Notes under the pieces: generated by a model
What the model was told of the DNA's origin: nothing
What the model saw: the letters and a program-made list of their open reading frames with translations, nothing else
Databases searched by the model: none
Part shown: positions 1 to 64,000 of the stretch, piece after piece
How positions within the stretch are numbered: position 1 is the first letter of the stretch
How the letters are laid out: every line of letters starts with the position of its first letter
From: Streptomyces sp. P9-A2
GTDB lineage: Bacteria; Actinomycetota; Actinomycetes; Streptomycetales; Streptomycetaceae
Assembly (NCBI RefSeq): GCF_036634175.1
Contig: NZ_JAZIFX010000001.1
Coordinates: 6,386,001 to 6,450,000, forward strand
DNA length: 64,000 bases
Reading direction: 5' to 3'
Position numbers and translations under genes: made by a program

Positions 1-339
1 GACGACGTGGCCACCGGTCTCGGCCACAGACCCGGCCGGGTCAGGGCCGTCGCGGTCGCCGCCGTGGCCCTGCTGGTCGGCGGTGCCACCGCCCTGGCCG
101 GCCCCGTCGCCTTCGTCGGACTCGTCGTCCCGTTCGCCGCACGCGCCCTGGTCGGCCCTGACCTGCGCCGGTTGCTGGCCGTCTCCGTCCTCCTCGGCCC
201 CGCCACCGTGCTCACCGCCGATGTCGTCTCCCGGCTCGTGGCCCGCCCCTACGAGATGCCCCTCGGCGTCATGACCGCGCTGCTCGGCGCGCCCGTCCTG
301 GTCGCCGTCGTCCGATCCCACAGGTTGCCCTCGCTGTGA
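1..339 (+). CDS. FecCD-type iron-siderophore ABC permease, C-terminal part (5' truncated by window)
   Basis: The reading frame is open from base 1 and ends with TGA at 337-339; the true start lies left of the window. The visible 112 residues are the hydrophobic C-terminal part of a FecCD-family (BtuC-like) permease, with a glycine/alanine-rich helix, a GLVVPFAARALVGPDLRR segment and the closing MPLGVMTALLGAPV motif that ends these permeases. It would form half of the membrane channel of an importer for ferric siderophores or a related chelate. The next permease starts inside its stop codon (GTGA overlap), so the two are translationally coupled. The substrate cannot be told from this fragment. 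Confidence 0.9.
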   Translation, partial: DDVATGLGHRPGRVRAVAVAAVALLVGGATALAGPVAFVGLVVPFAARALVGPDLRRLLAVSVLLGPATVLTADVVSRLVARPYEMPLGVMTALLGAPVLVAVVRSHRLPSL

Positions 340-1445
340 CAACGCACCTCGCCCCGCCCGGACCGGCGACCGAGACCAAGCCCCCGGCACCCGTCCGCCG
401 CCCACCGCTCACCGTCCCCGGGACCTGGCGCCTGGCCGCCGGCCCCTACGCCGTCCTGATACCGCGCAAGCCGCTGCTGGGCACCGCCGCCGCCCTGGTC
501 GTGCTGATCGCCGCGAGCGCGGTGCACCTCGCCGTCGGCGAGATCCTCGTCCACCCGCTGGACGCGCTGCGCGCCCTGTTCGGCGACGGCACCCCCCGCG
601 ACCTGCTGGTCGTCGAACGCCTGCGGCTGCCCCGCCTCCAGGCCGGCCTCGCCGTCGGCGCCGCCCTCGGCGCGGCCGGCTGCCTGATGCAGACCCTCGC
701 CCAGAACCGGCTGGCCACCCCCGACACCGTCGGCCTCAACGACGGCGCCGCCGCCTTCGCCGTCGCCTCCGTCACCGGACTCACCACCAGCCTCCTGCCC
801 AGCGGCGCCGCCCTGACCGGCGCCGCCACCGCCGCCGCCCTCACCCTCGCCCTCAGCGGCGGAGCCGGACGCGGAGGCTACCGCTTCCTCGTCGTGGGCC
901 TCGGCGTCGGCGCCGTCTTCGGCGCCGTCACCAGCCTCGTCCTCGCCCGCTCGGCCGCCGACGCGGCCAACGCCGCCTACGGCTGGACCGTCGGCACCCT
1001 CAACAGCCGCGACCAGGACGCCGTGGCCCTGCTCGCCCTCGCCCTGCTCGTCGTCCTGCCGCTCGCCATGGTCCTCGGCCGCAGACTGCTCCTGCTGCGC
1101 CTGTCCGACTCCGTCGCCTCCGGTCTCGGCGTCCGGATCAAGGGCCTGCGCCTGGCCGTCATCGCCCTCGCCGTCGTCCTCGGCGGCCTCGCCGTCGCCG
1201 TCGCCGGACCGCTCGGCATGATCGCCCTCGCCGCTCCCGAGGCCGCCCGCCGCATCGCCGGGCCCCGTTCCGTCCCCGTCCTGCTCTCCGCCCTCGCCGG
1301 GGCGCTCTTCACCCTCCTCGCCGACCTGCTGGGCCGCACCGTGCTGGCCCCGCTGGAGATCCCCGTCGGCCTCGTCACCGCCGTCGTCGGCGGCCCGTAC
1401 CTGCTCTGGCTGCTGCTCACCACCCGTACCAGGAGGTCCCTGTGA
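336..1445 (+). CDS. FecCD-type iron-siderophore ABC transporter permease
   Basis: A 369-residue FecCD/BtuC-family permease with about nine or ten hydrophobic helices after a proline-rich cytosolic N-terminus of about 45 residues. Family landmarks are GEILVHPLDALRALFG near the front, RLPRLQAGLAVGAALGAAGC (entry helix), and the closing LEIPVGLVTAVVGGPYLLWLL. It starts at GTG 336, overlapping the previous stop, and its own stop overlaps the GTG of the ATPase gene. The two permeases would form a heterodimeric channel driven by the downstream ATPase for uptake of a ferric siderophore. The binding protein is not in the window. The family is clear; the cargo is inferred. Confidence 0.93.
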   Translation: MTTHLAPPGPATETKPPAPVRRPPLTVPGTWRLAAGPYAVLIPRKPLLGTAAALVVLIAASAVHLAVGEILVHPLDALRALFGDGTPRDLLVVERLRLPRLQAGLAVGAALGAAGCLMQTLAQNRLATPDTVGLNDGAAAFAVASVTGLTTSLLPSGAALTGAATAAALTLALSGGAGRGGYRFLVVGLGVGAVFGAVTSLVLARSAADAANAAYGWTVGTLNSRDQDAVALLALALLVVLPLAMVLGRRLLLLRLSDSVASGLGVRIKGLRLAVIALAVVLGGLAVAVAGPLGMIALAAPEAARRIAGPRSVPVLLSALAGALFTLLADLLGRTVLAPLEIPVGLVTAVVGGPYLLWLLLTTRTRRSL

Positions 1446-1493
1446 GCTGGGACCGGGAGCTGTCCGCGAATCCGTACCAGGAGGCCCCTGTGA
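1425..1493 (+). repeat. Duplicated ribosome-binding-site/start unit before the siderophore ATPase
   Basis: A 21-bp block (cgtaccaggaggtccctgtg plus a) occurs at 1425-1445 and again, with one substitution, at 1473-1493, exactly 48 bp (16 codons) later. Each copy holds an AGGAGG Shine-Dalgarno and a GTG at the same spacing. The two GTG codons (1442 and 1490) are in frame, so translation could start at either and give products that differ by 16 residues. Confidence 0.8.
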
Positions 1494-2305
1494 ACCCGGC
1501 CGAGACCGACAGCCGTCTGCGCACGCGGGACCTGCGCCTGGCCCACGGCTCCAGGGTCGTCGTCGACGGCCTCGACCTCGCGCTGCCCGAACGCCGGGTC
1601 ACCGTCATCGTCGGCCCCAACGGCTGCGGCAAGTCGACCCTCCTCGGCGGGCTCGCCCGGACCCTGCCCGCGCGCGGCGGCGCCGTCCTCCTCGACGGCC
1701 GCGAACTCACCAGGATCCCCACCCGGGAGATCGCCCGCAGCATCGGCATGCTCCCTCAGTCCGCGATCGCCCCCGACGGCCTCACCGTCCGCGACCTCGT
1801 CCGCTACGGCCGCCAGCCCCACCAGGGCCTGCTGCGCCAGTGGTCCGCCGACGACGCCCGCGCCGTCGAGGAGGCGCTCACCGCCGCCGACCTGCACGAC
1901 CTCGCCGACCGCCCGCTCGAGACCCTCTCCGGCGGGCAGCGCCAGCGCGCCTGGATCGCCATGGCCGTCGCCCAGGAGACCCCGATCCTCCTCCTCGACG
2001 AACCCACCTCGGCCCTCGACATGGGCCACGCCCTCGAAGTGCTCGAACTGGTCCGCTCACTGGCCGACCAGGGCCGCACCCCGGTCCTGGTCCTCCACGA
2101 CCTGACCACCGCCTGCCGCTACGCCGACCACATGATCGCCCTCAAGGACGGCGCGATCGTCGCCCAGGGCCCGCCGTCCACCATCGTTTCCCCCGACCTG
2201 GTCCGGGAGCTCTACGGCGTCGAGAGCGCCATCCTCACCGACCCGCTCCACGGCACCCCGGTGATCTGCCCCCTACGCGTCACGCCCTCCGGGGCAGCCG
2301 CCTGA
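1442..2305 (+). CDS. Iron-siderophore ABC transporter ATP-binding protein (FecE/FhuC type)
   Basis: A 287-residue ABC ATPase that powers the two FecCD permeases. From the 1442 start: Walker A GPNGCGKST at 58-66, signature LSGGQRQR near 160, Walker B LLLLDEPTSALD and the H-loop VLHDLTTA. Order and spacing match FecE/FhuC/BtuD-type importers. The GTG at 1442 overlaps the permease stop; an equally good GTG at 1490 has a copy of the same ribosome-binding site, and the 16 extra residues are not part of the ABC fold, so the shorter form may be the main product. It is the last gene of the operon and converges on modC. Confidence 0.93.
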   Translation: MSWDRELSANPYQEAPVNPAETDSRLRTRDLRLAHGSRVVVDGLDLALPERRVTVIVGPNGCGKSTLLGGLARTLPARGGAVLLDGRELTRIPTREIARSIGMLPQSAIAPDGLTVRDLVRYGRQPHQGLLRQWSADDARAVEEALTAADLHDLADRPLETLSGGQRQRAWIAMAVAQETPILLLDEPTSALDMGHALEVLELVRSLADQGRTPVLVLHDLTTACRYADHMIALKDGAIVAQGPPSTIVSPDLVRELYGVESAILTDPLHGTPVICPLRVTPSGAAA

Positions 2306-2471
2306 ACACACCCCGGACATCCGTGGGACGCGTCGACGAGCCCTGTGCGCCGGGTCCTCGACGCGCCCGCCCGCATCGACGGCACGGCGGGGCCGTCGCC
2401 CTCGATGGGTGCCCCGGGGCGGGACCTCCACCTGCGTCGCCGCGTGATTCCGGGGGTGGCCGGGCCCGCCG

Positions 2472-3587
2472 TCAGACCGGATAGGCGTGGGTCTGGGCCG
2501 CCTTGACCGTGGCCCAGACGTCCGCGCCCGGGTGGAGGCCGAGTTCGGCGGCGGCGACCGTGGTGAGGTCGGCGGCCAGGGGGAGTTCGCCGGTGAGGGC
2601 GACGCGGATCTGGTCGCCGTGGGTCTCCATCCCGGCGACCTCGCAGTGCCAGAGGTTGCGGGCGCTGGAGCCGGTGGGGCGGTCGCGGTGGAGGGTCACG
2701 GCGCCGGGCGGGAACGCGACGAAGACCTGACCGGTGAGATCCTCGGTGGTGGTGAGTGCCGGGCCGCCGTCCAGCCGTACGGTGTGGCCCTCGGCCCGGC
2801 CGGTGTAGAGGTTCAGGCCGACGAGCTGCGCGATGTAGTCGGTGCGCGGGTGGCGGGCGATGTCCTGGGGCGTTCCCTCCTGGACGACCCTGCCGTGCTC
2901 CACGACCACCAGACGGTCGGCCAGCACCATCGCGTCGAGCGGGTCGTGCGTGACCAGGACGGCGACGGCCTCGAACGCGGCGAGATGGCGGCGGAGTTGG
3001 GCGCGTACGTCCAGGCGGGTGCGCGCGTCCAGGGCGGCGAGGGGCTCGTCGAGGAGGAGCAGCCGGGGGCTGGTGGCCAGGGCACGGGCGAGGGCCACGC
3101 GCTGCGCCTGGCCGCCGGAGAGACGGCGGGGCTTGGCGCCGGCGTGGTCCGCCAGGCCCATGCGGTCCAGCCACGCGGCGGCCGTCGCCCGTGCCTCCGT
3201 CTTCGTGGCGCTTTGGCAGCGGGGGCCGAAGGCCACGTTGTCCAGCGCCGTGAGGTGCGGGAAGAGGAGGTAGTCCTGGAAGACGACGCCCACGGGGCGG
3301 GACTCGGGCGGCACACGGTGCAACTCGGTTCCGTCCAGGTGGAGATGGCCCGTGGTGAGGGGTGTGAGGCCGGCCAGGGCGCGCAGCGCCGTGCTCTTGC
3401 CGGCGCCGTTCGGGCCGAGCAGGGCGACGACCTCGCCCGGCGCCGCGGTGAGCGCGATGTCCAGGCGGAAGGTGCCGCGGTCGACGACCAGGTGGGCGTC
3501 GAGGCCCTCGGGTTCGGGGACGCCGGGTTCGGGGGCGTCGGTGTCGTCACGGGGGAGGTCGTGCCCGGGCTTGCCGGTGTGGGTCAT
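2472..3587 (-). CDS. modC: Molybdate ABC transporter ATP-binding protein
   Basis: A 371-residue importer ATPase. Walker A GPNGAGKST is at 58-66, the signature LSGGQAQR follows, then Walker B LLLLDEPLAALD and the H-loop VTHDPLDAM. The last 80 or so residues form a TOBE-like domain, as in ModC and related anion importers, where it can sense the oxyanion. The ATG at 3587 overlaps the modB stop (ATGA), which fixes the start. An unusual acidic, proline-rich stretch of about 28 residues precedes the ABC domain. With modB and modA it forms a complete high-affinity molybdate uptake operon. Tungstate or sulfate transport is less likely given the compact A-B-C order. Confidence 0.9.
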   Translation of the reverse strand: MTHTGKPGHDLPRDDTDAPEPGVPEPEGLDAHLVVDRGTFRLDIALTAAPGEVVALLGPNGAGKSTALRALAGLTPLTTGHLHLDGTELHRVPPESRPVGVVFQDYLLFPHLTALDNVAFGPRCQSATKTEARATAAAWLDRMGLADHAGAKPRRLSGGQAQRVALARALATSPRLLLLDEPLAALDARTRLDVRAQLRRHLAAFEAVAVLVTHDPLDAMVLADRLVVVEHGRVVQEGTPQDIARHPRTDYIAQLVGLNLYTGRAEGHTVRLDGGPALTTTEDLTGQVFVAFPPGAVTLHRDRPTGSSARNLWHCEVAGMETHGDQIRVALTGELPLAADLTTVAAAELGLHPGADVWATVKAAQTHAYPV

Positions 3588-4456
3588 GACGCGGTCATCC
3601 AGCGGTCGCGCAGGCCGGCCAGCACCGCGATCGAGACGGCGAGCAGGACCACGCTGAGCGCGATGGCGGCCTCCGGGTCGCTCTGCAGGGCGAGGTAGAC
3701 GGCGAGGGGCATGGTCTGGGTCCGGCCGGGAAAATTGCCGGCGAAGGTGATCGTCGCCCCGAACTCGCCCAGCGCCCGCGCCCAGGCCAGCACGGCGCCG
3801 GCGGCGATGCCGGGCGCGATCAGCGGCAGCGTGACCCGGCGGAACGCGGTGAAGCGCGACGCGCCCAGTGTGGCCGCGGCCTCCTCGTAACGGCGGTCGG
3901 CGGCACGCAGCGTGCCCTCGACACTGATGACCAGGAACGGCATCGCCACGAACGCCTCCGCGACCACGACCCCCGCCGTGGTGAACGGCAGGCTGATGCC
4001 GAACCAGGCGTCCAGCCACTGCCCGACGACGCCGTTGCGGCCCAGCGCCATGAGCAGGGCGACACCGCCCACCACCGGCGGCAGGACCAGGGGGAGGGTC
4101 ACCAGCGCACGGACCAGTCCCCGGCCGGGGAATTCCGTACGGGCCAGCAGCCAGGCCAGCGGTACGCCGAGGACCAGACTCACCACCGTCGCCGCGGTGG
4201 CGCACACCAGGGAGAGCCGCAGGGCCTGCCACACGGCGGGGCTGGTCAGCTGCTCGGGCATGCTCTGCCACGGGGCCCGGGCCAGCAGCGCGAGCAGCGG
4301 CACCAGCAGGAACGCCAGTGCGAGGAGCGCGGGGAGCAGCAGGGGCAGCGGCACGCCCTGCCCGCCGCCCGCCCTCATACGGCGCCGCGGACCGGTGCCC
4401 CTACGGGTCCCCTTATGGATCCCTTTACGGGTGCCGGAGGTGTCCGCCGGGGTCAC
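3584..4456 (-). CDS. modB: Molybdate ABC transporter permease
   Basis: A 290-residue inner-membrane permease of the ModB/CysT type. A basic N-terminus of about 34 residues precedes the first helix (PLPLLLPALLALAFLLVPLL). The EAA motif that docks the ATPase reads EEAAATLGASRFTAFRRVTL, followed by LPLIAPGIAAGAVLAWARALGEFGATI, a very typical ModB signature. The GTG start at 4456 overlaps the modA stop (GTGA) and the stop overlaps the modC ATG. It moves molybdate across the membrane from ModA. Family and role are secure. Confidence 0.93.
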   Translation of the reverse strand: MTPADTSGTRKGIHKGTRRGTGPRRRMRAGGGQGVPLPLLLPALLALAFLLVPLLALLARAPWQSMPEQLTSPAVWQALRLSLVCATAATVVSLVLGVPLAWLLARTEFPGRGLVRALVTLPLVLPPVVGGVALLMALGRNGVVGQWLDAWFGISLPFTTAGVVVAEAFVAMPFLVISVEGTLRAADRRYEEAAATLGASRFTAFRRVTLPLIAPGIAAGAVLAWARALGEFGATITFAGNFPGRTQTMPLAVYLALQSDPEAAIALSVVLLAVSIAVLAGLRDRWMTAS

Positions 4457-5277
4457 GGCGTCAGGAACCCGGCGTCCGCCAGCACCCGCCGGCCCTCGTC
4501 GGACCGCACGTAGGCGACGAACGCCTCGGCCGCCACGGCGTTCGGGGCGTCCTTGAGCAGGGCGATGGGGTAGTCGTTGACGGCCTCGGCGGCCTCGGGG
4601 AAGTCCACGCCCTCCACCTTGTCACCCGCCGCGTGCACGTCGGTCTTGTACACGAGGGCGGCGTCGGCCTCCTTCAGCCGGACCTTCGTCAGGGCGCTCT
4701 TGACGTCCTGCTCGTACGACACCGGGGTGAGCTTCAGACCGGAGGCGTCCAGCGCTGTCTGCGCGGCGGCCCCGCACGGCACCTCCTTGTCGCACAGGAC
4801 GACCTTCAGTTCCGGTTCGGTCAGGTCCTTCAGTGAGGAGATACCCTCCGGGTTGCCCGGCAGGGTGGCGATCTCCAGCCGGTTGCGGACGAAGGTGGCC
4901 GGGGTGCCGGCGGCGTCCCCCGCGTCCGTGACGATCTTCATCGTCTTGGGGCTGGCGGAGGCGAAGACGTCGGCGGGGGCGCCGCTGGTGATACCGGCGG
5001 CGAGGCTGTCGCTGCCGCCGAAGTTGAACGTGACCTCGGTGCCCGGGTTCGCCTTCTCGAACCGCTCGCCCAGCGTCGTGAAGCTCTCAGTGAGGGAGGC
5101 CGCGGCGAACACGGTCACCGTGCCGGACAGCTTGCCCGAGGCGGAGCCGGACCCGGAGCCGACCTCGTCCCCGTCCCCGGACGACGAGCAGGCCGTCGCG
5201 GCCCCCAGAACCAGCAGCACGGCAGCACCGGCACCGGCCGACCGGGGCAGGCGGGTCAGGGGTGCGGGGCGGGTCAT
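4453..5277 (-). CDS. modA: Molybdate-binding lipoprotein
   Basis: A 274-residue periplasmic-type binding protein of the ModA family. The start at 5277 gives a lipoprotein signal: basic MTRPAPLTRLPRS, a hydrophobic core, and lipobox ATACSSSG. A Ser/Gly/Asp linker follows, then the mature start GTVTVFAAASLTESF, the ModA fingerprint whose serine contacts the anion, and FNFGGSDSLAAGI and APADVFASAS further on. It is anchored outside the membrane and delivers molybdate to ModBC, supplying molybdenum-cofactor enzymes. An in-frame start 35 codons upstream is possible, but its extension is not signal-like. Confidence 0.94.
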   Translation of the reverse strand: MTRPAPLTRLPRSAGAGAAVLLVLGAATACSSSGDGDEVGSGSGSASGKLSGTVTVFAAASLTESFTTLGERFEKANPGTEVTFNFGGSDSLAAGITSGAPADVFASASPKTMKIVTDAGDAAGTPATFVRNRLEIATLPGNPEGISSLKDLTEPELKVVLCDKEVPCGAAAQTALDASGLKLTPVSYEQDVKSALTKVRLKEADAALVYKTDVHAAGDKVEGVDFPEAAEAVNDYPIALLKDAPNAVAAEAFVAYVRSDEGRRVLADAGFLTP

Positions 5278-5363
5278 CACGGGGCTTCTCCCTCGGCCTA
5301 CTGCTGTTCGCGGACCGTTCCAACAGGAACGCACGCGCTGATAATAATGCCGCAGATGCGGGC

Positions 5364-5374
5364 TGAGAATCTCA
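5364..5374. promoter_or_regulatory. Small palindrome upstream of modA (weak operator candidate)
   Basis: TGAGA-A-TCTCA is an 11-bp inverted repeat in an unusually A/T-rich patch (about 5335-5390) about 90 bp ahead of the modA start. It does not match a ModE box that I know. It is listed because the A/T-rich patch probably carries the mod promoter. Confidence 0.2.
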
Positions 5375-5479
5375 TTTAACATCGCATCAGCTGTACACAG
5401 GTCGCGTGAAGCTCGCAGGTGCGTTTATGTTCAGCCGTCGCTCGCGATGCCTGAGACGCGAAAAGTGATAGCTCCACCT

Positions 5480-5499
5480 ATGATAGGTGCACCTATCAT
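5480..5499. promoter_or_regulatory. 20-bp perfect palindrome, probable operator of the ATPase gene
   Basis: ATGATAGGTGCACCTATCAT is a perfect palindrome ending 20 bp before the ATG at 5520. Its half-site TAGGTG/CACCTA occurs a third time just upstream (CACCTA at 5475-5480, forming CACCTA-tga-TAGGTG). The arrangement suggests a dimeric regulator with cooperative half-sites; the regulator is unknown. Confidence 0.6.
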
Positions 5500-5519
5500 T
5501 CCTGTAGAGGTGGTTCCCG

Positions 5520-6986
5520 ATGCTCAAACCGGCGCGGCTGTTCGGACGGGACGTGGAATGGCGGGAACTGGGGGAGTTCGCTTCATCGGAGCGGCAGGGT
5601 GCGTCACTGGGGCTCGTGTACGGGCGGCGGCGGCAAGGGAAGACGCTGATGCTCGAGCTGCTGGCCAGGGAGAGAGCCGGCTTCCTGTTCGCCGCGACAC
5701 AGCAGAGCGAGACGCAGAACCTGGCGGATCTGGGTGCCGCGTACGCGTCGTTCCACGGGCTGCGGCGACCGGTGGTGTTCGGCCACTGGCGGGAGGCCCT
5801 CGACGAGTTGCTGCGCATCGGCGAGGACCGGGCCGTGCCCGTGGTGATCGACGAGTTTCCGTACCTGGTTTCGGCGACTCCCGCGCTGCCCTCGTACCTG
5901 CAACAGGTGCTGAGTCCGCTGAGCCATGCCAAGGAGCACACCCGTACCCGGCTGATTCTCTGCGGCAGCGCGCTGACCACCATGGCGCAGCTGCTCGGCG
6001 GGGGTGCCCCGCTTCGAGGACGAGCGAGCATGGAGCTTGTGGTGCGTCCCTTCCGGTTCCGGGAGGCAGCCGACTTCTGGGGTGTGGCGGAGGATCCCGA
6101 AGTGGCCTTCAAGCTGCACGCGCTCATCGGCGGTACGCCCGCGTACAAGGAGATGTCCGGAGGAGCGGGGCCGGACGGTCCGGCGGACGTCGACCGGTGG
6201 GTGGCCCGTCGGCTGCTGAATCCGGCCTCGGCCATGTTCCGTGAGGGAGGACTGCTGCTGCGCGAGGAGCCCTCGATCGCGGACCCGACCTCGTACGCGG
6301 CGGTCCTGGCGGCGGTGAGCGCAGGTCATCACCGCAGGTCGGAGATCGCCGGCGCCCTGGGGCGGCCGAGCGGCTCGCTGGCGCACCTGCTCTCCGGACT
6401 CCAGGACATCGGTCTGCTGGAGCAGGGCGAGGACGCCATAAGGGACAAGCGCAGTGTCTTCCGGGTGGCTGAACCGATGGTGCGGCTGCACCAGTTGCTG
6501 ATCCAGCGGCATGAGCCGGAGCTGGTGGTCGGCCGGGCCGACCAGGTGTGGCAGGAGAACGCGGACACCGTCGCCGGCAAGATCTACGGACCGCACTTCG
6601 AAGAACTGGCCCGCCAGTGGTGCTTCGAGCACGCTGGGCCCGAGACCCTCGGAGGGCGGCCGAACTGGGTGCGGCCCACCGAGATCGCCTGCCGGGAACA
6701 CCGCCGTGGCCATGAACTGGATGTCGTCGTGGGGGAGTCGCCGGCGTTCGGAACGGACCGGATCACCGCGATCGGTGAGGCGAAGGGCACCCTCACCCCC
6801 GTCGGGCTGCCGCATTTGGAGCGTCTGGAGCACCTGCGAGGGCTCCTGCCCAGTGCCCGGGTCGGCGTTCTGCCCAAGCTTCTGCTCTTCGCCCGTTCCG
6901 GCTTCACCGGTGATCTCCGGCGGGAGGCGGACCGGCGCAGTGACGTCGAACTGGTCGACCTGCACCGCATGTACCGCGGGGATTGA
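5520..6986 (+). CDS. ATPase_2/DUF234-type P-loop ATPase
   Basis: A 488-residue protein of the archaeal-type ATPase family (ATPase_2 plus DUF234). Walker A GRRRQGKT is at 35-42 and Walker B VVIDEFPYLV near 105-114, with FRFREAADFW and a winged-helix-like stretch (HRRSEIAGALGRPSGSLAHL) in the middle. The C-terminus holds ELDVVVGE...ITAIGEAKG, which resembles the E/D...xExK core of PD-(D/E)XK nucleases described for DUF234. A good AGAGGTGG ribosome-binding site (5506-5513) supports the start. It has no operon partner and sits behind a strong palindrome. The family is clear; the cellular role is unknown, and defence or mobile-element roles are only guesses. Confidence 0.85.
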   Translation: MLKPARLFGRDVEWRELGEFASSERQGASLGLVYGRRRQGKTLMLELLARERAGFLFAATQQSETQNLADLGAAYASFHGLRRPVVFGHWREALDELLRIGEDRAVPVVIDEFPYLVSATPALPSYLQQVLSPLSHAKEHTRTRLILCGSALTTMAQLLGGGAPLRGRASMELVVRPFRFREAADFWGVAEDPEVAFKLHALIGGTPAYKEMSGGAGPDGPADVDRWVARRLLNPASAMFREGGLLLREEPSIADPTSYAAVLAAVSAGHHRRSEIAGALGRPSGSLAHLLSGLQDIGLLEQGEDAIRDKRSVFRVAEPMVRLHQLLIQRHEPELVVGRADQVWQENADTVAGKIYGPHFEELARQWCFEHAGPETLGGRPNWVRPTEIACREHRRGHELDVVVGESPAFGTDRITAIGEAKGTLTPVGLPHLERLEHLRGLLPSARVGVLPKLLLFARSGFTGDLRREADRRSDVELVDLHRMYRGD

Positions 6987-7529
6987 CCAACTCCCTCCGC
7001 CTGGGCTTCGGATGAGCGTGAACGGCCGCTGGTGTATGAGATACGAAAGAGCACACCCATGGTGTCCGGAGCCTTGCCAGGCCGACGGAGGTCGCCCTAT
7101 TCTCGCGGTGAGAAAGCGCTTTCCCCCGGTTGTCGATTCGGACCCAGTGGAGTGAAGTCGCCGCGTCGACAGGTGACTTCACGCAGGAGCCGCCACGGGT
7201 CCGGCGAGGGAGAACGGTCGCGGTGATCCCGCGGCCGACCCGGCCGGCATGCCGACCGGGAGAGGGGACGGCGCCCGTGACACCAGCACCGCTCACAGCA
7301 CCCGCAGCAGGGCAGGATCAGGGCGCCCGCAGGGCGCGATCACAGTACGGCCGCGTACGCAGTGCTCGGCCGAGCACGGCCGAGCGCGGCCGCATCCGTC
7401 CGGAGGGATGTCCGCCGGATTCGACCGCACTCTATATGACATGCCCATGCCGTTACGGTCGGCCATCGCGGCTGCCCTGACCCATGCCACCTGTCCCCGG
7501 CACGTGCAGACGAACAGGGAGAGACTCGG
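6987..7529. other. 543-bp intergenic region before the pectate lyase
   Basis: No convincing gene is seen here. It contains a LacI-type palindrome (7112-7123), a 16-bp perfect palindrome GTGCTCGGCCGAGCAC at 7362-7377 of unknown role, and an A/T-rich TATATGAC at about 7433-7440 that could be the -10 region of the pectate lyase promoter. The gene's ribosome-binding site is the gggagag stretch just before 7530. Confidence 0.5.
7112..7123. promoter_or_regulatory. LacI-family-like operator upstream of pectate lyase
   Basis: GAAAGCGCTTTC is a perfect 12-bp palindrome centred on CG. This shape is typical of LacI/CebR-family operators that control carbohydrate-degrading enzymes in Streptomyces. It lies about 400 bp before the pectate lyase start, so it could control that gene or an unannotated upstream transcript. 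No LacI gene is in the window. Confidence 0.4.
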
Positions 7530-9065
7530 ATGAAGAGATCAGCGGCAGTGCGCCTCAGTGCGACGCTGGCCACGGCGGCCCTCGCGGCCGCGACCGGGCT
7601 GGCGGTGTCGACGTCCTCGGCGTCGGCGGCCGTGAGCGGCAGCGCCACGGGCTACGCCACCCAGAACGGCGGGACCACCGGCGGCGCCGGCGGGCAGACC
7701 GTGCGCGCCACCACGGGCACCGCGATCCACTCGGCCCTGTGCGGCCGGGCCAGCAGCAGCACCCCGATCATCATCGAGGTCCAGGGGACCATCAACCACG
7801 GCAACACCACCAAGGTGTCCGGCAGCAGCTGCAACACCGCGGCCGGCGTGATCGAGCTCAAGCAGATCAGCAACGTCACGATCGTCGGGGTCGGCAGCGG
7901 TGCCGTCTTCGACCAGCTGGGCATCCACATCCGGGAGTCCAGCAACATCATCATCCAGAACGTGACCGTCCGGAACGTCAAGAAGTCCGGCTCGCCCACC
8001 TCCAACGGCGGCGACGCCATCGGTATGGAGAGCGACGTCCGCAACGTCTGGGTCGACCACGCCACGCTCGAGGCGTCCGGCGGGGAGTCGGAGGGCTACG
8101 ACGGCCTCTTCGACATGAAGGACAACACCCAGTACGTGACCCTGTCGTACAGCATCCTGCGCAACTCCGGCCGCGGTGGCCTCATCGGGTCCAGCGAGAG
8201 CGACCGCTCCAACGGCTACGTCACCTTCCATCACAACAAGTACGAGAACATCGACTCCCGCACACCGCTGCTGCGCGGAGGCATCTCGCACATCTACAAC
8301 AACCACTACGTGAACCTGCACGAGTCCGGCATCAACACCCGGGCCGGGGCACGCGCGAAGGTGGACAACAACTACTTCGAGGACTCCAAGGACGTCCTCG
8401 GCACCTTCTACACCAGCGAGGCCGGCTACTGGCAGGTCGGTGGCAACATCTTCGACAACGTGACCTGGTCCGCCCGCAGCGGCGACAACCAGCCCGCCGG
8501 CCCCAACCCGACGTCCAACACCACGGTGAGCATCCCCTACTCCTACGGCCTCGACAACGCGAACTGCGTACCGGACGTGGTCAACCGGACGGCCGGCGCC
8601 AACAAGGGCAACCAGGTCTCGGACGGCAACTGCACCCCGCAGAACCCGGGCCCGACCGACCCCACGACTCCCCCCACCGACCCGACCGATCCCCCCACCG
8701 GGACCAACCTCAGCCTCGGCGCCGGTGCCGACGGCTCCAGCAAGGCCAGCGGTACGAGCTACGGCAACGTGATCGACGGCAACCTGGGCAGCTACTGGTC
8801 GCCGAGCGGCTCGACCGGCTCCGTCTCGGTCAAGTGGTCGTCCGCCACCTCGGTGTCGAAGATCAGCATTCGTGAGGCAGCGGGCTCCGAGGGCGGCATC
8901 CGCAACTGGAGGGTCCTCAACAACGACACCGGTGCCGTTCTGACCTCCGGCAGCGGAGCGGGCGTCATCTCCTTCCCGAAGACGTCGCTGAAGAAGGTCA
9001 CCTTCGAGATCACCAGCTCGAACGGCAGCCCGCGGGTCGCCGAGTTCGAGACCTACAACGGCTAG
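7530..9065 (+). CDS. Secreted pectate lyase (PL1 family) with C-terminal discoidin-like domain
   Basis: A 511-residue exported enzyme that cleaves pectate by beta-elimination. A Sec signal peptide (basic start, Ala/Leu core, cleavage near SASA-AVS at about 34) leads into a parallel beta-helix domain with PL1 landmarks: NVWVDHATLE, GYDGLFDMK, SYSILRNSGRGGLIGSS and SRTPLLRGGISHIYNN. A proline/threonine linker (about 375-393) joins a C-terminal region of about 115 residues that resembles an F5/8-type carbohydrate-binding domain. Its presence implies growth on plant polymer. It is a single-gene unit, probably induced by pectin through a LacI-type operator upstream. Confidence 0.92.
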   Translation: MKRSAAVRLSATLATAALAAATGLAVSTSSASAAVSGSATGYATQNGGTTGGAGGQTVRATTGTAIHSALCGRASSSTPIIIEVQGTINHGNTTKVSGSSCNTAAGVIELKQISNVTIVGVGSGAVFDQLGIHIRESSNIIIQNVTVRNVKKSGSPTSNGGDAIGMESDVRNVWVDHATLEASGGESEGYDGLFDMKDNTQYVTLSYSILRNSGRGGLIGSSESDRSNGYVTFHHNKYENIDSRTPLLRGGISHIYNNHYVNLHESGINTRAGARAKVDNNYFEDSKDVLGTFYTSEAGYWQVGGNIFDNVTWSARSGDNQPAGPNPTSNTTVSIPYSYGLDNANCVPDVVNRTAGANKGNQVSDGNCTPQNPGPTDPTTPPTDPTDPPTGTNLSLGAGADGSSKASGTSYGNVIDGNLGSYWSPSGSTGSVSVKWSSATSVSKISIREAAGSEGGIRNWRVLNNDTGAVLTSGSGAGVISFPKTSLKKVTFEITSSNGSPRVAEFETYNG

Positions 9066-9160
9066 GCAGGCCCCTGAAGTCAGAGGTCTTCACGCGTCCG
9101 GCTCCAGGTCCCCGCCCGGGGCCAGGGGCCGGACGTCGGCCGTGCCGCCGGAAAAAGGGG

Positions 9161-9179
9161 AGTGTACGTTCGTACGCTC
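9161..9179. promoter_or_regulatory. TetR-type operator of the first MFS gene
   Basis: The sequence AGTGTACG-TT-CGTACGCT is an inverted repeat with one arm mismatch. It is nearly identical to the repeat at 10470-10489 in front of the acetyltransferase-tetR operon. It ends about 20 bp before the MFS ATG (9198). A TAGGGT hexamer at 9186-9191 sits 6 bp before the ATG, which would give a leaderless transcript overlapped by the repressor site. Confidence 0.7.
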
Positions 9180-9197
9180 TGCGGATAGGGTCCGTGC

Positions 9198-10439
9198 ATG
9201 ACCATTGACGTACTGCGGCGGCCGGGCTCGGCCGAGCGGCAGGCTCGCGCAGCCGTTGCCGTGCTCTTCTTCACCAACGGCGCCCTGTTCGCCAACCTGC
9301 TGCCGCGCTATCCGCAGATCAAGGCGGATCTCGGCATCGGCAACGCCGCCTACGGACTGGCCGTCGCGGCGTTCCCGGCGGGGGCCGTCGTGGCCGGGCT
9401 GGGGGCGGGAGTCCTCGTCCGCCGACTGGGCTCGGCGCGGGCGGCGGTGGCGAGCACCCTGCTGACCGCGGCCGGGATTCTCGTCGCCGGTCTGGCGCAG
9501 TCGGTGGTGCTGTTCGCGATGGCACTGTTCCTGGCCGGCGCCATGGACGCGTTCACCGACGTCGCGCAGAACGCCCACGGGCTGCGGGTGCAGCGCCGCT
9601 ACGGACGCTCCATCATCAACTCCTTCCACGCCATCTGGTCCATCGGCGCCGTCACCGGCGGAGCCATGGCCGCCGGGGCGATCGCGCTCGACCTCCCGCT
9701 CGGCGTGCACCTGCTGATCTCGGGCGTGCTCTTCGGGATCACCGCCTGTGTCGCCCTGCGGTTCTGCCTGCCGGGACCCGACACCGAGCCGGCCGAGGAA
9801 ACGGAGGCGAAGGAGGAGTCGAGGGAGAAGGGGAGCGGCGGAGGCGGGCGTTCGGTCGTGACCTCGCGGACGCGGTACGTGCTGGCCGCGCTCGTCCTCA
9901 TCGCCACCGCCGGGACGCTCGTCGAGGACGCGGGCAACTCCTGGGCCGCGCTCTACCTCTCCGACTCACTGAACGCGTCGGCGGCACTGGCGGCCTCCGG
10001 CTTCATCGCCCTGGTCGGGGCCCAGTTCGTCGGCCGGATCCTCGGCGACCGGCTCGTCGACCGGTTCGGTCAGCGCGCGGTGGCCCGAGCCGGCGGCCTC
10101 ATCGCCGCGGTCGGCATGGGGCTGGCGCTGGCCGTGCCCACGGTGCCCGGCACGATCCTCGGCTTCGCCGCGGCCGGGTTCGGTGTGGCGACCCTGGTGC
10201 CGGCGGCGATGCACGAGGCCGACGAACTGCCCGGCCTCAAGCCCGGCTCGGGGCTGACGATCGTCTCCTGGCTGATGCGGCTCGGCTTCCTGCTCTCCCC
10301 GCCGATCGTCGGCCTCGTCGCCGACGAGGCCGGCCTGCGCCTCGGCCTGCTGGTGGTGCCCCTCGCAGGCGTGATCGTGGTCGTGCTCGCCGGGGTGCTG
10401 GGGGCCCGGAAGCGGCAACCGGCAAGCGACGAGGGGTAG
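9198..10439 (+). CDS. MFS transporter (YbjJ-like)
   Basis: A 413-residue major facilitator with about 12 predicted helices in two halves, split by a charged cytosolic loop ([21 protein letters not shown], about 195-216). The opening [19 protein letters not shown] and the [16 protein letters not shown] loop after helix 2 fit the YbjJ/FsrB-like branch of small-molecule exporters. No clear Shine-Dalgarno is seen before the ATG at 9198; a -10-like hexamer directly upstream suggests leaderless expression. The shared inverted repeat ties it to the TetR gene at 11099. It is related in sequence to the MFS at 11726. The substrate is unknown. Confidence 0.88.
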
Positions 10440-10469
10440 AAGAGCGCCGCGGCGACCCTCGTACGCAAT

Positions 10470-10489
10470 GAGCGTACGTTCGTACGCTC
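10470..10489. promoter_or_regulatory. TetR-type operator of the acetyltransferase-tetR operon
   Basis: The arms GAGCGTACG and CGTACGCTC are perfect inverted repeats around a TT centre. The site lies 20 bp before the ATG at 10510, with TACCGT at 10497-10502 as a likely -10 box 7 bp before the ATG. The same operator stands before the MFS gene at 9198. The most likely ligand is the TetR protein encoded second in this operon, acting as an autorepressor. Confidence 0.75.
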
Positions 10490-10509
10490 CAGGGTGTACC
10501 GTCGGTTTC

Positions 10510-11091
10510 ATGCCGACGGACCACTTCGCGCAGGACCCCCGTACCAACCTGGAACGGATGCGGGCGGGCGACCTCTACATCGCCGACGATCCCGAGATCG
10601 CCCGCCGGCAGCAGGAGGCCGTACGCCTGGCCGCCCGCTTCCAGGCCGCCTTCGTCGAGGACGCCGCCGCGGCGCAGTCGATCCTCGCCGAACTGCTCGG
10701 CGCCGTGGGCGAGGAGGCGCATGTGCGCCCGCCCCTGCACGTCGACTACGGCAGCAACATCACCATCGGGGCACGCACCTTCGTCAACTACAACCTGACC
10801 GCGCTGGACGTCGCGGCCATCGTCATCGGCGAGGACTGCCAGATCGGCCCGAACGTCCAGCTCCTCACCCCCACGCACCCCGTGGAACCGCAGCCCCGGC
10901 GCGACAAGCTGGAGGCCGCGCAGCCGATCACCATCGGCGACAACGTCTGGATCGGCGGCGGCGCCATCGTCCTGCCCGGAGTCACCATCGGGGACAACTC
11001 CGTGATCGGCGCCGGCGCGGTCGTCACCAAGGACGTACCGGCGAACGTGATCGCCGTCGGCAACCCCGCCCGCCCGGTCCGCGGTATCTGA
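10510..11091 (+). CDS. Sugar O-acetyltransferase (maltose/galactoside acetyltransferase type)
   Basis: A 193-residue left-handed beta-helix acetyltransferase of the LacA/Maa family. The N-terminal maltose acetyltransferase helix ([19 protein letters not shown]) is followed by hexapeptide repeats, [23 protein letters not shown], the family's catalytic histidine in [14 protein letters not shown], and the closing [25 protein letters not shown]. It transfers acetyl from acetyl-CoA to a sugar or similar acceptor. ATG 10510 is preferred over the longer in-frame start at 10468, which would run through the operator. The tetR gene follows after 7 bp. The shared operator with the MFS gene suggests acetylation and export of one compound (inference). 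Confidence 0.92.
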
Positions 11092-11098
11092 GGCTCCC

Positions 11099-11662
11099 GT
11101 GGCCACCGGACACACCGACCCGCAACGGCGCGAACGCATCATCGCCGCCACCCTCGACCTCATCGCGGAGGAGGGCCTCGCGGCGGTCTCGCACCGCAAG
11201 ATCGCCCGGCGCGCCGGGGTGCCGCTGGGGTCCATGACGTACCACTTCAGCGGGATGGACGAACTGCTCAGAGAGGCCTTCGGTGAGTTCACCGGCCAGG
11301 CGGTCGCGGTCTTCGACGCGTATCTCGCGGAGCCGGCCGACAGGGAGGAGGCCATCGAGGCCGTGGCCGACCTCGTCCACACCCTGTCCGAGGGCAGCCG
11401 GCGCGACCTCGTGCTCACCCAGGAGCTGTACGCTCTCGCCGCACGCCGGCCCGCCTACCGGGAACTCACCCACGAGTGGATGCGCCGCAGCCGGGTCCAC
11501 CTCGAGAAGTACTTCGACCCGGACACCGCCCGCCAGCTCGACGCCCTCATCGAGGGACTGACCCTCCATCGCGCCCTGTCCCGGGAACCCCATGACCGGG
11601 TCCTGACGCTCGCCGCGATCACCCGCATCACCACGGCGACCGGCACTCACCGGGAGCCCTGA
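11099..11662 (+). CDS. TetR-family transcriptional regulator (probable local repressor)
   Basis: A 187-residue TetR protein with a GTG start 7 bp after the acetyltransferase gene. The N-terminal helix-turn-helix reads RIIAATLDLIAEEGLAAVSHRKIARRAGVPLGSMTYHF (about residues 13-50, quoted here only as the domain landmark SHRKIARRAGVPLGSMTYHF). The C-terminal helical ligand and dimer domain is short but complete. Co-transcription with the acetyltransferase, and the same inverted repeat before that gene and before the MFS at 9198, make autorepression and control of the exporter the simplest model. The inducer may be the molecule acetylated or exported. A 15-bp hairpin follows directly. Confidence 0.9.
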   Translation: MATGHTDPQRRERIIAATLDLIAEEGLAAVSHRKIARRAGVPLGSMTYHFSGMDELLREAFGEFTGQAVAVFDAYLAEPADREEAIEAVADLVHTLSEGSRRDLVLTQELYALAARRPAYRELTHEWMRRSRVHLEKYFDPDTARQLDALIEGLTLHRALSREPHDRVLTLAAITRITTATGTHREP

Positions 11663-11678
11663 GCGGGACCCCCAGCCG

Positions 11679-11715
11679 CCCGTGCGGCACAGTCCTGACC
11701 ACTGTGCCGCACGGG
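11679..11715. terminator. Bidirectional hairpin terminator between tetR and the convergent MFS gene
   Basis: A perfect 15-bp stem (CCCGTGCGGCACAGT, 11679-11693) with a 7-nt loop and its complement at 11701-11715 lies in the 63-bp gap between two convergent genes. There is no clear U-tract, as is common in Streptomyces. Confidence 0.8.
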
Positions 11716-11725
11716 CATCACCGCC

Positions 11726-13009
11726 TCAGGCGACCCCGTCCACGTCCGGTCCCGCGCCCCCACCGGCCGGGGCGGCCACAGCCTGCTTCCGCCAGGTGAC
11801 GCGCCGCGCGGAGACGGACACCAGCAGGGCCGAGGCGGCGACCACCGCCATGCCGACCGTCAGGTCCGTTCGGCCCGCCACGAAGCCGATCAGCGCCGGG
11901 CCGGCCAGCAGGCCGGTGGTGCCCATGGCGGCGACCAGGGCCAGGGCCCGCGGACCCTCCGCGGCGGCCGCGACGTAGAGGCAGGGCGTCACGGTCGCCA
12001 TGCCCAGGCCCACACAGGCGAAGCCGATCAGCGCGGGCCAGGTCCCGCCGGCCGCCAGGGCGAGCGCGAGACCGGTGCCGGCCACCACACTGCCGACGTG
12101 GACGACCCGTGCGTCGCCCAGGCGGCTCCGCCAGCCGTCGCCGAGGAGGCGGGCCAGCACCATCATCACCGACACCACGGCGATGCCCAGCGGCGCGAGC
12201 TGCCCCGACGCGCCGGTCTCCGCCGTGAGGTAGAGCGCCGACCAGTCGTTCATCGCGCCCTCGGTGACCGTGCCGAACACCATCGCGCAACCCAGCCAGA
12301 GTGCCGCCCCGGAGGCACCGGCGAAGCGCCGGACGGTCTTGGCGGTGCCCTTCGCGGCATCCTCCTCCGCGACATCCCGCTCGGGCTCGTCCCGCTCGGG
12401 CTCCGCAGTGTGCTCGTCGGCGGTCAGACGCGGGCGCGCGGCGGTGAGCAGCAGCAGGAGCAGGGCCGCGGCGACGGCGAAGTGCGCGGACACGGTGTGC
12501 GTCACGACGTTCATCCCCGACGCGAGGAGCGCGGCCGCGAGCGAGCCCGCGCTGAACGTGGCGTGCAGCCGCGCCATCGCGGCCCGCCCGTACCGGGCCT
12601 CGAGCGCCGCGCCCTGCGCGTTCATGGCGACGTTCAGACAGCCGACGGCCACCCCGTCGACGAAGACCACCACCAGGGCGAGGGGGTAGGAGCCGGCCGC
12701 GGACAGCGCCGGCAGCACCGCCGCCAGAGCCAGTGCCGACCAGAGCGCGAGACGCCGCGAACCGAGCTGCCGCATCAGCCGGGCGACCAGCGGGAAGGAC
12801 ACCGCGGCGCCGACCCCGCAGACCATCAGCAGCAGACCCAGCCGTGTTTCGTCGAGGCCGAACCGGTCCTTGAGAGCGGGCAGCCGGGAGACCCAGGTGG
12901 CGTACTGGAAGCCGAGGAAGCAGAACAGCGCGGCGATGGCCAGCTGGTCGCGCCGGAAGGCGCCGAGCGCGCGGGGTGCGGGGGTACGGGGTGCGGGGGT
13001 GCGGGACAT
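11726..13009 (-). CDS. MFS transporter, last gene of the PhyH-decarboxylase operon
   Basis: A 427-residue major facilitator of about 12 helices, related to the one at 9198 (opening AIAALFCFLGFQYATWVSRLPALKDRFGL). The two halves are separated by a charged loop (TAEPERDEPERDVAEEDAAKG). Its ATG lies 5 bp after the stop of the decarboxylase-acetyltransferase gene, so it belongs to that operon and probably exports the product or provides self-protection. The N-terminus carries a five-residue repeat (RTPAP twice) from a 15-bp DNA repeat at 12973-13002. The direction of transport is inferred from family and context only. Confidence 0.88.
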   Translation of the reverse strand: MSRTPAPRTPAPRALGAFRRDQLAIAALFCFLGFQYATWVSRLPALKDRFGLDETRLGLLLMVCGVGAAVSFPLVARLMRQLGSRRLALWSALALAAVLPALSAAGSYPLALVVVFVDGVAVGCLNVAMNAQGAALEARYGRAAMARLHATFSAGSLAAALLASGMNVVTHTVSAHFAVAAALLLLLLTAARPRLTADEHTAEPERDEPERDVAEEDAAKGTAKTVRRFAGASGAALWLGCAMVFGTVTEGAMNDWSALYLTAETGASGQLAPLGIAVVSVMMVLARLLGDGWRSRLGDARVVHVGSVVAGTGLALALAAGGTWPALIGFACVGLGMATVTPCLYVAAAAEGPRALALVAAMGTTGLLAGPALIGFVAGRTDLTVGMAVVAASALLVSVSARRVTWRKQAVAAPAGGGAGPDVDGVA

Positions 13010-13014
13010 GGGCG

Positions 13015-14817
13015 TCAGCCCTCCGTTTCGGGGCCGTCGGACCGGCAGCCCGGGACCGGGCCGGACATGTAGACCGCGTTCTCGCCGTAACTCGCGGGGA
13101 GTTCGACCCGTCGGTCGGGCCGGAACCCGTGCCGGGCCCAGAAACTCTCGGTGCCTCCCACGGCGACCAGGGAGACCTCCTCGTACACCTGTCGTGCGGT
13201 CGCGGTGAGATGGCGTACGAGCCTGCCGCCCAGGCCCCGGCCGCGCAGGTCGTCGGCGACGACCAGGTCGTGCAGGTGCAGATGGGAGGAGGCGAAGGAC
13301 CGCTCCTCGGGCCGCTCCAGGTCCGGATACCGCGACGGCGGGTAGGGCAGGGCGAGGACGTAGCCGGCGATCCGGTCGCCGGTCTCCAGGACGAAGCAGG
13401 TCGCAGGGGAGGCGCGGCCCCGGGACTCCAGCGCCTCCCGGCCCTCGGACAGCCCGGCGGGCGCGTACACCTCGGCCTCCAGGGCGGCGACCCGCGGCCA
13501 GTCGTCCTCGGCGAGGAGGCGGATACGCAGGCCGCCCAGCACCTGGTCCCGCACCAGCACCTGATCCCGCACCGGTACCCGATCCCGCCCGGAGCGGACC
13601 GGGGAACCACCCCTGCCGCCACCGCCACCGCCCCTGCCGTCGCCGTCGCCGTCGCTCCCGCCCACGCAGCTGTGGGGGAGCGGGGCGAAGCCGTTGAAGC
13701 CGCGGGTCATGTAGCTGGTGGCGTAGGCGCCGCTGGACAGCACCCAGACCGGGTCGCCCGAGGCGAGCGCCTTCGGCACGAGGACACGGCGGTGCTCGGG
13801 CGCGTAGGAGTCGTCGCTGTCACAGGTGGGGCCCGCGACGACGGCGGGGACCAGGTCGGCGTCGGCCGGATGGGTCGGAAAGACGAGCGGATACTGCAAC
13901 TCGTCCATCTCATAAAGGCCGTTGAACTTTCCGCAGCTCAGATAGAGCCAGTACGCCCGTTCCCCGTCCGGTCGCCGGCGCGAGGTGAGCCGGGAGACGT
14001 GCGCCCTGACGGCACTGTGGTCGGCGACCAGATGGCGTCCCGGCTCGATCAGGAAGTCCAGTGGATCCGGGGCGAGTTCGCGGAGGCGTTCCATGCCCTC
14101 GCGTAGGACGGCGAAGATCTTGTCCAGCGGGGGTTCCAGCCGGTCTCCCCGCCGGTCCGTGTAGCCGAGTGCGGGCAGGCCGCCGCCGAGGTTGACGTGA
14201 TCGGGCGAGATTCCGCGCGCGTGCAGTGCCGGCAGGACCTCACCCAGCGTCGCGAACGCCTGCTGCCAGGCCTCGGTGGTCATCTGCTGCGACCCGACGT
14301 GCACCGACAGCCCGGCGGGGACCAGACCCGCCTCCCGCGCCGACTCCAGTACGCGTACGGCGTCGTCCGCCGAGCAGCCGAACTTCCGGCTCAGTCCCCA
14401 CAGGGCCCCCTGGCCCGTGGTCGCCAGCCGGCAGAACACCCGGGAGCCGGGGGCGTGCGCGGCCAGCGCCGCCACGTCCTCCGGGCTGTCGGTGGCGAAG
14501 TCCCGTACGCCGAGCCGGTGGGCCTGGGCGATGTGCTCGTCGGACTTGACGGTGTTGCCGTAGTGGATCCGGTCCGCGGGCGTGCCCGTGGCGAGGGCCT
14601 GGACGATTTCCCGGGGGCTCGCCGCGTCGAACCCGGCGCCCCGGCCGGCCAGGCACGCCAGCACCTCGTCCACGGGGCACGCCTTCATGGCGAACCGCAC
14701 GCCGACGCCGGGCAACTCCCCGGTCAGCGCGTCGAACCGGGCGGCGATGCCGTCCAGGTCATGGATGATCCGGTCGTTCGGGGCAGCCGCGAGCGCGGTA
14801 CGCAGTGCCGGATTCAC
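13015..14817 (-). CDS. Fusion: fold-III PLP decarboxylase (ornithine/lysine type) plus GNAT acetyltransferase
   Basis: A 600-residue two-domain protein. Residues 1 to about 390 are a fold-type III PLP decarboxylase. The PLP lysine is K45 in RFAMKACP. Also present are LSVHVGSQQM, the phosphate loop NLGGGLPALGY, the catalytic cysteine motif AGPTCDSDDS and a GAYATSYMTRGFNGF C-terminus. A glycine-rich and repeat-bearing linker (GDGDGRGGGGGGRGG, VRDQVLVRDQVLGG) leads to a GNAT domain from about 430, with the acetyl-CoA loop DDLRGRGLGGRLVRHL. The fusion could decarboxylate a basic amino acid and acetylate the amine in one polypeptide. The GTG start overlaps the upstream stop. The substrate is not known; ornithine- or lysine-like is inferred from family. 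Confidence 0.88.
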   Translation of the reverse strand: MNPALRTALAAAPNDRIIHDLDGIAARFDALTGELPGVGVRFAMKACPVDEVLACLAGRGAGFDAASPREIVQALATGTPADRIHYGNTVKSDEHIAQAHRLGVRDFATDSPEDVAALAAHAPGSRVFCRLATTGQGALWGLSRKFGCSADDAVRVLESAREAGLVPAGLSVHVGSQQMTTEAWQQAFATLGEVLPALHARGISPDHVNLGGGLPALGYTDRRGDRLEPPLDKIFAVLREGMERLRELAPDPLDFLIEPGRHLVADHSAVRAHVSRLTSRRRPDGERAYWLYLSCGKFNGLYEMDELQYPLVFPTHPADADLVPAVVAGPTCDSDDSYAPEHRRVLVPKALASGDPVWVLSSGAYATSYMTRGFNGFAPLPHSCVGGSDGDGDGRGGGGGGRGGSPVRSGRDRVPVRDQVLVRDQVLGGLRIRLLAEDDWPRVAALEAEVYAPAGLSEGREALESRGRASPATCFVLETGDRIAGYVLALPYPPSRYPDLERPEERSFASSHLHLHDLVVADDLRGRGLGGRLVRHLTATARQVYEEVSLVAVGGTESFWARHGFRPDRRVELPASYGENAVYMSGPVPGCRSDGPETEG

Positions 14818-16196
14818 CGGACCGCGCCCCGGGACCGGACGGTGGCACCGGGGCGGGCCGCGCTCCGGACGCCGGTCGTCCGGGCCGCTTCCATCAGCGC
14901 CGCCCAGCCGTCGATCAGCAGCACGAAGTCCTCGATGTCCCGCCCCGCCTCCGCCAGCAGCGACTCCTGCTCCGCGGCCACTCGCTCGGCGAACTCGGCG
15001 TATTTTCCGCCCAGTCGTCGGTAGGTCCGCTGGACGACGTCCAGTCGGCGCTCGTTCTCGGCGCGGTCCAGCCGCACGCTGCGTGCCAGCAGGGCACGGA
15101 CCGGCGCCGCGTCGAGCCGCTGCCCGTCGTCGAGGAGCGCGGGACCGGCCTCGGCCATGCCGGCGTAGACGAAGTGGAAGTGGAGCATCGACAGCAGGAA
15201 CTTCACGAACCGCCGCTGGTACGCCATGAATCCGGCATGCGTACGGCGTTCCCCGGTGTAGAAGTTCTCGATGTCCCGGTTGTGCAGGACACCGGGCAGG
15301 GTGGCGTCGTGCACGGCGTGGACGAGGAAGTAGTCGCTGCCGATGGTGTCGGTCGCGGGCGGCAGCGGCAGCCGCTCGTACACGTCCTGGTGGAAGGCGA
15401 TGTTGCACATGTCCACCCGCATGGGGTCGACCAGGGTCAGCGTCGCGTGGTCGCCCCGGAAGGGAAGCAGCCCGGCACCCTTGAAGGACTCCTCGGCCAG
15501 GCCCGCCCGCTCCTCCTCGGACCACTCGGCCGGGGCCCACAGGCCCACGACCGTGTCGTACGCGTCCTTGTCGAGTTCCCGGATGCCGCCGATGTCGACG
15601 GACAGTTCCCCGATGAAGGACGCGCCCACCATCGCCACCGGCCGATGGGCGAGCGATGGATCGAGGTCCACTTCCGACACCCCGGCGGAGGCGTCGGCGG
15701 CCCGCTTGCCGAGAGACGCCAGCTCGTGACGGATCGGGAAGACGGGCTCGCCCTCGAACACCTGGTAGCGGCTGTCGGAGTCCCGGCGGTGCACCGAACG
15801 GCACCCCAGAGCGGCCGCGACGAGGAACGCCCGGTCGGTGCAGGCACCGTACGAGACGCCGTCCGGGAGCAGGAGGCCGAGCAGGTGGTCCGGCTCCGAC
15901 TCCGGCAGCGCGGCGCGGTCGATCACGTCCCGCAGAAAGACCCGTTGGGCCCGCTCGTCGAGGTGGTGCACCACGACACCCGGGACCACGGGCAGCCCGG
16001 CGACGGTGCGGTCGTGCGCCGAGACGGTCGGCGCGTCGGAGGAGTCGAGAATCAGCAGATGCACCTCGACCTCGAACTCCCTTACGGCGTAAGCCGCTTC
16101 GGCGGCGACGGCGGAGATGGTCGCCGCACACGCCCGGTTCGTCGGGAGTGTCAGACCGACCCTGTGCCGGCGTGGCACGTCGAACGCCCCGGTCAT
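14814..16196 (-). CDS. Protein of unassigned family (possibly DUF6271), glycosyltransferase-like N-terminus
   Basis: A 460-residue soluble protein that I cannot assign with certainty. The N-terminus (HRVGLTLPTNRACAATISAV...EVEVHLLILDSSD) looks like the first strand-helix-strand of a GT-A-like nucleotide-binding fold. The middle has DPMRVDMCNIAFHQDVYERL and TDTIGSDYFLVHAVHD, and the C-terminal third is helical and charged. There is no signal peptide or membrane helix. It starts 4 nt inside the PhyH stop and its stop overlaps the decarboxylase start, so it is made in step with both. Its position between two biosynthetic enzymes suggests that it activates, transfers or conjugates the pathway intermediate. 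That role is inference only. Confidence 0.75.
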   Translation of the reverse strand: MTGAFDVPRRHRVGLTLPTNRACAATISAVAAEAAYAVREFEVEVHLLILDSSDAPTVSAHDRTVAGLPVVPGVVVHHLDERAQRVFLRDVIDRAALPESEPDHLLGLLLPDGVSYGACTDRAFLVAAALGCRSVHRRDSDSRYQVFEGEPVFPIRHELASLGKRAADASAGVSEVDLDPSLAHRPVAMVGASFIGELSVDIGGIRELDKDAYDTVVGLWAPAEWSEEERAGLAEESFKGAGLLPFRGDHATLTLVDPMRVDMCNIAFHQDVYERLPLPPATDTIGSDYFLVHAVHDATLPGVLHNRDIENFYTGERRTHAGFMAYQRRFVKFLLSMLHFHFVYAGMAEAGPALLDDGQRLDAAPVRALLARSVRLDRAENERRLDVVQRTYRRLGGKYAEFAERVAAEQESLLAEAGRDIEDFVLLIDGWAALMEAARTTGVRSAARPGATVRSRGAVR

Positions 16197-17281
16197 CGCG
16201 TCCGCCCGGGACGGCCACCGTGCTCGTGCCAGGAGTCCATTCCCAGCAACTTCCGCCCCAAGTCGCTGAGTTCGGCGGTGCCGTACCGCTCGGACTCGTG
16301 CCGGGTCGCGTCGCCGAGCAGGGTCGCGTTCCAGTCCGGCGTGCCGAGCGTGCGCCAGGACTCGATCCGGGACCGGCGCAGTTCCTCGTGCTCCTCCAGC
16401 GCCGGCATCATCGACAGGTACTGCACCGCCCGTACCCCGTCGGCGGAAGTGTTGGGTGCCACGCCGTGCGCCAGCATGCCGTTGAAGATCAGCAGGTCAC
16501 CGGCGTTGAGCTGGGGCCGGATCACCGGGAACTCGGCCCGGTCGGCCCCGGGCCGGATCGGGTCGCGGCCGGCGGGCCGGCCCACCTTCCACTCCTCGAA
16601 GCGGTGGAAGAGTCCGGGCGAGCACTGGAAGCCGCCCTGGTCCGGCTCCGTGTCCGTGAGCGCGATGATGCCCTGCACCCGCTGCGGCGGCACACTGGCC
16701 GTGGTGTCGACGTCCCAGTGCAGCTCGATGTCGAAGCCCTCGTCCGTCGGCTCGATGAACGACCGGGAACGGTTCCCCACATTGGGCGGGTTGAGGTTGA
16801 GACGGTCCAGGGTGACCCAGAGTTCCTCGCAGTCCCACACATCGGCGAAGGCGTCGTGGACGCGCCGCGACTGCCTGCTGTCCCAGAGCAGTTGGTGGTG
16901 GTACGCCTCGACGAAGCCGTAGACGTACAGGTCCCGGTCGAGGTCCGAGCGGAAGGTGCGCTCCTCGTACCAGGTCTCGGGGCGCTGCGGGTCGAGGCCC
17001 TGGAAGTCCCAGGCGAACTCCAGCAGCAGCTTGGCCGCGTCCGGGGATATCGCCTCCCGGACCACCACATAGCCGTACGCCTGCCAGGAGGCGAACTCCT
17101 CCTCGGAGAGCACCCGCAACGGCCGGGACTTGGTGAGGTGCCGCAACTGGGTCCCGGCGAGGTAGGTCTCGCCGTCGGCACTGAAGTACGGGCGTTCGGA
17201 GGCGGCGCGGTGTAAGAAGCGGTGGAGCGCAGGACGGTCCTGCGTCGGACGGTCCTGCGTCGGGTGGTTCTGCGTCGTCAT
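16193..17281 (-). CDS. PhyH-type Fe(II)/2-oxoglutarate dioxygenase, first gene of a bldA-type operon
   Basis: A 362-residue phytanoyl-CoA dioxygenase-family protein. The iron-binding facial triad is visible as HWDVD (His and Asp) and the distal His in GMLAHGVAPN, with a downstream arginine for 2-oxoglutarate. Such enzymes hydroxylate or oxidatively modify natural-product intermediates. GGAG 7 bp before the ATG supports the start. Codon 23 (17215-17213) is TTA, the rare leucine codon read by bldA tRNA, so the whole coupled operon is likely held until development. The N-terminus repeats TQDRP because of a 15-bp DNA repeat. The substrate is unknown. Confidence 0.88.
   Translation of the reverse strand: MTTQNHPTQDRPTQDRPALHRFLHRAASERPYFSADGETYLAGTQLRHLTKSRPLRVLSEEEFASWQAYGYVVVREAISPDAAKLLLEFAWDFQGLDPQRPETWYEERTFRSDLDRDLYVYGFVEAYHHQLLWDSRQSRRVHDAFADVWDCEELWVTLDRLNLNPPNVGNRSRSFIEPTDEGFDIELHWDVDTTASVPPQRVQGIIALTDTEPDQGGFQCSPGLFHRFEEWKVGRPAGRDPIRPGADRAEFPVIRPQLNAGDLLIFNGMLAHGVAPNTSADGVRAVQYLSMMPALEEHEELRRSRIESWRTLGTPDWNATLLGDATRHESERYGTAELSDLGRKLLGMDSWHEHGGRPGRTR
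17232..17276. repeat. 15-bp tandem repeat (3 units) at the PhyH N-terminus
   Basis: GGACGGTCCTGCGTC occurs at 17232-17246 and 17247-17261, with a diverged third copy at 17262-17276. It is in phase with the reading frame and encodes TQDRP-type repeats. Confidence 0.85.
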
Positions 17282-17445
17282 GCGGTCACTCCGGAAATCC
17301 TGGGTCGGTCGTCAGTGGTGCGGGGGTGTGGGATCGGGCGATCAGGCGCATTCGGGCAGGAGGGCAGAGCCCGGCCGCGTCGGTGCCCGCGCGCGACCGG
17401 GGCATGAAGGAAGGGGAAGGGCAGAGGTCGGGTGAGGTGAACCGG

Positions 17446-18600
17446 TCAGATGCTGCGGACCGCGGCACGCCGGGCCGCCGCTGGGCCCGTCACGGGTCCG
17501 AGCCCGGCTCCGGCCTCGGCTCTGTCGCCGGTCGCGTCCCGTCGCAGTCCGCCCGACCAGCGGGCGAACTCCTGTACGCGGGAAGCGGCTTCGGTGAGCC
17601 GTTCCTCCGGCAGGCGCCCGTCCCGTACGGCGCGGACCAGGGCGTCGGCGAGCCGGGCCGTGGTCCGTTCGTCCGCGTGCCCGTGCCCGCCGCCGACGCA
17701 GACCGCGTCGGCCCCCGCGGCGACCGCCCGGACGGTGGCGCCGGCCACGCCGTAGCGGTCGGCCACGGCGCCCATCTCGATGGCGTCGGTCACGATCAGA
17801 CCGGTGAAGCCGAGTTCGCCGCGCAGCAGGTCCTGGGTGACGGCGCGGCTCAGGGTCGCCGGCCGGCGGTCGTCGTAGGCGGGGACCAGCAGGTGGCCGG
17901 TCATGACGGCCCGCACGCCCGCGTCCATCGCGGCGATGAACGGCGGCAGCGCGGTCAGGGCCACGGTCCCGGCCCGCGCCGGCACCTGCGGCAGCCCGAG
18001 ACGGCGGCTGACAACGGTGTCACCGTGGCCCGGGAAGTGCTTGGCGCAGGCGGCGACACCCGCCGACTGCAGGCCCCGTACCCACGCGGCGGCGTGCCGG
18101 GAGACCACGTCGGTGCGCGCGCCGAAGGAACGGACCCCGATCACCGGGTGGTACGGATCGGGGGCGACGTCGGCGCTCGGCGTGTAGCTCAGGGTGATGC
18201 CGAGCGTGTGCAGGTCCCGCCCGACGCCGTGGGCGACCTGTTCGGTGACATCGATGTTGTCGAGGGCGCCCAGTGCACGGTTGCCCGGACGGAACGCCCC
18301 GGTGCGGGCGTCCGGGCGGGTGGCGCCGCCCGCCTCCTCGCCGCCCGCCTCCTCGCCGTCCGCCTCCTCGTCCAGGCCGATGACGAGGTCGGGGTTCTCG
18401 GCGTGCAGCGCGGAGGTGAGTGCTGCCACCTGCTCGGGGCCGTGGATGTTGCGGCCGGACAGGGCGACGGAGGCGAGCCCCTCGGAGATCCGGCGGCGCA
18501 CCCAGTCCGGCACGGTGGAGCCGGTGAAGCCGGGCTGGAGAACGGAGTGTGCCAGCCGCAGCAGGCGTGGATTACCGCCGATGCGGCCGTGGTCGGCCAT
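17446..18600 (-). CDS. GH3-family protein lacking the acid/base dyad (beta-N-acetylhexosaminidase-like)
   Basis: A 384-residue NagZ-like glycoside hydrolase family 3 protein, clearly paralogous to the GH3 at 23149. The barrel motifs KHFPGHGDT (187-195) and the nucleophile Asp in IVTDAIEMGAV (D272) are kept. However, the loop that carries the Asp-His acid/base pair in NagZ (D-S-H) reads S-R-R here (198-200). The substrate loop near residue 80 is replaced by a low-complexity EEADGEEAGGEEAGG stretch from a 15-bp repeat. It may be inactive, a binder or sensor, or have altered chemistry. A dre-like site lies upstream, linking it to the adjacent DasR-like regulator. Confidence 0.85.
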   Translation of the reverse strand: MADHGRIGGNPRLLRLAHSVLQPGFTGSTVPDWVRRRISEGLASVALSGRNIHGPEQVAALTSALHAENPDLVIGLDEEADGEEAGGEEAGGATRPDARTGAFRPGNRALGALDNIDVTEQVAHGVGRDLHTLGITLSYTPSADVAPDPYHPVIGVRSFGARTDVVSRHAAAWVRGLQSAGVAACAKHFPGHGDTVVSRRLGLPQVPARAGTVALTALPPFIAAMDAGVRAVMTGHLLVPAYDDRRPATLSRAVTQDLLRGELGFTGLIVTDAIEMGAVADRYGVAGATVRAVAAGADAVCVGGGHGHADERTTARLADALVRAVRDGRLPEERLTEAASRVQEFARWSGGLRRDATGDRAEAGAGLGPVTGPAAARRAAVRSI

Positions 18601-18718
18601 GCGGGACCTCCGGGCGGAGTGGTGCGCGTGGACGGGGAAGGGAGGGGGATCGCGGCGCGGGAGGGCGCCCGATATGACGGGTTCGGGCTGATGGCCCGGA
18701 CTGATCGGTGCGTTGGAT

Positions 18719-18734
18719 ATTGGCCTGGACCAAT
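18719..18734. promoter_or_regulatory. dre-like operator upstream of the GH3-like gene
   Basis: ATTGGCCTGGACCAAT resembles the DasR responsive element (TGGTCTAGACCA core), with perfect ATTGG/CCAAT outer arms. It is about 120 bp before the start of the minus-strand GH3-like gene. Confidence 0.5.
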
Positions 18735-18823
18735 GAGGCGTGTCAAGGAGCAGTCAGGCGCGAGCATGTCAAGAGGGGTGTCGTCGGCGTGGGGATGCGG
18801 ACGGCGTCAAGGTGCGGACGGCG

Positions 18824-19588
18824 TCAGGGTGCGGGCGGCGTCAGGGTCGCCGTGAACCGGTACCGCGAGCCGCGGTACACCGCGCGGACCCATTCGACCG
18901 GCGTTCCCGTCTCGTCCCGCGAGTGGCGGGACAGCCGCAGCATCGGCAGGCCCACGTCCGTGTGCAGCAGGTCGGCCTCCCGCGGTGTGGCGGGGGAGGT
19001 CTCGATGGTCTCGTCGGCCTCCGCCAGGCGTATGCCGTACACCTCGGTGAGCGTCGCGTAGAGCGAGGTGCGGCGGGCCAGGTTCCGGCGCAGGCCGGGG
19101 AAGCGGCGCGCGGACAGATGGGTCGCCTCGATCGCCATGGGTTCGCCCCCGGCCAGGCGCAGCCGCTCGACGCGCAGCACCTTCTCGCCCCGCCCCACCT
19201 CGAGCAGGGCCGCCAGTTCCTCACCGGCCGCGATGTGGTCGATGTTCAGGAGCTGGGAGGCGGGGGTGAGGCCCTGGTTGCGCATGTCCTCGGTGTACGA
19301 GGTCAGTTGGAGGGTCCGGTAGATCTTCGGGCGGGCGACGAAGGTGCCCTTGCCCTGGATGCGGATCAGCCGGCCCTCGCTCACCAGTTCCTGAAGGGCC
19401 TTGCGGACGGTGGTGCGCGAGGTCCGGAACTCGAGGGCGAGGGAGCGCTCGGCCGGCATCGGCGAGCCCGGTGGGCGCGCCTCGGTCAGGCCCAGTAAGT
19501 GCTGCTTGATGCGGTAGTACTTCGGGGCGCGGCCGGTGGGGTCCGGTGCCCCCGTGTCGGTCCGGGCGCTGCTGAGGTCCGTGCTCAT
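18824..19588 (-). CDS. DasR-like GntR-family (HutC subfamily) regulator containing a TTA codon
   Basis: A 254-residue GntR/HutC regulator. The N-terminal winged helix reads [11 protein letters not shown]...[29 protein letters not shown] (quoted in parts). The C-terminal UTRA domain binds the ligand ([36 protein letters not shown]). Length and layout match DasR, which senses glucosamine-6-phosphate-type sugars, but from memory the identity is well below that normal between DasR orthologues, so a paralogue is more likely. ATG 19588 is chosen because it gives the DasR-like N-terminus. Codon 31 (19498-19496) is TTA, so translation may depend on bldA. Three dre-like sites lie in the divergent promoter. 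Confidence 0.88.
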
Positions 19589-19712
19589 GACCTGCCTTCC
19601 GGCTGCGGGGTCCGGCGGCGCGGGCGGCGGGCGCCGGCCGCGATGCACGTCGGCGGACGGCCGGGTTCGACGCCGCACGCTCGGCGGTCCCGTTATAACC
19701 GCACACCCTCTT

Positions 19713-19726
19713 TTGGTCTAGTCCAA
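19713..19726. promoter_or_regulatory. dre-like operator 1 in the regulator/ABC divergent region
   Basis: TTGGTCTAGTCCAA is one base from a perfect palindrome and matches the TGGTCTAGACCA core of DasR sites. It is closer to the regulator gene, suggesting autoregulation. Confidence 0.65.
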
Positions 19727-19821
19727 CCCTCGACACGTCCCTGTTCAAGGGGAGTTCGAGGTTCCGCGAGAAGCGTCGGGAGAGGCCCGGGGGATTGGCC
19801 GCGCGACCCTTGACAGGGCTA

Positions 19822-19835
19822 TAGGTCTAGGCCAA
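19822..19835. promoter_or_regulatory. dre-like operator 2
   Basis: TAGGTCTAGGCCAA keeps the GGTCTAG half of the DasR-type core with a diverged second arm, about 125 bp before the binding-protein start. Confidence 0.5.
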
Positions 19836-19845
19836 GCTCCCCCTT

Positions 19846-19861
19846 GCTGGTCTAAACCATT
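19846..19861. promoter_or_regulatory. dre-like operator 3, close match
   Basis: GCTGGTCTAAACCATT differs from the reported dre consensus core TGGTCTAGACCA at one base. It lies about 100 bp before the binding-protein start and is the best candidate for control of the ABC operon. Confidence 0.65.
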
Positions 19862-19959
19862 TAGAGGAAGCCGGGCCCCAGCCCGCCGAGTGCCGCGCCG
19901 TTGCGAGGGTCACCGCCGAGGGTGTGGGTGTGGAAGGCATTCCTGAGGAGGGGTGGCGC

Positions 19960-21237
19960 GTGAAGCGCAAGCTGATAGCAGCGATCGGGGTCGCGGGCAT
20001 GTTGTTCTCCGTCGCCGCGTGTGGCGGCGACAGTGGTGACGGCGACAAGAAGGCAGGCGCGGACGGTTACGCCGGCGAGACGCTCACCGTGTGGGTGATG
20101 GACGGCTCGTCGCCGGACCAGTGGCAGAAGGACCTCACCGCCGAGTTCGAGAAGAAGACCAAGGCGAAGGTCAAGTTCGAGGTCCAGCAGTGGAACGGCA
20201 TCCAGCAGAAGCTGACCACGTCGCTGTCCGAGGAGAACCCGCCGGACGTCTTCGAGATCGGTAACACCCAGACCCCGGCCTACGCGAAGACCGGCGGCCT
20301 CGCCGACCTCGCCGACCTCAAGGCCGAGATCGGCGGAGAGTGGACCGACTCGCTCAACGAGTCGTCCGTCTTCGAGGGCAAGCAGTACGCGGCGCCCTGG
20401 TACTTCGCCAACCGCGTCGTCCTCTACAACAAGAAGGTCTGGGCGGACGCCGGCCTCAAGGACACGCCCAAGACCCGTGACGAGTTCTACGACGCGCTCA
20501 AGGCGATCGGTGACAAGACCGACGCGGAGCCGATCTACCTGCCCGGCCAGAACTGGTACCACTTCGTCGGCCTGGTGATCGGCGAGGGCGGCGAACTGGT
20601 CAAGAAGGACGGCGACAAGTACGTCTCCAACCTCGACGACCCGAAGGTCGCCGCCGCCGCGGAGACGTACAAGAAGTTCCAGGCGCTGTCCAAGGCGCCC
20701 AAGGACAAGGACGAGGCCACCCCGCAGCAGGGCGAGGTCTTCGCCGACGGCAAGGTCGGCGCGTTCATCGGCATGGGCTGGGAAGCCGGCATCGCGATCG
20801 AGGCCAACCCGAAGATCGAGAAGGACATCGGCTACTTCACCATCCCCGGCGCCACGGCCGACAAGCCCGAGGGCGTCTTCCTCGGCGGCTCCAACCTCGC
20901 CGTCGCCGCGGGCAGCAAGAAGCAGGAGCTCGCCAAGGAGTTCCTGAAGATCGCCCTCTCCGACCAGTTCGAGGGCCAGCTGGCCAAGCTCAACGGCGTC
21001 ATCCCCAACAAGGAGTCGCTGCAGAGCAACCTCAAGGGCAACGCCCCGGCCGAGGCCGCCGCGCCGGCCGCCGCCGTCGGTGGCACCACGCCGCTGATCC
21101 CGGAGTGGGCCGCTGTGGAGAACGACCCCAACCCGATCAAGACGTACCTGACCGCCGTCCTGAACGGCAAGTCCCCGGCCGAGGCCGCCAAGCAGGTCGA
21201 GGGCGAGTTCAACAAGCGTCTGTCGCAGCAGCAGTAG
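19960..21237 (+). CDS. Carbohydrate-binding lipoprotein of a Das-like aminosugar ABC importer
   Basis: A 425-residue family-1 sugar-binding lipoprotein. The GTG at 19960, 8 nt after GAGGAGG, gives a signal of MKRKLIAAIGVAGMLFSVAAC with the lipobox cysteine at about 21. The mature part (ETLTVWVMDGS, FEVQQWNG, ENPPDVFEIGNTQTP, YLPGQNWYHFVG, GEVFADGKVGAFIGMGWEAG) closely resembles my recollection of DasA, the chitobiose/GlcNAc-oligomer binder. It probably captures GlcNAc-type oligosaccharides at the cell surface for the two permeases downstream. The operon has no ATPase; MsiK-type shared ATPases serve such importers in Streptomyces (known for the family). Confidence 0.9.
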   Translation: MKRKLIAAIGVAGMLFSVAACGGDSGDGDKKAGADGYAGETLTVWVMDGSSPDQWQKDLTAEFEKKTKAKVKFEVQQWNGIQQKLTTSLSEENPPDVFEIGNTQTPAYAKTGGLADLADLKAEIGGEWTDSLNESSVFEGKQYAAPWYFANRVVLYNKKVWADAGLKDTPKTRDEFYDALKAIGDKTDAEPIYLPGQNWYHFVGLVIGEGGELVKKDGDKYVSNLDDPKVAAAAETYKKFQALSKAPKDKDEATPQQGEVFADGKVGAFIGMGWEAGIAIEANPKIEKDIGYFTIPGATADKPEGVFLGGSNLAVAAGSKKQELAKEFLKIALSDQFEGQLAKLNGVIPNKESLQSNLKGNAPAEAAAPAAAVGGTTPLIPEWAAVENDPNPIKTYLTAVLNGKSPAEAAKQVEGEFNKRLSQQQ

Positions 21238-21325
21238 CCGCAGCGAGCGCACGGAGCGGGCGGGGGCCGGCCACTCGCCGGCCCCCGCCCCGGCGTCGAG
21301 TATGTCGAGAAGAGAGATCGCGAGC

Positions 21326-22312
21326 ATGACCGTGCAGACCGAACGGCCGCCCTCCGGCCCGGCGGACGTCCGCAAGGCGGACGACGGGGGGGCCGGCAGG
21401 CCGACACCGAGAGCGGCGTCGCGCGTCGGCGCACTCGCCCCGTACCTGTTGCTGCTGCCCGCCTGTGTGGCCTCCGTGCTGCTGCTCGGCTGGCCGCTGC
21501 TGAAGGACGTGCTGCTGTCGTTCCAGAACCTCAACATGGGACAGCTGATCCAGCGCGTCACCGAATGGAACGGTGTCGACAACTACCGGACGGCCCTCAC
21601 CAGTGAGGACTTCTGGCGGGTCACCCTCCGCTCGATCCTCTTCACGGCGGTCAACGTCGTCCTGATCATGGTGCTGGGCGCACTGGTCGGCCTGCTGCTC
21701 GCCCGTCTCGGCAAGGGGATGCGGTTCACCCTGCTGCTGGGCCTGGTGCTCGCCTGGGCCATGCCGATCGTGGCCGCCACCACCGTCTACCAGTGGCTGT
21801 TCGCACAGCGCTTCGGCGTCGTCAACTGGGTCCTGGACAAGCTCGGCTGGCACTCCATGGCCGACTACAGCTGGACCAGCAGCCAGATGTCGACGTTCTT
21901 CGTCATCACCGTACTGATCGTGTGGATGTCCATCCCGTTCGTCGCGATCAACCTCTACGCCGCGACCACCACGATCCCGAAGGAGCTCTACGAGGCCGCG
22001 TCCCTCGACGGCGCCGGCGCCTGGCGCGGCTTCACCACGGTCACCCTGCCGTTCCTGCGGCCGTTCCTCTACGCCACCACGTTCCTGGAGATCATCTGGG
22101 TCTTCAAGGCGTTCGTGCAGGTCTACCTCATCAACCAGGGCGGCCCCGACCGGCTCACCGAGATCCTGCCCGTCTACGCCTACGTCGAGGGTGTCGGCAA
22201 CCAGCACTACGGCATGGGCGCGGCGATCGCCGTCCTGACCATCGCGATCCTGCTCGGCCTGACCGCCTACTACCTGCGGATCGTGCTCAAGCAAGAGGAG
22301 GACGAGCTGTGA
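21326..22312 (+). CDS. Sugar ABC transporter permease 1 (Das-like)
   Basis: A 328-residue MalF-type permease with six main helices and a docking EAA loop (YEAASLDGAGAWRGFTTVTLPFL). A charged N-terminal tail of about 35 residues precedes the first helix (APYLLLLPACVASVLLLGWPLL). ATG 21326, behind an AGAGAG stretch, is preferred; an in-frame ATG at 21302 would add eight residues. The stop overlaps the GTG of the second permease. Together they form the channel for the oligosaccharide delivered by the lipoprotein upstream. Confidence 0.92.
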   Translation: MTVQTERPPSGPADVRKADDGGAGRPTPRAASRVGALAPYLLLLPACVASVLLLGWPLLKDVLLSFQNLNMGQLIQRVTEWNGVDNYRTALTSEDFWRVTLRSILFTAVNVVLIMVLGALVGLLLARLGKGMRFTLLLGLVLAWAMPIVAATTVYQWLFAQRFGVVNWVLDKLGWHSMADYSWTSSQMSTFFVITVLIVWMSIPFVAINLYAATTTIPKELYEAASLDGAGAWRGFTTVTLPFLRPFLYATTFLEIIWVFKAFVQVYLINQGGPDRLTEILPVYAYVEGVGNQHYGMGAAIAVLTIAILLGLTAYYLRIVLKQEEDEL

Positions 22313-23139
22313 AGCGCTCGCTCTTCGGCCGCCTGTGGCCCAACGCCACGGCCGTCGTCCTGTTCATCGGCTTCGTCTTCCCCGTGTACTGGATGTTCAA
22401 CACGGCCCTCAAGCCGACCGGCGACATCCTCTCGGAGGACCCGGTCTGGTTCCCGACCGACATCACCTTCGAACACTTCAAGACCGCGACCGATGTCGAC
22501 CACTTCTGGACCTACGTCACCAACTCGCTGACGGTCACCGTCCTGGCCGTGGTCTTCTCGCTGGTGATCGCGCTGGCCGGTTCCTTCGCCCTGGCGCGCA
22601 TGCGCTTCAAGGGGCGGCGCGGCTTCATCATCGGATTCATGCTGGCCCAGATGGCGCCCTGGGAAGTCATGATCATCGCGATGTACATGATCGTGCGGGA
22701 CGCGTCCATGCTGAACAGCCTCGTACCGCTGACGCTCTTCTACATGATGATGATCCTGCCCTTCACCATCCTGACGCTGCGCGGCTTCGTCGCCGCCGTG
22801 CCCAAGGAGCTGGAGGAGTCGGCGATGGTCGACGGCTGCACCCGCGCCCAGGCGTTCCGCCGGATCATCCTGCCGCTGCTCGCCCCGGGCCTGATGGCCA
22901 CCTCGCTGTTCGGCTTCATCACCGCCTGGAACGAGTTCGCCCTCGTCCTGGTGCTCAACAAGGACGCCGAGGCGCAGACGCTGCCCCTGTGGCTGTCCAG
23001 CTTCCAGAGCCAGTTCGGCAACGACTGGGGCGCGACCATGGCCGCCTCGTCGCTCTTCGCCATTCCGATCCTGATCCTCTTCGTCTACCTGCAGCGCAAG
23101 GCCGTCAGCGGCCTCACCGCGGGCGCCGTGAAGGGATAA
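22309..23139 (+). CDS. Sugar ABC transporter permease 2 (Das-like)
   Basis: A 276-residue MalG-type permease with six helices. It starts at GTG 22309 in a GTGA overlap with permease 1. Landmarks are VFPVYWMFNTALKPTGDI at the first helix, ALARMRFKGRRG, the EAA loop EESAMVDGCTRAQAFRRIILPLL, and GFITAWNEFALVLVL. It completes the heterodimeric channel. The GH3 gene follows after 9 bp, so imported oligosaccharides would meet a cytosolic hexosaminidase made from the same message. Confidence 0.93.
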   Translation: MKRSLFGRLWPNATAVVLFIGFVFPVYWMFNTALKPTGDILSEDPVWFPTDITFEHFKTATDVDHFWTYVTNSLTVTVLAVVFSLVIALAGSFALARMRFKGRRGFIIGFMLAQMAPWEVMIIAMYMIVRDASMLNSLVPLTLFYMMMILPFTILTLRGFVAAVPKELEESAMVDGCTRAQAFRRIILPLLAPGLMATSLFGFITAWNEFALVLVLNKDAEAQTLPLWLSSFQSQFGNDWGATMAASSLFAIPILILFVYLQRKAVSGLTAGAVKG

Positions 23140-23148
23140 CGCCACCCG

Positions 23149-24687
23149 ATGACGACATTCACCACCGGCACCGACGCCCTCACCCGGGACGCGCTGGCCG
23201 TACTGCAGCCCGGCTTCGCCGGCACCGCCGCGCCCGACTGGATACGCCGCAGGCTCGGCGAGGGCCTCGCCTCCGTCGCCCTCTTCGGCCGCAACGTCGC
23301 CACCGCCGAACAGGTCACCGCCCTCACCGCGCAACTGCGCGCCGAGCGGGACGACCTGCTCGTGGCCATCGACGAGGAGAGCGGCGACGTCACCCGGCTG
23401 GAGGTCCGCACCGGCTCCTCCTTCCCCGGCAACCACGCCCTCGGCGCCGTCGACGACACCGCCCTCACCCGCGGCGTCGCCCGCGAACTGGGCCGCCGGC
23501 TCGCCGAGTGCGGCGTCAACTTCAACTGGGCGCCCTCCGCCGACGTCAACGCCAATCCGGACAACCCGGTCATCGGCGTCCGCTCCTTCGGCCGCGACAC
23601 CGACCTGGTCGCCCGGCACACCGCCGCCTACGTGGAGGGCCTGCAGTCCACCGGCGTCGCCGCCTGCACCAAGCACTTCCCCGGCCACGGCGACACCAGC
23701 GTCGACTCCCACCACGCCGTCCCGCACATCGACCTCGACGCCACCACCCTGCACGAACGCGAACTCCAGCCGTTCCGGGCGGCGATCGAGGCCGGCACCC
23801 GCGCCGTCATGAGCGCCCACATCAAGGTCCCGGTCCTCGACCCGGACCGCCCCGCCACCCTCTCCCGCCGCATCCTCACCGGCCTGCTGCGCGGCGAACT
23901 CGGCTACCAGGGGCTGATCGTCACCGACGGCATGGAGATGCGCGCCGTCTCCGGCACCTACGGTCTCGAACACGGAGTCGTCCTGGCCATCGCGGCCGGC
24001 GCCGACGCGATCTGCGTGGGCGGCGGGCTGTGCGACGAGGACACGGTGCAGGGCCTGACGAACGCTCTCGTCGCCGCCGTCCGCTCGGGCGAACTCCCCG
24101 AGGAGCGGCTCGCCGACGCCGCCGCCCGGGTCCGCGCCCTGGCCGACTGGACGGCCACGATGCGGCGCTCCCCGGCCCCCGAGGGCGACCGCGATCCGGA
24201 GATCGGCCTCACGGCGGCCCGCCGCGCGGTGACCGTCACCCGCACCGGGCCCGCCGCGCCGGTCACCGGGCCGGTGTACGTGGCCACCTTCCACCCCGCC
24301 GCCAACATCGCCGTCGGCGACGAGACCCCCTGGGGCGTCGGCGCGGAACTGGAACGGCTGCTGCCGGGCACCACCACCGGCTCCTTCACCGACACCGGCT
24401 CCGACACGGGCTCCGGCTCAGGCACGGGCTCAGGCACGGGCTCCGACGTCGGTGCGCGGGCGCTCGAGGCCGCGGCCGGCCGGCGCGTGGTCGCCGTGGT
24501 CCGCGACGAGCACCGGCACCCGTGGATGCGCACGGCCCTGGACACCCTGCTCGCGGCCGGGCCGGACGCCGTGGTCGTGGAGATGGGCGTACCGCAGTCC
24601 GCGCCGCGCGGCGCGCCGCACATCGCCACGCACGGCGCGGCGCGCGTGTGCGGGACCGCGGCGGCGGAGGCGGTCGTCGCGGGCTGA
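23149..24687 (+). CDS. GH3 beta-N-acetylhexosaminidase-like enzyme (catalytic residues intact)
   Basis: A 512-residue GH3 protein without a signal peptide, so probably cytosolic. The NagZ-type loop KHFPGHGDTSVDSH is complete, with the acid/base pair D186/H188, and the nucleophile is D260 in IVTDGMEM. Residues after about 340 form a second alpha/beta domain, with a Gly/Ser/Thr low-complexity insert (GSDTGSGSGTGSGTGSD, about 416-432) from a short DNA repeat. It likely releases GlcNAc from imported chito-oligosaccharides. It is the final gene of the Das-like operon and is followed by a 19-bp perfect terminator stem. Confidence 0.9.
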   Translation: MTTFTTGTDALTRDALAVLQPGFAGTAAPDWIRRRLGEGLASVALFGRNVATAEQVTALTAQLRAERDDLLVAIDEESGDVTRLEVRTGSSFPGNHALGAVDDTALTRGVARELGRRLAECGVNFNWAPSADVNANPDNPVIGVRSFGRDTDLVARHTAAYVEGLQSTGVAACTKHFPGHGDTSVDSHHAVPHIDLDATTLHERELQPFRAAIEAGTRAVMSAHIKVPVLDPDRPATLSRRILTGLLRGELGYQGLIVTDGMEMRAVSGTYGLEHGVVLAIAAGADAICVGGGLCDEDTVQGLTNALVAAVRSGELPEERLADAAARVRALADWTATMRRSPAPEGDRDPEIGLTAARRAVTVTRTGPAAPVTGPVYVATFHPAANIAVGDETPWGVGAELERLLPGTTTGSFTDTGSDTGSGSGTGSGTGSDVGARALEAAAGRRVVAVVRDEHRHPWMRTALDTLLAAGPDAVVVEMGVPQSAPRGAPHIATHGAARVCGTAAAEAVVAG

Positions 24688-24696
24688 CACGCGGGG

Positions 24697-24739
24697 AAGG
24701 CCCCGGCCGTCGGCGGTGTGCGCCGACGGCCGGGGCCTT
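24697..24739. terminator. Strong bidirectional terminator hairpin
   Basis: A 19-bp perfect stem (24697-24715 with 24721-24739), AAGGCCCCGGCCGTCGGCG, around a GTGTG loop lies between the convergent GH3 and MFS genes. Confidence 0.9.
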
Positions 24740-24769
24740 CGCGAGGGGGACGGGGTGCGGACGGCCGCG

Positions 24770-26401
24770 TCAGACCGCGGTCGGGGCCTGGGGCTGTCCG
24801 GCCGGGGTTTTTCCGGCCGTGTGCCCCGTGTCCAGCTCCTGGGGAGCGCGGACGCCGGCCATGCCCACCACGGTCACGATCGCGGCCACGAGGGCGGCGA
24901 CGGCGCACACCATGTAGGCGAGGCTGTAGCCGCTGCCCAGGGCGTCGAGGGCGATGCTCTGCGCGGCCGAGCCGGGGGCGTCCGGCGGCAGGCTGTTGAC
25001 GGCGATCGGACCGGCCGCCTGGCCGATCTCGGTGGCGGCGCCCAGCTGGTCGGGCGGCAGATCCGAACCGGACAGGTTCGAGGAGAACGTGTCGCCCGCG
25101 CGGCTGAGGGCGACCGCGCCGACGACCACCGGGCCCAGTGCGAAGCCGAGGTCGCGCAGCATGTTGGTGGTGGCGCTGGCCATGCCGGCCAGCGGGCCCG
25201 GCACGCTGTTCAGCGCGACGGCCGTGATCGAGCTGACGCCCAGGGCGAAGCCGATACCGATGAGCAGGGTCGGCAGGACGAACGGGGTCAGGCTCGTGTC
25301 GGTGACGTCCAGCCGGGTGCACAGGAACGAACCGACGGCCATCAGGAGGAAGCCCGTGGTCAGCAGCCAGTTCGGGGCGACCTTGTGGAGCAGCCGGGAG
25401 ACGACCGGGATCAGGACGAACGCCGGGCCCTGCAGCAGCAGGAACGGAACGGCGACGCGGAGCGGGTCCTGGTGCTGGACGGGGCCGAGCCACATGCTCG
25501 TGGTGAAGCACGCGCCGAGGAAGGCGATCATGCCGATGACGGCCACGATCGATCCCACCGTGAAGGCGCGGTCCTTGAACAGGGTCAGGTTGAGGATCGG
25601 GGAGTCGGCCCGGCGCTCGATCAGGACGAAGGCGATCAGGAAGGAGGCGCCGACGACGAACGCACCGATGATGTCCGGCTCGCCCCAGCCCTTCTCGGGC
25701 CCCTCCACGGCCGCGTACAGCACCAGGATGAGACCGAGCGCGAAGGTGATCTGGCCGGGGATGTCGAGGCGACGCCCCTCCGCGGCCTTCGACTCCTTGG
25801 CCATGGTCAGGCTGAGCACCACGCTCGCGAGGGCCAGCACGACGAGGACCATGTAGGAGCCCCGCCACGAGCCGGCCTTGGCGAAGACGCCGCCGATCAG
25901 CGGGGAGACCGCCGCACCGGCGGACAGGAAACCGCTCCACAGCGCGATGGCGCGGGCCCGTTCCCGGGCGCTGCGGGCCACGTCCGCGATCATGGTGAGC
26001 GATCCGGGGAACATGGCGCCGGCGCCGAGACCGTTCAGCGCGGCACCGGCCCACAGCGTCTGCACGTTGGGCGCGAGGGACGAGACGATGCTGCCGGCGA
26101 CGACCATCGCCGCACCCGCGGCGATGAGCTTGCGGCGGCCGAACAGGTCGCCGAGGACACCGAAGGTGAACTCGAAGACGACCACGGCGATCATGAAGGC
26201 CGCCGTGATCCAGGTCAGCTGGGACCCGTGGGTGCCCAGGTCCTGCTGGAAGAGGCCGTTGAGAGAGGCCGGCAGGGCGTTGGCCAGCTGGGCCACGAAC
26301 ACCGCGCAGCTTGCGGCCGCAAGCGTGCCCGCGTAGCCCGGCCTCCGGGCAGCCCCCGCGGAAGGGCCAGAGGACGTCGTCGTCCCGTTGTTGAGCGTCA
26401 C
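24770..26401 (-). CDS. DHA2-type MFS drug/metabolite exporter
   Basis: A 543-residue, roughly 14-helix major facilitator of the DHA2 group. Landmarks are the loop GVLGDLFGRRKLIAAGA after helix 2, LNGLGAGAMFPGSLTMIAD (motif C-like) and ERARAIALWSGFLSAGAAVSPLIGG. Such pumps usually expel antibiotics, dyes or aromatic compounds. A TetR gene is divergent across a 770-bp gap and is the likely local regulator. The neighbouring gentisate operon might suggest aromatic-acid efflux, but nothing in the sequence proves it. Confidence 0.9.
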   Translation of the reverse strand: MTLNNGTTTSSGPSAGAARRPGYAGTLAAASCAVFVAQLANALPASLNGLFQQDLGTHGSQLTWITAAFMIAVVVFEFTFGVLGDLFGRRKLIAAGAAMVVAGSIVSSLAPNVQTLWAGAALNGLGAGAMFPGSLTMIADVARSARERARAIALWSGFLSAGAAVSPLIGGVFAKAGSWRGSYMVLVVLALASVVLSLTMAKESKAAEGRRLDIPGQITFALGLILVLYAAVEGPEKGWGEPDIIGAFVVGASFLIAFVLIERRADSPILNLTLFKDRAFTVGSIVAVIGMIAFLGACFTTSMWLGPVQHQDPLRVAVPFLLLQGPAFVLIPVVSRLLHKVAPNWLLTTGFLLMAVGSFLCTRLDVTDTSLTPFVLPTLLIGIGFALGVSSITAVALNSVPGPLAGMASATTNMLRDLGFALGPVVVGAVALSRAGDTFSSNLSGSDLPPDQLGAATEIGQAAGPIAVNSLPPDAPGSAAQSIALDALGSGYSLAYMVCAVAALVAAIVTVVGMAGVRAPQELDTGHTAGKTPAGQPQAPTAV

Positions 26402-27076
26402 TGCGTTCTCCCTGACTGGGATGGTGAGACGGTTCGGCCCCTTGTGGCCGATACCGGTTTGGTGGTGAGCCGCCGCTCAGGGCGTGGGGGAACCGGGTCG
26501 GACGGCCCGGACGGGCTTCCGGGGCACAGGGCGTGCGCCGGGAGCCGGACGGGTCGGTGGGTTCGTCCGGCCCCCCTGGGGGGTGGGGAACGCCGGGAAC
26601 CGGTCGGTGGTGCCGTCGAGCACGGCACGCTGCTCGACGCCCGCGGGGCGGGGTGCCGTGAATGCGGGAGCACGCGGGCGCCGGGTGGCCGGTCCGGTGG
26701 AGCCGTGGCCACGGCCGGGACGGCCGGCGGTGATCAGCAGACGGCCGGCCACTGCCGCTCGGGCCGGACTAACGGCATCCGGCGCGCAACGAAGTACCTC
26801 ACTCGGGAGTTCCTCTCTGAACCATGGGCCGAGAAGTGTTGCGGCCTCACATCCGCGACGGGGCTGGATCGGTGGATACGCCCGTCCGGCCACGGGTGGA
26901 CGTGGCCCGAAGTGGGGGGAGGAGCGCCGGGTCGGGCTGTAGGAGTGGCGCGAATCAAGCGGGGTGACGGCGAGAATGACACTCCGCTTTACGTTCCGTC
27001 AAGGAAATGTGCGCCATGTATTGGAAGTAATCCTGGGGTGAGGACCCCGAGGTCGGGCGCGGTGCCCGGCGCTACG
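26402..27076. other. 675-bp gap between the exporter and the tetR region, no assignable gene
   Basis: Open frames on both strands here (for example minus 26477-26893) have low-complexity Arg/Pro/Gly composition and no recognisable motif. An A/T-richer segment at about 26940-27040 probably contains promoters. The region is unusually long for divergent genes, so a small gene or regulatory RNA could be hidden. Confidence 0.4.
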
Positions 27077-27172
27077 ATGAACGCCATGACCGCCCCAGCC
27101 GCCGCCCCGCTGCCCACCCCCACTGGCGTCCCGCTGCCCCTCCCGTCCGACACCCGGGGACGGGGGCGCTGA
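27077..27172 (+). CDS. Possible 31-residue leader ORF directly before tetR
   Basis: ATG at 27077 opens a 31-codon proline/alanine-rich frame (MNAMTAPAAAPLPTPTGVPL...) that ends with TGA at 27170-27172, one base before the tetR ATG, so it could be translationally coupled. No strong Shine-Dalgarno precedes it. It could equally be chance reading through the tetR leader. Confidence 0.3.
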   Translation: MNAMTAPAAAPLPTPTGVPLPLPSDTRGRGR

Positions 27173-27173
27173 C

Positions 27174-27887
27174 ATGGCCGGTCTGCGCGAGGCGCAGAAG
27201 CGGATGACCCGCCAGCTCCTGCTGGACTCGGCGCTCGACCTGTTCCGCGCCAAGGGCTACGCCGCGACGACCGTGGACGACATCGCGGCCGCGGCGGGCA
27301 CCACACGGGTGACGTTCTACGCGTACTTTCCGTCCCGCAGCGATCTGATGCGGGCACTCATCGGCGAGCTGAACGAGAAGCTCGAACGCGTCGACTCGCC
27401 CTCCCGCCGCTCCACCGCCCGGCGGCTCGTCGAGGTGGTCCAGGACGGCAGCCGCGAGGCGATCACCGAGTGGCTGTACGACATCTCCGGCCGCTGGGAC
27501 TCCGTACGGCCCCATCTGGTGGCCGCGTTCGAGGCGGCGGCGGTCGACCCGGATCTGCGCGGACTGGTGAACGCCTGGCTGGACGAGGCCGTCAGCGACG
27601 TCGAGGAGGGCCTCCACCGGGCCGACCGCTTCGCACCGGACAGCCGTCACCTGCGCGGCGTCCTCGTTCTCGCCCAGCTCGACCACGTCGCCCGCAACTG
27701 GACCCCCGGCCGTTGGAAGGCAGACCGCGAAGCCATGATCGACATCCTCGCGGAAAGCTGGACGAGCCTCCTGAACGACGGCACCACGGCGCAGCCGGCA
27801 TCGGGACCGGGACCGGTATCGGGACCGGGACCGGTATCGGAACCGGGACTGGCGCCGACATCGGAACCGGAACCGGACCAGCCCTGA
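27174..27887 (+). CDS. TetR/AcrR-family transcriptional regulator
   Basis: A 237-residue TetR protein. The N-terminal helix-turn-helix includes LDLFRAKGYAATTVDDIAAA and AGTTRVTFYAYFPSRSDLM (about residues 20-57). The ligand domain is helical and ends near residue 200. The last 30 residues are low-complexity SGPGPVSGPGPVSEPG from an 18-bp DNA repeat (27800-27835). It is divergent from the DHA2 exporter at 24770 and is the likely repressor of that pump. The start at 27174 follows directly on a possible leader ORF. The ligand is unknown. Confidence 0.88.
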   Translation: MAGLREAQKRMTRQLLLDSALDLFRAKGYAATTVDDIAAAAGTTRVTFYAYFPSRSDLMRALIGELNEKLERVDSPSRRSTARRLVEVVQDGSREAITEWLYDISGRWDSVRPHLVAAFEAAAVDPDLRGLVNAWLDEAVSDVEEGLHRADRFAPDSRHLRGVLVLAQLDHVARNWTPGRWKADREAMIDILAESWTSLLNDGTTAQPASGPGPVSGPGPVSEPGLAPTSEPEPDQP

Positions 27888-28052
27888 CCCTCCGTCTTCC
27901 TCATGCCGCGGGCGGACCGTCCCTGCCCCCCGTTCCGCACACGCGACGGACGGACCCCTCGCGCGGACGGGCCGGCCACGGGCGACCGGCTGCGGACGGA
28001 CCCTCGCGGGCCGACCGGCTGTGGACGGTCGGTCGCGGGAGCCGCAGGCCGC

Positions 28053-28829
28053 TCAGGTCATCGTCGCCAGGTCCGCACCCAGGGCCCGTGCCGCCGCCCG
28101 CAGGGTGCCGACCAGGGACTGGAGTTCGTGCGGGTCGTAGCGGACGCCGGGCATGGAGATCGACAGGCCCGCCAGGGTCCTGCCCTCGCGGTCGCGGACC
28201 GGGACGCCGACGGCCACCAGACCGCGCTCCGAGCGGTTCCGGTTCACGGCGAAGCCGCCCTTGAGGACGCTCTTCAGCTCCTTGGACAGCCGGCCGAGAT
28301 CCGGGCGGTCCTGCGGCCGGTCACGGTAGCGCTCGGGTGCGTACACCTCCGCCAGTTCCTCCTCGCTCAGCTCGGCGAGCAGCAGCAGACCCCCCGTCGT
28401 ACGGTGGGCCGGGAAGACCATCCCCTCGCGGGAACCGACCCGCAGCGACCGGTGGCACTCCACGCTCGCGATGAACCTGGCCGTGTCCCCGGTGCGGATG
28501 GTGAGGTTCGTCGTCTCGTTCAGCAGGTCCACCACCCGGTGCAGATGGGGCAGGGCCGCCGTCCGCAACCGTGACACCAGGGAGCGCGAGTGCGTCGCCA
28601 GCTCCAGTACCGGGCCCGCGTGGTACACGCGCTGCTCGTCGCGTACCGCGAAGTCCCGGTAGACCAGCATGGCCAGCAGCCGGTGCGCGGTCGACCGGGC
28701 GACCCCGAGCCGCTCGGCGAGCTGGGAGACGGTCAGCGCGCCCTCCAGCTGGAGCATCGTCGCGGCCCGCAACGCGTGGTCGACACTCGTGATCGTGTAC
28801 GGCGGCGGCGTCTTGAGGGGCTTGTCCAC
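28053..28829 (-). CDS. IclR-family regulator of the gentisate operon
   Basis: A 258-residue IclR protein with an N-terminal winged helix (LQLEGALTVSQLAERLGVARSTAHRLLAMLV, quoted as two parts) and a C-terminal GAF-like effector domain (HRTTGGLLLLAELSEEELAEVY, GVRYDPHELQSLVGTL). It starts at GTG 28829 and is divergent from the gentisate dioxygenase 80 bp away. IclR proteins commonly control aromatic catabolism with the pathway substrate as effector. An inverted repeat TTCTG-N5-CAGAA in the shared promoter is the likely operator. Confidence 0.92.
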   Translation of the reverse strand: MDKPLKTPPPYTITSVDHALRAATMLQLEGALTVSQLAERLGVARSTAHRLLAMLVYRDFAVRDEQRVYHAGPVLELATHSRSLVSRLRTAALPHLHRVVDLLNETTNLTIRTGDTARFIASVECHRSLRVGSREGMVFPAHRTTGGLLLLAELSEEELAEVYAPERYRDRPQDRPDLGRLSKELKSVLKGGFAVNRNRSERGLVAVGVPVRDREGRTLAGLSISMPGVRYDPHELQSLVGTLRAAARALGADLATMT

Positions 28830-28852
28830 GGCGGGCCTCCCGGCGTCAACGG

Positions 28853-28867
28853 TTCTGCTGACCAGAA
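28853..28867. promoter_or_regulatory. Candidate IclR operator in the gentisate promoter
   Basis: TTCTG-ctgac-CAGAA is a 5-bp inverted repeat with a 5-bp spacer midway between the divergent IclR and gentisate dioxygenase genes, next to A/T-rich AGAATTTACAT. Confidence 0.45.
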
Positions 28868-28908
28868 TTTACATGTTCGTCCCCTGGGACAAGGGAGAAG
28901 CTGGTCAC

Positions 28909-30078
28909 GTGACTACCTCATTCAGCACCCCCTCTGCCACGGGCTCCCCCGTCCGCCTGAGCGCCGTCAGTGCCGCGGACCAGCCCGACGTCACCCCGGC
29001 GCTCGAGGAGCTGTACCGGGGCTTCGAGAGCGAGCTGCTCGTCCCGCTGTGGACCGAGATCGGCGACCTCATGCCGGCTCACCCACGATCCCGCGCCGTC
29101 CCGCACCTGTGGCGCTGGGAGAAGCTGCGGGAGCTGGCCGCCCAGGCCGGCGAGATCGTCCCGGTCGGCCGGGGCGGCGAGCGGCGCGCCATCGCACTGG
29201 CCAACCCCGCCCTCGGTGGACGGCCCTTCGCCACGCCCACCCTGTGGGCGGCCATCCAGTACCTGATGCCCGGCGAGGACGCCCCCGAGCACCGTCACAC
29301 CCAGCACGCCTTCCGCTTCGTCGTCGAGGGCGAGGGCGTCTGGACGGTCGTCGGCCGCGACCCGGTGGCCATGCGCCGCGGCGACTTCCTCCCGCAGGCC
29401 GGCTGGAACATGCACGCCCACCACAACGCCACCTCCAAGCCGATGGCCTGGATCGACGGCCTGGACATCCCGTTCCAGTACACCAGCGAGGCCCAGTTCT
29501 TCGAGTTCGGCCGCGACGAGATCAGCGACGCCGAGCGGATCACCCCCGACCGGTCCCGCTCCGAGCGCCTCTGGGGACACCCGGGGCTGCGCCCCGTCGC
29601 CGCCACCGTGGACGCCCCCGGCACGCCCCTCCTCGCGTACCGCTGGGAGCACACCGACCGTGCGCTCACCGACCAGCTCGCGCTGGAGAAGGAGGGCTTC
29701 GGCGGCACCGTCGAGCCCGGCCACGCCGCCGTCCGGTTCACCGACCCGTCCAACGGCACCGACGTGCTGCCCACCATCCGCGCCGAGGTGCACCGCGTGG
29801 TGCGCGGCGCCGAGACCGCCCCGGTGCGCGAGACCGGCTCGTCCGTCTACCAGGTCTTCGACGGCTCCGGCACCGTCACCGTCGGTGACACCTCCTGGTC
29901 CGTCACCCGCGGCGACCTGTTCGTCGTCCCGTCCTGGCAGCCGCTCTCCGTGCGCTCCGAGGCCGGCTCCACCGACTCCGACTCCGGCTCCCTGGACCTC
30001 TTCCGGTTCAGCGACTCCCCGATCTTCGAAGCCCTCCGGCTCAACCGCACCCACGTGGAAGGAACCACCCGCTCATGA
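28909..30078 (+). CDS. Gentisate 1,2-dioxygenase
   Basis: A 389-residue bicupin that opens the ring of gentisate to maleylpyruvate using Fe(II) and O2. The first cupin has the metal motif EHRHTQHAFRFVVEGEG, followed by RGDFLPQAGWNMHAHHN; a second cupin (VYQVFDGSGTVTVGDTSW) ends the protein. GTG 28909, with GGGAGAAG about 10 nt upstream, is the likely start; an ATG 12 codons earlier (28873) is an alternative. The stop overlaps the fumarylpyruvate hydrolase start. It is the central step of the operon. Confidence 0.93.
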   Translation: MTTSFSTPSATGSPVRLSAVSAADQPDVTPALEELYRGFESELLVPLWTEIGDLMPAHPRSRAVPHLWRWEKLRELAAQAGEIVPVGRGGERRAIALANPALGGRPFATPTLWAAIQYLMPGEDAPEHRHTQHAFRFVVEGEGVWTVVGRDPVAMRRGDFLPQAGWNMHAHHNATSKPMAWIDGLDIPFQYTSEAQFFEFGRDEISDAERITPDRSRSERLWGHPGLRPVAATVDAPGTPLLAYRWEHTDRALTDQLALEKEGFGGTVEPGHAAVRFTDPSNGTDVLPTIRAEVHRVVRGAETAPVRETGSSVYQVFDGSGTVTVGDTSWSVTRGDLFVVPSWQPLSVRSEAGSTDSDSGSLDLFRFSDSPIFEALRLNRTHVEGTTRS

Positions 30079-30923
30079 AGCTCGCCACCCTCCGTACCGA
30101 CGGCACCACGAAGGCCGTCCGGCTCGACGGTGACGTCCTGGTCGACCTCGGGTTCCCCGACGTGGGCACCCTCCTCGCGCAGGACGACTGGGCGGAGCTC
30201 GCCGCCGCCCCCGCCGCCGGTGACGCCACGACGTACCCCGCCGAGGGCGCCGACCTCGCGCCCGTGGTCCCGCAGCCGTCCAAGGTCGTCTGCGTCGGCC
30301 TCAACTACCGCAACCACATCCAGGAGATGGGCCGGGACCTGCCCGAACACCCCACCCTGTTCGCGAAGTTCGCCGACTCCCTGATCGGCCCGGCGGACGA
30401 CATCATCCGCCCCGAGGAGACCGACCAGTTCGACTGGGAGGTCGAACTCGCCGTCGTCGTCGGCAAGCAGGTCCGCCGCGCCAAGGGCGAGCAGGCCGAG
30501 CAGGCCATCGCCGGCTTCACCGTGCTCAACGACATCACCACGCGCGACTGGCAGTTCCGCACCCGCGAGTGGCTCCAGGGCAAGACCTGGGACTCCACCA
30601 CCCCCGTCGGCCCGTACCTGGTGACCCCCGACGAGCTGCCCGGCGGCGTCCGCCCCACGCTCGACGTCAAGCTCACCGTGGACGACGAGGTCATGCAGTC
30701 CGACAACACCGGTGACCTGCTCTTCGACCCGGTCGCCCTGGTCGAGTACGTCTCCACGATCATCCGCCTCAACCCCGGCGACATCATCGCCACCGGCACC
30801 CCCGGCGGCGTCGGCCACGCCCGCAAGCCCGGCCGCTACCTGCTCGGCGGCGAGAAGGTCGTCACCGAGATCCAGGGCATCGGCCGCCTGGAGAACAAGG
30901 TCGTCAAGGAGAAGCAGGCCTGA
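30075..30923 (+). CDS. Fumarylacetoacetate-hydrolase-family protein, probable fumarylpyruvate hydrolase
   Basis: A 282-residue FAH-family hydrolase. The C-terminal domain shows the start of the core (KVVCVGLNYRNHIQEMG), the metal-binding acidic pair FDWEVELAVVVGK, and the closing NPGDIIATGTPGGVGHARKP. In a gentisate operon this enzyme cleaves fumarylpyruvate into fumarate and pyruvate. It overlaps the dioxygenase (ATGA) and the isomerase (TGATG), so the three are translated together. The family is certain; the exact substrate comes from context. Confidence 0.92.
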   Translation: MKLATLRTDGTTKAVRLDGDVLVDLGFPDVGTLLAQDDWAELAAAPAAGDATTYPAEGADLAPVVPQPSKVVCVGLNYRNHIQEMGRDLPEHPTLFAKFADSLIGPADDIIRPEETDQFDWEVELAVVVGKQVRRAKGEQAEQAIAGFTVLNDITTRDWQFRTREWLQGKTWDSTTPVGPYLVTPDELPGGVRPTLDVKLTVDDEVMQSDNTGDLLFDPVALVEYVSTIIRLNPGDIIATGTPGGVGHARKPGRYLLGGEKVVTEIQGIGRLENKVVKEKQA

Positions 30924-31633
30924 TGTCCCGCTCGTTCGATGACGCCCGCCGCTGGGCGGAGCTCGGCACGAACCTCGTGCTCGAGGCCACCGCCGACTTC
31001 GACGACAAGGCCTACGACGCGCCCAGCGGCCTGCCCGGGTGGCAGCGCCGCCAGCTCGTCGCCCACGTCGCCGCCAACGCGGACGCCCTCGGCAACCTCG
31101 TGCACTGGGCGGCCACCGGCGAAGAGACCCCGATGTACGCGTCCCCCGAGGAACGGGCCGCCGGCATCGAGCGCGGTGTCGGCATGCCCGCCGCCGAACT
31201 GACCGGGTGGCTGCGCCGCTCCGCCGCCGAACTCGCCGCGTCGACGGCCGGACTCGGCGACGGCCAGTGGCAGCACCCGGTCGTGACGGCACAGGGCCGT
31301 ACGGTGCCCGCCACCGAACTGCCCTGGATGCGCTCCCGCGAGGTGTGCGTCCACGCCGTCGACCTGGACACCGGCATCACCTTCGCCGACCTGCCGGCCG
31401 ATTTCCTCGGCGCCCTCTGCGACGACGTCATCGCCAAGCGTGCCAAGGCCCCCGGCCCGGCGCTGCGCCTGACGGAGACCGACACCGGAGAGGTCCGGGA
31501 ACTCCCCGGCGACGGCGAGCCGACCGTGCTCACCGGCCCGCTCGCCGAGATCACGGCCTACCTCACCGGGCGCAGGCACGCCCTCACCGCCCCCGACGGC
31601 GGCCCGGCACCCACTTTGGGCCCCTGGCTCTGA
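30923..31633 (+). CDS. Mycothiol-dependent maleylpyruvate isomerase
   Basis: A 236-residue MDMPI/DinB-fold protein. The zinc site expected for this family is visible as His in QLVAHVAANAD and the Glu and His four residues apart in SREVCVHAVDLD. It converts maleylpyruvate to fumarylpyruvate with mycothiol, the actinobacterial thiol, linking the dioxygenase and hydrolase of this operon. ATG 30923 overlaps the previous stop. The C-terminus (ITAYLTGRRHAL) is the usual MDMPI end. Confidence 0.92.
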   Translation: MSRSFDDARRWAELGTNLVLEATADFDDKAYDAPSGLPGWQRRQLVAHVAANADALGNLVHWAATGEETPMYASPEERAAGIERGVGMPAAELTGWLRRSAAELAASTAGLGDGQWQHPVVTAQGRTVPATELPWMRSREVCVHAVDLDTGITFADLPADFLGALCDDVIAKRAKAPGPALRLTETDTGEVRELPGDGEPTVLTGPLAEITAYLTGRRHALTAPDGGPAPTLGPWL

Positions 31634-31676
31634 CCAACCGGGCCGGTCTCCCCCCGGCTCAGACAGGAAGAACACG

Positions 31677-33002
31677 ATGACCCCAGCGACCCCTCCCACC
31701 GAAGGCCGACCCGACGCCATCATCGTCGGCGGCGGTATCGGTGGCCTCAGCACCGCCTTCGCCCTCGCCCGGGAGGGGCTGGCCGTCCGCGTTCTCGAAC
31801 GGGCCAAGGAGTTCGGCGAGGTCGGCGCCGGCCTCCAGATCGCGCCCAACTGCACCCGCATCCTCGACGAGTACGGTCTGCTCGACGAGGCCAAGGAACT
31901 CGGCGTGGTCCCCGAGAACATGGTCATGCGCGACGCGCTCGACTCCCGCGAGCTGGTCCGCCTCGACCTGGGCGAGCTCGAGCGCCGCTACGGCTTCCCG
32001 TACATGGTCATCCACCGCAGCGACCTGCACGCGATCTTCCTGCGGGCCTGCCGGCGGGCCGGCGTGGACCTGGTCACCGACCAGACGGTCGTCGACTACG
32101 AGAACACGGTCGGCGGGGCCCGCATCACGCTGGCCGACGGCCACACCGAGGAGGCGCCGCTCGTCATCGCCGCCGACGGACTGCGCTCCGTGGCCCGGCA
32201 GAAGCTGGTCGGCGACGACGTCGTCAGTTCCGACTACGTGGCCTACCGGGCGGCCGTCCCGATCGACGAGGTCCGGGACAACGGCATCGCCGAGAAGGAC
32301 GTCACCGTCTACGTCGGACCCCGCTGCCACTTCGTCCAGTACGCGCTGCGCGGCGGCGACATGTTCAACCAGGTCGCCGTGTTCCAGTCGCCCAAGGCCC
32401 TCGCCGGGCAGGAGGACTGGGGCACCCCCGACGAACTCGACGCGGCCTTCGAGGGAACCTGCGAGACCGTGGGCAAGGGCATCCCGCTGATGTGGCGGGA
32501 CCGCTGGTGGCAGATGATGGACCGCGACCCGATCGACACCTGGGTGCACGGCCGCATCGTCCTCCTCGGCGACGCCGCCCACCCGCCGCTGCAGTACATG
32601 GCACAGGGCGCGATCATGGCGATCGAGGACGGCTGGGTCCTCGCCCGGCACGTCTCCCGGCTGCGCGCCGAGGGCGCCGCCGCCGCGGGCGTCGACTGGG
32701 ACACCGCACTGGCCGCGTACGAGGCGGTCCGCGTCGAGCACTGCCGCCGGATCCTGACGACCGCCCGCGCCTGGGGCGAGCTGTGGCACCTCGACGGCAC
32801 GGAGCGGCTGCAGCGCAACGCGATCATGCGGGGCATCGACCCCGCCGAGTACGCCTTCACCGACTGGGTGTACGGGCCCACCGCGCTGTTCCCGGACGAG
32901 GAACCGGCCATGTTCACGCCCGTCCCGCTCGCCTCGGCCGACATCGAGGAGAACGAGGCGGCGGCCCCCGAGGCCGCGCTCGCCAGCGGCACGGCCCGCT
33001 GA
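31677..33002 (+). CDS. FAD-dependent 3-hydroxybenzoate 6-monooxygenase-like enzyme
   Basis: A 441-residue group A flavoprotein monooxygenase. The dinucleotide motif is AIIVGGGIGGLSTAFAL (about 14-30), and the FAD/NADH motif is IVLLGDAAHPPLQYMAQGAIMAIEDG. It resembles salicylate and 3-hydroxybenzoate 6-hydroxylases and would make gentisate for the three enzymes upstream. The 43-bp gap holds an AGGAAG ribosome-binding site. Salicylate 5-hydroxylation or another entry substrate is possible; 3-hydroxybenzoate is favoured by the gentisate context. A 16-bp terminator stem follows. Confidence 0.9.
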   Translation: MTPATPPTEGRPDAIIVGGGIGGLSTAFALAREGLAVRVLERAKEFGEVGAGLQIAPNCTRILDEYGLLDEAKELGVVPENMVMRDALDSRELVRLDLGELERRYGFPYMVIHRSDLHAIFLRACRRAGVDLVTDQTVVDYENTVGGARITLADGHTEEAPLVIAADGLRSVARQKLVGDDVVSSDYVAYRAAVPIDEVRDNGIAEKDVTVYVGPRCHFVQYALRGGDMFNQVAVFQSPKALAGQEDWGTPDELDAAFEGTCETVGKGIPLMWRDRWWQMMDRDPIDTWVHGRIVLLGDAAHPPLQYMAQGAIMAIEDGWVLARHVSRLRAEGAAAAGVDWDTALAAYEAVRVEHCRRILTTARAWGELWHLDGTERLQRNAIMRGIDPAEYAFTDWVYGPTALFPDEEPAMFTPVPLASADIEENEAAAPEAALASGTAR

Positions 33003-33005
33003 CGA

Positions 33006-33044
33006 CCGCCTGCGCGACCGCCGGTGAAGCGGTCGCGCAGGCGG
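33006..33044 (+). terminator. Terminator of the gentisate operon
   Basis: CCGCCTGCGCGACCGC (33006-33021) pairs perfectly with 33029-33044 around a 7-nt loop, starting 3 bp after the monooxygenase stop. Confidence 0.9.
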
Positions 33045-33415
33045 CCGGCGGATCAGGGCCGGTCCGGCGGTCATGCCGGAGGCGCGGGGGTCGGCACGCC
33101 CTCCCCGAGCGGCTTCGAGCAGGGGTGCTCCCCAGCGGCGTTGTCGTCGGTCACCGACTCCCCCGTTCGGCTTCGCTCGAGCGGGGGATCCCCATGTGCG
33201 GAAGGGGTCTCCCCCGCACGGGAGGGGTCCCCTGCACGGGAGGGGGCCCATCGCGGCGGCGCCCTTCTCCGCCTCGCGGCTGAACGCACCGGCCCCTGCT
33301 CACCCCAGCCGGACGGATGCCGTCGGCTGCCTCCGACCTGGTCCGCCGGACCGGCCCAAGGGCCCGCGCCGACGCGGAGCACGGGTCCACGTTCACTGAC
33401 ATGACGTGACATGAC
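33045..33415. repeat. Repeat-rich intergenic spacer
   Basis: No gene is supported. It contains a CCCCCG...CGGGGG hairpin around TTCGGCTTCGCTCGA (about 33160-33187), of a kind often seen between Streptomyces genes. It also has an imperfect direct repeat, GCACGGGAGGGGTCCCCT at about 33217-33234 and GCACGGGAGGGGGCCCAT at about 33235-33252, and alternating tgacatgacgtgacatgacg near 33398-33415. Confidence 0.5.
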
Positions 33416-33456
33416 GAACGCCGGCCGGTCCGCAGGTAGCGGACCGGCCGGCGTTC
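33416..33456. terminator. Hairpin terminator downstream of the CNNM/CBS pair
   Basis: GAACGCCGGCCGGTCCGC (33416-33433) pairs perfectly over 18 bp with 33439-33456 around AGGTA. It lies 25 bp past the stop of the minus-strand gene at 33482. Confidence 0.88.
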
Positions 33457-33481
33457 TGTGGTGCGAGCGGCCGGAGAGCGG

Positions 33482-34501
33482 TCAGCCCCCGGCCGGCAGC
33501 ATCAGCCGGGCCAGCAGGTCGTCCAGGGTGACCAGGCCGGTCAGCCGGCCCGTGTCGTCCCGGACGACCGCGAGCGTGCCCCGGCGGCGGCGCAGCACGT
33601 CGATCGCGTCGGCGACCGTCGTGGTGTCCGTCAGCTCGGGCACCGGGCGGGCCAGCTCGCGGGCGCTCGTGGCACGGCCCCGGGCGCGGGCGACCAGCGC
33701 GTCACGCGCGTGGAGCGCGCCGAGGACGGTGGAGCCGTCACGGACGAGCAGCCGGGTCCGGTCGTACGCGGTGGCCACCCGCAGCACCTCGTCGACGTCC
33801 GCGTCACCCTCGACGGAGTCGATCTCGTCGGCCGGGATCCGCAGGGCGGAGACCGGGGTGTCGGGCTCGGTCAGCGAACGGGTGAGCAACTGCGAGTCGG
33901 TCTTGCTGATCAGACCGAGCCGCTCCGACTCCACCACCAGGTGGGTGAGCTGCTCACGGTCGTGGACCGAGGCCAGCTCGTCGCGCGGGCTCACCCGGCA
34001 CAGCCGTACCAGTGCGTTGCTCACCACGTTCAGCACGTGGATCAGCGGCCGCACGACCTTCACCACCGCCCGGAACGACGGGGCGAGCAGCATCGCGGAA
34101 CGCTCCGGGTGGGCGATCGCCCACGACTTGGGAGCCATCTCGCCGACCACCATGTGCAGGAACACCACCACGGTCATCGCGACGGCGAACGCCACACCGT
34201 AGCTGACCGCGCTCGGCAGACCCAGGCTGTGCAGCAGCGGGTCCAGCTCGTGCGAGATCGCGGGCTTGGACACCGAGCCCAGACCCAGCGTGCACACCGT
34301 GATGCCGAGCTGGGCACCGGCGAGCATCAGCGACAGCTCGCGCATACCCGCCAGAGCGGCACCGGCGCCGCGCCGCCCCTCGGACGCCGCCTTCTCCATA
34401 CGGTGCCGTTTGGCGGCGACCAGCGCGAACTCGGCCGCCACGAAGAACCCGCTGCCGATCAGCAGCAGCACGGTCACGAAGAGAGCCATCGGGAAACTCA
34501 T
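33482..34501 (-). CDS. CNNM/CBS-domain membrane protein (hemolysin family), short form
   Basis: A 339-residue HCC-family protein. The CNNM (DUF21) transmembrane domain opens with LLLIGSGFFVAAEFALVAAKRHRME and contains LAGAQLGITVCTLGLG and HMVVGEMAPKSWAIAHPE. Two CBS repeats follow (LRIPADEIDSVEGDADVDEVL and TTTVADAIDVLRRRRGTLAVV). Unlike its partner it ends after the CBS pair and lacks a CorC_HlyC domain. Homologues act in Mg2+ or Co2+ homeostasis. The start overlaps the partner's stop, so the two probably form a heteromeric transporter. Confidence 0.9.
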   Translation of the reverse strand: MSFPMALFVTVLLLIGSGFFVAAEFALVAAKRHRMEKAASEGRRGAGAALAGMRELSLMLAGAQLGITVCTLGLGSVSKPAISHELDPLLHSLGLPSAVSYGVAFAVAMTVVVFLHMVVGEMAPKSWAIAHPERSAMLLAPSFRAVVKVVRPLIHVLNVVSNALVRLCRVSPRDELASVHDREQLTHLVVESERLGLISKTDSQLLTRSLTEPDTPVSALRIPADEIDSVEGDADVDEVLRVATAYDRTRLLVRDGSTVLGALHARDALVARARGRATSARELARPVPELTDTTTVADAIDVLRRRRGTLAVVRDDTGRLTGLVTLDDLLARLMLPAGG

Positions 34502-35853
34502 GCGGGCTCCTCCGTCTTCCCGGCTTCCTCCGCCAGGGACACGATCCGGGTGAGGCGCACCCGCTCGGCGACATGCCGGTCCAGGGTGCGTACGTCGATC
34601 ACCGCGTGGCCGTCCTCGGGCAGCTCGACGGTGACCCGGTCACCCACGGTGGGGAAACGGCCCAGCCGGTCCACGATCAGCCCGGCCACGGTCTCGTAGT
34701 CGTCCTCCTCGGGCAGCCGTACACCGGTCGCCTCGGCGACCTCGTCCAGCCGGCGGCCCGCGTCCACGAGCCAGCCGTCGCCGTCGGAGACCGCCAGTTC
34801 GGAGACCTTGTCGGACTCGTCGGCGATGTCACCGACCAGCTCCTCTGCGATGTCCTCGTAGGTGACGATGCCGGCCACGCCGCCGTGCTCGTCGAGGACG
34901 ACCGCGAACTCGTCGTCCTGTTCGCGCATCCGCGCGACCGCGTCCGGCAGCGGAAGCGTGTCCGGCAGCAGCAGGGGCCGCCTGGCCATCGCGCCGGCGG
35001 TGGCGCCGGCCAGCCGGCCGGCGGGAACCGCCATCAGCTCGCGCACACCCAGCACCCCCGCGACGTCGTCGGGGTGATCCCCGAGCACGGGATAGTTGGA
35101 GTGGCCGTGCGCCGCGATCAGGCCGACCGCCTCGTCGGCGCTCGCCTCCCCGCGGACGAAGACGGCGTCCGCGCGCGGCACCATCACCGTGTGCAGGGTC
35201 CGCTCGGAGAACTCCAGCGCGTGGTCCAGCAGGGTGGCGGTGTCCCCGGGCAGTGCCCCGTTCTCGTGGGACTCGCCGATCAGATGGCCGAGTTCCTCCA
35301 GCGTGGCCCCGTGGTGCAGTTCCTCGACCGGCTCGATGCCGATGCGGCGCAGCAGCCGGGAGGCGGCGTTGTCGAAGATCCGCACCAGCGGTCCGACGAC
35401 CTTCAGATACGCCAGGGTCGAGCCGGCCAGCGCCTTCGCCAGCCGCTCGGGCACGGCGATGGCGAGGTTCTTCGGGGCCAGTTCGCCGATCACCATCTGG
35501 ACGACCGTGGCGAGCACGAAGGCGAGCACGACGGAGACGCCGCTCACGGCCGCGTCCGGCAGTCCGAGGCCGGACAGTGCCGGACGGAGCAGCGCGGACA
35601 CCGACGGCTCGGCGATGAAGCCGACGACCAGACCGGTGACGGTGATGCCGAGCTGGGCGCCCGACAGCATGAAGGACAGCCGCTCCAGCACCTTCAGGGC
35701 ACGGGCGGCCCTGCGGTCCCCGGCCTCGGCCTCACGGGCGAGGGCGAGCCGGTCCACGGAGACGTAGGCGAACTCCTGGGCGACGAAATAGCCGGTGCCT
35801 GCGGTGAGCACGAACACGGCGAGCAGGCCCAGCAAGGCCTCCACGGCACTCAT
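34498..35853 (-). CDS. CNNM/CBS/CorC_HlyC membrane protein (hemolysin family), full-length
   Basis: A 451-residue HCC-family protein with CNNM domain (VLTAGTGYFVAQEFAYVSVDR, LSGAQLGITVTGLVVGF, MVIGELAPKNLAIAVPERLAK), two CBS motifs (VMVPRADAVFVRGEASADEAV, DTLPLPDAVARMREQDDEFAVV) and a C-terminal CorC_HlyC domain (DGDGWLVDAGRRLDEVAEATG, VAGLIVDRLGRFPTVGD). This is the standard architecture of bacterial CorB/CorC-like magnesium transporters. It is first in a two-gene operon with the shorter paralogue. Transport of Mg2+ is inferred from family. Confidence 0.92.
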   Translation of the reverse strand: MSAVEALLGLLAVFVLTAGTGYFVAQEFAYVSVDRLALAREAEAGDRRAARALKVLERLSFMLSGAQLGITVTGLVVGFIAEPSVSALLRPALSGLGLPDAAVSGVSVVLAFVLATVVQMVIGELAPKNLAIAVPERLAKALAGSTLAYLKVVGPLVRIFDNAASRLLRRIGIEPVEELHHGATLEELGHLIGESHENGALPGDTATLLDHALEFSERTLHTVMVPRADAVFVRGEASADEAVGLIAAHGHSNYPVLGDHPDDVAGVLGVRELMAVPAGRLAGATAGAMARRPLLLPDTLPLPDAVARMREQDDEFAVVLDEHGGVAGIVTYEDIAEELVGDIADESDKVSELAVSDGDGWLVDAGRRLDEVAEATGVRLPEEDDYETVAGLIVDRLGRFPTVGDRVTVELPEDGHAVIDVRTLDRHVAERVRLTRIVSLAEEAGKTEEPA

Positions 35854-36264
35854 CGAACACCACCCCGCCGGGTGCCGGTTTCCACAGGTGTGTGACGGGA
35901 TGGTCGGGAACTGTGTCCCGGGGGGTCCGTCGATCTGGCGGACACGTGCGTGACTCCTCGTAATATGTGCTGGTGGTGTCTGTCAGCGGTCCAACGATTC
36001 CGACGGGGGCCATGTTCCCGCAAGAGGCCGGACCGCACCCGTCCGGGTGCGGGGCGGGCGACTTCACGTCTTGCGGCATGCCGGGCCCCGGTCGGTGTCG
36101 ACAGTCGGTATCTACAGCAGTGTAGGAGTTGGCGGATCCGACCCCGGGGCACGAGGGCTCACGCCGGGCGGCCCGGGGTGGTGGCGTGTGTCGCATTGGG
36201 CCGAACGGGTGGCCATGCGTAAGAATTGCCCGATGCAGACAGTCAGCGCGACCCAGGACGGAGC
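35854..36264. other. 411-bp divergent promoter region
   Basis: No gene is supported. It contains an inverted repeat CTACA-gcag-TGTAG at 36112-36125 and a TAAGAAT -10-like box near 36220-36226, both on the SepF-like side. Confidence 0.45.
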
Positions 36265-36663
36265 ATGCCGGTGAACAGCCACGATGTCACCGACGAGCAG
36301 TGGGAAGGGCTCGCCCAGGTCGTGCCGCTGCGGGGCCGCGACGCCTGGCCGTCCTCGGTGGGCCACCGGCCCAGGCCCGAGGCCGAGACCGAGGCGCGAC
36401 GCCGCTTCGTGGTCCTGAGGGTGAACGTGTTCGCGGACGCCCGCGACGTCGCGGAGACGCTGATGGCCGGGATACCGGTCCTGCTCGACCTCACCAGCGC
36501 GGAGGGCGACGTCGCCAAACGGATCCTGGACTTCAGCACCGGCGTCGTCTTCGGCCTGGGCAACGGCATGCACCGCGTCGACCGCAACGTCTTCCTGCTG
36601 ACCCCGGCCGGCACCGAAGTGGCGGGCCTGATACAGGGCGTCGGGATTCCCGGGGACGGTTAG
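36265..36663 (+). CDS. SepF-like cell-division protein (SflA/SflB type)
   Basis: A 132-residue protein whose core is the SepF domain: FVVLRVNVFADARDVAETLMAGIPVLLDLTSAEGDVAKRILDFSTGVVFGLGNGMHRV (residues about 48-105, quoted only as landmarks VLLDLTSAEGDVAKRILDF). SepF anchors FtsZ; Streptomyces carry SepF-like paralogues that influence FtsZ polymers. The usual amphipathic membrane-binding N-terminus of SepF is not obvious. ATG 36265 is chosen; GTG 36271 has better spacing from GGACGGAG, and a TTG at 36226 is a weaker option. A G/C-rich hairpin follows. Confidence 0.85.
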   Translation: MPVNSHDVTDEQWEGLAQVVPLRGRDAWPSSVGHRPRPEAETEARRRFVVLRVNVFADARDVAETLMAGIPVLLDLTSAEGDVAKRILDFSTGVVFGLGNGMHRVDRNVFLLTPAGTEVAGLIQGVGIPGDG

Positions 36664-36665
36664 GG

Positions 36666-36682
36666 CCTGCCCGCCGGGCAGG
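36666..36682 (+). terminator. Possible hairpin after the SepF-like gene
   Basis: CCTGCCCG-c-CGGGCAGG, followed by a further copy of the arms (to about 36695), can form alternative stems just past the stop codon. Confidence 0.4.
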
Positions 36683-36801
36683 TCCCCCGGGCAGGCTCCC
36701 GGCTCCCGGGAGTGAACGGGCGGGCGCCCGCTTCGCCCGATCGTGGGAAGTCCGCACAAGCGGAACGGTTCGCCCCGCGCCGTAGCCCTAACGTCCCGCA
36801 C

Positions 36802-38067
36802 ATGACCCTGCCTCACCCGTCACCACCGTCCACGTCATCCCCGTCCCCCTTCCCGCTCCTCTCCCCGCCCTCCGTCGTCCCGTCCGCCGGGGCCTCCTAC
36901 GGGGAGGGCGGCACCCAGGGGCGCCCGGACCGGCCGCACCTCACCGAACTGCTGCTGTCCGCCTTCGCCGGGCACCGCAACACCGGGCTCCCGCTCGGGC
37001 CCCTCACCCTGCTGGCCGGGGCCAGCGGCAGCGGCAAGACCAGCGCCCTGCGGGCCTACGAGGCGCTGGCCCGGCTCGGGGGCGGGGCCGAACTCGGCGA
37101 GGCGTTCCCCGAACCGGACGCGTGCGTGCCGGAACGGGCCCGCGCCGACGCACAGGACCGCCGGGGCTTCCGCATCGGCTGCACCGCCGACGGCCCCGAG
37201 GGCCCGGTCCGGCTCGAGGTCGCCGTCCAGGCGCAGCCCGGGCTGCGGATCGTGGGAGAGCGGCTGACGGCGAACGGCATGGTCCTGCTGGAGACCGCGC
37301 TGCGCGATCCCCGGCGCCACACCGTGCAGGCCGCCTGGCACACCGCCGGGTCCGCCCCGGTCACCCGCGCCCCGCTGCCCGACGACCGGCTGGGCACCGC
37401 GCTGCTGCCGCTGCGCGTCGCCGGCCGGACGCCCGGCGAGCGCAGAGTGCTGGCCGCCGCCGAGCAGATGGTGGTGGCCCTGCGCTCGGTCTTCGCCTGC
37501 GACCCCCGGCCCGACCGCATGCGTGACCCCGTGCCGACCGGCACCGGGCGACTGCTCGGCGGCTGCGGCAACCTCGCCGACGTGCTGTGGCGCACCCACA
37601 CCGAGTGCGCGATCCGGTACGGGCTCCTGGTGTCCGCCGTGCGCGCCGGATGCGCCGGGCCGGTCGCCGGCCTGCTCGCCGAGCCGTACGGCGGTGGACT
37701 GGTCCGGGCCCTGCTCGACCGGGGTGACGGAATCCGTACCGAACTCGGACGGCTCGGCGACGGCGAACTGCGGTACGTCGCACTCGCTTTGGTGCTGCTC
37801 ACCGGACCCGGCGTACTGGAGGTCGACGCACCCGGCGAGGTCCCGGCCGCACTGCAGACCCTCACCGTGCTCGCCGACGGACTCGACCGGGGCATGGACC
37901 CGCACCAGCGCGCGGACATGCTGCGGCTGGCGGCGCGGATGTGCGAACGCGGACACATCCGGCTGGTCGGCTCGGTGAGCGACGCCTCCTGGGTGGCGGG
38001 AGTGGACGGCGTCACGGTGGTACACCTGGACCGTGACCGACACGCCCGAACCGACGCGCCCCGGTGA
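36802..38067 (+). CDS. P-loop ATPase (AAA/SMC-like, uncharacterised)
   Basis: A 421-residue protein with a Ser/Pro-rich N-terminus of about 45 residues and Walker A GASGSGKTSALRAYEAL near 76. The C-terminal part has LGDGELRYVALALVLLTGPGVLEVD, which fits the signature and Walker B region of RecF/SMC-type ATPases, but most of the long middle is missing. The family resembles AAA-type ATP-binding proteins found next to DNA-processing or defence genes. Its 3' end overlaps the MazG-like gene by 35 bp in another frame. Function is unknown; the ATP-binding fold is well supported. Confidence 0.8.
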   Translation: MTLPHPSPPSTSSPSPFPLLSPPSVVPSAGASYGEGGTQGRPDRPHLTELLLSAFAGHRNTGLPLGPLTLLAGASGSGKTSALRAYEALARLGGGAELGEAFPEPDACVPERARADAQDRRGFRIGCTADGPEGPVRLEVAVQAQPGLRIVGERLTANGMVLLETALRDPRRHTVQAAWHTAGSAPVTRAPLPDDRLGTALLPLRVAGRTPGERRVLAAAEQMVVALRSVFACDPRPDRMRDPVPTGTGRLLGGCGNLADVLWRTHTECAIRYGLLVSAVRAGCAGPVAGLLAEPYGGGLVRALLDRGDGIRTELGRLGDGELRYVALALVLLTGPGVLEVDAPGEVPAALQTLTVLADGLDRGMDPHQRADMLRLAARMCERGHIRLVGSVSDASWVAGVDGVTVVHLDRDRHARTDAPR

Positions 38068-38437
38068 CCCTGCCGCATCTGCCGCACCTGCCGCTCCCAC
38101 CACACCCGTCGGCCCGCCCGCCCCGCTGGACGTGGCCGGACTCCAGCGCAGGCTCGCCGAGTTCGCCGCGGCGCGGAACTGGCAGCCGTACCACACCCCG
38201 AAGAACCTGGTCGCCGCACTCAGCGTGGAGGCGTCCGAACTGGTCGAGATCTTCCAGTGGCTGACGCCGGAGGAGTCGGCCCGTGTCATGGCGGACCCCG
38301 ACACCGCGCACCGCGTCGGCGACGAGGTGGCCGATGTGCTCGCGTACCTCCTCCAGTTGTGCGAGGTGCTCGGCATCGACCCCCTGGCCGCGCTGAACGC
38401 CAAGATCGACCGCAACGAACACCGCTTCCCCATCTGA
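38033..38437 (+). CDS. MazG-like nucleotide pyrophosphohydrolase
   Basis: A 134-residue all-alpha NTP pyrophosphohydrolase. The MazG metal-binding acids are in SVEASELVEIFQWL and DEVADVLAYLLQLCEVLGID, with KIDRNEHRFPI at the end, as in the short MazG-like (dCTPase/RS21-C6-type) group. These enzymes hydrolyse non-canonical or excess nucleoside triphosphates. The GTG at 38033 lies within the 3' end of the ATPase gene, implying coupled expression. An Ala/Pro-rich N-terminal tail of about 30 residues precedes the domain. Confidence 0.9.
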   Translation: MTDTPEPTRPGDPAASAAPAAPTTPVGPPAPLDVAGLQRRLAEFAAARNWQPYHTPKNLVAALSVEASELVEIFQWLTPEESARVMADPDTAHRVGDEVADVLAYLLQLCEVLGIDPLAALNAKIDRNEHRFPI

Positions 38438-38667
38438 ACGGGCCCTCCGCGGGCTGCCCCTCCGCGAGCCGTCACTCTGCGGGCACTCTGCGGAGGGGGT
38501 CTCTCCGCTATCACTCTCCGCAGTCGATATGTCGACCGTTTTCGAATCGTTGTCCCCAGATTTCCACCTTCCAGCAGGTGTTCTGTCTCAAACGGTCTCA
38601 CTCTGGGTAGTGAACAAGGAAGTTGGGTGGACGCGTGGGCAGCGCGTCGGACAGACAGGGGCGGCGC

Positions 38668-39138
38668 ATGGACGCTGTGCGGCTCATAGAGACGAGCAGG
38701 CGGGCCCTCACCACCGCCGGCGGCGTGCCGGAACTCTCGGCCGAGGTATGGCAGGCGCAGGCACTCGCGCAGGCGATAGGCAGTCGCCTCGCGGTCACCG
38801 GCCCGCCCGAACTGCGCGGTGAGGCCTTGGGGCTGACCGAACTGGCGGGCCGTGGCTGCGGTGTGCTGGACACCCCGCGGCTCGGGGCGGGCGAACTGCG
38901 CGCGGCCCTGCTCACCGACCTGGGCGACGCCCGGCAGGTCCTGCTGCACCTGGGCGGACTCCTCGGTGAGGTCGGTATCGCGCTGGTCGGCATGGCCTCC
39001 TCGGCGGACGACGAGACCTCGTACTGGCAGTGCGTGGAGGCCATCGACGCGGCGGACGAGTCCCGCGACCGCGTCCTGGAGATGCTCCGCAAACTGGCGG
39101 ACCGCGACCGGACCCTCGCGGAACGCGAGGCGGGCTAG
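38668..39138 (+). CDS. Small alpha-helical protein of unknown function (probably DUF6099)
   Basis: A 156-residue soluble, mostly helical and acidic protein (DAVRLIETSRRALTTAGG...WQAQALAQAIGSRLAV...ESRDRVLEMLRKLADRDRTLAEREA). I believe it matches a Streptomyces-wide uncharacterised family (DUF6099) but cannot confirm it. There is no signal peptide, membrane helix or catalytic motif. ATG 38668 is the first convincing start; longer frames begin in non-coding-like sequence. It stands alone, 84 bp before the oxidoreductase gene. Confidence 0.75.
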   Translation: MDAVRLIETSRRALTTAGGVPELSAEVWQAQALAQAIGSRLAVTGPPELRGEALGLTELAGRGCGVLDTPRLGAGELRAALLTDLGDARQVLLHLGGLLGEVGIALVGMASSADDETSYWQCVEAIDAADESRDRVLEMLRKLADRDRTLAEREAG

Positions 39139-39222
39139 GCGCGACGCAGGCACGGCGCGGGCGCGACACGGCCACGACGGACCGGCCGGGCCCTGCCGGG
39201 CCCGAGCAGGCAGGATGGAGGA

Positions 39223-40146
39223 ATGGATCTCCGTATCTTCACCGAGCCCCAGCAGGGGGCCACCTACGACACCTTGCTCACCGTCGCCAAGGCCACCGAG
39301 GACCTCGCCTTCGACGCCTTCTTCCGCTCCGACCACTACCTCAAAATGGGCTCCGGGGACGGCCTGCCCGGCCCCACCGACGCCTGGATCACCCTCGCCG
39401 GTCTCGCCCGCGAGACCCGGCGCATCCGGCTCGGCACCCTGATGACCGCGGGCACCTTTCGCCTCCCCGGCGTCCTCGCCATCCAGGTCGCCCAGGTGGA
39501 CCAGATGTCCGGGGGCCGGGTCGAACTCGGCCTGGGCGCAGGCTGGTTCGAGGACGAGCACAAGGCGTACGGCATCCCCTTCCCGAAGGAGAAGCTCGCC
39601 CGCCTGGAGGAGCAGCTGGAGATCGTCACCGGCCTGTGGGCCACGGAGACCGGCCAGACCTACGACTTCCACGGCGCGTACTACGACCTCACACGGTCCC
39701 CGGCGCTCCCCAAGCCGGCCCAGACCAAGGTCCCGGTGCTCATCGGCGGCCACGGCGCCGTCCGCACGCCCCGGCTCGCAGCGCGATTCGGGGATGAGTT
39801 CAATATGCCTTTTGCCTCCATTGAGGACAGTGTGCGCCAGTTCGGCCGGGTGCGCGCCGCCGCCCAGGAGGCCGGCCGCGACCCGGGCTCTCTCGTGTAC
39901 TCCAACGCGCTGGTCGCCTGCGTCGGCAAGGACGAACAGGAGATCGCCCGCCGCGCCGCAGCGATCGGCCGCGAGCCCGACGAGCTGCGGGCCAACGGAC
40001 TGGCGGGCACCCCCGCCGAGGTCGTCGACAAGATCGGCCGCTACGCCGAGATCGGCGCCCGGCGCATCTACCTCCAGATCCTCGACCTGTCCGACCTCGA
40101 CCACCTGGAACTGATCTCCTCCCAGGTCCAGTCCCAGCTCGGCTAG
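39223..40146 (+). CDS. LLM-class F420-dependent oxidoreductase
   Basis: A 307-residue luciferase-like TIM-barrel protein. Motifs are AFFRSDHY near 42, ETRRIRLGTLMTAGTFRLP (substrate/F420 pocket), QMSGGRVELGLGAGWFEDEHKAYGIPFP and VPVLIGGHG. It would use F420 (or FMN) for hydride transfer on an unknown substrate. An unusual run of A/T-ending codons (GAT, AAT, CCT, TTT, ATT, AGT within 39793-39830) breaks the otherwise strong G/C third-position bias. It is a single gene, and a 10-bp stem terminator follows. Confidence 0.9.
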   Translation: MDLRIFTEPQQGATYDTLLTVAKATEDLAFDAFFRSDHYLKMGSGDGLPGPTDAWITLAGLARETRRIRLGTLMTAGTFRLPGVLAIQVAQVDQMSGGRVELGLGAGWFEDEHKAYGIPFPKEKLARLEEQLEIVTGLWATETGQTYDFHGAYYDLTRSPALPKPAQTKVPVLIGGHGAVRTPRLAARFGDEFNMPFASIEDSVRQFGRVRAAAQEAGRDPGSLVYSNALVACVGKDEQEIARRAAAIGREPDELRANGLAGTPAEVVDKIGRYAEIGARRIYLQILDLSDLDHLELISSQVQSQLG

Positions 40147-40155
40147 CCTCTCCGA

Positions 40156-40181
40156 CCGTGCGGGCAGGCGCGCCCGCACGG
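40156..40181 (+). terminator. Hairpin after the F420-type oxidoreductase
   Basis: CCGTGCGGGC (40156-40165) pairs with 40172-40181 around AGGCGC, starting 9 bp past the stop. Confidence 0.7.
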
Positions 40182-40616
40182 CCCACATGGCCAGGCGGGC
40201 CCCGCAGGCCTGCACGCGCTCTCGGCAGGCCTGCGGACGGGAGCCTCGCCGTCCACGCCCATACAGCCATCGGCCCCTCCGGCCTCGGTGACCGTCAGGC
40301 ATCCCTGCGGTCCCTGGGACACGCTCATGAGGCCTTGGGCAAGGCGCACCTGGACGAGCCCCGCCCGGGCCAGCCGGCCTTCCAGGGGCCGACCGAGCTG
40401 ACGACACGGCGGAAGGCGGGAACGGCGGAGCTGGTGACGCGGGCGCTCCTGGAGAACCGGCACGAGGACCTCGTGGTCCTGCTCGTCGACACCGAGCACC
40501 CCAGGGTGCAGGCGATGTGCGAGTCCTGGGGTTTCCGGAAGGTCGGTGACCGCCGGCCCTTCCCGGACTCGCCGCTGTACGCCGTGATGCCGACCGAGCT
40601 GCCTCTGAAGTCGTGA
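40158..40616 (+). pseudogene. Remnant of a GNAT acetyltransferase
   Basis: Only the last 60 residues of this frame look like protein: AELVTRALLENRHEDLVVLLVDTEHP and CESWGFRKVGDRRPFPDSPLYAVM match the C-terminal half of GNAT acetyltransferases (the usual form is SWGWRKVGDLRPFPD). The upstream part is low-complexity and lacks the acetyl-CoA loop, and other frames do not restore it. The simplest reading is a decayed gene missing its N-terminal half; expression as a short protein cannot be excluded. Confidence 0.6.
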
Positions 40617-40714
40617 CCCCGCAACGGGCCCGGCGGTACTCGGCCAACCCTCGCACCGCCCGGGAGCGAGGATCCTGGACTCAGGACGAGACACCCGATC
40701 TGCCCAGGCGACGC

Positions 40715-41605
40715 TCAGTCTTCCTGCGCGTCGTCCGCGAGTGGAGCGGTGTCCTCGGCCGGCGGGGCTTTGACGGTCACAGGCTGATTGATGTCGAGGA
40801 AGGTGATGGTCAGGTCGAGCGGCCCGCCGGTGGTGTCGCCCCGCGTGGTGTCGGACTGGGCCCGCATGCGGAACTGCTTGGCATGGTCGTCGCCGTCGAT
40901 CCACAGGTCCATGGTGAGTGGGTCGGAGATGCCCAGCCCCATGAACTGATCGAGGCTCTCGATCCGACGCTCCCGAGTCTCCTCGTCCGGGGCGGCTTCA
41001 CGGGCGGCGAGCAGGCCGTCGAAGGAGACCGTGCCTTTGTAGTGTGCGGTCCTGGTGCCGTCGACCGTCTCCGTCCCGATCACCCTCAGGTCCTTGGCCC
41101 CGGTCAGGAGTGTGGACTGCACGACCGGGCTTCCCTCGATCTGACGGGGCAGTACGCCGTAGGTGTTGTTGTCCACCGTGCTGCCTCCCCATGCGGCCGG
41201 GTCTCCTCGGAACCAGCTCTTGCCCTCCAGCTTCCCGGCGTCGACCGCACTCCCGCCGACGTACATCACCTCATCGACGAACCGGATCTCCAGCCGGCCG
41301 TCCCCGGCTTGGTCAGCCGCGGACATCTTCATACTCAGGCTCAGCGGTTCCGTGTTCATGGATGCCTCGGCCTGCAGCCGGCCTTTCCCCGGCGCGGTCC
41401 CGGTGACCCGATAGCGGAGCGATGTGATGTCTTCGGAGTTCGCTGCCGCCTTCGCCACGGCCGTCGTGGGCGCCACCTCGGGCGGGTCTGCAACCGCGGC
41501 CTCGCTCCTGGCATCTCCTCCGCAGGCAACCGATCCCCCCACGAGCATGACGGTCACGAACGCCACGCCCGTCACCTTGCGTGGTACGGAAACAAGAGCG
41601 GACAT
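40715..41605 (-). CDS. Secreted lipoprotein (LppX/LprG-like fold suspected)
   Basis: A 296-residue lipoprotein. ATG 41605, preceded by GGGGG at good spacing, gives SALVSVPRKVTGVAFVTVML and lipobox GSVACGG. The mature domain has repeated beta-strand segments typical of LppX/LprAFG-type actinobacterial lipoproteins (SLRYRVTGTAPGKGRLQAEA, LEIRFVDEVMYVGG, TAHYKGTVSFDGLLAA, PLTMDLWIDGDDHAKQFRM). Members of that group bind lipids at the cell surface. An in-frame ATG 11 codons upstream is less likely. It has no operon partner. Confidence 0.82.
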   Translation of the reverse strand: MSALVSVPRKVTGVAFVTVMLVGGSVACGGDARSEAAVADPPEVAPTTAVAKAAANSEDITSLRYRVTGTAPGKGRLQAEASMNTEPLSLSMKMSAADQAGDGRLEIRFVDEVMYVGGSAVDAGKLEGKSWFRGDPAAWGGSTVDNNTYGVLPRQIEGSPVVQSTLLTGAKDLRVIGTETVDGTRTAHYKGTVSFDGLLAAREAAPDEETRERRIESLDQFMGLGISDPLTMDLWIDGDDHAKQFRMRAQSDTTRGDTTGGPLDLTITFLDINQPVTVKAPPAEDTAPLADDAQED

Positions 41606-42542
41606 TCCCACAACCCCCTTGATGGATGGCAGATCCATGCCAAGGTCGTGAGCCTAACCCGGGTATGTCGTGAGGTCTGATGGGGCCTTGTGAGGTAGGC
41701 GCGTCAGACGTACACGCACCACGTTCGGTGGTCGTACTCTCAGCTTGGGAAGCCGATGCGCCCATGGGCGAGTTCATGATCCGATCTGCAGCGGGGCGCT
41801 GTCGTAGCCCAGCTGACCGTCACCCGATGTTCCGTCGTTCCTCGTTGCTCCCCGTCCGTTCCTGCTGGATCGGGCACGCTGAGGGCACGGGCGGTGCTCT
41901 CCCGGCTTCCCGGGATGGAGGTCGGGAGGAGCCTCGCCGGGTCTGGCCGACGGTCATCCGGTCGGCTGCGGCCGTCGGGCTGATACTGCGCTCACCGCAG
42001 AGCCGCAGACCAGGACTGCTGACAGCGCGATCAAGTTGGTCAGAACGTCTTGGATTCGTGCGACGGGGACGATCACGATCACGACGCTGCGGGGCCGGAG
42101 ACAGGCGCCTTGCCGGAAATCGTGAGCAGCCGGCGGACATGTGTCACGCGAGCGCTCAAATGAGCGACACCGGGACAGTAGTGGTCGAAGTGCTCACGGA
42201 TTCGGGATGGTGTGTCCTCCCCAGGGCGGTTCAGTGATCAACTGAGCCATGGCGGTGGCAAGGGCGGTCGACAGCCTGTCGTTCACGGCCCGTGCCTCTT
42301 GGAGGATCAACAGGCTGTAGCGTACAAACAGCTGTAGGCCGCCGGCGAGAGGGCTCTCGGCTCGGGAGCTTGGGTCATCCACGGGTGGCTGCCCGGCCGG
42401 CCCGCGGTGGAGTGGCGGCCGGTGGAGCGGTAACGGACGGGGCTTCCCGTGTGGCCGGGCTCCCGCCGGCCTGGTGGGGGTCCGCTGTCGTTACGAGGTA
42501 ATCAAGTACCGGCGTGGCCCCGATCCGCTCATACTCGGTCAC
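41606..42542. other. About 940-bp region without a secure gene
   Basis: Several overlapping frames exist on both strands, but none shows a recognisable domain, a good ribosome-binding site and strong codon bias together. Base composition is less G/C-rich than neighbours (for example around 42240-42320). It may be decayed coding DNA or hold small genes. A possible -10 (CATACT, 42530-42535) sits 7 bp before the hen1 GTG. Confidence 0.5.
42194..42382 (-). CDS. Possible 62-residue small protein, unassigned
   Basis: The frame starts at 42382 and encodes a peptide with an amphipathic centre (LQLFVRYSLLILQEARAVND, LSTALATAMAQLI). Codon bias is moderate and no motif is recognised. It is the most protein-like frame in an otherwise gene-free stretch. 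It could be a fragment of a decayed gene. Confidence 0.25.
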   Translation of the reverse strand: MDDPSSRAESPLAGGLQLFVRYSLLILQEARAVNDRLSTALATAMAQLITEPPWGGHTIPNP

Positions 42543-44006
42543 GTGTTCCTGACGATCTCGACCACCGGCGACCAGATGAACCCCGCTACCGACCTGGGCT
42601 TCCTCCTCCATAAGCATCCTGAAAGCCCCTTCTCGGCCCAGCTGTCCTACGGCACCGCGCACGTCCTCTACCCCGAGGCGGACGCCGAGCGCTGTACGGC
42701 GGCGCTGCTGCTGGAGGTGGACGCGGTGGCGCTGGTCCGGCGCGGCAAGGGCAAGGGCCGCGGCGGCGCCCCCGATGCCGCCCTCGCCCAGTACGTCAAC
42801 GACCGCCCGTACGCGGCGTCCTCGCTGCTCGCCGTGGCGCTCAGCGGTGTCTTCTCCAGTGCGATGCGCGGCGTGTGCAAGGCCCGCCCGGAACTCCCCG
42901 GGCAGCCGCTGCCGCTGCGCATCGAGATACCCGCGCTGCCCGCGCGCGGCGGCCCCGCCCTGGTGGGGCGGCTCTTCGAGCCGCTCGGCTGGACGGTCAC
43001 GGCCGACCCGGTGCCTCTGGACACCGAGTTCCCGGAGTGGGGCGACTCGCGGTACGTGCGTCTCGTTCTGGAGGCGGACACCCTCACTCTCGCCGAGGCC
43101 CTGCGGCACCTCTACGTGCTGCTCCCCGTCCTCGACGACGCCAAGCACTACTGGGTCTCCTCCGACGAGGTGGACAAGCTGCTGCGGGCCGGCGAGGGCT
43201 GGCTGTCCGCCCACCCGGAGCAGAAGCTGATCACCAGCCGTTATCTCACCCGCCGCTGGTCGCTGACCCGGCAGGCGCTGGAACGGCTCGAGCTGGTCCG
43301 GCTGGCCGAGGCGGACGACAGCGACGTCGAGGAGATCGACAACGCCGTCGGGGCGGACGCGGAGTCCGAGGAGAGGCCGACCCCGCTCGCCGTGCAGCGC
43401 CGGGACGCGATCATCACCGCACTCGGTGCCTCCGGTGCCGCCCGTGTGCTCGATCTCGGCTGCGGGCAGGGTCAGTTGGTTCAGGAGCTGCTGCGCAACC
43501 CGGCCTTCACGGAGATCGTCGGCGTCGACGTGTCGATGCGCGCGCTGACCATCGCCTCCCGGCGGCTCAAGCTGGACCGCATGGGGGAGCGGCAGGCGGC
43601 GCGGGTGAAGCTCCTCCAGGGCTCGCTGTCGTACACCGACAAGCGGCTCAAGGGGTACGACGCGGCCGTGCTCAGCGAGGTGATCGAACACCTCGACCTG
43701 CCGAGGCTGCCCGCCCTGGAGTACGCCGTGTTCGGCGCGGCCCGTCCTCGCACGGTCCTCGTGACCACCCCGAACGTCGAGTACAACGTGCGCTGGGAGA
43801 GCCTGCCGGCCGGACATGTCCGGCACGGCGACCACCGCTTCGAGTGGACCCGCGCGGAGTTCCGAGCCTGGGCGGCCGAGGTCGCCGAACGGCACGGGTA
43901 CGAGGTGGAGTTCGTACCCGTGGGGCCGGACGACCCCGAGGTCGGGCCGCCCACCCAGATGGCCGTGTTCGTGACCGGAGAAAAGAAGGAGGCGAAGGCG
44001 GCATGA
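42543..44006 (+). CDS. hen1: 3'-terminal RNA ribose 2'-O-methyltransferase Hen1
   Basis: A 487-residue bacterial Hen1. The N-terminal Hen1_L domain begins FLTISTTGDQMNPATDLGFL, the usual family start, which supports GTG 42543. The C-terminal methyltransferase has the AdoMet motif VLDLGCGQGQLVQEL, and the metal-binding catalytic region EVIEHLDLPRL...VLVTTPNVEYN with the Hen1-specific HxxH-type HGDHRFEW. It methylates the 2'-OH of a cleaved RNA end before ligation, so the repaired RNA resists recutting. It overlaps pnkp by 4 bp. No Shine-Dalgarno is obvious; leaderless translation is possible. Confidence 0.93.
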   Translation: MFLTISTTGDQMNPATDLGFLLHKHPESPFSAQLSYGTAHVLYPEADAERCTAALLLEVDAVALVRRGKGKGRGGAPDAALAQYVNDRPYAASSLLAVALSGVFSSAMRGVCKARPELPGQPLPLRIEIPALPARGGPALVGRLFEPLGWTVTADPVPLDTEFPEWGDSRYVRLVLEADTLTLAEALRHLYVLLPVLDDAKHYWVSSDEVDKLLRAGEGWLSAHPEQKLITSRYLTRRWSLTRQALERLELVRLAEADDSDVEEIDNAVGADAESEERPTPLAVQRRDAIITALGASGAARVLDLGCGQGQLVQELLRNPAFTEIVGVDVSMRALTIASRRLKLDRMGERQAARVKLLQGSLSYTDKRLKGYDAAVLSEVIEHLDLPRLPALEYAVFGAARPRTVLVTTPNVEYNVRWESLPAGHVRHGDHRFEWTRAEFRAWAAEVAERHGYEVEFVPVGPDDPEVGPPTQMAVFVTGEKKEAKAA

Positions 44007-46597
44007 GCGACGAGACCACCACCGGAGCCCAGTCCGAAGCTCAGTCCGCAGACCGGCCCACCGGGAGCCGCGGCCGGGCCCTGCCCGTCACCGATCTCTC
44101 CCTCGTGGTGCTGATCGGCGCCTCCGGCTCGGGCAAGTCCACCTTCGCCCGCCGTCACTTCAAACCCACCGAGGTCATCTCCTCCGACTTCTGCCGCGGC
44201 CTGGTCGCCGACGACGAGAACGACCAGAGCGCCTCCAAGGACGCCTTCGACGTCCTGCACTACATCGTGGGCAAGCGGCTGGCCGCGGGCCGCCGCACCG
44301 TCGTCGACGCCACCAGCGTCCAGCAGGACGCCCGGCGTCAACTGATCGAACTGGCCAGGCAGTACGATGTGCTGCCGACAGCCGTCGTGCTCGACGTGCC
44401 CGAGGAGGTGTGCGCCGAGCGCAACGCGGCCCGTGCGGATCGCGCGGACATGCCCCGCCGGGTCGTCCAGCGGCACATCCGCGAACTCCGCCGCTCCCTG
44501 CGGCACCTGGAGCGCGAGGGATTCCGCAAGGTGCACGTCCTGCGCGGGGTCGAGGAGATCGAGGGCGCCACCGTCGTCACCGAGAAGCGGTACAACGACC
44601 TCACCCACCTCACCGGCCCCTTCGACATCATCGGCGACGTCCACGGCTGTGCCGCCGAACTGGAGTCGCTGCTCGGTGCGTTGGGCTACGCCGGTGGGGT
44701 GCACCCCGAGGGCCGCACCGCGGTCTTCGTCGGTGACCTCGTCGACCGCGGCCCGGACAGTCCGGGCGTGCTGCGCCGGGTGATGTCGATGGTGAGGTCG
44801 GGCAACGCGCTGTGCGTCCCCGGCAACCACGAGAACAAGTTCGGCCGGTACCTCAGGGGCCGCCAGGTCCAGCACACCCACGGGCTCGCCGAGACCATCG
44901 AGCAGATGGACCGGGAGAGCGAGGAGTTCCGCGCCGAGGTGAGGGAGTTCATCGACGGCCTGGTCAGCCATTACGTCCTCGACGGCGGCAGGCTGGTCGT
45001 CTGCCACGCCGGTCTGCCGGAGAGGTACCACGGCCGCACCTCCGGCCGGGTCCGCTCGCACGCGCTGTACGGCGACACCACCGGCGAGACCGACGAGTTC
45101 GGCCTGCCGGTGCGCTACCCGTGGGCGGAGGACTACCGGGGCCGTGCCGCCGTCGTCTACGGCCACACCCCGGTCCCGGAAGCCACCTGGCTCAACAACA
45201 CCATCTGCCTGGACACCGGTGCCGTCTTCGGCGGCAAGCTCACCGCGCTGCGCTGGCCGGAGCGGGAACTGGTCGACGTACCGGCCGAGCGGGTCTGGTA
45301 CGAGCCGGCCCGCCCGCTGCGCACCGAGGCCCCCGGCGGGCACGACGGCCGGCCGCTGGACCTCGCCGACGTGCACGGCCGCCGGGCCGTGGAGACCCGG
45401 CACGCCGGCCGGGTGGCCGTACGTGAGGAGAACGCGGCCGCCGCGCTGGAGGTCATGAGCCGCTTCGCGATCGACCCGCGCCTGCTGCCGTACCTCCCGC
45501 CGACCATGGCCCCCACGGCCACCTCGCACCTGGACGGCTACCTGGAGCACCCGGCCGAGGCGTTCGCCCAGTACAAGGAGGACGGGGTCGAGCGCGTGGT
45601 GTGCGAGGAGAAGCACATGGGCTCGCGCGCGGTCGCCCTGGTCTGCCGGGACGCGGACGCGGCCGCGAAGCACTTCGGCGTCGAGGACGGCCCGGCCGGA
45701 TCGCTCTACACCCGCACCGGCCGCCCGTTCTTCGACGACACCGAAGTCACCGAGGAGATCCTCGGCCGGCTGCGCACGGCGATCAGCGACGCTGGGCTGT
45801 GGGACACCCTCGGAACCGAATGGCTGCTGCTGGACGCCGAGTTGATGCCGTGGTCGCTGAAGGCGTCCGGGCTGCTGCGCTCGCAGTACGCCGCCGTGGG
45901 CGCCGCCTCCGGCGCCGTGTTCCCGGGCGCGCTCGCGGCCCTGGAGAGCGCCGCCGCCCGGGGCGCCGAGGTGGCGGACCTGCTGGAGCGCCAGCGTGAA
46001 CGGGCCGGCGCGGCCGAAGCGTTCACGCGGGCGTACCGCCGCTACTGCTGGACCACCGAACAGCTGGACGGCGTACGCCTGGCCCCGTTCCAGATCCTCG
46101 CGGCCCAGGGCCGCAGCCTCGCCGGGCTGCCGCACGACGAACAGCTCGCCCTGCTGGACCGCATGATCGAGCACGACGCCACGGGCCTGCTGCAGACCAC
46201 CCGGCGTCTGTACGTCGACCCCGCCGACCCCGAGTCGGTGCGGGCGGGCGTCGACTGGTGGCTGGAGATGACCGGACGCGGCGGCGAGGGCATGGTCGTC
46301 AAGCCGGTCGGGGCCCTGGTCCGCGACCCGAAGGGCCGCCTGGTGCAGCCCGGCATCAAGTGCCGGGGCCGCGAGTACCTGCGGATCATCTACGGTCCCG
46401 AGTACACGCGCCCCGACAACCTGGCCCGGCTGCGCGGCCGCTCACTCGGCCACAAGCGGTCCCTGGCGATCCGCGAGTACGCCCTCGGCCTGGAGGCCCT
46501 GGACCGCCTCGCCGACGGCGAGCCGCTGTGGCGGGTGCACGAGGCGGTCTTCGGCGTCCTGGCCCTGGAGTCGGAGCCCGTCGACCCGCGGCTGTAG
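44003..46597 (+). CDS. pnkp: Polynucleotide kinase-phosphatase/ligase Pnkp (RNA repair)
   Basis: An 864-residue three-domain RNA-repair enzyme. The kinase domain has P-loop GASGSGKST (39-47, K45). The calcineurin-type phosphatase has GDVHGC (211-216), [10 protein letters not shown] and GNHENK. The C-terminal adenylyltransferase has the nucleotidyl-lysine in EEKHMGSRA (K537), as in the Clostridium thermocellum enzyme. With Hen1 it heals, methylates and seals RNAs (typically tRNAs) cut by ribotoxins. The ATGA overlap with hen1 fixes the start. The ribotoxin targeted is not evident here, although a Fic toxin lies 15 kb away. Confidence 0.95.
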
Positions 46598-46752
46598 GGA
46601 ACGGGACGGGACGGACACCTACGGCGACCCGGTCGGTCCGGGCGGATCTCCGCGCCGGGACCGCCCGGACCGCCCGGGCCGTCCGGACCGCGGCCGAGGT
46701 CCGCCCCGGCCGCGGAGGGGTGAACAGCCCGCCGGGTGGTCAGGATGGAGTC

Positions 46753-47976
46753 ATGACCTACCACGTCGACTCCGAGGCCGGAAGGCTGCGCCGTGTCATC
46801 CTGCACCGGCCCGATCTCGAGCTCAAAAGGCTCACCCCCAGCAACAAGGACGCCCTGCTGTTCGACGACGTGCTCTGGGTGCGCCGGGCGCGCGCCGAGC
46901 ACGACGGATTCGCCGACGTCCTGCGCGACCGGGGGGTCACCGTCCACCTCTTCGGTGACCTGCTCGCCGCCACGCTGGACGTCCCGGCGGCCCGCTCGCT
47001 CGTCCTGGACCGGGTCTTCGACGAGAAGGAGTACGGCCCGCTGGCCACCGACCACCTGCGCGCGGCCTTCGAGCCGCTGCCGTCGGCCGAACTGACCGAA
47101 GCGCTGGTCGGCGGGATGACCAAGCGGGAGTTCCTGGACGCCCACCCGGAACCGACGTCCGTGCGCTTCCACGCCATGGAACTCGACGGCTTCCTGCTCC
47201 GCCCGCTGCCCAACCACCTCTTCACCCGCGACACCTCCGCCTGGATCTACGACGGCGTCTCCATCAACGCCATGCGGTGGCCCGCCCGGCAGCGCGAGAC
47301 CGTGCACTTCGAGGCGATCTACCGGCACCATCCGCTCTTCCGCGACGAGGGCTTCCACCTCTGGTCCGAGGGGCAGGCCGACTACCCGTCCACCATCGAG
47401 GGCGGGGACGTGCTGGTCATCGGCAACGGCGCGGTGCTGATCGGCATGAGCGAGCGGACCACCCCGCAGGCCGTGGAGATGCTCGCGCACAAGCTGTTCG
47501 CCGCCGGGTCCGCCGAGACCATCGTGGCCCTCGACATGCCGAAGCGGCGCGCCGTGATGCACCTGGACACGGTGATGACGATGGTCGACGGCGACACCTT
47601 CACCCAGTACGCGGGCCTCGGCATGCTCCGTTCGTACACCATCGAACCCGGCTCGGGGGACAAGGAACTGAAGGTCACCGACCATCCGCCGGAGCACATG
47701 CACCGCGCGATCGCCGCCGCGCTGGGGCTCAGCGAGATCCGGGTGCTGACCGCGACCCAGGACGTCCACGCCGCCGAGCGCGAGCAGTGGGACGACGGCT
47801 GCAACGTTCTGGCCGTCGAGCCGGGCGTCGTCGTCGCCTACGAGCGGAACGCCACCACCAACACGCATCTGCGCAGACAGGGCATCGAGGTGATCGAGAT
47901 CCCCGGCAGCGAGCTGGGCCGGGGCAGGGGCGGACCGCGCTGCATGAGCTGCCCGGTCGAGCGGGACGCGGTATAG
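46753..47976 (+). CDS. arcA: Arginine deiminase
   Basis: A 407-residue amidinotransferase-fold enzyme that hydrolyses arginine to citrulline and ammonia. Active-site motifs are [50 protein letters not shown] and the nucleophilic cysteine C400 in CMSCP near the C-terminus. GGAG 4 nt before ATG 46753 supports the start. The ornithine carbamoyltransferase gene follows after 126 bp, so citrulline could be passed on. No carbamate kinase is in the window, which leaves the ATP-yielding step of the deiminase pathway unaccounted for here. Confidence 0.95.
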
Positions 47977-48034
47977 GCCTCTCGTGCGGATCGTGCCGGG
48001 CGCAGGCACCCGTCCCGGTACCGCCACCACTCGC

Positions 48035-48075
48035 TTGCATATAAATTCTGATGCTTGTATACAGTTACATTCATT
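48035..48075 (+). promoter_or_regulatory. A/T-rich promoter with ArgR-box-like sequences
   Basis: The sequence TTGCATATAAATTCTGAT at 48035-48052, then TTGTATACAGTTACATTC, forms a 40-bp A/T-rich island with imperfect inverted TGCAT and TGTATACA elements. It resembles tandem ARG boxes that repress arginine genes in Streptomyces. It lies 30-70 bp before the carbamoyltransferase start. Confidence 0.5.
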
Positions 48076-48102
48076 CTCGTACCCGCAGCTCTGGAGCTCC
48101 CC

Positions 48103-49113
48103 ATGGCGACAGTCCCGACCGCCCTCGCAGGCCGCCACTTCCTCAAGGAGGCGGACTTCACCGCGCAGGAGTTCCTCGGCCTGCTCGACCTGGCCGCGGA
48201 GCTGAAGGCCGCCAAGAAGGCCGGTACCGAGACCCGGTACCTCCAGGGCAGGAACATCGCGCTGATCTTCGAGAAGCCCTCGACGCGCACCCGCTGCTCC
48301 TTCGAGGTCGCCGCCGCCGACCAGGGCGCCTCCACGACGTACATCGACCCGAGCGGCTCGCACATCGGGAAGAAGGAGTCCGCGAAGGACACCGCGCGGG
48401 TGCTCGGCCGGATGTTCGACGCGATCGAGTTCCGGGGCGACTCCCAGGACACCGTCGAGACCCTCGCCGCGTACGCGGGAGTGCCCGTCTACAACGGTCT
48501 GACCGACGACTGGCACCCCACCCAGATGCTCGCCGACGTACTCACCATGACCGAGCACGGCGGCGGAAAGCCGGTCACGGGGATCTCCTTCGCCTACCTC
48601 GGTGACGCCCGCTTCAACATGGGCAATTCCTACCTCGTCACCGCGGCCCTGCTGGGCATGGATGTGCGCATCGTCGCCCCGAAGGCGTACTGGCCCGCCC
48701 AGGAGGTCGTCGACCGGGCGCGCGCGCTCGCGGAGTCCAGTGGGGCCCGCATCACGCTCACCGAGGAGATCGCCGAGGGCGTCGCGGGCGCGGACTTCGT
48801 CGTCACCGACGTCTGGGTCTCGATGGGGGAGCCCCAGGAGGTCTGGGACGAGCGGATCACCGCCCTCGCGCCGTACGCGGTGACCATGGACGTGCTGCGG
48901 GCCACCGGCAACCCGGACGTCCGCTTCCTGCACTGCCTGCCGGCCTTCCACGACCTGGGGACACAGGTCGGCCGCGAGGTGTACGAGAAGCACGGCCTGG
49001 AGTCGCTGGAAGTGACCGACGAGGTGTTCGAGTCCGCCCACTCGGTCGTCTTCGACGAGGCGGAGAACCGGATGCACACGATCAAGGCGGTCCTGGTGGC
49101 GACCCTGGCCTGA
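48103..49113 (+). CDS. argF: Ornithine carbamoyltransferase
   Basis: A 336-residue ornithine carbamoyltransferase. The carbamoyl-phosphate site is [13 protein letters not shown], with [15 protein letters not shown], the ornithine-side VWVSMG and the catalytic HCLPAFHD. It makes citrulline from ornithine and carbamoyl phosphate for arginine synthesis, or runs in reverse for arginine breakdown next to arginine deiminase (arcB role). ATG 48103 with GGAG is preferred; the longer frame would begin in the promoter. An ArgR-like box upstream suggests arginine-responsive control separate from arcA. Confidence 0.94.
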
Positions 49114-49140
49114 GCGAGGACGGTGCCCGCCGCGGTCCGC

Positions 49141-49575
49141 TCAGTCGGGCCTGCGCTGGCGCGGCACCGCCGGCAGCCGGAACCACACGGCCTTGCCGGA
49201 CGAGGTCGAGCGGTGCCCGCACGCCGAACTCAGCGCGCGGATCAGCAGCAGCCCGCGCCCGTGCTCCTGCCAGGGGTCCGGCTCGCCGCGGGGCGGACGG
49301 GTCAGATCGCCGGGTGGCTCCGGATCGGCGTCGTGCACCTCGACCCGGCACCCGGTGGGCAGCAGCTCCACCACCAGCTCGATCGGATGGCCCTCGGAGG
49401 TGTGCTCCACGGCGTTGGCCACCAGCTCGGCGGTGAGCAGCTCCGCGGTGTCGCGGTCCGCGGCGTGCTCCCGCTCGGCCAGCGCGGTACGGACCAGCGC
49501 ACGGGCGACGGGCACGGCCGCGGTGGTGTGCGGCAGTGCGACGCGCCAGGAGGCGGAGGTCGAAGGTTCGTACAC
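49141..49575 (-). CDS. HATPase_c anti-sigma-factor-like ATP-binding protein (RsbW type)
   Basis: A 144-residue single-domain GHKL ATPase. The N-box reads LLTAELVANAVEHT, followed by EVHDADPEPP (G1-like) and EHGRGLLLIRALSSACG (G2). Streptomyces encode dozens of such RsbW/SpoIIAB-like regulators that bind sigma or anti-anti-sigma factors. It starts at GTG 49575. No sigma-factor partner is adjacent, so it is an orphan. Confidence 0.88.
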   Translation of the reverse strand: MYEPSTSASWRVALPHTTAAVPVARALVRTALAEREHAADRDTAELLTAELVANAVEHTSEGHPIELVVELLPTGCRVEVHDADPEPPGDLTRPPRGEPDPWQEHGRGLLLIRALSSACGHRSTSSGKAVWFRLPAVPRQRRPD

Positions 49576-49907
49576 GCTGAATCCGATCGTGGAGAGCAGG
49601 CAGGCGGTAGGCGGTCCTGCTTTCGGTTACTCGATGGTACGGCGCCACCCCCAGGAGGTGTCGCCGACCTGTGACGGACGTCATGCATCCGGGGGTGCGG
49701 CCGTCACGGCTTCCCTCGCCCGCCGGACAGCCCCCGGAACCCGCCGCACCGATCATGCCCGGCCCGCCTGTCGCGTAATCATGACGATGGTCACGGATGG
49801 GCGATGACGGCGGTGGTCGCGGACGAGTGACGCCACCGGCGGAGGGAAGCCTCGCGAGCCGCGCGTCACCCGTCACGCGTTACCCGTCACGCGTCACATG
49901 TCACGTG

Positions 49908-50720
49908 TCACAGGCTCGCGAAGACCGCTCCCGCGTCCCGCAGACGTGCGTGCAGGCCGTGGAAGACGCGCGCCGAGCGGGCTCCCGGCCAGCCCTCGGG
50001 GAGCAGCCCGGGAGGCAGCCCGGGGTCGGTGTAGGGGAGGTGGCGCCAGGAGTCGAGGGCGAGAAGATAGTCGCGGTACGCCTCCTCGGGCGGGGTGTCC
50101 TCGCGTTGCCGCCAGGCGTCCAGCACGGGCGCGTGACGGTCCAGGAACGCCTCGTGCTCCTCGGCGATCCCGGCCAGGTCCCACCAGCGGGCGACCGCCT
50201 CGACGGTGGGCGTGAACCCGAGGTGCTCGCCGCGGAAGAGGTCGACGTAACCCTCCAGCCCCAGCCGCTCCAGGGTGTGCCTGGTCTCCTCGTGCAGCCG
50301 GGCCGGCGCGATCCACACCCCCGGGGCGGCGGTGCCGAAGCCGAGGCCGGACAGGCGGGAGCGCAGGAGGTGACGCTTCTGCCGCTCGGACTCCGGCACG
50401 GAGAACACGGCGAGCACCCAGCCCTCGTCCCCGGGGCTCGCGGAGGCGTGGACGCGGCGGTCGCTGTCGTCCAGCAACCGGCGGGCGTCCGGCGAGAGTT
50501 CGTAGCCGGCCGCACCCTGGGCGGTGCGAGCCGGCAGGAGCAGCCCGCGCCGTTTGAGCCGGGACACCGAGGAACGCACGGCGGGAGCTTCGACGCCGAC
50601 CGCGGCCAGCAGCCGGATCAGCTCGGCGACGGGCACGGGGCCCGGCACGAAGCGGCCGTACGCGCCGTAGAGCGTGACGATGAGAGACCGTGGGGCAGGC
50701 TGGTCGGACACGTTGATCAT
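49908..50720 (-). CDS. PaaX-family transcriptional regulator
   Basis: A 270-residue PaaX-like repressor. The N-terminal winged helix (LIVTLYGAYGRFVPGPVPVAELIRLLAAVGVEAPAVRSSVSRLKRRGLL, landmarks LIVTLYGAYGR and AVRSSVSRLKRRGLL) is followed by the central PaaX fold (WVLAVFSVPESERQKRHLLRSRLSGLGFG) and a C-terminal DUF with SWRHLPYTDPGLP. PaaX proteins repress phenylacetate degradation by sensing phenylacetyl-CoA. No paa genes are within reach, so the target is unknown. Short direct repeats of CGTCAC lie just past its stop (49868-49912). Confidence 0.92.
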   Translation of the reverse strand: MINVSDQPAPRSLIVTLYGAYGRFVPGPVPVAELIRLLAAVGVEAPAVRSSVSRLKRRGLLLPARTAQGAAGYELSPDARRLLDDSDRRVHASASPGDEGWVLAVFSVPESERQKRHLLRSRLSGLGFGTAAPGVWIAPARLHEETRHTLERLGLEGYVDLFRGEHLGFTPTVEAVARWWDLAGIAEEHEAFLDRHAPVLDAWRQREDTPPEEAYRDYLLALDSWRHLPYTDPGLPPGLLPEGWPGARSARVFHGLHARLRDAGAVFASL

Positions 50721-51056
50721 CTTAGGACGTGCCGATCGGCGCCCTCCCCCCGGGCATAGGCATCACGCCTGGTCATCTCCCGTACCGGACAAGGAGGTTC
50801 CGGTGCGGGGCGGGCGGGGAGCGAGGCGATCAGGGAACGCGGGGGTGTCCCATGCGCCGGGTGCCGCGCCCGCGTCCACCGGGCGGATCGGGGAGGTGGC
50901 TCCGAAGACGTCGTCCGGGTCGCAGGCGTGCCACCCTGCGTGGGGCTCCGCCCCCGCAGGCCGCGCTCGCCGGCTTCGGCGCGCGACGCGGACGAGCCGC
51001 CGGCCGGAACCTGCCGGCCGAGGACCGGCGCGTTCCGCCGCGCCGCGCCGGTCCGC
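50721..51056. other. 336-bp intergenic region, no gene seen
   Basis: G/C-rich sequence with several short inverted repeats (for example GCCGGCCGGAACCTGCCGGC near 50999-51018). No frame shows a recognisable motif. Confidence 0.4.
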
Positions 51057-51266
51057 TCAGGCGGCGACGGTGAGGTGGTCCGCGGGGACCCGGTGCGGGG
51101 CGATCACGCGGCCGTCGGGCAGCAGTTCACCCGTGTCGTCGAAGACGATCGCGCCGTCGCACAGCAGGCTCCAGCCCTGTTCGGGGTGGGCGGCGACCAC
51201 ATGGGGGACCTGCACATGGGGGACCTGTACATGAGGCCGGGGGCAAGACGTCCGGTGGGCACACAT
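51057..51266 (-). CDS. Small Streptomyces protein (DUF5999-like) with VPHVQ repeats
   Basis: A 69-residue protein with CxH...C at the front (MCAHRTSCP) and the conserved core HPEQGWSLLCDGAIVFDDTGELLPDGRVIAPHR that I associate with DUF5999 (landmark EQGWSLLCDGAIVFDDTGEL). ATG 51266 follows an excellent GGAGGTG ribosome-binding site. The stretch between the cysteine motif and the core is built of VPHVQ repeats from a 15-bp DNA repeat, where I would expect a different, charged sequence. Function is unknown; the cysteines and histidines might bind metal. Confidence 0.75.
   Translation of the reverse strand: MCAHRTSCPRPHVQVPHVQVPHVVAAHPEQGWSLLCDGAIVFDDTGELLPDGRVIAPHRVPADHLTVAA
51198..51242. repeat. 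15-bp tandem repeat inside the DUF5999-like gene
   Basis: CACATGGGGGACCTG is perfectly repeated at 51198-51212 and 51213-51227, with a diverged third unit at 51228-51242. It is in phase with the gene. Confidence 0.85.
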
Positions 51267-51428
51267 GGCGCACCTCCACATAGGTGGATCGATCCGAATG
51301 GGTCGTCTACGAGGACCATGCCCCCGTCGCGGACTCGTCGGAACGGCCGGCCGCGAAGCGTGACAGCCCCCGGACAATCCCGGGACGGTTCCCCGACGGC
51401 CGATGCCGACTCGCCACCGGAGGGGTGA

Positions 51429-52017
<589 letters not shown>

Positions 52018-52092
52018 CCCGCGCCCGAGTGGGTGACGCCCGCCCGCCGTTCGGCCGGACCGGATCGCGCCGGCCTGTCCGCCGGCCCCGGA

Positions 52093-53232
52093 TCAGAGCT
52101 GTTCGTCCGGCCAGGCCAGCAGGCGGGCGCCGATGACCGCGGTCTGGAGCATGTAACGGTGGGCGGGCTCGGCCGGGTTGGCGCCGGTGAGCTTGTGGAT
52201 GCGTTCCAGGCGGTACGTCAGGGCGCGCACGCTCAGTGAGAGCCGGCGGGCCGCCTCCGCCGCCACACAGCCGGAGTCGAAGTACGCGGTGAGCGTGTCG
52301 AGGAGCGGTTCGGCGCCGCCCCGGGCCGAGGTGAGCGGGCCGAGGGTGTTGTGGACCAGGTCGGACATGGCCTGGCGGTCGCGGGCGAGGACGGGGTAGA
52401 CGAGCAGCTCGGCGGCGCGCAGCACCGGCTCGTCGAGTCCCAGCCGTTCGGCTATCTCCAGTGTGCTCAGGGCCTCTTCGTACGACTGGACGACCCCGCC
52501 GGGTCCGGACTGCGGGCGGCCGATGGCGACCTGGCCGCCGTCGGTGGCGGCGTGCGCCTGCTTGGCGAAGTGCGTGAGCACCTCGCCCTGGTGCCCCGGT
52601 GCGACGCACAGCAGTCGGCCGTCCTTGGTGGTCAGCAGGATGCTGCGGTCACCGAACCGGGAGATGAGGGCCTGCTCCACCTGCCGCGGCACGGCGTCCC
52701 CCTCGTCGTAGGCGACGGGGCCCCGGGCGACGGCGACCGCGTGCTCGTGGGAGAGCCGCAGGCCGAAGCGTTCGGCGCGCTCGGCGAGCCGGCCGAGGTC
52801 GCTGCGGCCGTAGAGGAGGTCGTCGATGAACTCCCGCCGGGCCGCCTCTTCCTGACGGACGGCCAGCCGCTGCGCCCGTTCGTAGCCCTCGGCGAACGCG
52901 TCCACCGCCTGCTGGACGGCGGCGAGCGCCTCCTCGGCCGAGTCGTCCCTGCCGCGAGGCCAGGCGTCACGCGCGGCGGTCAGGTGGATGCGTACCAGGG
53001 CGCGCAGTCCGAAGCCCGCCTCCGCCGCCCGTTCCCCCAGGTCCCGGCGGGAGGCCAGCTCGTCGCGGGACAGGCGCCGGCCCGTGGCCGCGACCTCCCC
53101 CAGGATCTGGGCATAACCTTCGAGATACTCCTCGGGAATCTCCCGCTCCGCCACATCGCCCCCCGAATCCTGACGCGTCCTTGATGCGTCCTTGACGCCG
53201 TCCTGACGCGCGGTTTGATCGACACCCGGCAT
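52093..53232 (-). CDS. PucR-family transcriptional regulator (GGDEF-like/HTH_30)
   Basis: A 379-residue PucR/CdaR-type regulator. The N-terminal half is helical (EEYLEGYAQILGEVAATGRR, REFIDDLLYGRSDLGRLAERA). A CdaR GGDEF-like domain follows (SILLTTKDGRLLCVAPGHQ, GQVAIGRPQSGPGGVVQSYEEA), and the C-terminal HTH is LLDTLTAYFDSGCVAAEAARRLSLSVRALTYRLERI (landmark AAEAARRLSLSVRALTYRLE). ATG 53232 is chosen; GTG 53154 is an alternative. A near-perfect inverted repeat 16 bp upstream of the ATG suggests autoregulation. Such regulators often control proline, purine or sugar catabolism. Confidence 0.88.
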   Translation of the reverse strand: MPGVDQTARQDGVKDASRTRQDSGGDVAEREIPEEYLEGYAQILGEVAATGRRLSRDELASRRDLGERAAEAGFGLRALVRIHLTAARDAWPRGRDDSAEEALAAVQQAVDAFAEGYERAQRLAVRQEEAARREFIDDLLYGRSDLGRLAERAERFGLRLSHEHAVAVARGPVAYDEGDAVPRQVEQALISRFGDRSILLTTKDGRLLCVAPGHQGEVLTHFAKQAHAATDGGQVAIGRPQSGPGGVVQSYEEALSTLEIAERLGLDEPVLRAAELLVYPVLARDRQAMSDLVHNTLGPLTSARGGAEPLLDTLTAYFDSGCVAAEAARRLSLSVRALTYRLERIHKLTGANPAEPAHRYMLQTAVIGARLLAWPDEQL

Positions 53233-53247
53233 GCAGACCCTAGTGAA

Positions 53248-53268
53248 CATTGCCGGAATCCGGCAATG
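53248..53268. promoter_or_regulatory. Inverted-repeat operator at the PucR gene promoter
   Basis: CATTGCCGGA (53248-53257) and TCCGGCAATG (53259-53268) are perfect 10-bp arms around a single A, placed 16 bp before the PucR ATG. It is the strongest operator-like site in this part of the window. Confidence 0.65.
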
Positions 53269-53451
53269 CGGGGGCGGCGGTCGGCCGGGCATCATGGTCC
53301 GCGGGGAGCACCGCGGACGGTTCCGGTGCCTGGCACCGGCAGGTGCGGGGCTCCGGAACCGGCGAGGCCGGTGCGGCCGTCGGCGCGAGCCGTCAAGAGG
53401 GACGCGGGACGCAGCACGCGGGACGCGGGGACCGGGAAAGGGGTGGCAGGG

Positions 53452-53832
53452 ATGTACATGATCGCGGATGCCGCCACGGGCCTGCCCACGCTCCTGCTCA
53501 CCGCCGCCCTCGTCGTGGCAGCCGGCTTCTGGCTGCTGGTGGCCGTCGGCGTCACCACACCGCAGGCCTTCGACTCGGACGCGGATCTCGACGCCTGGGG
53601 GATGGGCGGGGTGCCGGTCGCCCTCGCGCTCTCCCTGCTGACCCTGTTCGCCTGGCTGCTGGCCACCGGCGTGACCGTGCTGCTGGACGCGCACATTCCC
53701 GAGGGACCCGGCGCCGGACTGCTGCGCCTGCCGGCCCTGGCCGGAGCCCTGCTCGCGGCCTGGCGGCTCACCCGCTTCTTCGTGCGTCCGCTGCACCGCC
53801 TGCTGCCCGACGAACCCGAGCTGTCCCGGTAG
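53452..53832 (+). CDS. Small integral membrane protein upstream of flotillin
   Basis: A 126-residue protein with about three hydrophobic helices (LPTLLLTAALVVAAGFWLLVAVG, VALALSLLTLFAWLLATGVTVLL, LRLPALAGALLAAWRLTRFF, given as shorter landmarks LLLTAALVVAAGFWLLVAVG and ALALSLLTLFAWLLATGV). It lacks a recognised domain. In other bacteria small membrane proteins of the NfeD/YqiJ kind precede flotillin genes, and this one takes the same place, but no OB-fold is seen. ATG 53452 (or 53458) follows a GGGG-rich ribosome-binding site. The flotillin gene begins 288 bp downstream. Confidence 0.75.
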   Translation: MYMIADAATGLPTLLLTAALVVAAGFWLLVAVGVTTPQAFDSDADLDAWGMGGVPVALALSLLTLFAWLLATGVTVLLDAHIPEGPGAGLLRLPALAGALLAAWRLTRFFVRPLHRLLPDEPELSR

Positions 53833-54120
53833 TTCCGCGGGCTCCGCGGGCTCGGCGGGAACCGGGGCGGTTCACCCGGCGTGTCCCGTGGCGGAGCCGG
53901 CGCGCGGCTCCCGTGCGGACCGCGAGTGCCGCACCACCGCCACACAGCCGTCACTTCGAACGACACGCCACCACCACGCCGTCACCACGTCACCACCGTG
54001 CCGTCCGGGCCGGGCGGCACCGGGGCGGTCCCGCCGCCCCACCTCCCGCCGCCCCACCTCCCGGCGCCCGGCGCCGACCTGTCACTTCCGTCCGTCACCC
54101 AGCTCCGAAGGACGTATCCC

Positions 54121-56166
54121 ATGGATGCTGCCACCGTGGGCATCGCCGTGCTCGTCGGCGTCTGCCTTCTCGTCGTACTCGTCGTGCTGTTCCTCATGTC
54201 CAAGCTGTTCCGGAAGGTGGAACAGGGCAAGGCGCTCATCGTCTCCAAGGTCCGCAAGGTCGACGTGACCTTCACCGGCCAGGTCGTGCTGCCGGTGCTG
54301 CACAAGGCCGAGGTGATGGACATCTCGGTGAAGACCATCGAGATCACCCGGGCCGGGAAGGAAGGCCTGATCTGCCAGGACAACATCCGGGCGGACATCC
54401 GCATCACCTTCTTCGTCAAGGTCAACAAGACCGTGGAGGACGTCATCAAGGTCGCGCAGGCCGTCGGCACCGCGCGGGCCAGTGACCGGAACACGCTGCA
54501 GGAGCTGTTCCACGCGAAGTTCTCCGAGGCGCTGAAGACCGTCGGCAAGCAGCTGGACTTCACCGACCTCTACACCAAGCGCGAGGAACTGCGGTACCGG
54601 ATCATCGAGGTCATCGGTATCGACCTGAACGGCTACCACCTCGAGGACGCGGCGATCGACTACCTGGAGCAGACGCCGCTCGCCCAGCTGGACCCGGGCA
54701 ACGTGCTCGACGCGCAGGGCATCCGCAAGATCACCGAGCTCACGGCAATAGAGCACGTCCGCACCAACGAGGCCCAGCGCGGCGAGGAGAAGGAGATCAC
54801 CCGGCAGAACGTCGACGCGCGCGAGGCGATCCTCGAGCTGGAGCGCCGGCAGACCGACGCCGAGATCAAGCAGCGCCGGGAGATCGAGACCGTACGGGCC
54901 CGCGAGGAGGCCGAGACGGCACGGGTGATGGAGGAGGAGCGGCTGCGCGCGCAGAGCGCCTTCCTGCGCACCGAGGAACAGCTCGGCGTGCAGCGCGAGA
55001 ACCAGGCCCGTGAGGTCGCCGTCGCCGCCAAGAACCGTGAGCGGGTCATCGCCGTGGAGAGCGAGCGCATCGAGAAGGACCGGATGCTCGAGGTCATCGC
55101 CCGTGAGCGGGAGACCGAGCTGACCCGGATCGCCGCCGACAAGGAGGTCGAGGCTCAGAAGCGCGACATCGCCGAGGTCGTCCGGGAGCGGGTCGCGGTG
55201 GACCGTACGGTCGCCGAGCAGGAGGAGTCGATCAAGAGGCTGCGGGCCGTGGAGGAGGCCGAGCGGGAGCGGCAGGCCGTCATCATCGCCGCCGAGGCGG
55301 AAGCGCAGGAGAAGCTGGTCAAGGACATCAAGGCCGCGGAGGCCGCCGAGGTGTCCGCCACGCACCGTGCCGCCGAGCAGCTGACCCTGGCCGAGGCCCG
55401 GTTGAAGACCGCCGACCTCGATGCCCAGGCCAAGCTGCGGATGGCCGAGGGCATTCAGGCCGAGGCCGCCGCCGAGGGGCTGGCCGCCGTGCAGGTCCGC
55501 GACAAGGAGGCCGAGGTCATCGAGAAGGCCGGCCGTGCCGAGGCCGAGGCGTCCGAAGCCCGGATGCGTGCCGAGGCCGAGGGCGCGCGGGCCAAGGCGC
55601 TCGCCGACGCGGAAGGCATCAGCGGCAGGCTCAGGGCGGAGGCCGCCGGTCTCACCGAGAAGGCCGCGGCGATGGCCGCGCTGGACGAGGCGTCCCGCGG
55701 ACACGAGGAGTACCGGCTGCGCCTGGAGGCGGAGAAGGACGTACGGCTCGCCGGGCTCGAGGTGCAGCGGCAGGTCGCCGAGGCGCAGGCCACGGTGCTC
55801 GCGACCGGTCTGGAGAGTGCCGACATCAGCATCGTCGGCGGGGAGTCCGTGTTCTTCGACCGGCTGATGTCGTCGATCGCGCTCGGCAAGGGCATCGACG
55901 GGCTCGTCCAGAACTCCGGGACCGTCCAGGCCCTCGCCGGCCCGTGGCTGGACGGATCGGCGAGCTTCCCCGACGACCTGAGCCGGATCCTGGGCTCCGT
56001 GTCGAGCGCCGACGTACAGAACCTGACGGTGTCCGCGCTGCTCATGAAGCTGATGAAGGCGGATGGCGAGAACACCGGCCAGATCAAGCAACTGATTGAA
56101 AAAGCTGGGGAGTTGGGACTGGCGGACACGCCGTTGGCCGCGCTGAACGGCCATGCCAGGGCCTGA
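54121..56166 (+). CDS. Flotillin-like SPFH/band-7 membrane scaffold protein
   Basis: A 681-residue flotillin (YqiK/FloT type). One N-terminal membrane helix (AVLVGVCLLVVLVVLFLMSKLF) leads to an SPFH domain (VEQGKALIVSKVRKVDVTF, DNIRADIRITFFVKVNKT, about 35-210). A very long Glu/Ala-rich coiled coil follows (about 220-580) with repeated EAEA segments, then a globular tail (FFDRLMSSIALGKGIDGLVQ). It would build membrane microdomains. Unusual A/T-ending codons (ATT GAA AAA GCT) appear near the 3' end. It pairs with the giant AAA+ ATPase gene downstream, an association I know from other bacteria. Confidence 0.92.
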   Translation: MDAATVGIAVLVGVCLLVVLVVLFLMSKLFRKVEQGKALIVSKVRKVDVTFTGQVVLPVLHKAEVMDISVKTIEITRAGKEGLICQDNIRADIRITFFVKVNKTVEDVIKVAQAVGTARASDRNTLQELFHAKFSEALKTVGKQLDFTDLYTKREELRYRIIEVIGIDLNGYHLEDAAIDYLEQTPLAQLDPGNVLDAQGIRKITELTAIEHVRTNEAQRGEEKEITRQNVDAREAILELERRQTDAEIKQRREIETVRAREEAETARVMEEERLRAQSAFLRTEEQLGVQRENQAREVAVAAKNRERVIAVESERIEKDRMLEVIARERETELTRIAADKEVEAQKRDIAEVVRERVAVDRTVAEQEESIKRLRAVEEAERERQAVIIAAEAEAQEKLVKDIKAAEAAEVSATHRAAEQLTLAEARLKTADLDAQAKLRMAEGIQAEAAAEGLAAVQVRDKEAEVIEKAGRAEAEASEARMRAEAEGARAKALADAEGISGRLRAEAAGLTEKAAAMAALDEASRGHEEYRLRLEAEKDVRLAGLEVQRQVAEAQATVLATGLESADISIVGGESVFFDRLMSSIALGKGIDGLVQNSGTVQALAGPWLDGSASFPDDLSRILGSVSSADVQNLTVSALLMKLMKADGENTGQIKQLIEKAGELGLADTPLAALNGHARA

Positions 56167-56177
56167 CCACCCCCCCC

Positions 56178-56220
56178 CGGTCGGGGAGCCGCCGCACAGG
56201 GGACGGCGGCTCCCCGACCG
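56178..56220 (+). terminator. Strong hairpin between flotillin and AAA+ ATPase genes
   Basis: A 17-bp perfect stem (CGGTCGGGGAGCCGCCG, 56178-56194, with 56204-56220) around a 9-nt loop, preceded by a run of nine C. It lies in the 74-bp gap of an apparent operon and may act as a partial terminator or mRNA stabiliser. Confidence 0.7.
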
Positions 56221-56240
56221 CTCCTTTTCGAGAGGCAGCC

Positions 56241-59200
56241 ATGACCATCGGCACCCAGGAGACGCCCGGCACGGGCACACACCGGCAGTCCGGAACGGGC
56301 GCACACCGGCAGTCCGGCACGGGCACCCGTGACCGGTCCGCCGCGGGCGCGCACGGCCCGGCGGGCGCGGGCATCACCACAAGCGCCACGGCGGGCACCG
56401 GCGTCCAGGAGACGGTCGACGGCGGCACCTACCAGGTGCTGCGCGACCGCCTGACCGGGCAGGCCGCCGAACTCGCACGGCGTACCGAGGAGTTGAACCG
56501 GCTCCGGATCGACACCTTCGGCTCCGCCGAACTGCGCCTGACCGGCACCGAACGGCTGCGCACCGACCGTGCCGGAGTGCCCCGCGACATCGTCGCCGTG
56601 GGTGACGTGCTCCTCTTCGGCTACGGGGCCCAGCCCCGCCCGGAGACGGACACCGCCGTGGGCGACGTCCTCGCCGCCCACGACCGCGACCTGAACCGGC
56701 TGCCCGACGACGCCGTGCCCGGCCTCCTCGACGACCCCGTCTTCGTGCGGGAGTTCGCCGCCCTGCACCGTTACTACCGCCAGGCCCGCCTGTTGCGGCT
56801 GCGCCGCGTCGACGGCAGGCTCCTCGCCGTGTTCCAGACCGGCGAGAAGGCCGGCGACATCCGCGTCCTGCGCTGGTCGGTGTCCGAGGACGGCCGGGCG
56901 GTCTTCCTCGACGCGCGCGGCGACCGCGACCACGCGCGCACCCCCGCCCCGGACATCGAATGGGTCCGCACCACCCGCGAGGACCACGTCCTCGGCCGGC
57001 ACCCGCACGTCTCCGTCCAGGGAGAGGTCTTCGTCGACACGCTCGGCGGCACCCTCACCGTCAGGACGGACAGCGACACCGAAACCCCCGACGGCATCCA
57101 CACCGAACCGGTCGACGAGCCGCTCCAGTCCCTCGCCGACGCCGAGATCGCGTACGCCCGCGTCGGCGCGCTGATCCTGCTGCGCGTCCTGCCCTACAAG
57201 GAGACCGCGCACCGCCACCTCGTCTTCGACACCCTCACCCGCACCGTGGTCCGCCTCGACGGCATCGGACAGGACTGCCGGCGCCTGCCCGGGGACCAGG
57301 GCATCGTCTTCCCCGGCGGCTACTGCCTGGCCGCCGGCACCCACAAGACGTACGGGCTCGACACGGACGGCATGGAGTTCGAACGCGAGGTGCGCTCGCC
57401 CAACGGCGAGGACGTGCTGTACGCCTTCCACGCGCCCGGCCGGGGCCGCGCCCTGCTCCTGTCGTACAACGTGATCCGCAAGGAGGTCGCCGCACCGCTG
57501 AGCTGCCACGGCTGGGCGCTCTTCGACGACGGCGCGCTGACCCTGCTGCGGCCCGACGGCGACGACCCCGCCCGCGTCCACCCGCTCCAGCTGTGGCACT
57601 CGCCCTACGTCTCCGACACCCACGCCGCGGGCCGGCCCGTCGGCGACGGCCCCCTCGACCGGGTCGGCAACGCCGACCTCGTCCGCGGCATCTCCGACTG
57701 CCTCTCCCTGGTCCGCTCGGTCACCGAGACCACCCCGACGACCGAGGTGTACGAGGCGCTGGCCGCCGCCTGCGTCCGCACGGCCGACGCCCACCACTGG
57801 CTCGACGAACCCGAACTGGGCGACCTGCGCAGTCCGTTGGAAGAGGTGCGCACCACCGCCGAACAGGTCCTGGGCGAGTTCGAGACCGTACGCGACCTCG
57901 GACGCCGCGCCGCCGCGGCGCTCGACGAGGCGGCCGCCCGCATCGGCTCCGTGGTGCGCCGGCTGCGCGGCGAGCAGCCCCGCGAGGCCGCCGCCTGGGT
58001 CGAGGGCCTCACCGAACTCCGCCACGCCCAGGGCCATCTGCTGACCCTCAAGGAGCTGCGGTACGCCGACCACGCCCGCATCGACGAACTCGCCGACGAG
58101 GCCGGAGCCGACCTCTCCTCCTTCGGACAGCGCGCGGTCACCCACCTCGCCCACGAGGACGCCTTCGCCGCCCACCACGCCGACGTCGAACGCCTCGTCG
58201 CCGACGCCGAGCAGATCGACACCGCCGCCGAGGCCGTCCCCGTCGCCGCCCGCCTGGACGAACTCGCCGAAAGCCTGCGGACGGTGACCGAGGTCGTCGC
58301 CGGACTCGACATCGGCGACGCGACCGTCCGCACCGCCGTACTGGAACGCGTCGCCGAAGCCCTCGGCGGCGTCAACCGCGCCCGCGCCACCCTCGACGCC
58401 CGCCGCCGCGGACTGCGCGACCGGGAGGCCCGCGCCGGATTCGCCGCCGAACTCGCCCTGCTCGGCCAGACCGTGACCGGCTCCCTCGCGGCCGCCGCCG
58501 ACCCCGAGTCCTGCGACGAACAACTGACCCGCGTACTGGCCCAGCTGGAAACCCTGGAGTCCCGCTTCGCGGAGTTCGACGATGTGCTCGGCGAACTCGC
58601 CGGCCAACGCACCGAGATCTACGAGGCGTTCGCCGCCCGCAAACAGAGCCTCACCGACGCCCGCGCCCGCCGCGCCGAACAGCTCGCCTCCGCCGCCGAA
58701 CGCGTCCTGGAGACCATCGCCCGCCGCTCCGCGGCCCTCGCCGACACCGACGAGGTCAGCACCTACTTCGCCTCCGACCCCCTGGTCGCCAAGGTCCGCC
58801 GCACCGCCGGCGAGCTGCGCGACCTCGGCGACCGGGTCCGGGCCGAGGAACTCGACGGCCGCCTGCGCTCCGCCCGGCAGGAAGCCGCCCGCGCCCTGCG
58901 CGACCGCACCGACCTCTACGCCGACGGCGGCCGCGCCATCCGCCTGGGCAGCCACCGCTTCGCCGTCACCACCCAGCCCCTCGACCTCACCCTCGTCCCG
59001 CACGGCGACGGCCTCGCCTTCGCCCTCACCGGCACCGACTACCGAGCCCCCGTCACCGACCCGGCCCTCGCCGAGGGCCGCCGTTACTGGAACCGGCACC
59101 TGCCGTCCGAGTCGCCCGAGGTCTACCGCGCCGAACACCTCGCCGCCCGCCTGCTGCACGAGCACGGCCCCGACACCCTGCACGGCGCCGACGACCTCGC

Positions 59201-61466
59201 CGCCCTCGTACGCCGGGCCGCCGAGGAGACCTACGACGAGGGGTACGAGCGAGGCGTCCACGACCACGACGCCACCGCCCTCCTCGACGCCGTCCTGCCC
59301 CTGCACGAGGGAGCCGGACTCCTGCGCCACGAGCCCGCGGCCCGCGCCCTCGCCCTGCTCCACTGGACCCACGGCACCACCGCCGAGGAACGCGCCGACC
59401 TCACCCGCCGGGCCCGCTCCCTCGCCCGCGTCCGCGACGCCTTCGGCCCGCCACCGGCCCTCGCCGACCTGTGCGCCGAACTCGCCCGCAGGATCGGTGC
59501 CTGGGACAGCGACCGGGACAGCGACCTGAGCGGTGGTCGGGACAGCGACCTGAGCGGTGGCCGGGTCGGCGGCGCCGGCGCCGGTGCGGGTGGCGTACCG
59601 GCCCGCCCGGAGGCAGCCGCCGCCTACCTCTTCGACGAACTCACCACCGGCCCCGACGGGTTCGTCATCAGCGCGCAGACCCGCACCCTGCTCGACAAGT
59701 TCCGCCGCACGGTCGCCACCGAGGCCTACGACGAGGACCTGCCCGCCCTCGACACCCTCGCCGACCGCCGCCAGCTCGTCGAGGCCTGGCTGACCGCGTA
59801 CACCGCCGCCACCGGCAGCCGGCTCACCCCCGGCGACCTCGCCGAGGCCGTCGCCGCCGAACTCTGCCCACAGGCGCCCCGCCACGAGTCCGACGCGCCC
59901 CTCACCGTCACCGTGGAGGGCCTGCTCGGCACCCACCCCCGCATCGCCGACCGGCGCCTCACCCTCCGCCTGGACGAATTCCTCGCCCGCACCGAGGAGT
60001 TCAGGGACCGCGACACCCCCGCCTTCCGTGCCTTCCAGCGCCGCCGCACCGCCCTGGTCACCGCCGAACGCACCCGGCTGCGCCTGGACGACCACCGCCC
60101 GCGCGTGATGTCGTCGTTCGTCCGCAACCGCCTCGTCGACGAGGTCTACCTCCCGCTCATCGGGGACAGCCTCGCCAAACAGCTCGGCACCACCGGCGAG
60201 TCGGGGAGCACCGGCACCGGCGGTCTGCTGCTCCTCGTCTCCCCGCCCGGCTACGGCAAGACCACCCTCATGGAATACGTCGCCGACCGGCTGGGCCTCG
60301 TCCTGGTGAAGATCAGCGGCCCGGCGCTCGGCCACTCGGTGACCTCCCTCGACCCGGCCGAGGCGCCGAACGCCACCGCACGCCAGGAGATCGAGAAGGT
60401 CAACTTCGCGCTGGCCGCGGGCAACAACACCCTCCTGTACCTCGACGACATCCAGCACACCTCGCCCGAACTCCTCCAGAAGTTCATCCCGCTCTGCGAC
60501 GCCACCCGCCGCGTGGAGGGCGTGTGGGAGGGCGAACCGCGCACCTACGACCTGCGGGGCAAGCGCTTCGCCGTCTGCATGGCCGGCAACCCCTACACCG
60601 AGTCCGGCGACCTCTTCCAGGTGCCCGACATGCTGGCCAACCGCGCCGACGTGTGGAACCTCGGCGACGTCCTCACCGGCAAGGACGACGCCTTCGCGGC
60701 CAGCTTCGTGGAGAACGCGCTCACCGCCAACACGGTGCTCGCCCCGCTCGCCGCCCGCGACCGCGGCGACCTCGACCTGCTGATCCGCCTCGCCGAGGGC
60801 GATCCGACCGTCCACGCCGACCGGCTCACCCACCCGTACGCGCCCACCGAACTGGACCGCGTCCTCACCGTGCTGCGCCATCTGCTCACCGCCCGCCGCA
60901 CCGTCCTCGCGGTCAACGAGGCCTACATCGCCTCCGCCGCCCAGTCCGACGACGCCCGCACCGAGCCGCCGTTCCGCCTCCAGGGCTCCTACCGCAACAT
61001 GAACAAGATCGTCCAGCGGATCCAGCCGGTCATGAACGACGCCGAGCTCTCCGCCGTCATCGACGACCACTACGCGGCCGAGGCGCAGACCCTCACCACC
61101 GGCGCCGAGGCGAACCTGCTCAAACTCGCCGAGCTGCGCGGCACGCTCACCGCCGAACAGGCCGACCGCTGGGCCGGGATCAAGGCCGCCCACGTGCGCA
61201 CCCACGCCCTCGGCGGCCCCGACGACGACGCCCTCACCCGCGCGGTCGCCGCCCTCGCCCTCCTCGGCGACCGCATCGCCGCCGTCGAGTCCGCCATCAC
61301 CCGCGCCGCCGACCCCCGCCGGCTCATGGCCCGCCCGGCGGAACGCCACACGCCCCGGCCGGAAGGGCGGCCGGAGAGGGCCCGGCCGGTGGGAGACGGG
61401 GGCCCGAAGCCGGAGGAGGGTCTGGAAGGGAGCGGGCACTCGGAGGGGGAGCGAGGGGAGACGTGA
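56241..61466 (+). CDS. Giant AAA+ 'DNA repair ATPase' (DUF3686-like), flotillin partner
   Basis: A 1,741-residue cytosolic protein. After a repeat-built N-terminus comes a beta-rich region (about 75-480; landmark GDVLLFGYGAQP) typical of the DUF3686 group, then long helical/coiled-coil stretches (about 490-1,000). An AAA+ domain lies near 1,280-1,560: Walker A SPPGYGKTTLM (K1340), Walker B LLYLDDIQH (D1402/D1403), sensor-1 AVCMAGNPYTESG (N1450). RQEIEKVNFAL and QGSYRNMNKI also fit MoxR-like ATPases. The tail is charged. It probably works with the flotillin just upstream. Its process is unknown; the name DNA repair ATPase is a database convention. Confidence 0.88.
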   Translation: MTIGTQETPGTGTHRQSGTGAHRQSGTGTRDRSAAGAHGPAGAGITTSATAGTGVQETVDGGTYQVLRDRLTGQAAELARRTEELNRLRIDTFGSAELRLTGTERLRTDRAGVPRDIVAVGDVLLFGYGAQPRPETDTAVGDVLAAHDRDLNRLPDDAVPGLLDDPVFVREFAALHRYYRQARLLRLRRVDGRLLAVFQTGEKAGDIRVLRWSVSEDGRAVFLDARGDRDHARTPAPDIEWVRTTREDHVLGRHPHVSVQGEVFVDTLGGTLTVRTDSDTETPDGIHTEPVDEPLQSLADAEIAYARVGALILLRVLPYKETAHRHLVFDTLTRTVVRLDGIGQDCRRLPGDQGIVFPGGYCLAAGTHKTYGLDTDGMEFEREVRSPNGEDVLYAFHAPGRGRALLLSYNVIRKEVAAPLSCHGWALFDDGALTLLRPDGDDPARVHPLQLWHSPYVSDTHAAGRPVGDGPLDRVGNADLVRGISDCLSLVRSVTETTPTTEVYEALAAACVRTADAHHWLDEPELGDLRSPLEEVRTTAEQVLGEFETVRDLGRRAAAALDEAAARIGSVVRRLRGEQPREAAAWVEGLTELRHAQGHLLTLKELRYADHARIDELADEAGADLSSFGQRAVTHLAHEDAFAAHHADVERLVADAEQIDTAAEAVPVAARLDELAESLRTVTEVVAGLDIGDATVRTAVLERVAEALGGVNRARATLDARRRGLRDREARAGFAAELALLGQTVTGSLAAAADPESCDEQLTRVLAQLETLESRFAEFDDVLGELAGQRTEIYEAFAARKQSLTDARARRAEQLASAAERVLETIARRSAALADTDEVSTYFASDPLVAKVRRTAGELRDLGDRVRAEELDGRLRSARQEAARALRDRTDLYADGGRAIRLGSHRFAVTTQPLDLTLVPHGDGLAFALTGTDYRAPVTDPALAEGRRYWNRHLPSESPEVYRAEHLAARLLHEHGPDTLHGADDLAALVRRAAEETYDEGYERGVHDHDATALLDAVLPLHEGAGLLRHEPAARALALLHWTHGTTAEERADLTRRARSLARVRDAFGPPPALADLCAELARRIGAWDSDRDSDLSGGRDSDLSGGRVGGAGAGAGGVPARPEAAAAYLFDELTTGPDGFVISAQTRTLLDKFRRTVATEAYDEDLPALDTLADRRQLVEAWLTAYTAATGSRLTPGDLAEAVAAELCPQAPRHESDAPLTVTVEGLLGTHPRIADRRLTLRLDEFLARTEEFRDRDTPAFRAFQRRRTALVTAERTRLRLDDHRPRVMSSFVRNRLVDEVYLPLIGDSLAKQLGTTGESGSTGTGGLLLLVSPPGYGKTTLMEYVADRLGLVLVKISGPALGHSVTSLDPAEAPNATARQEIEKVNFALAAGNNTLLYLDDIQHTSPELLQKFIPLCDATRRVEGVWEGEPRTYDLRGKRFAVCMAGNPYTESGDLFQVPDMLANRADVWNLGDVLTGKDDAFAASFVENALTANTVLAPLAARDRGDLDLLIRLAEGDPTVHADRLTHPYAPTELDRVLTVLRHLLTARRTVLAVNEAYIASAAQSDDARTEPPFRLQGSYRNMNKIVQRIQPVMNDAELSAVIDDHYAAEAQTLTTGAEANLLKLAELRGTLTAEQADRWAGIKAAHVRTHALGGPDDDALTRAVAALALLGDRIAAVESAITRAADPRRLMARPAERHTPRPEGRPERARPVGDGGPKPEEGLEGSGHSEGERGET

Positions 61467-61544
61467 TGCACACGGCGCCGGGCCCGGATTGCCCGATGCC
61501 GTGCGTTGCCGTCGTGCGAAGGCTGGAGCTGCTGTGCAAGGGCC

Positions 61545-62114
61545 TCAGCTCGTGGTGACGAGCTCGTCGAGCAGCCGCTCCACCAGGTAGTTGTCGCCGA
61601 GGAAGCCCTTCACCGAGGCGTCCTCGTTGCGCTGAGGGTCCATGCCCGACCAGTTCAGGTCGTATCCCGCGTCGGCGCTGAGCTGGGCCAGGAATGCTCG
61701 CTGGGCACGGCCGTTGCCCTCGCGGAACGGGTGGAGGACGTTCAGGTCGCCGTACAGTTCGGCCAGTCGGATGACGAATTCCGGCCGGGGGAGATCTCGC
61801 AGACAGCCGGAGGAGGCGAGACGGCCGAAGACCTCTCCGGCGTAGGGCACGAGATTCCTCGCCGGACAGAACGGCGTGCGCTTGGCAATGTTCACGGTAC
61901 GTAACTCGCCTGCCCACGGACAGATGTCGCCGAAGAGCGCAGCATGGAACGTCTGGAGATGGCCGAGGTCGTATGCGCCGGGCAGGGGGCGTTCAGCGAG
62001 CATGACGAGGCGCGCCCGGGTGATGTCCGCCTCCGCTGCCGCGAGCAGCCGAGGGTCGGTGATGTCGAGCTTGTTGCGCAGCACGCCGTTGGGCAGGGCG
62101 TACGGATCGTTCAC
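61545..62114 (-). CDS. Fic/DOC-family protein (AMP-transferase toxin)
   Basis: A 189-residue Fic protein. The catalytic loop HPFREGNGRAQR (128-139) is a full match to HPFx[D/E]GNGRxxR, and the flap region WAGELRTVNIAKR precedes it. Fic toxins transfer AMP to targets such as DNA gyrase and topoisomerase IV. No internal inhibitory (S/T)xxxE(G/N) helix is seen in the toxin, so inhibition must come from the partner gene, which overlaps it by 4 bp (GTGA). The start is GTG 62114. Confidence 0.92.
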   Translation of the reverse strand: MNDPYALPNGVLRNKLDITDPRLLAAAEADITRARLVMLAERPLPGAYDLGHLQTFHAALFGDICPWAGELRTVNIAKRTPFCPARNLVPYAGEVFGRLASSGCLRDLPRPEFVIRLAELYGDLNVLHPFREGNGRAQRAFLAQLSADAGYDLNWSGMDPQRNEDASVKGFLGDNYLVERLLDELVTTS

Positions 62115-62461
62115 CCTGCCTGCCGCTGTGAAGTCGGTCGGTGGCGGGCGATCGCACGGGCGACAAGGGTGTCCGCGTCGAGGTCGCCCTTTACGTACTC
62201 CTCGGTGTCGCGGTCGGAGGCCTCGGAGGCGTGGAGCCCTTCGGCCTCGATGGAGCCGGTGGCCGAGGCGACGGCCGCACGTCGTGTCGCTCGGCCGCTC
62301 AGCGCCTCGAAGGCCTCGACGGACAGAAGGACGCCCTGGGGCTTGCGGTGGGCGCCGATCAGAACCGGGTTGGCATCCGCGCCGGACTCGGACAGGTCGG
62401 TCAGGATCCGCGACAGTCTCGCGCGCGCGTCGCTGACGGTCACGACCTCGGGGATCTCCAT
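62111..62461 (-). CDS. Antitoxin: Phd/YefM-like N-terminus with VbhA-like Fic-inhibiting C-terminus
   Basis: A 116-residue protein with two parts. Residues 1-55 (VVTVSDARARLSRILTDL...VLLSVEAFEALSG) resemble Phd/YefM DNA-binding antitoxins. Residues 60-112 resemble VbhA: a helix with SIEAEG (70-75), fitting the Fic-inhibitory pattern (S/T)xxxE(G/N), then EEYVKGDLDADTLVARAIARH. The protein could both autorepress the operon and block the ATP site of the Fic toxin downstream. The ATG at 62461 has only a weak ribosome-binding site. Direct repeats lie upstream. Confidence 0.85.
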   Translation of the reverse strand: MEIPEVVTVSDARARLSRILTDLSESGADANPVLIGAHRKPQGVLLSVEAFEALSGRATRRAAVASATGSIEAEGLHASEASDRDTEEYVKGDLDADTLVARAIARHRPTSQRQAG

Positions 62462-62493
62462 GCTGTCACCGTACCCATATAGAGGCTTGGTTC

Positions 62494-62516
62494 TGTACAG
62501 ATTCTAGTACGGATTC
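62494..62516. promoter_or_regulatory. Direct repeats upstream of the Fic antitoxin operon
   Basis: The sequences TGTACAGATTC (62494-62504) and AGTACGGATTC (62506-62516) form a 12-bp-period direct repeat in the only A/T-rich patch before the antitoxin start (33 bp away). They are a candidate operator for the Phd-like domain. Confidence 0.35.
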
Positions 62517-62532
62517 CGATGGGATACGCGGT

Positions 62533-62700
62533 GTGGCGAGGGTGTGGCCCGTCCTGTCGGCCGACCTTGAGAGCTGTTGTGAACTCACCGAATCCGGAGT
62601 ACGCAGAAACCTGGAAGCCGGCGTGCTCATCACCGGCGGTGTCACTCCGCAGAAGACCGCCGAACACATCCGGGAACTTCCGGGAACTGCAGCGCCGGGG
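62533..62700 (+). other. Unassigned short open frame, possible gene fragment
   Basis: The first 50 codons from 62533 (ARVWPVLSADLESCCELTES, GVLITGGVTPQKTAEHIREL) look protein-like, but the frame then runs into low-complexity sequence antisense to the ABC ATPase gene. I do not recognise it. It may be the remains of a decayed gene in the 366-bp gap between the antitoxin and transporter genes. Confidence 0.25.
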
Positions 62701-62827
62701 GATTCCGAGGCCCTTTCCTTGAGCCAGTCACCTTCCGCCACACCGTGGTGGCCGTACCCGGCGAGGTGGGGCCGGTCGACGTGGGCTCGTGAACCGGCTT
62801 TCCGCGCGGGGCTGCCTGAGCCGGAGG

Positions 62828-63709
62828 TCATCCACCGTCGGTGTGCTCCGCGGGCTCCGGGGACACCGCGATCAGCGCGGCCAGTTCCTCCGGGGTCCGG
62901 GGCCCGGTGGCCGGGGCTGTCAGCAGACCCTGGGCGCGCAGCAGTCGAGCCGCCGCGATGCCCCACGGAAGCCGCAGTCCCGCCGCCGCGAGGAGGTCCG
63001 TACGGGCCAGCATCTCGGCGACCGGCCCGGTACGCACCCCGGAGGGCGTGAGCAGCGCGGCGTCGTCGGCCCAGCGCAGGGCGAGATCCACGTCATGGGT
63101 CGCCATGACCACCGTGGTGCCCCGCTCGCGCAACCCGGCGAGCGTCGCGAGCAGCCGTTCCTGACCGTCCGGGTCGAGGCCCGCGGTCGGCTCGTCCAGG
63201 ATCAGGACGCGCGGCCGCATCGCCACCGCCCCCGCGATCGCGGTCCGCTTGCGCTGCCCGTAGGACAGCAGATGCGTGGGCCGTTCGGCGAGCGAGGTGA
63301 TGTCGAGCGCGGCCAGCGCCTCCGCGACCCGCGCCCGTACCTCCGTGTCGGACAGCCCGAGGTTCAGCGGCCCGAACGACACGTCCTGGCCCACCGAGGC
63401 CGCGAACAACTGGTCGTCGGGGTCCTGCACCACCAGCTGCACCGTCGTCCGCAGCCGGGTCAGCCCCTTGCGGTCGTACCGGACCGGGCGGCCCGACAAG
63501 GTCAACTCGCCCCCGCTCGGCCGCAGTCCACCGCTCAGCAGCCGCATCAGCGTGGTCTTGCCACTGCCGTTGCGGCCCAGCAGCGCGAGCGCGCGACCCT
63601 CCCGCACCTCGAAGTCGAGGCCGGCGAGCACGGCCGGGCCGTCCTCGTAGGCGAAGGACGCGTCCCGCAGGGCGACCAGGGCGGGTTCGTTCGGCGCGGA
63701 CCCGTTCAC
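62828..63709 (-). CDS. ECF-type cobalt/nickel or vitamin ABC transporter ATPase (CbiO-like)
   Basis: A 293-residue ABC ATPase of the CbiO/EcfA type. Walker A is GRNGSGKTTLMRLL (about 45-58), the Q-loop VVQDPDDQLFAASVGQDVSFG is typical of CbiO/EcfA, the signature reads LLSYGQRKRTAIAG, and Walker B is VLILDEPTAGLDP. It powers an energy-coupling-factor importer with the CbiQ-like protein upstream, which it overlaps by 4 bp. Cobalt or nickel is the usual cargo of CbiO/Q pairs, but the specificity subunit lies outside the window. Confidence 0.92.
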   Translation of the reverse strand: MNGSAPNEPALVALRDASFAYEDGPAVLAGLDFEVREGRALALLGRNGSGKTTLMRLLSGGLRPSGGELTLSGRPVRYDRKGLTRLRTTVQLVVQDPDDQLFAASVGQDVSFGPLNLGLSDTEVRARVAEALAALDITSLAERPTHLLSYGQRKRTAIAGAVAMRPRVLILDEPTAGLDPDGQERLLATLAGLRERGTTVVMATHDVDLALRWADDAALLTPSGVRTGPVAEMLARTDLLAAAGLRLPWGIAAARLLRAQGLLTAPATGPRTPEELAALIAVSPEPAEHTDGG

Positions 63710-64000
63710 GACAGGGGCCTTTCCAGGACGAGGGCGACGACGGCCAGCGCCGCGAGAAGCAACAGGCTCAGGGCGGTGAACCGTACGGAGACACGTGCCT
63801 CGGGCACCAGGACGCGCAGCGTGCCGTCGTAGCCGCGCCCGGCGAGTCCCGCCTGCAGCCGCGCCGCCCGGTCGAAGGACCGGACGAACGCCGTCGCGCC
63901 GAGACCGCCCAGTGAACGCCAGGACGCCGCCCGGGTGGTGTGCCCGAGCCGGGCCGCCTGCGCCTGACCGATCCGGCGCACCGAGTCGAGCAGCAGAAAA
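63706..64000 (-). CDS. CbiQ-type ECF transporter transmembrane protein, C-terminal part (5' truncated)
   Basis: The frame stays open to the window edge, so only the last 97 residues are visible. They include the CbiQ coupling region (RRIGQAQAARLG, FVRSFDRAARLQAGLAGRGYDG) that docks the ATPase through Ala-Arg-Gly-type helices, and one C-terminal membrane helix (ALSLLLLAALAVVALVLERP). The stop overlaps the CbiO start. It is the membrane scaffold of an ECF importer. Upstream genes that would tell the substrate are not visible. Confidence 0.9.
   Translation of the reverse strand, partial: FLLLDSVRRIGQAQAARLGHTTRAASWRSLGGLGATAFVRSFDRAARLQAGLAGRGYDGTLRVLVPEARVSVRFTALSLLLLAALAVVALVLERPLS

Follow-up and report, generated by a model that had tools for sequence, protein, structure and literature searches.

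A conserved PhyH-DUF6271 operon family with dre-like sites in Streptomyces-type genomes

The question raised by this locus is what a compact four-gene operon of Streptomyces sp. P9-A2 makes and which signal switches it on. In the window (the whole 64,000-nucleotide stretch of DNA that was analysed), sequence and open reading frames confirmed four minus-strand genes with the positions, overlaps (4 and 4 bp) and gap (5 bp) that had been given by an earlier, sequence-only reading. They encode, in order, a PhyH-type Fe(II)/2-oxoglutarate (2OG) oxygenase of 362 aa (16193..17281; PF05721, E 6.7e-13), a DUF6271 protein of 460 aa with a predicted GT-A fold nearest to GT75 NDP-pyranose mutases (14814..16196), a decarboxylase-GNAT fusion with a GTG start (13015..14817) and an MFS transporter of 427 aa that likely acts as an exporter (11726..13009; PF07690, E 1.2e-25). 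The same reading had ended the operon at a "perfect terminator". A perfect inverted repeat (16 bp, loop of 7 nt) is indeed present (11678..11716), and the 71-nt stretch around it has a folding energy of -45 kcal/mol (z -3.5), but it lacks a T tract, and no terminator was called there by the terminator scan. Because this candidate shared terminator sits between convergent genes, it could serve both.

DUF6271 was found in 90 of the 295 congeners sampled, three of which (G037, G127 and G156) had only distant relatives without PhyH; it was absent from all 14 control genomes searched. The pathway is held by nearly three in ten of the Streptomyces-type genomes sampled. Flanking sequences were retrieved for 79 of the 90 genomes, the window's own genome being the 80th. 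Eighty neighbourhoods from this genus draw, 64 from a named search and the window as one row gave 145 neighbourhoods, which were sorted into 102 loci of architecture A (the gene order of the window), 24 of architecture B, eight others (L035, L089, L090 and L091, distant; L109, L167, L168 and L177, incomplete) and 11 duplicates that were removed on the basis of an identical 500-base stretch of DUF6271. All B loci derive from the genus draw; the named search, which used patterns of the window's A-type DUF6271 protein, returned none. As the loci are related sequences, Fisher values overstate their independence.

The order of the window operon recurs in the 102 de-duplicated A loci, which supports the previous claim of a single biosynthesis-and-export unit; a lack of such co-occurrence in other genomes, named beforehand as grounds for refuting it, was not what the comparison showed. 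Neighbouring genes overlap or lie no more than 30 bp apart in 102 of 102 called PhyH-DUF6271 pairs, 95 of 98 DUF6271-decarboxylase pairs, 83 of 88 decarboxylase-GNAT pairs and 95 of 98 GNAT-MFS pairs, and the MFS gene is present in 100 of the 102 loci. It is almost certain that the window operon is one copy of a conserved and widespread biosynthesis-and-export operon family, whose pathway is apparently undescribed: among the papers listed in our literature searches, none described a product for a PhyH-DUF6271 pathway. The best explanation overall, to which we give about even chances, is a DasR-controlled operon family making an exported, sugar-bearing, decarboxylated and acylated amino-acid product. 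Across the loci, the PhyH and DUF6271 genes overlap by a median of 19 bp. A C-terminal C-A-x-S-A tail of PhyH, present in 63 of 102 A and 23 of 23 B genes (the remaining B locus, in which no PhyH gene was called, was excluded from this count and from the dre count below), was considered as a peptide tag and rejected, since these bases, read in the frame of DUF6271, encode its start M-R-R-I-C-L.

The sequence-only reading had overlooked a GH3 gene next to the operon, the das neighbourhood behind it and architecture B. The GH3 gene, which encodes a short-form NagZ-like paralogue of 384 aa (17446..18600, minus strand; PF00933, E 2e-57), lies 164 bp upstream of PhyH on the same strand. It is followed by the gene for DasR, the GlcNAc-responsive regulator (18824..19588, minus strand; E 8e-107 to the solved DasR structures 9i0v/4zs8), by sugar ABC transporter genes on the plus strand (19960..23139) that we take to be dasA, dasB and dasC from their sequence, inspected by eye, and their place beside DasR, and by a second GH3 gene (23149..24687, plus strand; PF00933, E 2e-71), presumably dasD, whose product falls in the DasD clade of a quick tree.

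According to PMC4398421, the dre consensus is A(G/C)TGGTCTAGACCA(G/C)T. By this consensus, a dre-like DasR site, TGGTCCAGGCCA, with two mismatches is located upstream of the GH3 gene, 121-132 bp from its start (18721..18732, minus strand), and three further sites lie between dasR and dasA (starting at 19714, 19823 and 19848, with 1, 2 and 1 mismatches; 19714..19859). A whole-window scan at up to three mismatches gave 19 sites against 14.9 expected, which is not significant; only the four window sites with at most two mismatches, all at 18.7-19.9 kb, were used. At the same threshold, the 12-bp dre core was detected in 92 of 102 A loci and all 23 testable B loci, in counts that gave extra chances to some loci, since where PhyH had no site in front of it the scan was extended to the regions preceding GH3 and das genes of the same direction, and for which the background regions were not matched in length to the test regions. 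The ten A loci without a dre-like site in the regions scanned are three of Actinokineospora and one of Kibdelosporangium, three in Streptomyces-type genomes with ample upstream sequence (L045, L050 and L166) and three with little upstream sequence (L120, L132 and L152). The arrangement resembles the DasR regulon in that dre-like sites precede the transcription unit, with DasR itself adjoining the window copy; it differs in its target, an apparently undescribed biosynthetic pair, and in the outer bases of the sites, which are often unlike the published 16-mer. It is highly likely that dre sites and DasR, presumably by direct binding, control the operon family.

The operon had also been called bldA-type for a TTA codon in its first gene. 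The codon is there (codon 23 of the PhyH gene, 17213..17215, minus strand), but bldA as a defining control was not supported: 14 of the 102 A-type PhyH genes contain TTA, and counting every operon gene only 32 of the 102 A loci do, whereas the dre-like sites are conserved. Judged from these counts, the conserved regulatory signal is a putative DasR-type site and not TTA/bldA.

The window GH3 belongs to a partner clade of 59 rows that is separate from DasD (SH-aLRT 100, quick tree). One member, from L139, had the GH3 beta-N-acetylglucosaminidase 6k5j as best PDB match (E 5e-77); L139 is the A locus of S. tendae JCM 4610, where the GH3 is divergent and dre-like sites lie between it and PhyH. In GH3 enzymes of NagZ type, a His on a loop is the general acid/base and an Asp is the nucleophile; these catalytic motifs are present in the window GH3, and KHFPGHGD and (T/S)D(A/G) were kept in all 74 GH3 rows listed. 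By the quick tree, a partner-clade GH3 neighbours the operon in 59 of 102 A loci. Mere das proximity was ruled out as the cause of this link for the partner clade, which is separate from DasD in the quick tree and in 54 of its 59 rows is without a dasC gene call in the sequence stretch examined. The GH3 beside the operon is DasD in 12 other A loci, which fits plain das proximity. Partner-like GH3s were also observed without DUF6271 (G044, G060 and G241), elsewhere in the genome (G081, G093 and G247) or on a different contig (G163).

One reading of this linkage is self-resistance: beta-N-acetylglucosaminidases would be inhibited by the exported product, and the partner GH3 would be an insensitive stand-in for DasD. 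A duplicated target gene inside a cluster is a known sign of self-resistance, and the partner, paralogous to DasD but in its own clade and often adjacent, has kept its active-site motifs. Moreover, 287 of 295 genomes contain GH3s of the partner or DasD kind (E <= 1e-120), which makes the partner an additional copy of a common gene. However, no GH3 lies nearby in 29 of 102 A loci or in any of the 24 B loci, and the linkage would be accounted for equally well if the glycosidase served to trim or salvage the product; we consider self-resistance improbable.

With regard to the enzymes themselves, the oxygenase identity of the first gene was borne out by its PF05721 match, which is above cut-off, and by H188-x-D190, H272 and R284, invariant in 31 aligned sequences; an H-x-D...H triad binds the metal and the Arg binds 2OG in such enzymes. 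Its predicted model (pLDDT 72) matches Fe/2OG oxygenases in a structure search, among so many similarly scored folds that we infer no substrate, and PhyH appears to be a catalytically intact-looking Fe/2OG oxygenase. The fusion consists of a class III PLP decarboxylase domain of the ornithine/lysine decarboxylase group (13663..14817, minus strand; PF02784, E 6.6e-41) and a GNAT N-acyltransferase domain (13018..13542, minus strand; PF00583, E 2.8e-11). The best PDB match of the former is the lysine/ornithine decarboxylase 2plj (E 1.9e-40), with which it shares the catalytic residues. K45, H173, E258-PGR, C332-D333 and Y365 are invariant in 19 sequences and, in an alignment to 2plj, correspond to the PLP Lys, His, E-PGR, C-D and C-terminal Tyr that have catalytic roles in class III PLP decarboxylases. 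Both domains look catalytically intact by these comparisons. The fusion, correctly recognized in the window, is not a defining trait of the family, being found in only 8 of 102 A loci.

These features bear on the product proposed previously, a small hydroxylated, acetylated amine or amino-acid-derived metabolite, taken here as a compound of diamine type, without sugar and switched on by bldA. It would suit a decarboxylase that retains the C-D pair and is nearest to the lysine/ornithine enzymes, a GNAT fused to it and the TTA codon of the window PhyH. However, the window domain departs from lysine/ornithine decarboxylases, besides the GNAT fusion, in the stretch aligned with the ornithine decarboxylase specificity helix (S-C-G-K-F-N-G-L-Y-E-M-D), which is one residue longer and follows a shorter loop; an Asp does align there with 2plj, but amid this insertion and shortened loop. 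The specificity helix has a role in substrate choice for diamino acids, and its alteration makes plain ornithine or lysine a doubtful substrate. Considering also the low TTA frequency and that the GT75-like DUF6271, the GH3 partner and the dre-like sites are left unexplained, such an amine is possible but improbable as the product, and the sugar-bearing product under DasR control is preferred.

The assignment of DUF6271 as a GT-A-like protein, also made before, agrees with an AF2 model (pLDDT 91.3) whose PDB structural matches are GT-A enzymes, and we are confident that its predicted fold is GT-A. Sequence-only proof of a glycosyltransferase was sought and failed: a PDB profile search gave only TRAF6 (E 0.25); Pfam at E <= 10, under HMMER filters that drop most weak matches, matched 12 families over 43 members, with no known glycosyltransferase family and no PF03214; and hhalign against a GT2 set (eight sequences, including one or more spurious entries) or the GT75 protein L210 (a single-sequence target and hence a weak test) was no better than PhyH, decarboxylase and column-shuffled profile controls. 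The GT-A/GT75 assignment thus comes from the predicted fold and from the source name 'Glycosyltransferase family 2' carried by 3 of 120 homologues listed. A DXD-like motif, D139-S140-D141 (15774..15782, minus strand), is invariant in the 43 sequences, including members only 24-27% identical to the window's. The same GT-A core and a DXD-like motif are found in mannosyl-3-phosphoglycerate and glucosyl-3-phosphoglycerate synthases and GlfT2, and DUF6271 probably uses a sugar nucleotide. LH3 and COLGALT1, which hydroxylate and then glycosylate lysine in eukaryotic proteins, also appeared in its Foldseek list (E about 3e-3 to 4e-3) and likewise combine an Fe/2OG hydroxylase with a GT-A transferase, a functional analogy for which no kinship is claimed.

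The top fold matches, well above other GT-A enzymes, are the GT75 mutases MtdL (of A201A biosynthesis) and OsUAM2 (of the plant UAM/RGP proteins), at 11-12% identity to MtdL in structural alignments. DUF6271 might accordingly be a metal-dependent NDP-pyranose/furanose mutase supplying an NDP-furanose to a transferase elsewhere. With L210 as a GT75 yardstick, its DSD, H305, R307 and D288 can be aligned by eye with D109-D111, H287, R289 and D260 of MtdL, the MtdL residues being those given in PMC9937993. However, by eye no Arg of DUF6271 lies opposite the essential R159, the autoglycosylated Arg, or opposite R257, and since no separate glycosyltransferase was seen among the conserved genes of A and B, a lone mutase would feed nothing nearby. 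DUF6271 also differs from GT75 mutases in giving no sequence-level match to them in the searches above and in its pairing with an oxygenase. A mutase seems quite improbable, slightly more so than the sugar-free amine, and a transferase role is favoured.

In architecture B, the same PhyH-DUF6271 pair is accompanied by a carrier protein, its ligase, a PPTase and a condensation domain. The ligase resembles the amino acid:[carrier protein] ligase Bll0957 (E 6.6e-25) and, likewise, has a PPTase and a small carrier protein of D-S-M type as neighbours, but is divergent from the PhyH-DUF6271-condensation operon. A catabolic operon that helps to use an amino-sugar-linked compound, as many DasR targets do, would match the dre-like sites and the GH3 and das genes adjacent in part of the loci, but is very unlikely given these biosynthetic additions in B and a GNAT and MFS protein that would be unusual for catabolism.

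Taken as a biosynthetic operon, the family could work as follows. GlcNAc from chitin or dying hyphae would enter the cell, DasR would leave the dre site and the operon would be expressed. PhyH would hydroxylate an amino-acid substrate, and DUF6271, as a GT75-like GT-A enzyme, would link a nucleotide-activated sugar to the hydroxylated intermediate. The PLP decarboxylase would then strip the carboxylate, the GNAT (fused in the window copy) would acylate the freed amine, and the MFS protein would export the product. The GH3 paralogue of DasD may handle a beta-GlcNAc-like bond or a mimic of it, either trimming the product or replacing inhibited DasD. In architecture B, the same first two enzymes would be followed by finishing with an aminoacyl group via the carrier protein and condensation domain. 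This exact chemistry, with its order of steps, substrate, sugar and product, is tentative and more likely wrong in some part than right throughout. A bolder extension, which we consider improbable as a whole, is that the pair makes a new glycosylated, hydroxylated amino acid, triggered by GlcNAc and built by a GT75-derived transferase, finished by decarboxylation and acylation in A or by carrier-protein aminoacylation in B; the A product would mimic GlcNAc and block the NagZ/DasD of competitors on chitin, the linked GH3 being an insensitive copy.

The dre-like sites point to a candidate inducer, GlcNAc, and to a regulator knockout, dasR, for finding the product; as most copies examined carry such a site, feeding the amino sugar might reveal it. 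Through these sites, the operon also bears on the question of which metabolites are governed by amino-sugar sensing. DUF6271, a Pfam family without an assigned function, now has a confident predicted fold and offers a test case for how a GT75-like scaffold may depart from the mutases.

The sequence-only reading had placed four minus-strand genes at 11726-17281 of the window, and these genes, their overlaps and the gap were confirmed from the sequence. Pfam assigned them as PhyH, DUF6271 (713 bits), an Orn/Arg decarboxylase joined to a GNAT domain, and MFS, in a host genome of 8.39 Mb. The terminator described there as perfect proved to be a perfect 16-bp hairpin at the 3' end of the operon, between convergent genes, but the T tract is missing. 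The genes that converge on the same hairpin (9198-11662, plus strand) encode an MFS protein, a maltose-acetyltransferase-like hexapeptide protein and a TetR regulator. Elsewhere in the window, a 1741-aa DUF3686/AAA ATPase (56241-61466, plus strand) adjoins a 761-aa protein (53881-56166) with no Pfam match at E 0.001.

DUF6271 was present in 90 of 295 congeners (sampled Streptomyces-type genomes) and was not found in 14 control genomes. A phylum-wide draw of 396 genomes contained it in five, the window's own included, all from one genus, and a named collection added Actinacidiphila, Streptantibioticus, Kitasatospora, Actinokineospora, Kibdelosporangium and Actinospica. From 145 neighbourhoods, 126 distinct ones were assigned to two architectures, A (102) and B (24). 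Architecture A contains PhyH (102/102), the decarboxylase (101/102), GNAT (101/102) and MFS (100/102), part of the missing genes lying beyond contig ends. Among the variant loci, MFS is inverted in L119, most of the decarboxylase is gone in L082 and no decarboxylase was seen at the L132 locus, each being either a natural variant or an assembly fault.

In all 24 B loci, a condensation-domain protein and a different MFS come after the PhyH-DUF6271 pair, and genes for a carrier protein, a PPTase and a seryl-tRNA-synthetase-like ligase run in the divergent direction. In one example, L088:4416-12408, the order is PhyH-DUF6271-condensation-MFS, the divergent genes encode the carrier protein, the PPTase and an amino-acid:carrier-protein ligase, and Pfam identifies condensation, PPTase and MFS. 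No Pfam family matches the carrier protein, which was recognized by its D-S-M motif and gene place. In FastTree trees, B comes out as a single clade for PhyH and for DUF6271 alike, which would fit one swap of the finishing module, in either direction and wherever the root lies. Since B members are 70-76% identical to the window proteins in PhyH and 51-62% in DUF6271, the first two steps look common to both architectures.

Fusions were found in both. Eight of the 102 A loci, the window's included, have a decarboxylase-GNAT fusion, DUF6271, decarboxylase and GNAT form a single chain in L075 and P0161, and DUF6271 is joined to the condensation domain in 5 of 24 B loci. These fusions tie DUF6271 to the predicted finishing steps of both classes. 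At the junction in many loci, the PhyH stop falls within the DUF6271 reading frame, and the conserved C-A-x-S-A tail of PhyH is explained by ~19 bases being coded in two frames.

More distant DUF6271 relatives (~27% identical; L035:7052-11325 and L091:6735-10912) have a GT2-like glycosyltransferase gene on one side and an asparagine-synthase-like gene on the other (by Pfam in L035 only), a third DUF6271 context. Another distant clade (L089:7933-9297 and L090:7547-8908), without PhyH, adjoins an ABC transporter, of glycine-betaine type by eye.

The metal triad and Arg of PhyH are kept, as are the PLP lysine, H173, E258-PGR, C332-D333 and Y365 of the decarboxylase. The decarboxylase differs from 2plj where the alignment reaches the specificity helix, a hint that the substrate is a modified diamino acid and not a plain one. 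An AurF-like N-oxygenase gene in five of the 102 A loci (L036, L037 at 3729-4736, L039, L162 and L178) would be in keeping with an amine product.

GH3 genes lie near 73 of the 102 A loci, but none was found near the 24 B loci. A quick, midpoint-rooted tree of 74 rows split into a DasD clade of 15 rows and a partner clade of 59 (SH-aLRT 100); all 59 partner rows adjoin PhyH and keep the active-site motifs, and one member is closest to the GH3 beta-N-acetylglucosaminidase 6k5j. The adjacent GH3 is DasD itself in 12 A loci. Partner-like matches of at least 600 bits, a cut set afterwards in the gap between 605 and 585, occurred in 38 of 295 congeners, 35 of which have DUF6271 (Fisher 1.5e-17, kinship ignored). 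The window's partner (17446-18600) scores below this cut and shows no N-terminal signal peptide by eye. It has 384 aa and that of L095 370 aa, against ~500 aa in the majority of relatives; thus a C-terminal part is apparently missing, and seems to have been lost in this small clade.

We scanned for the 12-bp core of the published dre consensus, A(G/C)TGGTCTAGACCA(G/C)T (PMC4398421), ahead of the transcription unit with at most two mismatches. Of the 102 A loci, 92 have it (79 with at most one mismatch), as do all 23 testable B loci, each with at most one, against 10 of 488 other intergenic regions (four with at most one) and ~1.5 of 123 expected in shuffled PhyH-upstream regions. Two dre-like sites are common in divergent GH3-PhyH promoters, and two lie between the divergent operons of L088. 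The window's site, TGGTCCAGGCCA (18721-18732, minus strand, two mismatches), is ahead of the GH3 gene, so that this gene may be transcribed together with the four operon genes as a single unit. No dre-like site was found in ten A loci, including three from Actinokineospora, one from Kibdelosporangium, L045, L050 and L166 (ample upstream sequence) and L120, L132 and L152 (little upstream sequence). The sites may instead belong to another HutC-type regulator that shares this core. The bldA-type (TTA) control proposed earlier is not conserved, with TTA codons in 32 of the 102 A loci; the compact pathway of the sequence-only reading is correct in its main lines but mistaken about which regulation is conserved.

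No paper on DUF6271 or on the gene combination was found in openly accessible literature, so the product may already be known under another name, in subscription papers or in MIBiG. Judged from the genomes compared, the operon represents a widespread, apparently undescribed putative biosynthetic family, linked to DasR by dre-like sites and provided with two finishing modules.
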